Shown here piece after piece: positions 1 to 38,803 of a stretch of DNA of 38,803 nt (the stretch's first letter is position 1; every line of letters begins with the position of its first letter). Source of the stretch: Nevskia sp. GTDB taxonomy: Bacteria > Pseudomonadota > Gammaproteobacteria > Nevskiales > Nevskiaceae. The notes beneath the pieces are model-generated. The model was not told the origin of the DNA and searched no databases. It saw nothing but the letters and a program-made list of their open reading frames with translations. The stretch lies in contig JAQGNU010000065.1 of NCBI GenBank assembly GCA_028291645.1, positions 1 to 38,803 on the forward strand, written 5' to 3'. Position numbers and translations under genes: made by a program.

Positions 1-72
1 CGAGGGCGTGATCGGCAGATGCAGGTCCGACAACAGCAGCGTGATGCCGCGCCTTGGCCCAGGGCCGCTCAT
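1..72 (-). CDS. lpxH: UDP-2,3-diacylglucosamine pyrophosphatase LpxH, N-terminal fragment
   Basis: Only the first 24 codons lie in the window. The peptide runs MSGPGPRRG then ITLLLSDLHLP. The SDLHL segment carries the Asp16-x-His18 pair that opens the metallophosphatase fold, as at the start of known LpxH proteins. LpxH cleaves UDP-2,3-diacylglucosamine to lipid X on the cytoplasmic face of the inner membrane in lipid A synthesis. The ATG at 72 overlaps the stop of the upstream cyclophilin gene as ATGA, so the two are translationally coupled; the same gene pair is adjacent in E. coli. Other calcineurin-like phosphatases share this motif, so the call rests on motif plus neighbour. Confidence 0.7.
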   Translation of the reverse strand, partial: MSGPGPRRGITLLLSDLHLPITPS

Positions 73-707
73 GGCCCTAGGCCAGATGGCTGCGCGGCCA
101 CGCGCGGTAACAGTCTGGCGTGTTCAATCACGACAGTGTTCAGCGGCGCATCCTGCTCGAACGGACCGAGCGCGCCGGTGCGTATTGTGGCAATGCGGTC
201 GACCACCGCCATGCCATCGATGACGCGGCCGAACACTGCGTAACCGTGCTCGCGTCCGGGAATGTCCGGATGCGGATCGAGCTTCAGATTGTCGGCGAGA
301 TTGATATAGAACTCGGCGGTCGCCGAATCCGGTGCTTCGTCGCGCGCCATGCCGAGCGTGCCGCGCAGATTGGAAAGTCCGTTGCCGGCTTCGAGCGGGA
401 TCGGCGCATGCGCCGGCTTTTCCTGCAGCGCCACATCGTAGCCGCCGCCTTGAATGACGAAGCCCGGCACGACGCGATGAATCAGGCTGCCGTCGTAATG
501 CCGTTCGCGCACATAGCGCAGGAAATTGTCGACGCTGCGCGGCGCATGTTCGCGATCGAGCTGCACGATGATGTCGCCCATCGAAGTCTGTAGCAGCACC
601 CGTGGCGTCGGTTCCGGCGCCGGTGCGAACAGGCTGCAGGCGCTGACACAAGCGCCCAACAGGAGTGCTGCAAATGCGCCCGGCAATCCGAGCCGGCGTG
701 GCCTCAT
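69..707 (-). CDS. Cyclophilin-type peptidyl-prolyl cis-trans isomerase, exported lipoprotein-like
   Basis: A 212-residue protein. The first about 24 residues form a basic then hydrophobic leader containing LLLGAC and VSAC, either of which could act as a lipobox. The cyclophilin domain follows from about residue 38: TSMGDIIVQL, NFLRYVRERHYDG, HRVVPGFVIQGG, GTLGMAR, ATAEFYINLADN and YAVFGRVIDGM match the conserved core, including the catalytic Arg and Phe of the RVVPGFVIQGG segment. It should catalyse proline isomerisation in the periplasm. The gene begins 4 bp after dusA ends and overlaps lpxH by 4 bp, so dusA, this gene and lpxH are probably one transcript. E. coli has a cytoplasmic ppiB beside lpxH; here the enzyme has an export signal, closer to PpiA in location. 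Confidence 0.9.
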   Translation of the reverse strand: MRPRRLGLPGAFAALLLGACVSACSLFAPAPEPTPRVLLQTSMGDIIVQLDREHAPRSVDNFLRYVRERHYDGSLIHRVVPGFVIQGGGYDVALQEKPAHAPIPLEAGNGLSNLRGTLGMARDEAPDSATAEFYINLADNLKLDPHPDIPGREHGYAVFGRVIDGMAVVDRIATIRTGALGPFEQDAPLNTVVIEHARLLPRVAAQPSGLGP

Positions 708-711
708 CGGT

Positions 712-1713
712 TCAGGCGGCCGCAGCGTGCGGAGTCGCCAGCGTTGCCGCCAGTGCAGTCTCGATCACCGGCCAGCCGGCACCCGCACGCGGGGCCTGCT
801 CCGACAACACGCGGCGAAACGCGCGGCCGCCGGGCTCACCGCGATACAGGCCGAGGACATGTCGCGTGATTCGCGCCAGCGATGTGCCCGCGGCGAGTTC
901 GCGTTCGACATAGGGCTGCATGCGCCGCAGCAGTTGCGCACGGCTCGGCCGTGCGGTGCGATCGCCGAACAGGCGCGCATCGACCGCGGTCAGCAGATAG
1001 GGATCATCGTAAGCGGCGCGGCCGAGCATGACGCCATCGAGCTGTTCGAGCTGCGCTTCGCATTGATCGAGCGTGCTGAGACCGCCATTCAGCACCAGCG
1101 TCAGCTGCGGGAAATCCTGCTTCAGGCGCAGCACGGTCGGGTAAGACAGCGGCGGCACTTCGCGATTCTGTTTCGGCGACAGTCCGTTCAACCAGGCCTT
1201 GCGCGCGTGCACGATGAAGGTGCTGGCGCCGGCTGTGCTGACGATGTCGACGAAGCGCTGCAGGAACGCATAGTCCGCGGAATCGTCGACGCCGATGCGG
1301 CACTTCACCGTGACCGGAATGGTGCAGACCTCGCGCATCGCCTGCACGCAATCGGCCACACGCTGCGGTTCCAGCATCAGGCAGGCGCCGAAGCGGCCTT
1401 CCTGCACACGATCCGAGGGGCAACCGCAATTCAGGTTGATTTCGTCGTAGCCGAATGCAGCGCCGATCGATGCAGCTTGTGCCAGCAACTGTGGCTCCGC
1501 GCCGCCAAGTTGCAGTGCGACCGGATGTTCGGCCGCGTCGAAGCGCAGGTGACGTTCGGCATCGCCGTGCACGATCGCGCCGGCGTTGATCATCTCGGTA
1601 TACAGACGCGCGTGACGGCTCGCCTGCCGGTGGAAATACCGGCATGCGGGCGTGGTCCAGTCCATCATCGGCGCCACGCAGAAGCGCCAGGGATTCGTTG
1701 CCGTCAGGGTCAC
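712..1713 (-). CDS. dusA: tRNA-dihydrouridine synthase A
   Basis: A 333-residue flavoprotein of the usual DusA length that reduces uridine in the tRNA D-loop (U20/U20a in E. coli). The N-terminal FCVAPMMDWT is the FMN-binding start of the TIM barrel. LNCGCPSDRV holds the catalytic cysteine (Cys98), and VKCRIGVDD, FIVHARKAWLNGLSPKQNRE, VLNGG and DGVMLGRAAYDDPYL are the further family blocks. The helical tRNA-binding domain fills the last about 80 residues. It is the first gene of an apparent minus-strand operon with the cyclophilin and lpxH. The 284 bp upstream (1714-1997) are shared with the divergent secreted-protein gene; I see no confident promoter boxes there. Confidence 0.95.
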   Translation of the reverse strand: MTLTATNPWRFCVAPMMDWTTPACRYFHRQASRHARLYTEMINAGAIVHGDAERHLRFDAAEHPVALQLGGAEPQLLAQAASIGAAFGYDEINLNCGCPSDRVQEGRFGACLMLEPQRVADCVQAMREVCTIPVTVKCRIGVDDSADYAFLQRFVDIVSTAGASTFIVHARKAWLNGLSPKQNREVPPLSYPTVLRLKQDFPQLTLVLNGGLSTLDQCEAQLEQLDGVMLGRAAYDDPYLLTAVDARLFGDRTARPSRAQLLRRMQPYVERELAAGTSLARITRHVLGLYRGEPGGRAFRRVLSEQAPRAGAGWPVIETALAATLATPHAAAA

Positions 1714-1934
1714 AGTCGTCGCTCGCTACAAGCCCATATTGTCGGGCTTCCGGGTGGTTCGCGTCCAACCGCGCCGATGGGTCGGTGGCGCGGGGTTTGT
1801 GGCGGCACCGCAAATGGCGGCGTCGGGCGCTTATGTCATATATCGAAAAGATCGGCAGGGACCAGCGCGCACCCGCCTCCTCTTTGAACATCGTATTCAG
1901 CGACTTTTAAGGAAACGAGTGGTAAAACTAATTG

Positions 1935-1963
1935 GAAGGCGACGCAAGGACTGCATCGCCTTC
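1935..1963 (+). promoter_or_regulatory. Hairpin in the 5' leader of the repeat-protein gene
   Basis: GAAGGCGA (1935-1942) pairs perfectly with TCGCCTTC (1956-1963). After one mismatch the stem continues with GCA/TGC, closing on a 5-base loop. It sits 34 bases before the ATG at 1998 and just upstream of the AAGGAG ribosome-binding site (about 1985-1990). There is no plus-strand gene before it, so it is not a terminator for an upstream gene. It may be a leader element affecting mRNA stability or translation. Its role is unproven. Confidence 0.45.
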
Positions 1964-1997
1964 ATCGTTTCAAAATCTTTAGACAAGGAGAGTCAGC

Positions 1998-2597
1998 ATG
2001 AATTTTCGCAACACCATCCCGGCAGCACTTTTGCTGGGCACGCTCGCCGCTCCGGTATTCGCGCAGGGCACACCCAGTCCGCAGGCCGCGCAGGATGCCG
2101 CGATCAATGCGCGCGAGCAGCAGCGCATCGACGCCGGCCTGAAATCCGGCCAGCTTTCCACCGAAGAGGCGGCCAGGCTGGAGAAGCAGCAATCACACAT
2201 CGAGCAGCAGGAGCAGCGCGATATGAAGAATGGAGCGCCGACGCCGGCAGAACAGGCGCGCATCCATCAGCAGCAGGAACAAGCCAGCAAGGACATCCAC
2301 GAGTACAAGAACGACGCCGTGCACGGCAATCCCAATGCCGAGTCGTCGCAGCGCCTGCAGTCGGATATTCAGCGCAACGCGAGCCAGCAGCAGCGCATCT
2401 CCAACGGCCTGCAGAGCGGTGCACTGAACAACCGCGAGGCCGGTTCGCTCGAACACGGCCAGGCCGATAGCAACCGCTTGGAGGAACACGCGGCGGCCAA
2501 CGGCCATGTCAATGCCCACCAGCAGGCGGAGATCAGCCGGTCCGAAACCCACCAGAGCCAGAACATCCACGCCAAGAAACAGAGCGGCCAGCGGTAA
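1998..2597 (+). CDS. Secreted Gln/Ala-rich protein with two tandem 90-residue-spaced repeats
   Basis: A 199-residue protein with a clear signal peptide (residues 1-22, cleavage likely after VFA). The mature part contains two copies of one unit. Residues 37-106 (starting NAREQQRIDAGLKSGQLS) align without gaps to residues 127-196 (NASQQQRISNGLQSGALN), a period of exactly 90 residues. Each unit has the pattern QQRI-x2-GL-x-SG-x-L, then an amphipathic Gln/Glu/His-rich helix, then a xxNIH or KDIHEYK end. Similar small exported proteins with a GLxSGxLTxxEaxxLe pattern are common in proteobacteria, with no assigned function that I know of. A good AAGGAG site precedes the ATG. Only the first copy keeps the acidic STEEAARLE segment; the second is more divergent. 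Confidence 0.85.
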   Translation: MNFRNTIPAALLLGTLAAPVFAQGTPSPQAAQDAAINAREQQRIDAGLKSGQLSTEEAARLEKQQSHIEQQEQRDMKNGAPTPAEQARIHQQQEQASKDIHEYKNDAVHGNPNAESSQRLQSDIQRNASQQQRISNGLQSGALNNREAGSLEHGQADSNRLEEHAAANGHVNAHQQAEISRSETHQSQNIHAKKQSGQR

Positions 2598-2623
2598 GGG
2601 CGCTTAGCGCGCGACGGCGCCTG

Positions 2624-2666
2624 CGGCACGGTTGCGGCGGATGCCGCATCGTGCCGACGGCTTTTT
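2624..2666 (+). terminator. Rho-independent terminator after the repeat-protein gene
   Basis: Nested stems are present: CGGCACG (2624-2630) pairs with CGTGCCG (2650-2656), and TGCGGC (2633-2638) pairs with GCCGCA (2643-2648) around a GGAT loop. A run of five T follows at 2662-2666 after a short spacer. It lies 27 bases after the stop codon. On the other strand, GGCCGG (2704-2709) and CCGGCC (2722-2727) just beyond the algL stop could form a separate GC hairpin ending the alginate transcript, but without a T run. Confidence 0.6.
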
Positions 2667-2732
2667 CGCTGAAGACGGCCGGCGCCGCGCGGTGCCAACA
2701 GCAGGCCGGAGCGCAGCGCGCCCGGCCACGCT

Positions 2733-3833
2733 TCACGGCCGCTGCGCGAATTCGCGGCTGACGTCGCCGCCGAGGCGGGTATTTTTCATCGGCCGCATCG
2801 ACGCGGCTTTTTCGGCTGCGGCAGCGCTGCAACCGACGGTCCAGCAATACGGTTCGAGCCAGGCCAGTTTCGAGTCGGAATCGTCGAGCCCTTCGATGAT
2901 TTGCTGGCTGCCGGTCTTCTTTTCGAACACGGTCGGATCGGCGAGCCCCTGCAGCGTGCGCTCGCCGACGCGCTGCAGCGCGTTATCACCGGCAGCGGCG
3001 AGATTGATGCCATTGGCCTTGCCGAAGGCCGCCATGATTGTCAGCGGCGTCAACGCATAGCTGTGATAGCCGAGCGCGCGCGTCTGCCGCGCCAGCTCGT
3101 TCGGCAGGTAGCCGTCAGCATCGACCTGCTTGGCGAAGATCGCGTACATCTTGGTCGACCAGTCGAACAGGTCGCGCCGATTGAGAATCACGCTGGTCGC
3201 CATCACGCTCCAGGCGGCCCAGTAGTAGTGGTTGTTGATCTTCTGCAGCGGATCGTCTTCGTTCCATTCGGTGACCACGCGGTCGGCGATCTGGCCGAAC
3301 CAGGCCTCGATCTGCTTGGCCTGTTCAGGGTAGGCGGCGAGCGGCTGCGAGGCGGAGAACTTCAAGCGCAGATAAGCGCCGGCCAGACTCGCCAGCGTCC
3401 ATTTGCGGATCGATTTGCCGGTGTGATTCGCCGCCTCGCCGAGCAATGCATGCGCGCCGCTCCAGGCGAGATAGCCGTCGAGCGCGCATTTCAGCGCTGC
3501 CGGTTCGCCCGTGTCGAGATACTTATCGACCGCTTTGACGATGCCCTTCTCGGTGTCGTTGATCGGCTTGGTCTTCTCCTTGTACTCGCGTTCGGAAGAG
3601 TCATTGACCGCGTCGCGCGCCTTGCCCGAGCCTTCGTATTTGCTCGGGAAATCCAGCGTTGCCGTGAACGGCGCGCCGATGATCGGACAACTGAAACCAC
3701 TGGCCTTCTTCTGCAGAACGGGCAACTGGTAGCCCGGTGGCGGCACCAGCACATCCGCCGCGGTGACGCTGCTCGCGGCGAAAGTGCCGGCGGCCAGTAC
3801 AAGGCTGCTGAGTAAGCGATGAAGCGTCTTCAT
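2733..3833 (-). CDS. algL: Periplasmic poly(beta-D-mannuronate) lyase (alginate lyase)
   Basis: A 366-residue exported PL5-family enzyme that cleaves polymannuronate by beta-elimination and clears stray polymer from the periplasm. A signal peptide covers residues 1-26. Residues known to be catalytic in Pseudomonas AlgL are kept at the same numbers: Asn201 and His202 in NNHYYW, Arg249 in NELARQ, and Tyr256 in ALGYHSY. NHTGKS (136-141), SLAGAYLRLKFS, QPLAAYPEQAKQIE and WLEPYC are near-identical family blocks. It is the last gene of the alginate operon, 9 bp after algX. In Pseudomonas algL sits mid-operon before algI. The C-terminus is short (ends RLGGDVSREFAQRP) but the catalytic fold is complete. 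Confidence 0.96.
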   Translation of the reverse strand: MKTLHRLLSSLVLAAGTFAASSVTAADVLVPPPGYQLPVLQKKASGFSCPIIGAPFTATLDFPSKYEGSGKARDAVNDSSEREYKEKTKPINDTEKGIVKAVDKYLDTGEPAALKCALDGYLAWSGAHALLGEAANHTGKSIRKWTLASLAGAYLRLKFSASQPLAAYPEQAKQIEAWFGQIADRVVTEWNEDDPLQKINNHYYWAAWSVMATSVILNRRDLFDWSTKMYAIFAKQVDADGYLPNELARQTRALGYHSYALTPLTIMAAFGKANGINLAAAGDNALQRVGERTLQGLADPTVFEKKTGSQQIIEGLDDSDSKLAWLEPYCWTVGCSAAAAEKAASMRPMKNTRLGGDVSREFAQRP

Positions 3834-3842
3834 GATATGACC

Positions 3843-5303
3843 TCAGGGTATGGCCGACAGCGCGACCGCAGTGGGCGAGGCATCGCTGCGTGCGCACAGC
3901 TGCGCAGTGATGTTGACCGGCTTGGCCGGCTCCTGATCCATTTCGACCGTGAGACCGAGCATGGTTTCCGCGCCGTGCTCCGGATCGTCGTCGCGCAGTT
4001 CGGCGACGAAGCGGCCACCGTTGTCGACGTACTGGTTGAAATGCAGTTTCAGGGTTTCGCGGCGGCCGTCGACGTACCAGATCACCGTGCTCATGTCCTT
4101 GACGGTGCGATCGTCATACTGGATATCGAACTGATACTCGCGCGCCGTCAGCGGCAGCACGCGGCCGCCACCGTTGAACAGCACTTCATTGCTGCCGGCA
4201 TGCAGCGCCATCGTTTTCGATAGCACGGCTCCCCGGCCGTGGCAGCCATCGTTCACCAGCGGCACCGCCTGGCGGAAAATCTTGTGCGGATTTTTATCCG
4301 AGCCCGGGTAGTTCTGGTACGGCATTTCCCAGATCAGGATCTTCGGCGGATTCTTCTGGAACTCGGCGCTCGGCAGATAATGCAGCAGCGAGCCTTCGAA
4401 CGAGCCGCCGCTGATGGCGACATCGAGTACGTCGGTACCGAGATACTGCTGCAGGAAACCGGCGAAGTTGTAGCCACCCTTGGCGTCGCTGTTGCTGGTG
4501 CCGACCAGCGCGATCTGCGGCGCGGCTTCGTCGCCGAGCAGGGCGCCGCCGCCGGCATCGGTGACGTAGGCCGGCACGTACTGCATCGAATAGCCGCCGC
4601 CGCAGATCTGCGCGGCAACCTTCTGCAGCGTGCCCGGCTTGGCCAGGATGCCGGAGGTGTGCGTCGAGAACGTCTTTTGCGGCACACCGGCGAATTGCGG
4701 CAGCGCACGCACTGCCTCGGCAACGAGCTTCGCGGTGTGCTCGGCACCGTCCGGCGACCAGTGATGATCGCGGCGGAAGAAGTAGTCGTAGTTCTTGTCC
4801 GGATCGGCGAGCCGGTCCAGTGGCGGCACGATCGCGCCGGTGGAGCGCAGCTTCTGCAGCGCTGCAGCATATTGTCGGCGTGCGGCATCGAAGTCGTACT
4901 GGGCGCGCCAGTTCGCTGCAATCCGCTGCGGGTCCATCAGTCCGCGCGGCGGTTGAAAGACGATCACCAACTCGGTATTACGCCGCCGCAGCGCGGTCAC
5001 CAGCCGGCGCAGTTCGCCGAGGCTGTCGTCGGTGATGTCGAAGGTGGTGGTGAGATCCATCTTCGAACGGAACAGCCAGCCGTCGCGACCTTCGAACAGC
5101 ACCGAAAAATCTTCCAGGTATTTCGACGACGAATACGATGCCGCGTCGCCGGCGCGCGGGCACAGCCGGCAGCAGGCGTCGACATCGTAGTCGGGCGTCG
5201 GTGGTGGATCCGCGGCGTTCGCCGCAGTGGCGCATGCCGCAGCGACTGCGAGCGCCGCCGCAGTCGCGATCCGCCGCAGCCGCCCGCTCGAAACGATACG
5301 CAT
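3843..5303 (-). CDS. algX: Alginate O-acetyltransferase AlgX
   Basis: A 486-residue periplasmic protein with a signal peptide (about 1-31). The N-terminal SGNH-like domain holds the acetyl-transfer triad: Asp179 and His181 in RRDHHWSPDG, and Ser270 in VGTSNSD, matching Asp174, His176 and Ser269 of Pseudomonas AlgX. FEGRDGWLFRSKMDL is the AlgX/AlgJ signature. The C-terminal part (about 350-486) is the carbohydrate-binding module. AlgX puts acetyl groups on mannuronate residues of the chain and forms a complex with AlgK. A Cys-rich start (CCRLCP, 44-49) follows the signal. The gene begins 8 bp after algF and ends 9 bp before algL. In Pseudomonas algX lies between algG and algL; here it follows the acetylation genes I-J-F. 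Confidence 0.96.
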   Translation of the reverse strand: MRIVSSGRLRRIATAAALAVAAACATAANAADPPPTPDYDVDACCRLCPRAGDAASYSSSKYLEDFSVLFEGRDGWLFRSKMDLTTTFDITDDSLGELRRLVTALRRRNTELVIVFQPPRGLMDPQRIAANWRAQYDFDAARRQYAAALQKLRSTGAIVPPLDRLADPDKNYDYFFRRDHHWSPDGAEHTAKLVAEAVRALPQFAGVPQKTFSTHTSGILAKPGTLQKVAAQICGGGYSMQYVPAYVTDAGGGALLGDEAAPQIALVGTSNSDAKGGYNFAGFLQQYLGTDVLDVAISGGSFEGSLLHYLPSAEFQKNPPKILIWEMPYQNYPGSDKNPHKIFRQAVPLVNDGCHGRGAVLSKTMALHAGSNEVLFNGGGRVLPLTAREYQFDIQYDDRTVKDMSTVIWYVDGRRETLKLHFNQYVDNGGRFVAELRDDDPEHGAETMLGLTVEMDQEPAKPVNITAQLCARSDASPTAVALSAIP

Positions 5304-5311
5304 GCTGCGGC

Positions 5312-5971
5312 TCAGTTGACGATCCAGATCGGCACCGGCTGCGCGGCAGTGCCGGTGACGAACAGGCTGTAGGCACGTCCGCGCTCCAGCGCGACCGGCT
5401 TGGCATCGGCGAGCTTGGTGTTGCCGTTGTAGATCGCCAGATCGATCTTGACTGCGTTGACCTCGCGATGGCCCGCGCTATTGGCGGCGACGTTGTCGAC
5501 CACCGCGGTGGCGCCGTCGGCGGTGCGCAGGCTCAGCGTGGTGCCGTCGACCAGGTTGAACACCGACACCAGCGCCTTCAGCTGGCTGTTGAAGCAGTCC
5601 TGGTCGAACACGTGGACGCCGTCTGCGGTGAGGGCGGCGGTGTAGCAGCGCGAGCCGGCGAGGTGCAGGTTCTGCTGGCTGCCGGCGAGCTTGGCCGGGT
5701 AATCGCCGGGCTGAACGAACTGATAGGCGCTGGCGTCGAACGCCGGCGTGTCGGGCAGCGCCTTATCGCCGACCTGCGCGCTGATCTTGGCCTGCGAAGT
5801 CGCGTTGAACACGCGCACGAACGCGGAGCCCGGCGGTGCCGCCGGAGGATACAGGCCGGCGCCGGCATCGGCGGCGACCGCGACCAGGCTCGCCAGCGCC
5901 AGCGCGCGCCAGCGGCGCAGTACGGATTTGCTCGAGCGGAACGAGGTCGGGATGGATCGGGATGAGTTCAT
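5312..5971 (-). CDS. algF: Alginate O-acetylation adaptor AlgF
   Basis: AlgF is a periplasmic adaptor needed for alginate acetylation together with AlgI, AlgJ and AlgX. The open frame extends further upstream, but the ATG at 5971 (MNSSRSIPTS) has a good CAGGAG site and gives a 219-residue protein with a basic n-region (RRWR) and a signal peptide to about residue 38. The mature start AGLYPPAAPPGSAFVRVFNA, followed by QFVQPGDYPAKL and a C-terminal ALERGRAYSLFV, matches the AlgF family pattern of a small beta-rich domain. It lies 52 bp after algJ and 8 bp before algX, within the operon. Confidence 0.9.
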   Translation of the reverse strand: MNSSRSIPTSFRSSKSVLRRWRALALASLVAVAADAGAGLYPPAAPPGSAFVRVFNATSQAKISAQVGDKALPDTPAFDASAYQFVQPGDYPAKLAGSQQNLHLAGSRCYTAALTADGVHVFDQDCFNSQLKALVSVFNLVDGTTLSLRTADGATAVVDNVAANSAGHREVNAVKIDLAIYNGNTKLADAKPVALERGRAYSLFVTGTAAQPVPIWIVN

Positions 5972-6023
5972 CGGTGGCTCCTGTTTGATCATTCGATCGT
6001 TGAAGTGGGGTGGGCGTGCAAGG

Positions 6024-7115
6024 TCACGGCGTGGTGAAGGCCGTGGCAGGTACGTGGTAGGCATCCAGATGCTGTGCGGTCGGCAGGTAGCGCTCCGGCA
6101 ATTCCCAGATCACCAGCTGCGGTGGCGCGTGCTGCCAGTCCGCGCTTTGCAGATAGACGGCGAGCGGTGCGAACGGACCCAGGCCATCCGTGGCGTAATT
6201 GCTGATCGGCTGATGCAGCGCCTGTTGCAATGCGCCGGGAAAATCCCATAGCGGATTGGCGCTGTAGCTGGTGCCGACCAGTGCGATCTGCGGCGGCGGC
6301 GCATCGCCGAACAGCTCACTGCTCGTTGACGTGGCTTCGGTGTGTGCAGCTTCAACGCAGTCCGGCGGCGGCAACAGCCAGCTGAAATAGGGATCCAGCG
6401 GCAGGAACGTGAACAGGTCGCCGCGGTGCGCTGCGCAGGCTTCACGGCGTTGCCGGAAATCGGTGGGCGCGGCGAAGCGGAGATCGAGTTTGGCAACCGC
6501 ATTGCCGATCGCCTGCGCGGCGAGCTGCGCGCCGAACGGCGTCCAGTGCGTATCGGTGCGCAGGAACGTCGGCTGCTGCGCCTTGCCATCGCGGAGTGTC
6601 TGCGCCAGTTCGACATTGGCGATATGGGCGGCGTCGAGTGCGGCACCGATACGTGCAGGCAATTCGCGATGCAACTGCAGCCATGCATGTGCGCCGACGA
6701 ATTCCGGATAGATGCTGGCCTTTTCCGGCACGCGCGCGATCAGCAGCCGCACATTCTTTTCCGCAAGCCGGTCGCGCAGCCAGACGATCAATGCGAGGTT
6801 GCGTGCGAGCGTCGCGTCGGCATCGTTCTCGAGGCGGAACTCCTCGTCGGTGTAGAGCCAGTGTTCGCGGCCGATGACGACGCCGGCATGACCTTCGCCG
6901 AACAGTTCGTAGTCGATCGCCGCCCACAGGTTGACGCCGAAGGTCTTCGCCGGAAACGCCTGGTCGTACTGCGTTTCAAATGCACGCGCCGGTTCGCCGC
7001 GCAGCAGCGCCTGGTCGGCGTGCAGGCGCATGCTGCCGCTGCGATGCAGCGCCAGCATGCTGGTCAACAGTACGAAGATCGAGAACAGGGCGGCATGGAG
7101 CGCGTTGGTACGCAT
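6024..7115 (-). CDS. algJ: Alginate O-acetyltransferase AlgJ (SGNH-like, inner-membrane anchored)
   Basis: A 363-residue protein starting at ATG 7115, 11 bp after the algI stop. A longer in-frame open stretch runs back into algI but is a shadow. Residues 6-23 form an uncleaved signal anchor. The periplasmic domain has GREHWLYTDEEFR (82-94) and the catalytic set Asp188 and His190 in RTDTHWTPFG, and Ser283 in VGTSYSANP, the counterparts of Asp193, His195 and Ser288 in Pseudomonas AlgJ. AlgJ carries acetyl esterase or transferase activity in alginate acetylation, taking acetyl from AlgI. The ribosome-binding site is weak, consistent with coupling to algI. Confidence 0.92.
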   Translation of the reverse strand: MRTNALHAALFSIFVLLTSMLALHRSGSMRLHADQALLRGEPARAFETQYDQAFPAKTFGVNLWAAIDYELFGEGHAGVVIGREHWLYTDEEFRLENDADATLARNLALIVWLRDRLAEKNVRLLIARVPEKASIYPEFVGAHAWLQLHRELPARIGAALDAAHIANVELAQTLRDGKAQQPTFLRTDTHWTPFGAQLAAQAIGNAVAKLDLRFAAPTDFRQRREACAAHRGDLFTFLPLDPYFSWLLPPPDCVEAAHTEATSTSSELFGDAPPPQIALVGTSYSANPLWDFPGALQQALHQPISNYATDGLGPFAPLAVYLQSADWQHAPPQLVIWELPERYLPTAQHLDAYHVPATAFTTP

Positions 7116-7126
7116 GGCGTCGGATT

Positions 7127-8614
7127 TCAGAACTGGAAGTAGAGGAACGGCGAATAGCTTTGTGCCGATAGCTTCAGAATCGATAGCAGGAACAGCGGCC
7201 AGACCCACCACAGCGCGAGCTGCACGCCGCGTGCGCGCAGCGGCGGACGCGGTGCCGCCGGCTGCGCCGAGCGCAGCGCATGGGCGCCGGTCGCCGCGGA
7301 AATCAGGCCGGCCAGCAGCAGCGTGACGAGCTGCAGCGAGGTGATCGAGCCGGCGTAGACCGCCGACAGTCCAGCGCCGTCGAAGCGGAACATCGCGCCA
7401 TACAGACGCAGCGCGGTGCCGACATCTTCGGCGCGGAACATCACCCAGCCGAGCACCACGAACAGGAAGGTCAGCGCCCAGCGCGTCACGCGGAAGCCGG
7501 CTGCGGGCGCTGCCGTTTGCGGAACCATGTCCGTTGCTGCGGGCGTCGTGCGTTCGCGCGGTGGCTTCACGCCGAGTGCGCGCTCGACGCACAGGATCGC
7601 GCCGTGCCAGGCGCCCCACAGCACGAAGGTCCAGTTGGCGCCGTGCCAGAGGCCGCCGAGCAGCATCGTCAGGAACAGGTTGCGATAGGTCTTCGCGGTG
7701 CCGCCGCGATTGCCGCCGAGCGCGATGTAGAGATAATCGCGCAGCCAGGCCGACAGGCTCATATGCCAGCGCCGCCAGAATTCGGTGATGCTCTGGCTGA
7801 TGTAGGGCTGGTTGAAATTCTCGACGAAGCGGAAGCCCATCATCAGTCCGAGGCCGATCGCCATGTCGCTGTAGCCGCTGAAATCGAAATACAGCTGCGC
7901 GGTGTAGGCCAGCGCGCCGAGCCAGGCGTCGGCGGTCGTCGGATGCGTCAGTGCGAAGGCCTGGCTCACCATCGGTGCGATCGAATCGGCGATGAATACT
8001 TTCTTGATGAAGCCCTGCATGAAGCGCAGGCTGCCTTCGCCGAACTTCGCCAGGCTGTGCTCGCGCTGCTCGAACTGGCTGGCGAGATCCTTGTAGCGGA
8101 ACACCGGGCCGGCGATCAGATGCGGGAACAGTGCGATGAAGGTGGCGAAATCCACCGGATGCCGCGTCGCTTCGGTATCGCCGCGATAGACGTCGGCGAT
8201 GTAGCTGATCGATTCGAACACGTAGAACGAGATGCCGATCGGCAGGATCACGTGTGCCAGCACCAGCGGCTCGGCGCCGAGTCCGTGCAGCAGTTCGTTG
8301 AAGCTGGCGACGCCGAAGTTGGCGTACTTGAAATAGCCGAGCGTCGCCAGATCGAGGCCGGCGCCGGCCATCAGCCAACGTCTGGCGAGTAAGGTGCCGG
8401 CACCGTGCGCGGCGATGCGCATGCCGACCAGGTAGTTCCAGCCCGTCACCGCCGCGAACAGCAACAGGAAGTCGATGCGCCACCAGGCATAGAACAGGTA
8501 GCTGCCGATCAGCACCACCCAGTTGCGCAGACGGTTGCGGTTCGGCGTGAGGTAGTACGCCGCCAGGAACAGCGGCAGGAACAGGAACAGGAAGACGTTG
8601 GAGGAGAAGACCAT
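7127..8614 (-). CDS. algI: Alginate O-acetyltransferase AlgI (MBOAT family)
   Basis: A 495-residue polytopic inner-membrane protein of the membrane-bound O-acyltransferase family. It moves acetyl groups from a cytoplasmic donor to the periplasmic acetylation machinery. Family marks are the start MVFSSNVFLFLFLPLF, LPIGISFYVFESISY, QLYFDFSGYSDMAIGLG, EFWRRWHMSLSAWLRDYLYI with GGNR, and LLGGLWHGANWTF with the catalytic His324 (His322 in Pseudomonas). There are about ten hydrophobic segments. It starts 12 bp after algG. The cytoplasmic loop at about 345-365 is rich in Pro, Thr and Ala. Confidence 0.96.
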   Translation of the reverse strand: MVFSSNVFLFLFLPLFLAAYYLTPNRNRLRNWVVLIGSYLFYAWWRIDFLLLFAAVTGWNYLVGMRIAAHGAGTLLARRWLMAGAGLDLATLGYFKYANFGVASFNELLHGLGAEPLVLAHVILPIGISFYVFESISYIADVYRGDTEATRHPVDFATFIALFPHLIAGPVFRYKDLASQFEQREHSLAKFGEGSLRFMQGFIKKVFIADSIAPMVSQAFALTHPTTADAWLGALAYTAQLYFDFSGYSDMAIGLGLMMGFRFVENFNQPYISQSITEFWRRWHMSLSAWLRDYLYIALGGNRGGTAKTYRNLFLTMLLGGLWHGANWTFVLWGAWHGAILCVERALGVKPPRERTTPAATDMVPQTAAPAAGFRVTRWALTFLFVVLGWVMFRAEDVGTALRLYGAMFRFDGAGLSAVYAGSITSLQLVTLLLAGLISAATGAHALRSAQPAAPRPPLRARGVQLALWWVWPLFLLSILKLSAQSYSPFLYFQF

Positions 8615-8626
8615 GGCGGAGATCCG

Positions 8627-10318
8627 TCAGCGTGCGCCGGTGAGAACTGCAGCCGCCGGCTTGACCATGACCGCCTGCTTCTGGCGCAGCAGGATGTCGA
8701 GCACCTTCTCCTGGTTTTCGCCGAGGATGCCGGAGAACTTGATGCCCATTTCGCGCCGCGGTGCGCGCAGGTCGATGTCGTACAGCTCGAGGCTCAGCGG
8801 CTGATCGATCGTGATCGGCGCCGAGCCGTTCGATACCAACTGGCCGCCGACCACCTGCATCGAGACTTTCAGATTGAACGGATCGAGCCGCAGGTTGCGG
8901 CCGGTATCGGCGAGATCCTTAATGTGGCCGTAGATGCCAGTGAGGTTGTTGCCGACCGCGGCATTGTCGTAGAGCCGCACCTCGGTCGAATTGCGCACGC
9001 GGATGCCATGGCGGCCGTTGCCGGTGGCAAGGTTCTGCCAGATCAGCGTGCGTGGGCTTTCATAGATGGTGATGCCATCGGAGGCGTTGCGGTAGACCTG
9101 GTTGCGCGCAACGATGTTGTTGACGCTATTGCGATCGACGACGATGCCGGACAGATGGTTGTCGTAGGACTTGTTGTCGAAGATCCAGCTGTCGTTGACT
9201 TCGCGCGAGACGATGATGCCGTGCTTGACCTTGGTACCGTAGGCGGTGTTCTCAGCGATGATCAGGCGCAGCGAACGGTCATGCGGATCGATGCCGTACT
9301 TGATGTTGTCGTGATAGACATTGCCGCGCACGACGACGTCCTCGGCTTCATAGCAGTAGAAGCCGTACCAGAGATCGGAAAAGTCCGAGTTCAGGATCCA
9401 GCCGCGCGGTGCCGGCCGATTCATCATCGGTGCCAGGCCCGGACTGAACTGGCTGATCGAGAGGCCGTAGGACTTGCTGGCGGCATAGCCGAGATGGGCG
9501 ATGCTCGAATCGGCGACGTAGGTTTCCGATCCGCCCCAGGACGTGATGAACGGCCGGAAGTCGTGCTCGTCCGCGAACCAGGCCGGCGTCTTGGCGCGTT
9601 CGTTCCAGGCGAGCACCTTGCTGCCGGTGATGAACAGCTTGCCTTCGTTGACCAGGAATGCACCGCGATCCAGCGACAGCCGCAATTCCTTCACCGAGGC
9701 ATCGATATGCAGCGTCGCGTTCGGGCGCACGTCGATCGGCAGGCGCGCGACGAACACGCCGGCGGAGACTTCCTCGAACTGCGATTTCGGCAACTGGCGC
9801 GCGAGGTCGCGCGGCGTGACGTAGCCGCCCTCAATGTAGATCGCCTTCGGCAGCGAGAACTGCCGCAGCGCCCACTCACGCAAGCGCTCGTCGCCGCCCA
9901 TGAAGGCTTTGAAGGCATTGTCCTGCAGCATCCGTGCGATCGCTGCGTGGCCCGCGGGCTTGCGCACGATCTTGGCATTCAGCGCCGCGCTGGTGTAGCC
10001 GGACAGGTCCGGCAGTTGTGGCGGCGCCAGCGTCAGGCTGTCCGACGGCACGGTATCGACGACGTAAGGCTTCGACTGGATTTCCTGGATCGCGCGTTCG
10101 TAGTCGTCGGGCGTGTCCTGATCGGAGCCGTCGCCCTGCTCGGCTTCGTCGGGATCGAGCGAATGGGCGTGGCGTCCGCCCGCAGCATGCGGCGCATCAT
10201 GCTGTGCGGCGGCGTGTGCCGCTGCGCTGCCGGCCGCCGCCGCATTGGCCGCACACAGCAGCGCGAGCATTGCCGCCAACGGCAGCAGGCGTTGCGCTGG
10301 GTACAGGCTCAGTACCAC
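8627..10318 (-). CDS. algG: Mannuronan C5-epimerase AlgG
   Basis: A periplasmic right-handed beta-helix enzyme converting D-mannuronate to L-guluronate in the polymer. I place the start at GTG 10318, which overlaps the algE stop by 10 bp, because the peptide then has a normal signal (basic QR, long hydrophobic core, AANAAAAG). The next ATG, at 10270, would leave no charged n-region. The protein is 563 residues. The catalytic DPHD motif is at 344-347 (YGIDPHDRS), and CASH-type repeats such as WIFDNKSYDNHLSGIVVDRN and SDGITIYESPR follow. Residues about 31-72 form a His/Ala/Asp-rich low-complexity linker before the conserved part, longer than I recall in Pseudomonas AlgG. Confidence 0.94.
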   Translation of the reverse strand: MVLSLYPAQRLLPLAAMLALLCAANAAAAGSAAAHAAAQHDAPHAAGGRHAHSLDPDEAEQGDGSDQDTPDDYERAIQEIQSKPYVVDTVPSDSLTLAPPQLPDLSGYTSAALNAKIVRKPAGHAAIARMLQDNAFKAFMGGDERLREWALRQFSLPKAIYIEGGYVTPRDLARQLPKSQFEEVSAGVFVARLPIDVRPNATLHIDASVKELRLSLDRGAFLVNEGKLFITGSKVLAWNERAKTPAWFADEHDFRPFITSWGGSETYVADSSIAHLGYAASKSYGLSISQFSPGLAPMMNRPAPRGWILNSDFSDLWYGFYCYEAEDVVVRGNVYHDNIKYGIDPHDRSLRLIIAENTAYGTKVKHGIIVSREVNDSWIFDNKSYDNHLSGIVVDRNSVNNIVARNQVYRNASDGITIYESPRTLIWQNLATGNGRHGIRVRNSTEVRLYDNAAVGNNLTGIYGHIKDLADTGRNLRLDPFNLKVSMQVVGGQLVSNGSAPITIDQPLSLELYDIDLRAPRREMGIKFSGILGENQEKVLDILLRQKQAVMVKPAAAVLTGAR

Positions 10319-11694
10319 AGCGTGAATTCCAGTGCGACGCGGTACTCGGCCTTCGCCGCCGCGCCGTAGGCGGCGCCCGGATCGAACACCGAGCCGCGCA
10401 GGCGCAGCCAGGTCTCGACGGTTTCGCCCTGCAGGTAGCGCGGTTGCTCGTGGCGCGCGCCGAAGTAGCGCGTCACCACCACGTCGTAGCCATTGCCGAG
10501 ATCGCTGCTGTTGGTGGTCGGCGCAACCGTCAGCGCGTCGGAGATGATCGGCTGGTTGTCGTTGACGCGCTCGAAGTGATTGAAGATCGCGCTGAAGTCG
10601 TAATCGCCCTTGGTCATCGAGGCGAAGCCGGTGTAGGCGCGCAGGTTGCCGATCTCGACGCGGTAGGCGTCGTTGAAGCGGTTGATCAGCGCACGCGTGC
10701 CGGTGAAGCGCGAGTAGTTGCTCTGTATGCCGCTCTGTTCGTACTGGCGCAGGCCGCCGCCGCTGCCGGCCGCGACCGCTGCGCCGATCTGCACCGGCCA
10801 GTCCGGCATCGACATGCGATAGCGCACGCCGAGTTCGCCCTGGTAAGCGTTGGCGTTTTTCGAGACCTCGCCGTCGACCACGCGCCCGCTGCCGAGTTGC
10901 AAAGTGCGCCGATGGCCTGTCAGGTAAGTCGCCGATTCCCAATAACTCAGCGCCGGCGCTTTTTCCGCATCGTAAGCATGGTTGTCAGCAAACAGGCCGA
11001 TCCAGGTCAGATGTTCCTTGTCCGCGCGATCGTTGCTGCCCAGCGTTTCGCCGGTGGCGGGCAACTGGTTGCTGTCGTCGGCATGCACCACGCGCGCACC
11101 GATGCGCTGCATCGGCAGTATTTCACCGCTGATGCTGCCGAAGAAATAAGTGCGGTCCTGCTGCTTGGACGGTTGTGGTGCGCCATCGCTGCGATAAGTG
11201 CTGAACTGATGCGCGACGGCCAGTTCGCTTTGCAGCAGCGTGGTGTCGAACATCCAGCGCACCGAGTCGAGATCTTCGTCCCACCATTCGGCGCTGTCCT
11301 CACGTGTGCGCTGGCGGCCGATGCGCAGCGATTCGCCGGGATAGCTGGTGATGCCGCCGTAGTCGATCCAGGCTTCCTTGAGGCCGACGTAGGCGCTGGA
11401 GCTGGCGCCGACGTTGTTGTTGGTGTTGCCCTGCGGCAGTACCGAGCCGCTGGGGATGAAGGCACGGCCGCGCACGTAGGCGCTCAGATCCGGCGAGAAC
11501 TGGAAGTGCACCCAGGGCGTCAGGTCGAGATAGGCCTGCTGCTGGTCGCTGCGTTGCTGCAGGCCGAGATCGCGGCCGGAGTCGGCTTCGCCGGTGACGG
11601 AGCCTTTGAAAGTGGCGTCGATGTCGACGGCGCCGGCCGAGGTTGCGGCGACGCCGAGAATGGAGCCGGCGGTCAGTGCGAGTTTGGCGTTTAT
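10309..11694 (-). CDS. algE: Outer-membrane alginate export porin AlgE, apparent ATA start
   Basis: The 18-strand beta-barrel through which alginate leaves the cell. Clear AlgE blocks are WIDYGGITSYPGESLRIGRQ, TREDSAEWW, LDSVRWMFDTTLLQSEL, RIGARVVHADDSNQLP, GYDVVVTRYF and the C-terminal LEFTLWY with terminal aromatic. The reading frame runs upstream without stop through a signal peptide (NAKLALTAGSILGVAATSAGA) and the first strand VDIDATFKGSVTGEADSGRD. No ATG, GTG or TTG occurs in this part. The only well placed initiator is ATA at 11694, seven bases after GGAG and overlapping the algK stop as ATAA. The first canonical codon, GTG 11511, would remove the signal peptide. Length is 461 residues from ATA. 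A one-base change or sequencing error in an ancestral ATGA overlap would explain it. Confidence 0.93.
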   Translation of the reverse strand: MNAKLALTAGSILGVAATSAGAVDIDATFKGSVTGEADSGRDLGLQQRSDQQQAYLDLTPWVHFQFSPDLSAYVRGRAFIPSGSVLPQGNTNNNVGASSSAYVGLKEAWIDYGGITSYPGESLRIGRQRTREDSAEWWDEDLDSVRWMFDTTLLQSELAVAHQFSTYRSDGAPQPSKQQDRTYFFGSISGEILPMQRIGARVVHADDSNQLPATGETLGSNDRADKEHLTWIGLFADNHAYDAEKAPALSYWESATYLTGHRRTLQLGSGRVVDGEVSKNANAYQGELGVRYRMSMPDWPVQIGAAVAAGSGGGLRQYEQSGIQSNYSRFTGTRALINRFNDAYRVEIGNLRAYTGFASMTKGDYDFSAIFNHFERVNDNQPIISDALTVAPTTNSSDLGNGYDVVVTRYFGARHEQPRYLQGETVETWLRLRGSVFDPGAAYGAAAKAEYRVALEFTLWY

Positions 11695-13385
11695 GAGCGT
11701 TCTCCGGTGCGAGTGATTGCAATCTGTTCGTCCCCGGTGGATGAATGGCGTGCCGCCAGTTCCCGCTGCATCAGCATGTCGACTGCGCGCAGATCATCTG
11801 GCGTCATCACGTCCTGCAACTGGCCCAGCAAGGTCTTCAGCGTCGGGCTGCCACTGGGCGCACCGAGCCTGGCGAACAGGTAGGCGTAGGCGTGGTTCGG
11901 GCAGACGCCCTTGCCGGCTGAGTAGAGCCGCGCCAGCGCCGAGTTGGCCGGCAGGAAACCGGCGCGTGCCGCCTTCAGCAGGTGCTGCCGCGCGGCATCG
12001 GCGTCTACTTCGTCCAGATAGCCGTACTGATAGAGCCGGCCGAGAAAGAAGTCGGCCTGGTTGGCGGTGACTGCGTGCGTCACTGCCTGCTGCAGCCACT
12101 TGAGCGCAGCTTGCGGATCGCGCGGCGTGCGCTGGCCGAGCAGATACAACTCGCCGAGATACAGCGGCGCTTCGTCGACACGGGCTTTTTGCGCCGACTG
12201 CAGAATCGGTGGTACGTCGACATCGGGCGCGAGGAACGGATAGCGCACGATCACGCCCGCGCCGAGCGCGCGTGCGCGCGCATCGCCGTCGAGCAGGCGC
12301 CGCAGCGCCTGGTTGGCCAGATCGGGATCCGCATTCGGCCCAGTGGGCGCCGGGGCCGGTGGTGGTGGCGGCGGCGGCGGCGGCGGGGTGCCCGGCACAG
12401 GGAGCGGTGGCGGCAGCGCGACGCCGACCGGCAGCTGCGCGCAGGCGGTGGCGAGCACCTGCGCCGGCGCATCACTCGCTGCGGACGGCGCGGTCTCGTC
12501 TTCGGGCACATCTGAAACCGGCGGCGCACTCAGATCGGCGTCTTCCGTATCGAGATTGTCGTCGACCAGCGCACGCGCCAGGCTGGCGATGGTGTCGACC
12601 GGCACGCGTTGCTGCCCGTACTGCGAGATCGCTGCAGCGGTCAGCGTTTGCATCTCGGTGTGATCGCCGCGGTTGCGCGCGTCGCGCAGCAGATCGACGT
12701 AGCACTCCGGTGCGGACGCCAGCGAACGCTTGCACAAGCGCAACAGCTTGCCGGCGTGATCCTCGAGCAGTGGCGTCGTACGGTACCAGCGGATCAGGGC
12801 CAGATTGGATTCGTAACGATCCAGCGCTTCGGCGCGTGCCGCCAGCGTCGGCAAGTCGTGGGCGCGATCGCGATCCGGATATTCCGCATAGATGCGGATC
12901 AGCAGCGCCAGTGCTTCGAGATCGTCACGCTGGCGGTACGCGCTCTGCGACAAGCGCTGTGCTTCGTCGATGCCGGCGGCGCTCGCCTGGCGCAGCAGCA
13001 GGCGCGCCAGCGCGACATCTTCCAGCGGCGACTGCGGCAGCGCGGCGCGATACCAGCGAATAGCCTTGGCGATACTCTCGGGACTGTCCTGCTGCGAATA
13101 GAGACGCGCCAATGCGAGCTGCGCTGCGGTCCAGCCGCGCCGGGCCAGCGGTTGTAGATCGCGCTCGGCATCGTCGACGCGGTTTTCGACCGCGGCCTGC
13201 TGGCCGCGCGCGAGGTCGGGCAGGCCGCGCGCTTTTTTCGCCGGCGCTGCTGGGGTGGGCGCCGTCGCTGCGTCCATTGACGCCGGCGCCGCTGTATCAG
13301 ACGCTGGCGGCGCTGCCGTCTGGCTGTAGGCGGCGCCGGCCAGCAACAGCGGCGGCAACAGCAGATGGCGGAATCGCAGGATCAT
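11691..13385 (-). CDS. algK: Alginate export scaffold AlgK (TPR/Sel1-like), non-lipidated variant
   Basis: A 564-residue periplasmic superhelical scaffold that links the synthase complex to AlgE. The signal peptide (about 1-22, RFRHLLLPPLLLAGAAYSQ) has alanine where a lipobox cysteine would be; the first Cys is residue 218. Pseudomonas AlgK is a lipoprotein, so membrane attachment must differ here. A Pro/Ala-rich spacer (23-52) is followed by Sel1/TPR-type helical repeats such as GWTAAQLALARLYSQQD, LEALALLIRIYAE, LGELYLLGQRTPRDPQAALKWLQ and SALARLYSAGKG. Residues about 285-350 are an acidic then Pro-rich insertion with ten consecutive prolines (334-343). It overlaps alg44 by ATGA and algE by ATAA. 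Identity rests on position and repeats. Confidence 0.88.
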   Translation of the reverse strand: MILRFRHLLLPPLLLAGAAYSQTAAPPASDTAAPASMDAATAPTPAAPAKKARGLPDLARGQQAAVENRVDDAERDLQPLARRGWTAAQLALARLYSQQDSPESIAKAIRWYRAALPQSPLEDVALARLLLRQASAAGIDEAQRLSQSAYRQRDDLEALALLIRIYAEYPDRDRAHDLPTLAARAEALDRYESNLALIRWYRTTPLLEDHAGKLLRLCKRSLASAPECYVDLLRDARNRGDHTEMQTLTAAAISQYGQQRVPVDTIASLARALVDDNLDTEDADLSAPPVSDVPEDETAPSAASDAPAQVLATACAQLPVGVALPPPLPVPGTPPPPPPPPPPAPAPTGPNADPDLANQALRRLLDGDARARALGAGVIVRYPFLAPDVDVPPILQSAQKARVDEAPLYLGELYLLGQRTPRDPQAALKWLQQAVTHAVTANQADFFLGRLYQYGYLDEVDADAARQHLLKAARAGFLPANSALARLYSAGKGVCPNHAYAYLFARLGAPSGSPTLKTLLGQLQDVMTPDDLRAVDMLMQRELAARHSSTGDEQIAITRTGERS

Positions 13386-14602
13386 GCCGGCAGGTAGGCG
13401 CGCAGACGGTTCCAGTCGAAGCGCGGCAGATCGGCACCGCCGATGCGAACGTCGACCGGACGATCGACCAGATTCGCCGGCAAGGCTTCGTCCGGCTCGA
13501 TCTCGACGATGACGTCGCTGATCACCGCGCTGCCGTTGAGGCCACGCAGGTCGCTGCTGCCGCCACCTTCGGCCGGATTGGCCGGGCTCGGCAGCAGCCG
13601 CAACTGGCGGATGGTGCCCTGGCGGTCGCCGCTTTCGCCGCCGACGTGGAAGCCGATGCTGCGGCCCGGCGACAGTTTCGGAATGCTATCGAAATGAAAG
13701 CGCGCCAGCACGTAGGGCTTGGCCTCTTGCGGCACCAGTTCCAACAGCGGCTGGTTGCGGTTGATGTACTGCGCATCCATCGCGTACTGCGTCTGCACGC
13801 GGCAATCGCAGGGGCTGGAAATCGTTCCCTTGAGGGTTTCGCCCATCAGATCGGAAAGCTGCTGCGGCGTCAGATGCAGCGAGCCGGGATCGTTCTGCAT
13901 GACGTCGAGCATCGCCGCCTGGAACGTGCCGATCGGCTGACCTTTCTTGACTAGGCCGTCCGGCGGTATCAGGTTGAAGAAGGTGCCGTCGCGCGGCATC
14001 GCGATGGTGAAGCTCGAGGCTGCGATCTTGGCGGCGTTGGCGTGCATCACGAACAGCGCCGAGTACAACGTCGACGCCGCATAGGTGAAGGCGGCGAGGC
14101 CGACGACAAACATGACGCCGGTCAAGCTCAAGGCGCGCAGCCGACCGGCCGGCGACAGTGGGGGTGCCGGTTCGACTTGCGCGCGCGGCTTGCTGTAGTT
14201 GTCGCGCGACAGCGTCGCCAGCATCTCGCCGGCAGTCGTGACTTCGCCGGAAAGGTATCCGCCGATCAGGTAGTGCAGGGTCGCAACGGTGCCGGCCGTG
14301 AGATTTTCGAAGCTGCAGCCGGTGCGTCGGCTGCTGTTGTCGAAATTGCGCACGCAGAACTGCACCGGCAGGTTCAGCGCCAGTGAATCGACGCCCAACT
14401 GCAGCACGCCGCGATCGAGCGCGCCGACCTGGTAGCTGTGCGGTGCCTCGAAGGCGAAGCCGGCGACGGAAATGTCGATCACCCGGCAGGCGGCTTCGGT
14501 GTTGCCATGGGCGATACGCACGGTGGCTGGAATGCGTACGCGCGGATGCTGCCGCTGCGTTTCGGTTTCGTGCACCACCTGCGGTTTCAGGCCGTTGTCC
14601 AT
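13382..14602 (-). CDS. alg44: c-di-GMP receptor and co-polymerase Alg44 (PilZ-HlyD)
   Basis: A 406-residue inner-membrane protein that binds cyclic di-GMP and switches on Alg8. The N-terminal PilZ domain has both binding motifs: RQHPR (Arg17 and Arg21) and DISVAG (Asp43, Ser45, Gly48), at almost the same positions as in Pseudomonas Alg44. A single transmembrane helix lies at about 157-183 (LSLTGVMFVVGLAAFTYAAS). The periplasmic part is HlyD/membrane-fusion-like (PRDGTFFNLIPPDGLVKKGQ, ISSPCDCRVQ, GRSIGFHVGG). It starts 42 bp after alg8 and overlaps algK by ATGA. Intact PilZ residues mean polymerisation is probably under c-di-GMP control. Confidence 0.96.
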   Translation of the reverse strand: MDNGLKPQVVHETETQRQHPRVRIPATVRIAHGNTEAACRVIDISVAGFAFEAPHSYQVGALDRGVLQLGVDSLALNLPVQFCVRNFDNSSRRTGCSFENLTAGTVATLHYLIGGYLSGEVTTAGEMLATLSRDNYSKPRAQVEPAPPLSPAGRLRALSLTGVMFVVGLAAFTYAASTLYSALFVMHANAAKIAASSFTIAMPRDGTFFNLIPPDGLVKKGQPIGTFQAAMLDVMQNDPGSLHLTPQQLSDLMGETLKGTISSPCDCRVQTQYAMDAQYINRNQPLLELVPQEAKPYVLARFHFDSIPKLSPGRSIGFHVGGESGDRQGTIRQLRLLPSPANPAEGGGSSDLRGLNGSAVISDVIVEIEPDEALPANLVDRPVDVRIGGADLPRFDWNRLRAYLPA

Positions 14603-14644
14603 GCGTAGTCCAGAGAGAGTGGAGGGGATGAGTGGGAGTGAGCC

Positions 14645-16165
14645 TCAGTGCGAACTGGCGATGTACATCACCATCGCAGCGAACACGCTGACCGAGGAAA
14701 AGATCATCGCGGTCGAAGACCAGCGGTTGAACCTGCGCTGAAAGTGGTCGTTGCCGCTCGCGAGTTTGGTCTTCTGGCGCGTCCACGACTGCTGGTCGAG
14801 ACGGAAGAACACCGCGATCTTGACCAGCGAGCCGACCACCTGGTTGTAGTAGAGAAACAGCGGATAGCTCGGTCCGATGCGGTGACCCGACAACAACAGC
14901 AGCAAGCTCATGCCGAGCCGGGTGATGCCGACCCACAGTAAAAAGCCGATCAGGTAAGCGGCGCTGTATTGCAGGCTCGCGGCGATCGCCAGCGCCAGGC
15001 CGAGCAGGCCGGTCCACATCAGCACGCGCTGATCGAGCAGCACGTAGTAGGTGAACCAACCGAGCACCGCGGGGCCGAGCTTGAGTGCGCGGCCGTTCTG
15101 GCGCAGCGAGTTGCCGTACCAGCGAAACATCAACTGGCGGCTGGCGGCGACGAAGCGCGGATCGGGCGGATGTTCGATCGTGCTGATCGCGGCATCCGGC
15201 ACGTAGTAAGTATCCCAGCCCATCCGCATCAGGCTGTACCAGCTCGACTTGTCGTCGCCGGTGAGGAACTTGAAGCGGCCCAGGCGCCAATGATCGAGCG
15301 CGTCGTGCTCGACATCGTGGATGAAGCCGGGGTCGGTGATGATCTCGGCACGGAACAGCGACATGCGGCCGGTCAGCGTCAGCACGCGCTTGGTCAGCGC
15401 CATCGAGCACATGTTCATGTGGCGCTGGGCGAAGCGCAGCCGGTGCCATTCGCGCATCGCGTAGCTGCCCTGGACTTCGCAGAACTCGTTGGTGGTGAGT
15501 CCGCCGACGGTCGGCATCAGCTTGAGGAACGGCGCGGTGCTGGCGACCACGCCGGGCTGCAGCACGGTATCGCCGTCGATCACCGCGACCACCGCATCGC
15601 GGTCGGGCATGTCGCGCGAGATCGCGCGGAAGCCTTGCGCCAGACCATCGCGCTTGCCGGTGCCGGGAATGCGCACGATCTTCAGGCGTACGCGCGGCGG
15701 CGGTGCCAGCCGCCGCCACAGTTCGAGAATCAGTCGCTGATCGGACATCTCCACGATCGACGCCACCACCGTCGCCGGCCAGCCGCAGCGACAGGCTTCC
15801 TGGATCACCGAGCGGTACACCTGCGCGGTGGTTTCGGCGTCGATGCGGAAACTCGTCACCATCAAATAGATGTGCGAAGGCGCCAGCGCAGCGCCCGCCG
15901 CCTCGACCTGCTTGCGCATGCGCGGAAACGAGCGGTGCAGGAACAGCAGGCTGCGCACGATGTGGATGCTACGCAGACCGTAGCGCCAGAAGCCGAGCAG
16001 TCCGATGGCGAAGACGTAGAGCCGGTTGCCCGGCTCGAACGCTTCGCTCGGCAGCAGCATGACCAGGACCAGCAAGCCGCTGAGGTACAACAGCCAGCCG
16101 CCGGACTGGGCGAGGCGTCCGCGCAGCCCTAACGGTGGCGCCACGCTGCTTGCGAGTGTGTTCAC
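14645..16165 (-). CDS. alg8: Mannuronan synthase Alg8 (GT2)
   Basis: The inner-membrane processive family-2 glycosyltransferase that polymerises GDP-mannuronate and passes the chain through the membrane. The open frame extends into algD, but GTG 16165 is the likely start: it follows algD by 13 bp, has GGCAGG at good spacing and gives 506 residues, close to the 494 of Pseudomonas Alg8. Two transmembrane helices come first (about 23-39 and 49-62). The GT domain then has the VIDGDT DxD motif (197-199), LTGDDKSSW (301-309) and RQLMFRW (343-349, the QxxRW-like box). About four C-terminal membrane helices follow. Confidence 0.95.
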
Positions 16166-16178
16166 GGGCAGCCTGCCG

Positions 16179-17489
16179 CTACCAGCAGATACCCTGCATT
16201 TCCGCAGTCGATGTTTCCGGCATGAAGCCGACCAGATCGACCACCTTGCGGCCAGCACGGCTGCCGTTCACTGCCTTTTCGAAATTCTGGTCGCGCAGAC
16301 CCAGCACCAGCACGTCGGAGCAGTCGATGACTTCCTGGAAGTCGGACTTCAGGAGGCTGGAGATGTGTGGAATCTTGTCGTTGATGTATTCGCGGTTGGC
16401 ACCATGCACCCGCGCGTATTCGACATTTCGGTCGAAGATCGACAGGTCGTAGCCCTTGCCGATCAGCATCTCGGCGAGTTCCACCAGCGGGCTCTCGCGC
16501 AGGTCGTCGGTTTTCGCCTTGAACGATAGTCCGAACAGGCCGATGCGGCGTTCGCCGAAGGACTCGACCAATTCGAACGCTTTGCGCACCTGTGCGGCAT
16601 TGCTTTGCATCAGCGAACCGAGCAGCGGAATCGCGGCGTCGAGCTGGGTTGCGCGATAGGTCAGCGCGCGCACGTCCTTCGGCAGACAGGAGCCGCCGAA
16701 CGCGAAGCCGGGACGCATGTAGTAGTTCGACAGGTTGAGCTTTTTATCCTGGCAGACGACGTCCATCACCTGGCGGCCGTCGACGCCGAGCGCCTTGGCG
16801 ATGTTGCCGATCTCGTTGGCGAACGCGACCTTGGTCGCATGCCAGACGTTGCACGAATACTTGACCATCTCGGCGACTTCGATTGGCTTGCGGATGATCG
16901 GCGCCGGCAGTTCTTCGTAGAGCGCGGCGAGCAGGTCGCCGGAGGCGGCATCCCATTCGCCGATCACCGTCATCGGCGGATGGTTGTAGTCGGCGATCGC
17001 GGTGCTTTCGCGCAGGAATTCCGGATTGACGGCGACGCCGATGTCGGCGCCGGCACTCTTGCCCGAGACCGATTCGAGAATCGGCACGACGGTGTTCTTG
17101 ACGGTGCCCGGCAGCACCGTCGAACGCACCACCACGGTATGGCGGTTGGCCTTGTGCTTGATCGCCAGCGCGATATCACGCGTCACCGCTTCGATATAGG
17201 CGAGATCGAGATCGCCGGAGCGCTTGCTCGGCGTGCCGACGCAGATCATCGACAGCTGCGAATGGCGCACCGCATCGTCGGTGCTGGTGGTGGCGCGGAT
17301 GTGACCGCTGGCGACGCCGCGCGCGAGCAGGGCTTCGAGTCCCGGTTCGACGATCGGCGATTTGCCCCGGTTGATCAGATCGACCTTGACGTCGGAGATG
17401 TCGACGCCGATGACGTGGTGGCCGCGGTCGGCCAGGCAGGCGGCGCAGACCGCGCCGACGTATCCCATTCCAAAAATGCTGACTTGCAT
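16179..17489 (-). CDS. algD: GDP-mannose 6-dehydrogenase AlgD
   Basis: Oxidises GDP-mannose to GDP-mannuronate in two NAD-dependent steps, the committing reaction of alginate synthesis. The ATG at 17489 ([20 protein letters not shown]) gives exactly 436 residues, the length of the Pseudomonas enzyme; the 20 codons before it in frame are not conserved. It shows the Rossmann GMGYVG motif (7-12), the VGTPS block, [10 protein letters not shown] (155-164) and the catalytic Cys268 in [12 protein letters not shown], again at the Pseudomonas position. AAGGA lies upstream. In Pseudomonas algD heads the operon and carries the main promoter; here it is third, 75 bp after manB, and I see no strong promoter in that gap. 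Confidence 0.97.
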
Positions 17490-17564
17490 GATTTCAACCG
17501 TCCTTGGTTTAAAAGCTGAATGCCGTTGGGTAATGCTTCGAGCTTGCACGTGCTGCGGGTGTTT

Positions 17565-18977
17565 CTAGGCGGCTGTGCCTCCTACCAGCGTCAGCAGCTC
17601 TTGTGTCTTGCGGCGCATCAGCAATTCGTCGCCGCGGGATTCCAGGTTCAGGCGCAGCAGCGGCTCGGTGTTGCTGGTACGCAGGTTGAAGCGCCAGTCG
17701 GGCATTTCGACCGACAGTCCGTCGACTTTCTCGACGATGGCACCGGCCCTCGCGTAGTGCGCTTCGGCGCGGTCGAGTACCGCTTGGCTGTCGGCGACGC
17801 GGCGATTGATTTCGCCGCTCGCCGGAAAGCGGCGCTGACGTTCGCTGACCAGCTGCGACAGCGAAAGTCCCGATGCACTGATTAGCGCCGCTACCAGCAG
17901 CCACGGGATGTTGCCGTTGTCGCAATAGGCGAAGTCGCGGAAATAATGATGGGCGCTCATCTCGCCGCCATAGACGGCGTTTTCGGCGCGCATGCGTTCC
18001 TTGATGAAGGCATGGCCGGTCTTCGATTGCACCGGGATGCCGCCGGCGGCATTGACCATGTCGATGGTGTTCCAGGTCAGCCGCGGATCGTGAATGATTT
18101 TCGAGCCCGGCTCCTTCTTCAGCATCGCCTCGGCGAGCAGGCCGACGATGTAGTAGCCCTCGATGAATTCACCGTACTCGTCGAACAGGAAGCAGCGATC
18201 GAAATCGCCGTCCCAGGCCACGCCGAAATCGGCGCGTTCCGCGCGCACCGCCGCGGCGGTCGCCGCGCGGTTGTCCGGCAGCAAAGGATTCGGAATGCCG
18301 TTGGGGAAGCTGCCGTCCGGTGTGTGATGGAGCTTGACGAAGCGCAGCGGCAGCCAGGATTCCAATGCATCGATGACCAGGCCGGCCGAGCCATTGCCAG
18401 CGTTGACCACGATCTTCAGCGGCGCGAGCTTGCTGGTATCAACGTAACTGAGCAGATGCTGCACGTAGGTCGCACGCAGGCTGACCGGCGTCATGCGCGG
18501 CATGCCACCGGGCAGCACGATGGAATTCGCCACCAGCGTTTCGAGCTCACGCAGTCCGGAATCGCCGGACACCGGCACCGCGCCCGCGCGCACCAGCTTC
18601 ATGCCGTTGTAGTCGATCGGATTATGGCTGGCGGTGACCATGATGCCGCCATCGACACCGGGTTGTGCTGCGGCGAAGTAGACCTCTTCGGTACCGCAGA
18701 GGCCGAGATCGAGCACATCGGCGCCGCCGTGGTTCAGCCCCAGCGCCAGCATCCGCGACAACGGCACGCTGGAATGGCGCACGTCGCGGCCGATGGCAAC
18801 CACCGACGGTTCGAAACGCTGCGCGTAGGCGGCGCCGAGACGATACGCAATTTCCGGACTCAACTCGTCCGGAACGCGGCCGCGCAGGTCATAGGATTTG
18901 AAGCAGGGCAATCGCTTCGCGGCAGTTGCCGCGAAGACGCTGCCATCGCTCGTAGCCGGCATTGATTCGTCGCTCAT
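17565..18977 (-). CDS. manB: Phosphomannomutase (ManB/CpsG type)
   Basis: A 470-residue alpha-D-phosphohexomutase that converts mannose 6-phosphate to mannose 1-phosphate for GDP-mannose synthesis. Active-site Ser117 lies in VTASHNP (114-120). The metal loop is DGDFDR (256-261), the sugar-binding loop GEMSAHHYFRDF, and the C-terminal phosphate-binding loop RTSNTEP. The sequence (CFKSYDLRGRVPDELSPEIAY, IDYNGMKLVR, GKTGHAFIKERMR-like segment) resembles enterobacterial CpsG/ManB more than Pseudomonas AlgC, which is encoded away from its alginate operon. It overlaps algA by ATGA. It probably performs the AlgC role here. The last 20 residues are Ala/Gly-poor and normal for the family. Confidence 0.92.
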   Translation of the reverse strand: MSDESMPATSDGSVFAATAAKRLPCFKSYDLRGRVPDELSPEIAYRLGAAYAQRFEPSVVAIGRDVRHSSVPLSRMLALGLNHGGADVLDLGLCGTEEVYFAAAQPGVDGGIMVTASHNPIDYNGMKLVRAGAVPVSGDSGLRELETLVANSIVLPGGMPRMTPVSLRATYVQHLLSYVDTSKLAPLKIVVNAGNGSAGLVIDALESWLPLRFVKLHHTPDGSFPNGIPNPLLPDNRAATAAAVRAERADFGVAWDGDFDRCFLFDEYGEFIEGYYIVGLLAEAMLKKEPGSKIIHDPRLTWNTIDMVNAAGGIPVQSKTGHAFIKERMRAENAVYGGEMSAHHYFRDFAYCDNGNIPWLLVAALISASGLSLSQLVSERQRRFPASGEINRRVADSQAVLDRAEAHYARAGAIVEKVDGLSVEMPDWRFNLRTSNTEPLLRLNLESRGDELLMRRKTQELLTLVGGTAA

Positions 18978-20464
18978 GCGCCACCCGCATCGGTCTTGGC
19001 GGGTTCGGTGCGGCCGTAGACGTCGCTCATGCGCACGATGTCGTCCTCGCCCAGATAGGCGCCGGACTGCACCTCGATCAGTTCGAGCGGCACGCGTCCC
19101 GGATTTTCCAGGCGGTGCAGTTTCGACAGCGGTATGTAGGTCGACTGGTCTTCGGTGATCAGGAACGTCTTCTCATCGCAGGTGACCCGCGCAGTGCCCT
19201 TGACCACGACCCAATGTTCGGCGCGGTGATAGTGCATCTGCAGGCTCAGCTTGTGGCCCGGTTTCACCAGAATGCGTTTGACCTGGAAGCGTTCGCCGGC
19301 AGCGATCGATTCGTAGAATCCCCAGGGCCGGTAGACGCGGCGATGGGCATCGGCTTCGCTGCGGCGCGCGCGCCTCAGCTTTTGCACGATGCCCTTGACG
19401 TCCTGCGCACGTGATTTCGGTGCAACCAGCACGGCGTCGGCGGTTTCCACCACGACATGATCGGTGACGCCGACCATCGCGATCAGACGTCCGCTCGAAT
19501 AGGCGAGATTGCCGTCGGCGTCGTCGAACACGACGTCGCCTTCGAACCGGTTGCCGCGGTCGTCGTCGGCAGGCAGTCGTTCGAGAAAGGTCCATGAACC
19601 GACGTCGTCCCAGCCGGCATCGAGCGGCACCAGCGCCATGTGATCGGTCTTCTCCATCACCGCGTAGTCGATCGACACGTTGCGGCAACTGCGAAACGAC
19701 TTCGCATCGAGTTCGATGAACCGGCTGTCGCGACGCGCTTTCTGCACCGCGTCCTGCGCGCGTGAATAGGTCTCCGGCTCCAGGCGACGCAGCTCTGCCA
19801 GAAAGCGGCTGGCGCGAAACAGGAACATGCCGCCATTCCAGAAGTGATCGCCGGCATCGAGATAGGCCTGCGCGCGCTCGGCCGACGGCTTCTCGACGAA
19901 CGATTCGACCGCGTAGGCGCCGATGGTGCCGAGGCGCGAGCCGACCTTGATGTAGCCGTAGCCGGTTTCAGGACGCGTCGGACGCACTCCGAACGTCACG
20001 ATAAAACCCTGTGCCGCCGCTGCGATCGCGGAATTGACCGCGCGCATGAAGGCGGCGTGATCTTCGATCGCGTGATCTGCCGGCATCAGGAACAGGATCG
20101 CTTCCGGCCCGTATTCCTCGGCGACATGGTGTGCCACGGCTGCCGCAGCGGGCGCGGTGTTGCGTGCTTCCGGTTCGAGCAGCACCGTCGCGCCGCGCAG
20201 GCCGGCCTGTTCCAACTGCTCGGCAATGACGAAGCGATGCATTTGCGAGCCGACCACGATCGGCGTTGCCGCTTCATCGATCTGTGCACTGCGCTGTGCG
20301 GTGTCCTGGAACAAGCTGCCCTGATGCAGCAGCGACAGAAATTGTTTTGGATATTGTTCGCGCGACAGCGGCCACAAGCGGGTGCCTGAGCCACCGGCGA
20401 GCAACACCGGCACGATCAATTGCGGATGCGTCATCGTCGTCGGCAAGCTGTGTCCTGCGTCCAT
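18974..20464 (-). CDS. algA: Bifunctional mannose-6-phosphate isomerase / GDP-mannose pyrophosphorylase
   Basis: A 496-residue type II PMI-GMP that makes mannose 6-phosphate from fructose 6-phosphate and GDP-mannose from mannose 1-phosphate. The N-terminal nucleotidyltransferase domain has VLLAGGSGTRLWPLSREQYP (20-39) and FVEKP. The C-terminal cupin isomerase (about 376-485) has YRPWGFYESI, GHKLSLQMHYHRAEHW with metal-binding His411, His413 and His417, and IPLSKLHRLENPG. The ATG at 20464 has a strong AAAGGAG site. It is the first gene of the operon, whereas in Pseudomonas algA is the last. Upstream are the sigma-54 promoter and GlrR-type palindromes. A general housekeeping role for GDP-mannose is also possible. 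Confidence 0.95.
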   Translation of the reverse strand: MDAGHSLPTTMTHPQLIVPVLLAGGSGTRLWPLSREQYPKQFLSLLHQGSLFQDTAQRSAQIDEAATPIVVGSQMHRFVIAEQLEQAGLRGATVLLEPEARNTAPAAAAVAHHVAEEYGPEAILFLMPADHAIEDHAAFMRAVNSAIAAAAQGFIVTFGVRPTRPETGYGYIKVGSRLGTIGAYAVESFVEKPSAERAQAYLDAGDHFWNGGMFLFRASRFLAELRRLEPETYSRAQDAVQKARRDSRFIELDAKSFRSCRNVSIDYAVMEKTDHMALVPLDAGWDDVGSWTFLERLPADDDRGNRFEGDVVFDDADGNLAYSSGRLIAMVGVTDHVVVETADAVLVAPKSRAQDVKGIVQKLRRARRSEADAHRRVYRPWGFYESIAAGERFQVKRILVKPGHKLSLQMHYHRAEHWVVVKGTARVTCDEKTFLITEDQSTYIPLSKLHRLENPGRVPLELIEVQSGAYLGEDDIVRMSDVYGRTEPAKTDAGGA

Positions 20465-20571
20465 GCGTTACATCTCCTTTGACGAATTCCGTCGCGCGAT
20501 GTCCGCGTGGCGGAATGAGCATGCGTCGCGTTTTTCGCGAAGCGGGTTGAGGCGATTCCACATAGGCTTAG

Positions 20572-20587
20572 AGCACCGCCCGTGCCA
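20572..20587 (-). promoter_or_regulatory. Sigma-54 (RpoN) promoter of the alginate operon
   Basis: Read on the minus strand the element is TGGCACGGGCGGTGCT. Against the sigma-54 consensus TGGCACGrNNNTTGCW only one defined base differs (GTGC for TTGC). The invariant GG (-24) and GC (-12) are 10 bases apart, as required. The start of transcription would be near 20561, leaving a leader of about 97 bases to the algA ATG at 20464. The leader includes a small hairpin (TCGCG/CGCGA, 20526-20540). No AlgU-type GAACTT box was seen. A sigma-54 promoter needs an AAA+ activator, and one (GlrR) is encoded next door. Confidence 0.8.
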
Positions 20588-20652
20588 AGCTGAAAAAGTG
20601 CTTTAAAGTCATTTCTTTGAGTTGCACAAATGGCTTGAAACAGCGGGAAAAT

Positions 20653-20673
20653 GCCGATTTCCGCGAAAACGGC
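20653..20673. promoter_or_regulatory. 21-bp imperfect palindrome between promoter and activator sites
   Basis: GCCGATTTC, CGC, GAAAACGGC: the arms match at eight of nine positions. It lies about 66 bp upstream of the -24 element of the algA promoter and 10 bp below the proximal GlrR-type palindrome. Its sequence is unrelated to the TGTYGC-type sites, so it could bind a different regulator or a bending protein. Function is inferred from position only. Confidence 0.35.
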
Positions 20674-20682
20674 GCGGAGAAC

Positions 20683-20700
20683 TGTTGCCAAATGGCAACA
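20683..20700. promoter_or_regulatory. Proximal GlrR-type activator site (palindrome)
   Basis: TGTTGCCAAATGGCAACA is a perfect inverted repeat with 8-bp arms and a 2-bp centre. It has the geometry TGTT-N10-AACA, one transition away in each arm from the enterobacterial GlrR consensus TGTC-N10-GACA. Its centre is about 130 bp upstream of the predicted algA transcription start, a normal place for an enhancer bound by a sigma-54 activator. Confidence 0.65.
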
Positions 20701-20749
20701 CTGCAATTCGCGATCTTGCAGAAACGCTGTTGCCGCGTGGAAATTCATC

Positions 20750-20767
20750 TGTCGCAATGCGGCGACA
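20750..20767. promoter_or_regulatory. Distal GlrR activator site TGTC-N10-GACA
   Basis: TGTCGCAATGCGGCGACA fits TGTC-N10-GACA exactly; the palindrome extends one base each side (CTGTCGC 20749-20755, GCGACAG 20762-20768). It shares the TGTYGC-N6-GCRACA pattern and 18-bp length with the site at 20683-20700, and the centres are 67 bp apart. A weaker half-site TGTTGC begins at 20728. The centre is about 197 bp from the predicted algA start and 117 bp from the glrK start codon, so autoregulation of glrK is also possible. Confidence 0.7.
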
Positions 20768-20875
20768 GGCGCCAGGCGCGGAACAAAGCCCCGGTTGCGC
20801 TGGTCGAAAAATCTGGTGCCGCGGCGCGTAGTGATCGACCGTCATGCAGATGCGCAGGCTTATCGATACGAATAA

Positions 20876-22366
20876 ATGATTTTGAAACTGCCGAAAACGG
20901 TGACCGGTTTGGCGATCACCGGCTTCCTGTTGGCGGCGATGCCGCTGCTGCTTGCGCTGTTGGTTGCGGAGTTGGCGCTGCAGCAATTGTCTGCGCAGAC
21001 CGAAGCCTTGTTGAACGACAGCATCGCGATGGCGCGGCTCGGCGATCAATTGTTCAATCAAGTCGACGATGTCGAACGCAGTGCGCGCCAATATGCGGTG
21101 CTCGGCGACGACGACCTTGCCGAAATCGTCGAGAAGCGCTGGCAGGCGACCGAGGTCACGCTGGAAAAGTTGGCGATGCAGGTGAAAGATCCTTCTTCTG
21201 TCGCTGCGATCGACGCGCTGCAACGTGATGAGCACGCTGCGCGTCTGGACTGGTCGCAGGCCCCACGGGATGCGCACGCGCTGGCTGCAGCGATCGAAAA
21301 AGTACGCAGTCTGCGGCTGCAGGCGGATGCTCTGATCTCGATCGGTCGGGACAAACTCGACGCGCGGATCAAGCAACTGGTGGACGCCACTCGCTCCGCG
21401 CGTCACCAGATGTTGATCTCGACGGTGACGCTGGTTCCGCTCGGCGTTCTGCTGGCCCTGGGATTTTCGGTAGCGGTGACGCGGCCGATCAAACACATGT
21501 TCCATGCCATCGCCGCATTGGGCCGCGGCCGCTACGGGCGTGTGGTTTCGATCCCGTATCCGCGCGAGATGCACCGCCTCGGCGAGCAGATCGACTGGCT
21601 GCGTCGACGCCTGGCAGGTTTCGATCAGGATAAGGATCGCTTCCTACGACAGGTATCGCACGAATTGAAGACGCCTCTGGTCAGTCTGCGCGAAGGCACC
21701 GACCTTCTGCGCGACGGTTCGCTCGGTGCGATGTCGCGGCAGCAGCTCGAAGTTGCTGAAATCCTCTCCGAGTCGACCAGCGAGCTTGAGAATCTGATCA
21801 ACAATCTGCTGAGTTACGCCGAGTGGCGCGCCGAGCGCTTGCAATCGCAGAAGGCCTGGTTCGAAGCGCGCGCGCTGATCGAGGAGGTCGCGGCGCTTAA
21901 TCGGCTGCCGATGGCGAAACGCGGATTGACGATGGAACTTGAGCTGGATGCGCAGCGTCTATTTGGATTGCGTTCGCAACTGCGCGTCGCGTTCGACAAT
22001 CTGATGACCAATGCGATCAAGCATTCGCCGCAGGGTGCTGTCATCGAAATTGGCACGCGGGTTGCCGGTGATTGTTTCGAAATGTGGGTGCGCGATTATG
22101 GACGTGGCGTGTCGGAAGCAGAGAGAGACGCGATTTTCGAACCTTTCGTGCGCGGCACGGAAGTCGAGGAGGAAGGGATTCGTGGCACCGGCGTGGGTTT
22201 GTCGATCGTCAAAGAGACTGTGCTGGCCCACGGCGGCAACGTGGCTGTCGTCGATGCGGAGCCTGGCGCGCGTTTTACGCTGGCCTGGCCTTTTCCTGCT
22301 GTTCAGTCTGACGACCAATGGCTGCGCATGGATTCCGCTGCAGCAGAATGCAACCCCGCCACTTGA
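20876..22366 (+). CDS. glrK: Sensor histidine kinase GlrK/QseE family
   Basis: A 496-residue inner-membrane kinase. Transmembrane helices lie at about 13-36 and 180-203 around a 145-residue helical periplasmic domain. A HAMP linker follows (about 203-252), then the dimerisation/phosphoacceptor domain with His262 in FLRQVSHELKTPLVSLREGT, and a HATPase with the N box NLMTNAIKHS, G1 DYGRGV and G2 GTGVGLSIV. The REGTDLL extension after the H box is typical of GlrK/QseE rather than KinB. The ATG at 20876 lacks an obvious ribosome-binding site; no other good start is near. It should phosphorylate GlrR, encoded two genes downstream. Its last 113 bp overlap the lipoprotein gene. Confidence 0.88.
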   Translation: MILKLPKTVTGLAITGFLLAAMPLLLALLVAELALQQLSAQTEALLNDSIAMARLGDQLFNQVDDVERSARQYAVLGDDDLAEIVEKRWQATEVTLEKLAMQVKDPSSVAAIDALQRDEHAARLDWSQAPRDAHALAAAIEKVRSLRLQADALISIGRDKLDARIKQLVDATRSARHQMLISTVTLVPLGVLLALGFSVAVTRPIKHMFHAIAALGRGRYGRVVSIPYPREMHRLGEQIDWLRRRLAGFDQDKDRFLRQVSHELKTPLVSLREGTDLLRDGSLGAMSRQQLEVAEILSESTSELENLINNLLSYAEWRAERLQSQKAWFEARALIEEVAALNRLPMAKRGLTMELELDAQRLFGLRSQLRVAFDNLMTNAIKHSPQGAVIEIGTRVAGDCFEMWVRDYGRGVSEAERDAIFEPFVRGTEVEEEGIRGTGVGLSIVKETVLAHGGNVAVVDAEPGARFTLAWPFPAVQSDDQWLRMDSAAAECNPAT

Positions 22367-22700
22367 ATATCTTTCCACCGCGCTGGATGCTGCACCAGAC
22401 CAGCGCGAAAAAATGTGGCGCCATGCGCGCAAAGGCGACGGCAGCCGTGAGAGCGAATTGCGCATCGCAGTGATGCAAAGTCTGCCCGGCCACACGGGTT
22501 ACGATGCGCCGGCGGCGCGCCGTCACCTGCAGGCCTTGCGAGCTGCAAGCCCGCCCGACGAGATTGCGGCAGTCGCGCAGCTGCGTCTGGCCGAGATGCA
22601 CACAGACGATGCACTGCGCGATGAAAATCAGTCGTTGCGGCAGCGCTTGTCGCAGCTTGTCGATATCGAACGCAGCATGGTGGCGCGCGACCGTCCTTAG
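22254..22700 (+). CDS. QseG-like lipoprotein linked to GlrK/GlrR
   Basis: A 148-residue protein in a frame different from glrK, overlapping its 3' end by 113 bp. The leader (MRSLARVLRWPGLFLLFSL) ends in TTNGC, giving a lipid-modified Cys24. The mature part is helical and ends in an amphipathic coiled-coil stretch, DENQSLRQRLSQLVDIERS (123-141). Between glrK and glrR, enterobacteria encode QseG, an outer-membrane lipoprotein that signals to the kinase; position, lipobox and the C-terminal helix fit that role. It is shorter than E. coli QseG. ATG 22254 gives the full leader. It ends 8 bp before glrR, so all three genes form one unit. Confidence 0.72.
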   Translation: MRSLARVLRWPGLFLLFSLTTNGCAWIPLQQNATPPLEYLSTALDAAPDQREKMWRHARKGDGSRESELRIAVMQSLPGHTGYDAPAARRHLQALRAASPPDEIAAVAQLRLAEMHTDDALRDENQSLRQRLSQLVDIERSMVARDRP

Positions 22701-22708
22701 GAATCGCT

Positions 22709-24082
22709 ATGAATCTTCCGACGAAGCATCGACAAGTTCTGCTGATCGACGATGACGCCAAGCAGCTGCGCGTGATAACGCTGCGGCTCGAGACCGAAGG
22801 CTACAGCGTCGCCTCTGCTGCGAGCGGCGCCGATGCGCTCGCGCAATTGCGCGACGTGCGCCCGCATCTGGTGCTGACCGATCTGCGGATGCCCGGCATC
22901 GATGGCGTCGAACTGCTCGCACAGGTTCAGAACCGCATGCCCGGCGTGCCGGTGGTGCTGCTTTCCGCACATGGTGACATCGACGACGCCGTACGTGCGC
23001 TGCACGGCGGCGCGGTCGATTTCCTGACCAAGCCGGTGGATCGCGAACGCCTGCTGGAATGTCTGCAGCGCTATATCCCGACGCAGGATCCGGCACCGGC
23101 GGTCGGCAGTCAGTGGGCCGCCGATCTGGTGACGCGTAGCCCGACGATGGCGGCCATCCTCGAAGACGCGCGTCGCGTCGCGCGCACCGATGCGACGGTG
23201 CTGGTGACCGGCGCCAGCGGCAGCGGCAAGGAATTGATGGCGCGCGCGATCCATCGCGGCAGCGCACGCAGCACGCGTCCATTCGTGGCGATCAATTGCA
23301 GCGCGGTGCCGGCCGAGTTGCTGGAATCCGAGTTGTTCGGTCACCGCCGCGGTGCATTCACCGGTGCCACCGCCAATCATTCCGGCCTGTTCCGTGCCGC
23401 TGAAGGCGGCAGCATTTTTCTTGACGAGATCGGCGACATGCCGGCCGAACTGCAGGTCAAGCTGCTGCGTGTTCTGCAGGAGCGCGAAGTGCGTCCGGTC
23501 GGCGAGACGCAGACGGTCGCCGTCAACGTGCGTGTCATTTCCGCCACGCATTGCGATCTGGAGGCGCGCGTGCAGAGCGGCACCTTCCGTGAAGATCTGT
23601 TCTACCGCTTGAATGTGGTGCGCCTGCGCCTGCCAGCCCTGGCTGAAAGGCGCGAGGATATTCCGCTGCTGGTGACGCATTGCCTGAGCCAACTCGCCGC
23701 CGCCGGCGGACCACGGCATGCGTATTCGCCGGAAGCGCTCAACCTGCTGGTCGGCGCACCCTGGCCGGGCAATGTGCGCCAGTTGATGAATGTGGTCGAG
23801 CAGACCGTTGCGCTGGCGCCGGGGCGGGTGATCAGCGCGGCACTCGTGCGCAAATGCCTCGGCGAGGCCAGCGGCGAATTGCCTTCGTTCGACGAGGCGC
23901 GCAGTGCCTTCACGCAGAACTATCTGCAACAGCTGCTCGAAGTGGCGGGCGGCAATATCAGCTACGCCGCGCGCCTGGCAGGACGTAACCGCAGCGACTT
24001 CTACAAACTGCTGAATCGCTATGGCATCACGCCCGGCGAATTCAAACGCAGTTTTGAAATCGCCCAGGAAGCACAGGGCTGA
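22709..24082 (+). CDS. glrR: Sigma-54-dependent response regulator GlrR/QseF family
   Basis: A 457-residue NtrC-type activator. The receiver domain has acidic residues at 14-16, phosphoacceptor Asp58 (VLTDLRMPG) and Lys108 (FLTKP). The AAA+ domain has Walker A GASGSGKE, the sigma-54-contacting GAFTGA loop (215-220), Walker B IFLDEIGD and an arginine-finger region REDLFYRLN. The C-terminal Fis-like HTH includes [20 protein letters not shown]; the AGRNRxxFYKLL block is characteristic of GlrR and differs from AlgB. With intact GAFTGA it should open sigma-54 promoters such as the one before algA. It is the last gene of the glrK-lipoprotein-glrR unit. Confidence 0.92.
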
Positions 24083-24481
24083 AGCGGGGCGGATCGCACT
24101 GGCGGTTGAAGAAACCACCGCTGCGCGCTGGCCGGCGTTTTAGCGGCGGGTTTTAGTGCGATGGGAGCCCGGTCGACGACAGGCGCATTGGCCATCGCCG
24201 GATCGGCAGCACCCTGGGACCGTCCATTTTTGCGCCGGACCGATAAACTGTGATCGAACGGCCGGCAAGGCCAGCGGCGTGATGTCGTTGTCGATGCATT
24301 GCCAAGCCTGAACTTGCGCGGCGTGGTATGGATAGACTGCAGCGAACTCGATGACGTGTGGCAGCAGCCGATCGCCCGTCGCAGGTTTGCACCCAAGCCC
24401 GCACGAAACTTGCTGCAGTTAGCTCGCAGTGAGTAAAGGCCGTGGCCTGTAGTCGGACCGCTGGATGGAAGGAGAACCCGC
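24083..24481 (+). other. Intergenic region glrR to glgP, possible coding remnant
   Basis: 399 bases without a recognised gene. The plus frame 24254-24436 is open for 60 codons with protein-like composition (for example LNLRGVVWIDCSELDDVW), ending in TAA 45 bp before glgP, but it has no convincing start or ribosome-binding site and I do not recognise it. Short inverted repeats are present (GGCCGGCAAGGCC type), with no clear terminator. AAGGAG precedes the glgP start. Confidence 0.3.
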
Positions 24482-27010
24482 TTGAATCAGAAACTCAGCG
24501 CCGCAGAATTGGCGCCCTCGCGCAGCGACGACCGCAACTCACTGAGCAAGGATGCGCTGCGCCGCGCGTTCCTCGATCGCCTGTGCTATTCGCAGGGCAA
24601 ATTCAGCGGTCTCGCCACGCGCAACGACTACTACCTGGCGCTGGCCTACACCATCCGCGATCGCATGCTGCAGCGCTGGATCAGCACCGCCGCCGCGTAT
24701 ACGGTGCAGGGCGCGCGCACGGTGTCGTATCTGTCGGCCGAGTTCCTGATGGGCCCGCACCTCGGTAATAACCTGATCAATCTCGGCATCTACGACGAGG
24801 TGCAACAGACCATTGCCGAACTCGGCCTCGATCTCGACGACCTGCTGGCGCAGGAAGAAGAGCCGGGCCTCGGCAACGGCGGTCTCGGCCGGCTTGCCGC
24901 CTGCTTCATCGATTCGCTGGCGACCCTGCAGATTCCGGCGCTCGGTTACGGCATTCGTTACGAGTACGGCATCTTTCATCAGCAGATCGTCGATGGCCGC
25001 CAGGTCGAGAAGACCGACAAGTGGTTGCGCTTCGGCAATCCCTGGGAGCTGCCGCGGCCGGAGTGGACGCAGGAAGTGAAGCTCGGCGGCAGCACCGAGC
25101 AATACATCGACGAACTCGGCCGGCTGCGGGTGCGCTGGGCGCCGGCCAAAACGGTGGTCGGCATGCCTTACGACACGCCGATTGCCGGCTACAAGAACAA
25201 CACCGCCAATACCTTGCGGCTGTGGCGTGCCGAAGCCACCGAGGCTTTCGATTTCGAGACTTTCAACCGCGGCGACTATGCCGGCGCGGTCAGCAAGAAG
25301 ATCACCTCGGAAAATCTGAGCAAGGTGCTCTATCCGAACGACGAGACGCTGCAAGGCAAAGAGCTGCGGCTGGAACAGCAGTTCTTCTTCGTCTCCTGTT
25401 CGCTGCAGGACATGCTGCGCATCCTCAAGGGCCAGCAGCTGCCGATCGAGCGCTTCCACGAAAAATTCGCAGTGCAGCTGAACGATACGCATCCGGCGAT
25501 CGCGGTGGCCGAACTGATGCGGCTGCTGGTCGACGTGCACGTGATGCCCTGGGACGAGGCCTGGGCCGTCGCGCAGAGAACCTTCGGCTACACCAATCAC
25601 ACGCTGATGCCGGAAGCGCTGGAGCGTTGGCCGCTGGAGCTGTTCAAAAGCGTGCTGCCGCGCCATCTGGAAATCATCTACGAGATCAATGCGCGCTTCC
25701 TCGACGAAGTGCGGCTGCGCTTTCTCGGCGACGATGCGCGCGCCGCACGCTTGTCGCTGATCGACGAGAGCGGCGAGCGCTACGTGCGCATGGCGCATCT
25801 GGCCTGCGTCGGCAGCCATACCATCAACGGCGTCGCCGCGCTGCATTCGGAACTGCTGAAGCAGGACGTGCTGAAGGATTTCTACGAGCTGTGGCCGCAC
25901 AAGTTCACCAACGTCACCAACGGCGTCACGCCGCGGCGCTGGATCGTGCTGTCGAATCCGCGTCTGACCAAGCTGATCAGCGAGTCGATCGGCGAAGACT
26001 GGATCCGCGATCTGGACGAATTGCGGCGGCTCGAACCGTTCGCCAACAACGCCGACTTCCGCGAGCGCTGGCGCCAGATCAAGCACGCCAACAAGCTCGA
26101 CTTCGCGCGCATCGTGCAGCACAAGACCGGCATCACCGTCGATCCGCATTCGATGTACGACGTGCAGGTCAAGCGCATCCACGAATACAAGCGCCAGCAT
26201 CTCAACGTGCTGCACATCGTCGCGCTGTATCACCGCATCAAATCGAATCCGAACATCGAGATCACGCCGCGCACCTTCGTGTTCGGCGGCAAGGCGGCAC
26301 CGGGTTATCACCTGGCCAAGCTGATGATCAAGCTGATCACGGCGGTCGGCGACGTCGTCAACCGCGACCCGCAGGTGCGCGATCGCCTGAAGGTGGTGTT
26401 CGTGCCGAACTTCAGCGTCACCAACGGCCAGTGGATCTATCCGGCGGCCGACTTGTCGGAGCAGATTTCCACCGCCGGCAAGGAAGCCTCCGGCACCGGC
26501 AACATGAAGTTCCAGATGAATGGTGCGCTGACCATCGGCACGCTCGACGGCGCTAATGTCGAGATCCGCGAGCAGGTCGGCGACGAGAACTTCTTCCTGT
26601 TCGGTCTCAGCACCGAGCAGGTCTACGCGCTGCAGGCGCGCGGCTACCGGCCGCTGGACTGGTACGAGAAAAATCCCGAACTGCGCGCCGTGCTCGACCT
26701 CATCCGCAACGGCTTCTTCTCGCGCGGCGACACCGAACTGTTCCGCCCACTGGTCGATGGCCTGCTGCATCACGACCCGTACTTGCTGCTGGCGGACTAC
26801 GAGTCCTACGTCGAGTGCCAGGACGAAGTCAGCGAAGTGTTCCGCGACAGCGAGCGCTGGACCAAGATGGCGATCCTGAATTCGGCGCGTTCCGGCATGT
26901 TCTCGTCGGATCGTTCGATCCGCGATTATTCGCGCAATATCTGGCGCGCGAAGGCAGTGCCGGTGGACCTGCTGTCGCCGGATGAGATCAAGGCGGGGTT
27001 GCTGCAATAA
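24482..27010 (+). CDS. glgP: Glycogen/alpha-glucan phosphorylase
   Basis: An 842-residue PLP enzyme (GT35) that releases glucose 1-phosphate from glycogen or maltodextrin. It starts at TTG 24482 after a strong AAGGAG; no ATG is near. Family blocks are YLSAEFLMG with LGNN, EEPGLGNGGLGRLAACF, YGIRYEYGIF, LNDTHPAIAVAELMR, YTNHTLMPEALERWP, TNVTNGVTPRRW and the PLP site KEASGTGNMKFQMNGALTIG with Lys676. The length and complete C-terminal domain indicate a functional enzyme. It stands alone here, without glgABC. Glucose 1-phosphate from it could enter the Entner-Doudoroff genes farther along the window after conversion to glucose 6-phosphate. Confidence 0.95.
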   Translation: MNQKLSAAELAPSRSDDRNSLSKDALRRAFLDRLCYSQGKFSGLATRNDYYLALAYTIRDRMLQRWISTAAAYTVQGARTVSYLSAEFLMGPHLGNNLINLGIYDEVQQTIAELGLDLDDLLAQEEEPGLGNGGLGRLAACFIDSLATLQIPALGYGIRYEYGIFHQQIVDGRQVEKTDKWLRFGNPWELPRPEWTQEVKLGGSTEQYIDELGRLRVRWAPAKTVVGMPYDTPIAGYKNNTANTLRLWRAEATEAFDFETFNRGDYAGAVSKKITSENLSKVLYPNDETLQGKELRLEQQFFFVSCSLQDMLRILKGQQLPIERFHEKFAVQLNDTHPAIAVAELMRLLVDVHVMPWDEAWAVAQRTFGYTNHTLMPEALERWPLELFKSVLPRHLEIIYEINARFLDEVRLRFLGDDARAARLSLIDESGERYVRMAHLACVGSHTINGVAALHSELLKQDVLKDFYELWPHKFTNVTNGVTPRRWIVLSNPRLTKLISESIGEDWIRDLDELRRLEPFANNADFRERWRQIKHANKLDFARIVQHKTGITVDPHSMYDVQVKRIHEYKRQHLNVLHIVALYHRIKSNPNIEITPRTFVFGGKAAPGYHLAKLMIKLITAVGDVVNRDPQVRDRLKVVFVPNFSVTNGQWIYPAADLSEQISTAGKEASGTGNMKFQMNGALTIGTLDGANVEIREQVGDENFFLFGLSTEQVYALQARGYRPLDWYEKNPELRAVLDLIRNGFFSRGDTELFRPLVDGLLHHDPYLLLADYESYVECQDEVSEVFRDSERWTKMAILNSARSGMFSSDRSIRDYSRNIWRAKAVPVDLLSPDEIKAGLLQ

Positions 27011-27353
27011 CGGACTCCAGCAGCACACCGGGAAAATATTCCCTATTGGCGCTCTATGCCGGGCCGTGCACGCCGCGGCGAAACTCGGGCCTCGACCGAT
27101 GCAGCAGGCCGCCGCGGCTGGATGGTCGCTGATGCGAATATTCATTGAGTTCCGCACAAGTCGCGATCCGGTCTGGCGCGGGTCTTGAGTTTGACCGCTG
27201 CTGCACCCGAGCAACCCCTCACCATAGGCGCGCAAACTTAAAAACAACTTACTGCGAGGCCGCACTTGCAACGCGGTGTTTTTCATTAAAGAAACCGTCA
27301 CACGCCAGCCCTAGCATCCGCTGCTCCACCAAACATTTGGCACAGCGGAGCGC
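27011..27353. other. Intergenic region glgP to phosphodiesterase gene
   Basis: 343 bases with no gene seen. A perfect small hairpin GGGAA-AATA-TTCCC lies at 27030-27043, 20 bases after the glgP stop, and could contribute to termination though no T run follows. The last 130 bases are AT-richer (around 27230-27310) and probably hold the promoter for the next gene, but I cannot assign boxes confidently. Confidence 0.3.
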
Positions 27354-29051
27354 ATGATGAAAGCAACACTATTGGGCCTGTCCATCGGTGCCGCGGCGCT
27401 GGCCGCCGGCTGCAACAATAGCAACAATAATTCGGCTACTGCGGTCTCGGCCAAGCACGTGCTGTTGATCAGCGTGGACGGCATGCATCAAGTGGATCTG
27501 GCCAATTGGATCAAAAGCAATCCCTCATCGACTTTCGCCAGCTTGGCGAACACCGGCGTGACCTATTCGGCCGCAACGACGACCACGCCCTCGGATTCGT
27601 TCCCCGGCCTGCTGTCGATGGTCACCGGCGGCACGCCGAAATCTACCGGCGTCTATTACGACGATAGCTACGATCGCACTTTGTACGCGCCCGGCACCAA
27701 TTGCAGCGGCAGTCCGGGCGTCGAAGTGGTGTACGACGAGAGTATCGAATTCGACGACAGCAAGCTGTTCAGCGGCGGCATTAATACGAACAATCTGCCG
27801 CTGGGCAAGGATTCGACGGGCGTCTGCAGCCCGGTCTATCCGCACTCGTTCGTGAAAGTGAACACGATCTTTGAAGTCGTCAAGGCGGCCGGCGGTTTGA
27901 CCGCCTGGTCGGACAAGCACGCGGCTTATGATTTGGTGAACGGTCCGTCCGGCACCGGCGTGACCGATCTGTACACGCCGGAAATAAATTCGCTGATCAA
28001 GAACGGCGGCACCGCGAACGGGGTCAATCTGACGGCAACCTTGGCGCTGTGCGATGGCACCAACTCGCTGCCGGTCGGCAAAGTCTCCGATTACACCACC
28101 TGCATCCCGGCGGGCGAGGCTTACGACGACGTCAAGGTCCAGGCCATTGTCAACCAGATCGACGGACTCAAGTCCGACGGCTCCGCCGGATCGGGCGTAC
28201 CGGAAATTTTCGGCATGAATTTCCAGCAACTGAGCGTCGGCCAGAAGCTGCCGGTGGGCGGCTACAAAGACGCCAGCGGCACGCCGACCGCGAACCTCAA
28301 CGGCGTGCTTGCACATGTCGATCAATCGATCGGGAAGATGGTGACCGAGCTGAAGAGCAAGGGTTTGCTGGAGTCGACGCTCATCATCATCAGCGCCAAG
28401 CATGGCCAGTCGCCGATCGATCCAACGCTGCTGTCGATGGAAAGCGGCGGGCTCGGCAACGCCACGGTCGAGGATCCACTCGACTTCATCGTCAAGGCGG
28501 TTCCGCAGATTGGCAGCCCTTCGAGCGTCTTCGTCAATCCGAACAGCGGCAGCGCCTTGGCCACCAACGGACGCCTGCAAACCGATGACGTGGGCTTGGT
28601 CTGGCTGCAGGATCAAAGCGCGGCGAACATCAGCGCTGTCGCAGCGCAGCTGCAGAACAATGCCGCTGCGATCTTCGCCAATACGCTGCCGAGCGGCACG
28701 ATCTTTACCGGCAGCGTCACGTCCGGCTCGGCGTTGGCGAGCATTTTTGGCGATCCGACATCGACCGATGCCGTGGCCGCGGCGCGTGCGCCGAACGTGT
28801 TCATTCAGCCGAATGCCGGCGTGATCTACTCGGGCAGCTCGAAGAAGATTGCCGAACATGGCGGCGGCGCATCGACCGATACCGGCGTCGCGCTGCTGGT
28901 ATCGCTGCCGTCGATCGCGCCGCAGCTTGTATCGACTCCGGTCACGACCACGCAGATCGCCCCGACCATCCTGCAAACGCTCGGCATCGATCCGGGCAAG
29001 CTGCAGGCCGTGCAGAAAGAAGGCACGACGGTTCTGCCGTCGCTGTTCTAG
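27354..29051 (+). CDS. Lipoprotein of the alkaline phosphatase / type I phosphodiesterase superfamily
   Basis: A 565-residue exported protein. The leader ends in LAAGC, predicting lipidation of Cys20, followed by an Asn/Ser tether. The catalytic domain begins HVLLISVDGMHQVDL, with the metal-binding Asp of SVDG. TPSDSFPGLLSMVTGG is the nucleophile region, where a Thr or Ser is the expected nucleophile. LIIISAKHGQSP carries a metal-ligand histidine, AEHGGG a second, and TTTQIAPTILQTLGI is the usual superfamily end. Such enzymes hydrolyse nucleotide or phosphate diesters outside the cytoplasm; the substrate is not visible. GCGGAG precedes ATG 27354; a second ATG follows directly. It appears monocistronic with a hairpin after it. 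Confidence 0.82.
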   Translation: MMKATLLGLSIGAAALAAGCNNSNNNSATAVSAKHVLLISVDGMHQVDLANWIKSNPSSTFASLANTGVTYSAATTTTPSDSFPGLLSMVTGGTPKSTGVYYDDSYDRTLYAPGTNCSGSPGVEVVYDESIEFDDSKLFSGGINTNNLPLGKDSTGVCSPVYPHSFVKVNTIFEVVKAAGGLTAWSDKHAAYDLVNGPSGTGVTDLYTPEINSLIKNGGTANGVNLTATLALCDGTNSLPVGKVSDYTTCIPAGEAYDDVKVQAIVNQIDGLKSDGSAGSGVPEIFGMNFQQLSVGQKLPVGGYKDASGTPTANLNGVLAHVDQSIGKMVTELKSKGLLESTLIIISAKHGQSPIDPTLLSMESGGLGNATVEDPLDFIVKAVPQIGSPSSVFVNPNSGSALATNGRLQTDDVGLVWLQDQSAANISAVAAQLQNNAAAIFANTLPSGTIFTGSVTSGSALASIFGDPTSTDAVAAARAPNVFIQPNAGVIYSGSSKKIAEHGGGASTDTGVALLVSLPSIAPQLVSTPVTTTQIAPTILQTLGIDPGKLQAVQKEGTTVLPSLF

Positions 29052-29062
29052 CAGCCGCGCAG

Positions 29063-29100
29063 CGAATCCTCGCGATATCACATCAGATCGCGGGGATTCG
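29063..29100 (+). terminator. Hairpin after the phosphodiesterase gene
   Basis: CGAATCCTCGCGAT (29063-29076) pairs with ATCGCGGGGATTCG (29087-29100) over 14 positions, 13 Watson-Crick and one U-G wobble, around a 10-base loop. It starts 11 bases after the stop codon. There is no T run after it, so it may be a weak terminator or an mRNA 3'-end stabiliser. Confidence 0.5.
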
Positions 29101-29249
29101 TCGTCTCCACCATTACTCTGCTTCTACCGCGCCGTCGGAGTGGTTAGTATCTGGCGCTTGCGTCGCTCAGCAATCAGCGATGGCGTTGGTCCTGCGGGTG
29201 CATCAGTTCCGCATCACAATCGATAACAAGACTGCGGTCTGGAGGAGCA

Positions 29250-30332
29250 ATGGTCTATCGCGTCATTCAGTGGGGGACCGGCACGATCGGCAAGCACACG
29301 CTGCGTGCAGTGATCGATCACCCGCAATTGGAATTAGTCGGCGTAAAGGTGTACAGCCAGGACAAGATCGGGTTTGATGCCGGTGCGATCGTCGGCTTGC
29401 CCGACACCGGCATCAAGGCCGTGGTCGACATGAATGATCTGCCGCTCGCCAACGCCGATTGCGTGCTCTACATTCCGATGCTGCCGAACTACGATGAAAT
29501 TTCGCAGTTGTTGCGCGCCGGCGTGAACGTGATCACCACCGCCGGCAACCTGTATCCCAAAAGCTCCGGCATGGAGATCGTCGATAAAATCCAGAATGCC
29601 TGCCTCGCCGGCAACAGCGTTTTTCATGGCTCCGGGATAAATCCGGCATTCATGAGCGAAGTGCTGCCGCTGACCCTGTCCGGGCTCAGCTACAGGGCGA
29701 AGCGGATCACCGTGCAGGAAGTGTCGGACGTGCGCCTGTACGCCGCGCAGGCGCCCGAAATCATGATGAACCACCTCGGCTTCGGCAAATCACCGGCAGA
29801 GGCCCTGCGGCCGGACAACCCGTTCATCGCCTGGATGAGCGGGTATTTTCGCGAGTCGATGGACATGATCGTCGATCATCTCGGCGTGAAACTGGAAAAA
29901 GTCATCGACAATCACCAGGTCGCGATCGCAAAGTCGCGCGTCGTTATTTCGCAGGCGCACACGATCGAACCGGGCACCGTGGCGTGCCGGCGTTTCGAGT
30001 GGCAGGGCATCGTCAACGGCACGCCCGCCATCATCCTGCGCACCTACTGGAAGACGACGATGGATATCGAATCGGCGTGGCCGATCGGGTCCGAAAAGGA
30101 AGTGGAATGGACCATCACGGTCGAAGGTACGCCTTCGTATCAATGCAAGGTATCGACCTGTGCGAGCTTCGATTCGGACAATCCGAAATTCGGTCAGGGC
30201 GGCGAAGTCGCCGCGGTGATCGGCACCGGCATGCACGCAGTCAATGCAATTCCGTACGTCTGCAAGGCACAACCCGGGATCAGGACATTTCTGGATCTGC
30301 CGATAATCGGCAGCTTCGGCGGGCTGCAATGA
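29250..30332 (+). CDS. NAD(P)-dependent dehydrogenase, dihydrodipicolinate reductase-like
   Basis: A 360-residue cytoplasmic protein. The N-terminus (YRVIQWGTGTIGKHTLRAVI) is a Rossmann fold with GTGTIG, followed by VITTAGNLYP and GSGINPAF blocks typical of the dihydrodipicolinate reductase-like / amine-dehydrogenase-like family. These proteins share DapB's fold but are longer and usually not DapB; members occur in lipid, steroid and amino-acid catabolic clusters. The real substrate cannot be read here. GGAGGAG lies 6 bases before ATG 29250. Immediately downstream is a decayed short-chain dehydrogenase start, so this gene may be the survivor of a former catabolic operon. Confidence 0.75.
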   Translation: MVYRVIQWGTGTIGKHTLRAVIDHPQLELVGVKVYSQDKIGFDAGAIVGLPDTGIKAVVDMNDLPLANADCVLYIPMLPNYDEISQLLRAGVNVITTAGNLYPKSSGMEIVDKIQNACLAGNSVFHGSGINPAFMSEVLPLTLSGLSYRAKRITVQEVSDVRLYAAQAPEIMMNHLGFGKSPAEALRPDNPFIAWMSGYFRESMDMIVDHLGVKLEKVIDNHQVAIAKSRVVISQAHTIEPGTVACRRFEWQGIVNGTPAIILRTYWKTTMDIESAWPIGSEKEVEWTITVEGTPSYQCKVSTCASFDSDNPKFGQGGEVAAVIGTGMHAVNAIPYVCKAQPGIRTFLDLPIIGSFGGLQ

Positions 30333-30360
30333 TTTCTCGCAGGACCATGCGAGGAGTCAC

Positions 30361-30477
30361 ATAACCGGCTCAGAGATCGAGCAGAACAGCGTGGCAATCG
30401 GAGGCCTGCGCATCGATGGCAAAGTGGCGATCGTCAGCAGCGCCTTCGAGGGCGGAAAAAGTCGTTGCTCGAAGTAA
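30361..30477 (+). pseudogene. Decayed N-terminus of a short-chain dehydrogenase
   Basis: The frame from 30361 encodes 38 codons ending TAA at 30477. Its middle, GGLRIDGKVAIVSSAFEGG, closely resembles the first strand and glycine loop of SDR enzymes (usually LxDGKVAIVTGAxxGIG). The TGAxxGIG loop is replaced by SSAFEGG and the frame stops soon after. An AGGAG ribosome-binding site is well placed, but the codon where ATG is expected is ATA (30361-30363); GTG at 30391 is an alternative. I read this as the remaining 5' end of an SDR gene formerly downstream of the dehydrogenase at 29250-30332, about 28 bp after its stop. Confidence 0.5.
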
Positions 30478-30544
30478 TACAAGGATCCAAAATACGCCAC
30501 CAGATGTTCTGGCTGCGGCTGAATAATAAAGGGGGAATTTGCGC

Positions 30545-31519
30545 ATGAAGAACCTATTGATCGGACTGACATCGGCCCTGGCAGTGCTGGGGCCGCAAAC
30601 CATAGTTGCCGACGACGCGCCGGTGCCGACGCAGATCGTCGACGTGATGAACAAGATTTACGGCGTACACGCCGGCTTCCGTGCCAATCACGCCAAGGGC
30701 GTCGTCGTCGAGGGCAGTTTCAAGGCCTCGCCCGAGGCTGCGGCGCTAAGCCGTGCGGTGCTGTTCGCCGGCGCTACGATTCCGATCACCGTGCGCTTCT
30801 CGGATTCCGGCGGACTGCCCACCGTGCCGGACGGCTCAAACGGTGCCAGTCCGCATGGCATGGCGATCAAGTTTCACCAGCCGGGCGGTGCCGATACCGA
30901 CATGGTGATCAACTCGCTGAAATTCTTCCCGGTGGCGAACGGCGAGGAATTCCGCGATCTGCTGCAGGCCATTGCCGACAGTCCGGCCGACGCGCCCAAG
31001 CCGACCAAGTTCGAGCAGTTCGTTGCCGCGCATCCGAGCGTGCCGAAAGCGTTTGCAACAACATCCACGCCCGACAGCTTCGCCGACGAAACGTATTACG
31101 GCATCGACGCCTTCGTGCTGGTCAACAAGGCCGGCCAGAAGCAGGCAGTGCGCTATGTCATGCAGCCGGAGCACGCGGTACATCTGCCGGCCGCCGCTGC
31201 GGCCAAGAAGCCGGCGGATTTTCTGGTCGACGAATTGCCAGCCCGCGTGGCGAAGCATGCCGTGGTGTTTCATCTGAAGGCACAGCTGGCTGCTGCAACG
31301 GATCAGACCAAGGACCCGACGCAGCCCTGGCCGGCGGATCGCAAGCTGGTGGAACTCGGCACGCTGACGCTCGACAAGACGGTGCCGGACAGTCTCGCCG
31401 CGCAGAAGAAACTGCTGTTCCTGCCGGGTCAGATCACCGATGGCATCGAGCTGTCGGATGATCCGCTGGTGGCGGCGCGCAATGCGGCGTACGCGGTGTC
31501 GTTTTCGCGGCGGCAATAA
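30545..31519 (+). CDS. Secreted catalase-related heme peroxidase
   Basis: A 324-residue protein starting at ATG 30545 behind a GGGGGA site; an in-frame TTG two codons earlier is less likely. A signal peptide covers about 1-22. The catalase core is reduced but key residues are present: distal His49 in RANHAKG, RFSDSGG, Asn123 in INSLKFFPV, and near the C-terminus Arg312-x3-Tyr316 (RNAAY), the proximal heme-ligand pattern. This is the short periplasmic SrpA-like type, which often acts as an organic-peroxide-dependent peroxidase rather than a full catalase. Its targeting suggests defence against, or use of, peroxides in the periplasm. No cytochrome b561 partner gene is beside it. Confidence 0.85.
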   Translation: MKNLLIGLTSALAVLGPQTIVADDAPVPTQIVDVMNKIYGVHAGFRANHAKGVVVEGSFKASPEAAALSRAVLFAGATIPITVRFSDSGGLPTVPDGSNGASPHGMAIKFHQPGGADTDMVINSLKFFPVANGEEFRDLLQAIADSPADAPKPTKFEQFVAAHPSVPKAFATTSTPDSFADETYYGIDAFVLVNKAGQKQAVRYVMQPEHAVHLPAAAAAKKPADFLVDELPARVAKHAVVFHLKAQLAAATDQTKDPTQPWPADRKLVELGTLTLDKTVPDSLAAQKKLLFLPGQITDGIELSDDPLVAARNAAYAVSFSRRQ

Positions 31520-31550
31520 CGACTTCGGCCAGCCCGGCTCATGCGGGGCA

Positions 31551-31569
31551 GGGCGGGAGCATCCCGCCC
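31551..31569 (+). terminator. GC-rich hairpin after the catalase-related gene
   Basis: GGGCGGGA (31551-31558) and TCCCGCCC (31562-31569) form a perfect 8-bp stem with a 3-base loop, 31 bases after the stop codon. It is followed by CTACG, not a T run, and resembles a REP-type element more than a canonical terminator. It probably caps the 3' end of the transcript. Confidence 0.45.
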
Positions 31570-31592
31570 TACGCTTGCTGAAGGTTAGCCTA

Positions 31593-31625
31593 GTAGGGCG
31601 GATTAGCGCAGCGTAATCCGCCTTC
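31593..31625 (+). repeat. REP element 1 (left flank of RAYT gene)
   Basis: GTAG at 31593 is followed by the stem GGCGGATTA (31597-31605), an 8-base loop GCGCAGCG and TAATCCGCC (31614-31622). The 5' GTAG tetranucleotide plus imperfect palindrome is the form recognised by REP-associated tyrosine transposases. The same sequence recurs inverted at 32196-32231 and directly at 32453-32487. Confidence 0.85.
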
Positions 31626-31657
31626 CGCGAACCGTCTGCAAGCGGCACACTAAACGC

Positions 31658-32185
31658 ATGCCGCACTACACACGAAGCCATACTCCGGGCGGGACGTTCT
31701 TCTTCACCGTGGCGTTGTTGGAGCGCAAGCGCAGGCTGCTCGTTGAACACATCGAACACTTGCGGGAAGCTTTCCGGATTGTGCGCGCGAAGCGTCCCTT
31801 TGAGATCAACGCCATCGTCGTCCTGCCCGATCACTTGCATTGCATCTGGACCTTGCCGGAGGACGATCCCGATTTCTCGACACGCTGGCGCCTCATTAAA
31901 ACACGGTTCGTGAATTGTATTCCCGCGGGTGAACGGCTCTCGATCCGCCGTGAATCAAAAGGCGAGCGCGGCATCTGGCAGCGGCGCTTCTGGGAACACA
32001 CGATCCGCAACGACGCCGACTATGCCGCTCACGTCGACTACATTCATTTCAACCCGGTCAAGCATGGAGTTGTGCAGCGTGTAGCCGACTGGCCGCATTC
32101 GAGCTTTCATCGCTTTGTCGCCAGCGGTCTATTGCCTGCAGACTGGGCGGCGGAACCGCCGATTGAAGTGCTTGACTATGAATAG
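31658..32185 (+). CDS. REP-associated tyrosine transposase (RAYT, HUH family)
   Basis: A 175-residue single-strand nuclease related to the IS200/IS605 Y1 transposases. It has the HUH motif His59-x-His61 in LPDHLHCIW, the upstream THxxPGGTFFFTV-like start (SHTPGGTFFFTV), RRFWEHTIRND and the catalytic Tyr128 in VDYIHFNPVKHG. RAYTs bind and cleave REP hairpins with a GTAG foot. This gene is flanked by such elements in opposite orientation at 31593 and 32196, the usual RAYT arrangement. Length and all motifs are intact, so it is probably active or recently so. No ribosome-binding site is obvious at the ATG. Confidence 0.93.
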   Translation: MPHYTRSHTPGGTFFFTVALLERKRRLLVEHIEHLREAFRIVRAKRPFEINAIVVLPDHLHCIWTLPEDDPDFSTRWRLIKTRFVNCIPAGERLSIRRESKGERGIWQRRFWEHTIRNDADYAAHVDYIHFNPVKHGVVQRVADWPHSSFHRFVASGLLPADWAAEPPIEVLDYE

Positions 32186-32195
32186 CGAAAGGCAC

Positions 32196-32231
32196 GCGGA
32201 AGGCGGATTACGCTGCGCTAATCCGCCCTAC
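32196..32231 (-). repeat. REP element 2 (right flank of RAYT gene, inverted)
   Basis: GGCGGATTA (32202-32210), loop CGCTGCGC, TAATCCGCC (32219-32227), then CTAC, which is GTAG on the minus strand. It is the exact inverse of element 1, so the pair brackets the transposase gene like a BIME. Confidence 0.85.
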
Positions 32232-32419
32232 TCGGGCTCATTCCATCGCGCGAGTCCAGTGTATGAAACGTCCGCTATTAGGCCGTCAGAGTGAAAGACT
32301 ATGTGCTTGTTGAAGTTCTCGTCCACTGGTTTGAATGTAGTCCCCGACTGCACTGTGATTCTTGTGTCGGAGGTGGAAAGTACGAACCCCATTCCTGCGG
32401 CGGTAATCAAGAGGGTCAT
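32228..32419 (-). pseudogene. 5' fragment of an unknown gene fused into a REP element
   Basis: A 63-codon frame, starting MTLLITAAGMGFVLSTSDTR, with protein-like composition and a HSDGLIADVSYTGLARW segment reminiscent of proteasome/Ntn-type hydrolase N-termini, though I cannot assign it firmly. The frame stops at TAG formed by the GTAG foot of REP element 2, so it looks like the beginning of a longer gene cut at the REP. The 200 bases are clearly lower in GC than their surroundings, suggesting foreign origin. No good ribosome-binding site is seen. Confidence 0.35.
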
Positions 32420-32452
32420 GTGCGCTCAACGGTTCTAACGTTTATTAGCCCG

Positions 32453-32487
32453 AGTAGGGCGGATTGGCGTAGCGTAATCCGCCTTCC
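32453..32487 (+). repeat. REP element 3
   Basis: GTAG (32454-32457), then GGCGGATT, loop GGCGTAGCG and TAATCCGCC (to 32483). It is a direct copy of element 1 with changes in the loop, and its upstream flank AGCCCGAGTAGGGCGGATT is shared with the inverse of element 2. It lies between the gene fragment and the 3' end of eda (stop at 32503), where it may stabilise or end the eda transcript. Confidence 0.8.
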
Positions 32488-32502
32488 GAGACTGAGTCTG
32501 CA

Positions 32503-33141
32503 CTAAGGTTTCGGCAACCCCGCCGCCCCCCGCGCCAAAACAGTAATCGCTTCCCAATCCCCAGCCTCGACCAGCGCCGCCGGCGCCAGCCAGGACCCGC
32601 CCACGCAAGCCACATTCGGCAACGCCAGATAGTCCGCCGCAGTCGCCGCACTGATTCCGCCGGTCGGGCAGAACAGCACGTCGCCGAACACGCTGCCCAG
32701 CGCTTTCAGCATAGCGATGCCGCCCGCCTGCTGCGCCGGAAACAGCTTCACTGCAAAAAATCCCGCATCGCGCGCAGCCATCACGTTAGATGGCGTCATT
32801 GTCCCCGGCAGAAACGGCAGGCCCGATTCACGCACGGCTGCGAGTAAGGAAGGCGTTGCGCCGGGGCTGACGCCGAACTGCGCGCCGGCACTGATCGCTG
32901 CGGCGAGATCGTCGGTGTTCTTGATGGTGCCGACGCCGACAATCGCGTCCGGCACTTCCGCACGCAGCGCACGCACGGCGTCGAGTGCGGCCTTGGTTCG
33001 CAGCGTCACTTCGAGTACGCGAATGCCGCCGGCGAGCAGTGCGCGTGCCAGCGGCACTGCATGCGCGACCTCGTCGAGCACGATCACCGGCATCACCGGG
33101 CTGGCTTGCATGATTTCCACGATCTGCATTGCGCGGTTCAT
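32503..33141 (-). CDS. eda: KDPG aldolase (2-dehydro-3-deoxy-6-phosphogluconate aldolase)
   Basis: Splits KDPG into pyruvate and glyceraldehyde 3-phosphate, the last Entner-Doudoroff step. The ATG at 33141 (MNRAMQIVEIM) gives 212 residues, near the 213 of E. coli Eda; the 17 in-frame codons before it overlap the small upstream gene. Conserved points are Glu44 in VLEVTLRT, GVGTIKN, PGTMTPSNV, the Schiff-base Lys132 in FFAVKLFPA, and FCPTGGIS. It begins 7 bp after the Cys-rich gene stop and is probably cotranscribed with it and edd. Confidence 0.95.
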   Translation of the reverse strand: MNRAMQIVEIMQASPVMPVIVLDEVAHAVPLARALLAGGIRVLEVTLRTKAALDAVRALRAEVPDAIVGVGTIKNTDDLAAAISAGAQFGVSPGATPSLLAAVRESGLPFLPGTMTPSNVMAARDAGFFAVKLFPAQQAGGIAMLKALGSVFGDVLFCPTGGISAATAADYLALPNVACVGGSWLAPAALVEAGDWEAITVLARGAAGLPKP

Positions 33142-33148
33142 CCGACGA

Positions 33149-33364
33149 TCAATAGTTGCAGGCGCCTTCGGCACAGGCTTGCACGTCGGCATCCATCTTC
33201 GTGTGGCAGATGGCCTTGGCGGCGTCGGACGTGGCGCTGAGCAGACAGAGCTGCGCCGCTTTCAGCGCCTGCTTGCGGCAGTCGATGCAGGCGGCCTGAT
33301 CGGCCAAGGCCGGCACGGCGAGCAGCACCAGCAACAAGCCCGTTGCACGAATGTTTACTTTCAT
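33149..33364 (-). CDS. Small secreted Cys-rich protein in the edd-eda operon
   Basis: A 71-residue protein with a good GAGGGG site and a signal peptide (1-21, cleaving near ALA). The mature 50 residues are helical, with six cysteines at 26, 29, 40, 53, 64 and 69 (spacing CxxC, x10, x12, x10, x4), suggesting disulfide-linked helices or metal binding. I do not recognise the family. It lies 49 bp after edd and 7 bp before eda, inside a sugar-catabolic operon where an exported protein is unexpected. The translation signals and spacing argue that it is a real gene. Confidence 0.72.
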
Positions 33365-33413
33365 CGCATCCCCTCGCTGTCGATCAATAAAAAACCTGGC
33401 AACCGAACCTGCA

Positions 33414-35288
33414 TCATTCCACCGTCACGTCGGCGTCGAGCAACTGCGCGGCCGCAGTCGTGGACTCGGCGACGGCGAAGCTGATCGCGCCCTGTTCCGC
33501 GCCGCTGGCGTGCGCGCGTACCGCCGCGAACAGCGCGCGGCCGAGGCCGTTGCGGTTGGCGCTGAGATCGGCGCTGGCGTGCGCGCGGCCTGCCCATTCG
33601 GCGGCCGCCACTTTCACTTCCAGCACGCCGCTGCGGGCGTCGAGCCGGATGATGTCGCCATCGCGCACTTTTGCCAGCGGTCCGCCGGCGAGGCATTCGG
33701 GGGTGACGTGAATCGCCGCCGGCACCTTGCCGGAGGCGCCGGACATGCGGCCGTCGGTGACCAGCGCGACATGGAAGCCCTGATCCTGCAATACACCCAG
33801 CGGCGGCGTCAGCTTGTGCAGTTCCGGCATGCCGTTGGCGCGCGGACCCTGGAAGCGCACGACGGCGACGAAATCGCGCTTCAGTTCGCCGCGCTTGAAC
33901 GCGGCCTGCACCGCTTCCTGGCTGTCGAACACGATTGCCGGTGCTTCGACGATCAGATGCTCGGGTTTCATCGCCGAGGTCTTGATCACGGCGCGGCCGA
34001 GATTGCCGGTCAGCAGTTTCAATCCGCCGTCGGCGGCGAACGGTGCGGCGACGCCGCGCAGCACAGTGTTGTCGCCGCTGTTGAGCGGCGCCGCACGCCA
34101 GATGGTTTTGCCGGCCTCGTCCAGATACGGTTCTTCGCTGTAGCGTTGCAGACCTTCACCGGCGACGGTGCACACGTCGTCGTGCAGCAGACCGCCGCCG
34201 AGCAGCTCGCGGATCAGGAAGCCCATGCCGCCGGCCGCGTGAAAATGATTCACGTCGGCCTTGCCGTTCGGATAGATGTGCGCCAGCAGCGGCACCACCG
34301 CCGACAGTTCGGAGAAATCGTTCCAGTCGATGACGATGCCGGCGGCGTGCGCGATCGCGATCAGATGGATCGTGTGGTTGGTCGAACCGCCGGTGGCGAG
34401 CAGGCCGACGATGCCGTTGACGATGGCGCGTTCGTCGATCACCTCGGCGATCGGAATGTATTCGTCGCCGAGCGCGGTGATCTTGGCGACGCGTTGCGCA
34501 GCCGCAGCGGTCAGCGCATCGCGCAGCGGCGTGTTCGGATTGACGAAGGCCGCACCCGGCAGGTGCAGGCCCATCACTTCCATCAGCATCTGGTTGCTGT
34601 TGGCGGTGCCGTAGAAGGTGCAGGTGCCGGGCGCGTGATAGCTCTGCGCTTCCGAATCCATCAGCGCGTCGCGGCCGACCTTGCCCTCGGCGAACAGCTG
34701 ACGGATGCGCGACTTCTCGGCGTTCGGCAGCCCCGAAGTCATCGGTCCGGCGGGCACGAAGATCACCGGCAGGTGGCCGAACTGCAAGGCACCGATCAGC
34801 AGGCCCGGCACGATCTTGTCGCACACACCGAGACACAGCGCCGCATCGAACACGTTGTGCGACAGCGCCACCGCGGTTGCCATTGCGATGACGTCGCGCG
34901 AGAACAGCGACAGCTCCATGCCGATCTCGCCTTGGGTGACGCCGTCGCACATCGCCGGCACGCCGCCGGCGAACTGCGCGACCGCGCCGGCCTCGCGCGC
35001 GGCCTGCTTGATGATCGCCGGAAAGCGCTCGAACGGTTGATGCGCGGACAGCATGTCGTTGTACGCCGAGACGATGCCGATGTTGGGCCAGCGCGTCTGC
35101 CGCAGCACGTCCTTGTCGCCCGGATTGAACGCGGCGATGGCATGGGCGAGGTTGGTGCAGCCGAGCCGACCGCGCGAGGTGCCGGCCGCGCGCATGCTGT
35201 CGACCGCTGCCAGATAGTCGCGCCGCGAATCCGTGCTGCGCGCGCGGATGCGTTGCGTAACGGCGACCAACTTGGGGTGCAGTGTCAT
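33414..35288 (-). CDS. edd: Phosphogluconate dehydratase
   Basis: A [4Fe-4S] dehydratase converting 6-phosphogluconate to KDPG. ATG 35288 ([14 protein letters not shown]) has GGAG at good spacing and gives 624 residues; upstream in-frame codons are not conserved. Cluster ligands are Cys156 ([10 protein letters not shown]) and Cys223 ([15 protein letters not shown]), matching Cys154 and Cys221 of E. coli Edd. [42 protein letters not shown] and [16 protein letters not shown] are further family blocks. It leads the minus-strand unit edd - Cys-rich gene - eda and is divergent from zwf across a 230-bp control region. Confidence 0.96.
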
Positions 35289-35430
35289 CAAATTCTCCGT
35301 GACCAGGCGCAAGCTGCGCGATCCGGCATCGACCTTGCTGCGCATAGCCAGGCCATGTGCGGTGCGAAGCTGGAGACTAACCAACAATTTAGCATCACCG
35401 GGTATCCTACGGATCGACTGCGCCGCGATC

Positions 35431-35448
35431 GGTTCCCATCGTGGAACC
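35431..35448. promoter_or_regulatory. Inverted repeat in the edd/zwf divergent control region
   Basis: GGTTCC (35431-35436), a 6-base spacer and GGAACC (35443-35448) form a perfect 18-bp palindrome 71 bp before the zwf ATG and 143 bp from the edd ATG. Entner-Doudoroff genes are often controlled by a repressor at this kind of site (HexR in pseudomonads), but the sequence does not match the HexR palindrome I know. Operator function is inferred from position and symmetry. Confidence 0.35.
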
Positions 35449-35518
35449 TGGCTCTGGCTGCAGGCGTAAAGCTTTAACAGACCCTAGCAAGAAGCGCGCG
35501 AGCACGGGACGGCAACGA

Positions 35519-36982
35519 ATGGCAGTGTCACTGCAGACGTTTGATCTGGTCTTTTTCGGCGGTACCGGCGATCTGGCGATGCGCAAGCTGCTGCCGGCGC
35601 TGTACTACCGCTTTCGCGACAGCCGCGGCACGCAGGGCTGGCGCATCATCTCGGCCGGGCGCCAGGGCTTGAGCCGCGACGACTATCTGGCGTATGTGCA
35701 CGAACATTGCCGCCGCTTCATTCCGTCTGCCGATCTGGACGAAACCGCGTGGTCGGCGTTCATGCATCAGCTCGAATACGTGCGCATCGATGCGCGCGAC
35801 GCCGCCGGATATGCCGAACTCGCCAACCGGCTGCATAATTCGGCCGAGCGCGTGCGCGTGTTTTATCTTTCCACCGCTGCCGACCTGTTCGCCGACATCT
35901 GCCGCAACCTGGCGCAGGCCGGACTGGTGACGCCGCTGTCGCGCGTAGTGCTGGAAAAGCCGCTGGGCCGCGATCTCGCCTCGGCCACTGAGATCAACGA
36001 GCAGGTCGGCGCGATCTTCAGCGAGCAGCAGATCTTCCGCATCGATCACTATCTCGGCAAGGAGGCGGTGCAGAACCTGATCGCGCTGCGCTTCGGCAAC
36101 GCCATCATCGAACCCTTGTGGAGCCGCGCCTCGGTGCGCGACGTGCAGATCACCATTGCCGAAACCGTCGGCGTCGAAGGCCGCGGCGAGTTCTACGATC
36201 GTGCCGGTGCGATGCGCGACATGATGCAGAACCATCTGCTGCAGCTGCTGTGCATCGTCGCGATGGAGCCGCCGTCGAGCATCGACCCGGATGCGATGCG
36301 CGACGAAAAACTGAAGGTGCTGCGCACGCTGAAGCCGTTCACGCCGGAAGACGTGCGCAACAAGACCGTGCGCGGCCAGTACCGCGCCGGCGCGATCGAC
36401 GGCAAGCCGGTGCCGGCTTATCTGAACGAGGACGGCATCAAGCCGGACAGCTGCACCGAAACCTTCGTCGCGCTGAAGGCCGAACTCGGCAACTGGCGCT
36501 GGGCCGGCGTGCCGTTCTTCCTGCGCACCGGCAAGCGCATGCAGGACCGGCTCGCCGAGATCGTGGTCAACTTCCGCAGCGTGCCGCACGCGATCCTGCC
36601 GATGGCGAGCGCCGGCGGCGACAACCGCCTGGTGATCCGGCTGCAACCGGACGAGGGCATCAAGCTGTACCTGTCGGTGAAAGTGCCGGGCGACGAGATG
36701 CGCGTGCGCACGGTGCCGCTCGATCTGGACTTTGCCGAAGCCTTCCAGACGCGTCAGTGGGACGCCTACGAACGCCTGCTGGTCGACGTCATCCAGGGCA
36801 AGCTGACCTTGTTCATGCGGCGCGACGAACTCGACGCGGCCTGGCGCTGGATCGATCCGATCCATCACGCCTGGGAAGCCACGGGCGAGCGGCCGAAACC
36901 CTATGCCGCCGGTACCTGGGGCCCGACTGCGTCGAGTGCCTTGATCGTGCGCGAGGATTTGAGCTGGCGCGAAGATGCCTGA
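35519..36982 (+). CDS. zwf: Glucose-6-phosphate 1-dehydrogenase
   Basis: Oxidises glucose 6-phosphate to 6-phosphogluconolactone with NAD(P). ATG 35519 ([20 protein letters not shown]) gives 487 residues; a longer in-frame start at 35441 lacks conservation. The coenzyme motif [11 protein letters not shown] is at 14-24 and the active-site [14 protein letters not shown] at 174-187, with catalytic His177 region and Lys181. [15 protein letters not shown] and RTGKRM follow. The ribosome-binding site is weak. It overlaps pgl by 8 bp (ATGCCTGA), so the two are translationally coupled. Confidence 0.96.
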
Positions 36983-37703
36983 GCGGTCGACCGGCGAGGC
37001 GCCGCAGTTGCGTCAGCATCACTTCGATATCGCAGCGACGGCCGCAGAAGCGCTGGCGCTGGCGATTGCGCGACAGCTCAACCAGGCGATCGCTGCGCGC
37101 GGCGTGGCCTCGCTGCTGGTGTCCGGCGGCCGCAGTCCGATCCCGCTGTTCGCAGCGCTGCGCGAGCAGCCGGTCGACTGGCAGCGGGTCTGGCTGACGC
37201 TGGCGGACGAGCGCTGGGTCGATCCGGCCGCGCCGGACAGCAACGAGCGTCTGTTGCGCGAGCACCTGCTGGTGGGACTGGCCGCGGCTGCACGGTTCGT
37301 ACCGCTGAAATCGCCGCAGGCGCACCCGGCCCTGGCACTCGCCGAACGCAGCCAGCAGTTGCAGCAGATGCCGCGGCCGTTCGACGTCGTCGTGCTCGGC
37401 ATGGGCGACGACGGCCATACGGCTTCGCTGTTTCCAGGGACCGACGGCCTCGCCGCCGCGCTCGATCCGCAGGGCGTCGCTCCGCTGGCGGCGATGACGC
37501 CGCCGACGGCCGCGCATCCGCGCATCAGCCACACGCTGGCGTCGCTGCTGGATGCGCGGCAGATCTACCTGTTGCTGCAAGGTGCCGCCAAGCGCGCGCG
37601 CCTGCTGCAGGCACTGGCCGGTGCCTCGCCGCTGCAGTTGCCGATTGCGGCGGTGCTGACGCAGTCCTTGGTACCGGTGGATGTTTATTGGAGCGACACC
37701 TAG
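36975..37703 (+). CDS. pgl: 6-phosphogluconolactonase (DevB type)
   Basis: A 242-residue enzyme hydrolysing 6-phosphogluconolactone to 6-phosphogluconate. It shows the [10 protein letters not shown] block (50-59), [18 protein letters not shown] (76-93) and [15 protein letters not shown] (142-156) of the NagB/DevB fold. It overlaps the zwf end by 8 bp. The stop codon TAG (37701-37703) lies inside the CTAG target duplication of a MITE that begins at the next base, so the gene is intact but its 3' UTR is the mobile element. Confidence 0.94.
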
Positions 37704-37846
37704 GGAATCTCTGAATAAGCTACTGCGCTCGGCATCTCGCACGAATCCGGTGCTCGGAATCCTCACATACTGATATGTATGCTGCGGTTCCCCCGCTCCG
37801 GGTTCGCGCGACCTGCCTTCGCTCGTAACGCTTCTTCAGAGGTTCC
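37704..37846. mobile_element. 143-bp fold-back MITE with CTAG target duplication
   Basis: Terminal inverted repeats GGAATCTCTGAA (37704-37715) and TTCAGAGGTTCC (37835-37846) differ at one base, and CTAG flanks both ends (37700-37703 and 37847-37850). The two halves are imperfectly inverted copies over almost the whole length, meeting at CATAC-TGATAT-GTATG (37766-37781), so the element can fold into one long hairpin. It has no coding capacity. CTAG duplication and these ends suggest mobilisation by an IS5-family transposase, though none is in the window. It may also act as a terminator for zwf-pgl. Confidence 0.75.
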
Positions 37847-37929
37847 CTAGCAAGGCGCCGTTTTTGCTTGCAGAACGAGTTAAGAGACAATAGGGAATGG
37901 CACTCACTTAAGCCTGATCCCGCATCCAT

Positions 37930-38020
37930 CGTCATTCCCGCGAAGGCGGGAATCCAGTTGGCCGTAAAGGCTCGAGCATGGCAAAAAGAACTGGACCCCC
38001 GCCTTCGCGGGGGTGACGAC
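37930..38020. repeat. Inverted pair of CCCGCGAAGGCGGG hairpin repeats
   Basis: GTCATTCCCGCGAAGGCGGG followed by AATCCAGTT on the left (from 37931), and its inverse with TCCAGTT and CCCCCGC/GCGGGGG stems on the right (to 38020), about 30 bases apart. Each copy is itself a hairpin. The copies differ by paired substitutions that keep the stem (TTCCCGC/GCGGGAA against CCCCCGC/GCGGGGG). This is a dispersed intergenic repeat type common in proteobacteria. The remaining bases before pyc (38021-38157) show no clear element apart from the GGAGG site. Confidence 0.75.
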
Positions 38021-38157
38021 GCTTAAATACGTGCGATTCGGGCAATAGGGACAATAACGGCAGCAGCCTTACCTCGCGTAGACGAAAGAACGATGAAAAT
38101 GATCCGAGTGCTCGCTAACGCTTTCCCGGTTTCCCGTCAGCCTGCGGAGGGCCGCGC

Positions 38158-38803
38158 ATGAACAAGATCCGCAAGATCCTGGTCGCCAACCGCTCGGAGA
38201 TCGCGATCCGCGTGATGCGCGCGGCGGCCGAGATGGGCATCCGCACGGTCGCGATCTACGCCAACGAGGATCGCTTCGCGCTGCACCGCTTCAAGGCGGA
38301 TGAGAGCTATCCGGTCGGCGCCGGCAAGAAGCCGATCGCGGCCTATCTCGATATTCACGGCATCCTCGAAATCGCCAAGCAGGCGAAAGTCGATGCGATC
38401 CATCCGGGCTACGGTTTCCTGTCGGAGAACCCGGACTTCGCCGACGCTTGCGCACACGCCGGCATTCATTTCATCGGCCCGCGCTCGGATGTGATGCGCA
38501 CGCTCGGCAACAAGGTCGCCGCGCGCAATGCGGCAGTCGCCGCCGGCGTGCCGGTGATGCCGGCGACCAAGGCCTTGCCGAAAGACATCAAGCTCGCCGA
38601 GCAGATGGCGGCCGCAGTCGGCTATCCGCTGATGCTGAAGGCGAGCTGGGGCGGCGGCGGCCGCGGCATGCGTGCGCTCTACGCCGAGAATGAGCTGGAA
38701 GGCGCGCTCGCCGCGGCGCGGCGCGAGGCACTGGCCGCGTTCGGCAACGACGAGGTCTACTTCGAAAAGCTGGTGCAGCGCGCCCGCCATGTCGAGGTGC
38801 AGA
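38158..38803 (+). CDS. pyc: Pyruvate carboxylase, N-terminal biotin carboxylase part (cut by window end)
   Basis: The first 215 codons of an ATP-grasp biotin carboxylase domain. ATG 38158 follows GGAGG by 7 bases. KILVANRSEIAIRVMRAA, GYGFLSENPDFADAC, FIGPRSDVMRTLGNK and the ATP-binding glycine loop KASWGGGGRGMR are visible. The segment NEDRFALHRFKADESYPVG is characteristic of single-chain pyruvate carboxylase rather than of AccC or propionyl-CoA carboxylase subunits, so the full gene should be about 3.4 kb. It makes oxaloacetate from pyruvate, the product of the Entner-Doudoroff genes just upstream. Confidence 0.85.
   Translation, partial: MNKIRKILVANRSEIAIRVMRAAAEMGIRTVAIYANEDRFALHRFKADESYPVGAGKKPIAAYLDIHGILEIAKQAKVDAIHPGYGFLSENPDFADACAHAGIHFIGPRSDVMRTLGNKVAARNAAVAAGVPVMPATKALPKDIKLAEQMAAAVGYPLMLKASWGGGGRGMRALYAENELEGALAAARREALAAFGNDEVYFEKLVQRARHVEVQ

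Follow-up and report, generated by a model that had tools for sequence, protein, structure and literature searches.

The window, i.e., the whole analysed stretch of 38,803 nucleotides from Nevskia sp., carries an alginate operon of 13 genes in the order algA-C-D-8-44-K-E-G-I-J-F-X-L, alginate being the product predicted from the genes. Divergent from this operon are genes for a GlrK-like sensor kinase, a small QseG-like protein and the NtrC-family activator GlrR. A sigma-54 promoter box and two palindromes lie between algA and glrK (Table 1).

Table 1. Genes and promoter elements of the alginate and glr region, by position in the window.
Feature	Position	Strand	Basis or remark
algL alginate lyase	2733..3833	minus	NF001467, over cut-off
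algX (SGNH + carbohydrate-binding module)	3843..5303	minus	profile match
algF	5312..6064	minus	PF11182
algJ-like SGNH acetyltransferase	6024..7130	minus	PF16822
algI-like MBOAT acyltransferase	7127..8614	minus	profile match
algG mannuronan epimerase	8627..10942	minus	NF038177, over cut-off; N-terminal part of ORF may be over-long
algE-like alginate export protein	10309..11511	minus	PF13372
algK-like Sel1-repeat lipoprotein	11691..13385	minus	NF038194, below its cut-off
alg44-like PilZ protein	13382..14602	minus	PF07238
alg8-like GT2 polymerase	14645..16258	minus	profile match; used as search query
algD-like nucleotide-sugar (GDP-mannose) dehydrogenase	16179..17549	minus	profile matches
algC-like phosphomannomutase	17565..18977	minus	profile matches
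algA (mannose-1-phosphate guanylyltransferase/isomerase), first gene	18974..20464	minus	TIGR01479, over cut-off
Sigma-54 (-24/-12) promoter box, alginate operon	20572..20587	minus	TGGCACGGGCGGTGCT, sequence pattern
Spacer between box and site 1	20588..20682	unstranded	95 bp, 55% A+T vs 36% in window
GlrR-type site 1	20683..20700	unstranded	perfect palindrome TGTTGC-N6-GCAACA; starts 113 bp upstream of box
GlrR-type site 2	20750..20767	unstranded	perfect palindrome TGTCGC-N6-GCGACA; starts 180 bp upstream of box
glrK-like sensor kinase	20876..22366	plus	496 aa; HisKA, HATPase_c; H-box SHELKTPL at residue 261
QseG-like small lipoprotein candidate	22254..22700	plus	148 aa; C-terminal DIER motif; atypical lipobox
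glrR, NtrC-family activator	22709..24082	plus	receiver, AAA+ (GAFTGA), C-terminal HTH

The box before algA (TGGCACGGGCGGTGCT) departs from the consensus TGGCACGNNNNTTGCW at one position and keeps both key dinucleotides, GG at -24 and GC at -12. The algA transcript would be expected to start near 20561, about 97 nt 5′ of the algA ATG. The published QseF/GlrR consensus is TGTN12ACA or TGTCN10GACA (PMC6075780, in excerpt), and sites of this kind are present upstream of the -24/-12 box at the alginate promoter, site 2 being an exact TGTCN10GACA match. The original prediction had placed a sigma-54 match and two palindromes here, with the one at 20750 fitting the longer consensus, and every element was recovered at its position. 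The IHF-like matches in the spacer are weak, the best having two mismatches to the IHF consensus.

The activator shares 54.5% identity over 442 aa with E. coli GlrR and has GAFTGA at residue 215 and Walker A at 168; its receiver and AAA+ domains were assigned by Pfam and its HTH by alignment, without a listed Pfam HTH match. The recognition helix is nearly identical to that of E. coli (AARMAGRNRTEFYKLL) and unlike the HTH of AlgB. In the tree, window and E. coli GlrR fall within one clade of 37 rows (support 100/98). Two P. gingeri rows on long branches lie outside it; one is AlgB, so named because its gene directly precedes the KinB-sensor gene. The best NCBIfam model was GlrR (565 bits, below the cut-off of 763), and TIGR02915 (PrsR) scored 336 bits against a cut-off of 503; identification of the regulator as AlgB or PrsR was dropped on the tree, the HTH and these scores. 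PrsK/PrsR exerts two-component sigma-54 control over PEP-CTERM/exosortase genes, i.e., over exported material, which resembles the control proposed for this locus, but the scores of the window protein favour the GlrR model. The kinase aligns with E. coli GlrK at 30% identity across 430 aa (E 3e-50), and no GlrK model was found among its best 25 NCBIfam models, all of them below cut-off. The predicted divergent pair of GlrK and GlrR with intact GAFTGA is thus borne out by the E. coli identities and the motif. The gene between them, for which the ATG at 22254 is the better start, aligned to E. coli QseG by blastp at no better than E 0.9 over only 20 aa, and its profile match is confined to the C-terminal DIER stretch (probability 49%). 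A similar protein is encoded in 5/6 relatives with glr-alg linkage (not in G021), and a Cys follows a hydrophobic stretch in 10 of the 11 QseG-like rows listed in full. Where a QseG-like lipoprotein had been predicted, a small gene with a DIER motif is present, but the lipobox (TNGC) is atypical and homology to QseG appears borderline, the name QseG-like being kept in that sense only.

Taken singly, the promoter elements are mildly unusual. The box pattern, with K allowed before TGC and at most one mismatch, occurs three times in the window against 1.48 expected (19/100 shuffles reach three), and the palindrome, at most one mismatch, three times against 1.03 (6/100 shuffles); exact palindromes occupy 9 places in the whole assembly and the reversed pattern 2. 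The rarity lies in the combination of the box and two sites at set distances, termed here the array, which occurs once in the 3.83 Mb assembly, at the alginate promoter. In 49 loci, selected for holding glrR or alg8 and scanned with distance windows chosen after inspection of the alg and glmY site distances, 28 array matches were obtained against 0 in reversed sequence (with 9 mismatches allowed in all, the loosest setting listed, 32 against 1). In 80 further loci, drawn from at least 591 candidates in named genomes, the array was matched 5 times with 6 mismatches or fewer and never in reversed sequence, and none of the 5 adjoined a recognisable alginate gene. An order-wide search for a single site with TGGCAY gave 47 places in 37/85 genomes against about 31 reversed-pattern places, hardly discriminating between the two; it missed the window, since site 1 begins TGTTG.

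In the window and its relatives, the array precedes 11/11 assessable alginate operons where the genome has a glrR orthologue, with the sites 102-113 and 168-185 bp from the box, and 0/6 where it has none; the 11 are the window operon and 10 others. The sites start 102-104 bp (113 in the window) and 168-173 bp (180 in the window, 185 in G035) above the box. Some sites are poor, with up to 3/12 positions off in G021 and G038. In the 11 upstream regions of 300 bp, TGTN12ACA was counted 18 times against 0.36 expected by first-order Markov resampling, and TGTCN10GACA 13 times against 0.035. Outside these counts stand 2/19 alg genomes with the upstream DNA off contig (G013, G063), a 39% Alg8-like match in G061 and a 38% one in G035 (L172) with no other alg gene found nearby. 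Two glr-less operons have partial likenesses, G005 (L164) a weak single site and box pair and G007 (L166) one TGTN12ACA. The glrR gene adjoins alg in 7/11 and glrKR lies elsewhere in 4/11 (G080, G038, G045, G048), where glrR is on another contig, no glr gene was found in the 3 to 8 kb examined upstream of alg, and the alg operon nevertheless keeps the array; the sites therefore follow alg. In the Alg8 tree, glr-positive and glr-negative operons occupy its two opposite sides, so that the contrast of 11/11 with 0/6 represents few independent events. RpoN scored over cut-off in 17/17 genomes tested. Conservation of the palindromes in relatives and co-occurrence of glrKR with the alginate operon, both put forward as checks, thus turned out in favour of the proposed wiring of alginate to GlrK/QseG/GlrR and sigma-54.

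It is highly probable that a GlrR-activated, sigma-54-dependent promoter drives the full alginate operon, and the circuit is well supported and probably new, a known module being wired to a new target. The features written in the DNA are the box and the sites at set distances from it, conserved with alg and not with glrK, together with RpoN and the near-identical recognition helix; from them we infer binding, activation, bending, the signal and the dependence of alginate on the circuit. In response to an envelope signal, GlrK, with the small QseG-like protein acting as its gate, would phosphorylate GlrR, dimers of which would bind both palindromes. The DNA would then bend over the A+T-richer spacer, and through the GAFTGA loop of GlrR the sigma-54 RNA polymerase would melt the -24/-12 promoter, leading to expression of the alginate genes. 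The glmY-like design of the promoter suggests that, here and in relatives that likewise possess the pair, GlrK/GlrR may switch on a capsule-like polymer and not a regulatory RNA.

Most knowledge of how alginate is regulated comes from Pseudomonas and Azotobacter. One may ask if AlgU, with AlgB/AlgR-type help, drives alginate here as in Pseudomonas, the GlrR array being a minor or conditional input; this is unlikely, and AlgU control and the GlrR-activated promoter are not mutually exclusive. Genus-mates without glrR have array-less alg operons, which implies that other inputs exist. The original prediction had GlrR replacing AlgU and KinB/AlgB, which goes beyond what was found: the KinB sensor domain (PF16767), present in a P. 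gingeri genome, occurred in 0/4 glr-alg genomes searched, but 16/17 genomes including that of the window encode MucB/RseB, which marks the AlgU/RpoE module and so leaves room for an AlgU-type input. Against AlgU with an AlgB-type helper also speaks the regulator itself, unlike AlgB in tree and HTH, and the best AlgU-like match in the intergenic region has 2/11 mismatches, in a scan too weak to decide (455/500 shuffles contain a match with three mismatches or fewer).

It is very unlikely that the divergent glrK-qseG-glrR operon regulates itself through the palindromes, with their closeness to alg incidental. They do lie between glrK and algA, site 2 ending 109 bp from the glrK start, and one array in G081 (L182, plus strand) points toward glrK; however, the intergenic region of the window has no sigma-54 box toward glrK at up to three mismatches, the array is kept by the four alg operons away from glr, and E. 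coli qseEGF was reported to lack autoregulation (PMC6075780, in excerpt). Use of the palindromes by another NtrC-family activator, for which the 27 matches listed to the GlrR query in the window genome, most of them paralogues, would offer candidates, is highly improbable given that the array tracks the glrR orthologue across genomes, that glrR adjoins alg in 7/11, and that both palindromes agree with the QseF/GlrR consensus in the literature (PMC6075780, in excerpt). In favour of chance, the single elements exceed shuffles of the window by no more than 2-3 fold, but its probability is negligible in view of the 28 matches against none reversed, the conserved fixed spacing and the 18 sites where 0.36 were expected.

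The GlrR-activated promoter has its closest counterpart in E. coli glmY under QseE-QseG-QseF, with the same regulator orthologue, near-identical HTH, the gene order K-G-R (PMC6075780, in excerpt), the same site type and a sigma-54 box, the sites lying at 107 and 170 bp (alg: 102-113 and 168-185). However, the E. coli target is a small RNA and that of the window a 13-gene operon, the glr operon is downstream of its target in E. coli and divergent from it in the window, glmY has a third site (203 bp), and the two QseG proteins are barely similar. Rfam, which covers described RNA families only, had nothing in the window that reached gathering scores, no GlmY-like RNA in the 3.2-kb locus of the alginate promoter (L220) at E up to 0.5, and one unrelated weak match over 15 array loci. 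Direct GlrR/QseF targets reported in E. coli are glmY and rpoE, the P2 promoter of rpoE being activated by QseF and having similar upstream sites (PMC6075780, in excerpt). That promoter serves a sigma-factor gene, the one in the window a polymer synthesis operon. In Pseudomonas, AlgB/KinB at algD likewise places an NtrC-family regulator at alginate (PMC3162934, in excerpt), although the window regulator is neither AlgB nor accompanied by a detected KinB sensor and its operon starts algA-algC-algD. At PalgD in strain PAO579, RpoN is reported to be involved and is placed upstream of AlgU (PMC3684759, in excerpt). Among the literature matches listed, two of which contain both GlrR and alginate, and in the excerpts of PMC8745638, PMC12194929, PMC3162934, PMC3684759 and PMC6075780, GlrR/QseF was nowhere connected with the transcription of alginate or exopolysaccharide genes.

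We lean slightly toward a wider view, that outside enterobacteria GlrK/QseG/GlrR is a general sigma-54 switch for exported or outer-envelope material and that GlmY-GlmS is one derived branch. As parts of the same view, the targets in the order of the window would be alginate, a second synthase-type polysaccharide cluster or small envelope proteins, and the E. coli branch would reach a polymer-precursor gene through a small RNA. A conserved promoter of glmY type on alginate operons would by itself provide a little-understood three-component system with a clear structural output and allow its signal to be tested by way of mucoidy, a phenotype that can be seen. It would also suggest how a circuit for precursor supply and a switch for exopolysaccharide are related in evolution. 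The second cluster comprises TackOD1-GGDEF, a PgaC-like GT2 and HlyD, with its own GlmS in one genome, and the small envelope proteins are BON, glycine-zipper or EF-hand-like; all these targets would be driven from promoters with glmY geometry.

Between the alginate operon (alg) and the divergent glr genes of the window there is a 411-bp gap, and within it the sequence holds a sigma-54 (−24/−12) box and two GlrR-type palindromes at the positions originally noted (table below). This promoter array is real, conserved and specific. The draft genome holding the window (3.83 Mb, 234 contigs) is 91% complete. Opposite to a full alginate gene set the window encodes a GlrK-like kinase, a small QseG-like protein (better start of the gene at 22254) and GlrR. 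Directly 3' of glrR, on the same strand, lies a carbohydrate phosphorylase gene, and zwf (above the NCBIfam cut-off) is also encoded; an IS200-like transposase match, with a score right at the Pfam cut-off, hints that DNA near the cluster may be mobile.

Features of the window, unprefixed, and of loci fetched from genomes (L numbers)
Feature	Position	Strand
algA, algC, algD, alg8, alg44 (PilZ), algK, algE, algG, algI, algJ, algF, algX, algL	20464-2733	-
Sigma-54 box before algA	20572-20587	-
GlrR-type palindrome, nearer	20683-20700	
GlrR-type palindrome, farther	20750-20767	
Carbohydrate phosphorylase	24482-27010	+
IS200-like transposase match	31658-32185	+
Glucose-6-phosphate dehydrogenase (zwf)	35441-36982	+
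Palindrome with sigma-54-like box elsewhere in the assembly	L001:1501-1604	
EF-hand-like exported protein	L162:9038-9334	
EF-hand-like exported protein	L222:1731-2012	
Second polysaccharide cluster, genome G006	L141:7541-17191	
Second polysaccharide cluster, genome G081	L182:517-6996	
Second array of G081	L182:7469	+

The identity of the regulator was borne out, since the window GlrR and E. coli K-12 GlrR agree at 54.5% of positions over 442 aa and fall together in a 37-row clade of a tree of 39 proteins; outside this clade are two long-branched P. gingeri proteins, AlgB (so named from its position directly before a KinB-sensor gene) and another member of the NtrC family. The kinase is 30% identical to E. 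coli K-12 GlrK over 430 aa. The recognition helix of E. coli GlrR, AARMAGRNRTEFYKLL, was aligned to the 16-residue helix of the window GlrR, and because the two are alike, the window GlrR should read the same palindrome as its E. coli counterpart. The identity of QseG appears weaker than that of GlrR and GlrK: similar proteins do exist in relatives, being alike among themselves at 16/16 loci tried (chosen for earlier matches, so that L138, L147-L149 and others without one were left out), but resemblance to the E. coli protein is confined to a C-terminal DIER stretch (probability 49%).

The Alg8 search matched 17/58 family genomes, 16 of which were counted as having alg operons (G061, with a 39% match, was left out), with algD beside alg8 wherever this was fetched; three further genomes of the order (G038, G045, G048) bring the total to 19. 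Orthologues of glrR (E up to 1e-105) were found in 18/58 family genomes and in the same three, and were not found in 8 alg genomes. Eleven genomes have both alg and glrR, the kind of co-occurrence proposed as a check, and in 7 of them glrKR and alg are divergent neighbours (G000, G027, G073, G069, G035, G021, G032). In the remaining four (G080, G038, G045, G048) glrKR is on a different contig and no glr gene was found in the DNA retrieved from above alg (3 to 8 kb).

Conservation in relatives, on which the original prediction was to be judged, held: a box toward alg with two upstream GlrR-type sites is present in 11/11 genomes that have alg and glrR. The array is kept also in the four genomes with unlinked operons, which argues that it is an attribute of alg. 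The sites start 102-104 bp (113 in the window) and 168-173 bp (180 in the window, 185 in G035) above the box, with up to 3/12 mismatches in some of them (G021, G038); E. coli glmY, measured likewise, has sites at 107, 170 and 203 bp. Both window sites are about 10 bp, or one helical turn, further out; arrays elsewhere in the order share this spacing (110-116 and 176-183).

No array was found in the six assessable alg operons of glrR-less genomes (in G013 and G063 upstream DNA is missing). Two glrR-less loci speak against a clean split, L164 (G005) with a single site and, at 117 bp, a box, both of them weak, and L166 (G007) with one TGTN12ACA. Fisher's test for 11/11 versus 0/6 gives 8e-5, a value reflecting few independent events, because the Alg8 tree splits along glr presence, with seven glr-less operons of the window's genus against the glr-associated ones and G063 (100/100). 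The window Alg8 is nearer to glr-bearing other genera (75% at best) than to genus-mates (59-62%), and the window GlrR groups with these same genera and the alg-less G066 (support 85/84, not a starred branch). Since both proteins side with the same genera, alg and glr seem to have been transferred or retained together.

The motif TGTN12ACA, the consensus published in PMC6075780, occurs 18 times in 11 x 300 bp of the glrR-bearing alg set (0.36 expected) and once in the glr-less set (0.43 expected). In 49 loci (893 kb), picked for containing glrR or alg8 and searched with distance windows fixed after the data were seen, box and two sites gave 28 arrays versus 0 in reversed sequence at up to 7 total mismatches, and 32 versus 1 at up to 9. 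A strict pattern applied to 369 genomes of the class matched 16 places in 15 genomes, versus 4 reversed-pattern places, and matched the window's genome once, at this alg promoter. The assembly contains 7 further exact palindromes, and just one of them (L001) is accompanied by a sigma-54-like box at a distance of 30-500 bp, lying 88 bp from the palindrome and with 2 mismatches.

According to PMC6075780, glmY and rpoE have sigma-54 promoters that carry upstream sites and are activated by GlrR/QseF, IHF helps at glmY, and QseG gates the kinase. The best reading of the promoter sequences is that GlrR with sigma-54 polymerase would directly activate the alginate operon; an already known module of regulation would here serve a new target. 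Alginate as a GlrR target would surprise a specialist and is readily testable in E. coli K-12. Among the papers listed in a literature search thin on subscription journals, none describes an action of GlrR or QseF on alginate. Alginate of P. aeruginosa is tied to AlgU and AlgB, and in strain PAO579 also to RpoN, according to PMC3684759 and PMC3162934. RpoN scored above cut-off in 17/17 genomes tested, that of the window's genome being in two pieces on two contigs. It had been proposed that control by the GlrK/QseG/GlrR system would replace AlgU and KinB/AlgB. The KinB sensor domain was indeed not found in 4/4 genomes searched, but MucB/RseB is present in 16/17, the window's included, so the AlgU/RpoE module probably remains there and may act on alginate. 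The glrR-less genus-mates share another box, TGGCGCGAAAYRTGC, before algD (5/6 by eye: L163, L164, L168, L171 and L175, not L166), with sigma-54-like GG and GC spacing and further conserved blocks higher upstream, so their alginate is probably wired differently.

Apart from the 11 alg arrays, the 28 include 17 that belong to loci centred on glrR and lie no more than about 6 kb from that gene, and their downstream genes were looked at for part of them; for several (e.g., L157, L158, L174) no target was recognised. Small exported proteins, EF-hand-like by eye, follow arrays beside glrR in L162 (43 nt downstream), L222, L216 and L225. BON or glycine-zipper envelope proteins follow GlrR-type sites and sigma-54 boxes in L145, L148, L154 (a BON protein downstream of an array), L072 and L083, by Pfam for L145 and L154 and by eye for the others; glycine-zipper-like proteins (by eye) are also downstream of arrays in L151 and L153. 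In 80 loci of named genomes 5 arrays were found, 3 of which (L070, L072, L083) precede genes BON-like by eye. A second polysaccharide cluster (TackOD1-GGDEF, PgaC-like GT2, HlyD), divergent from glrKQR and with a GlrR array, is present in G081 and G006. The latter cluster also holds an epimerase and GlmS above the NCBIfam cut-off, notable because E. coli GlrR acts on GlmS via GlmY (PMC6075780). A second array of G081 is directed to glrK, and the distance of about 650 bp from box to gene leaves room for a small RNA, as in the glmY-glrK arrangement of E. coli.
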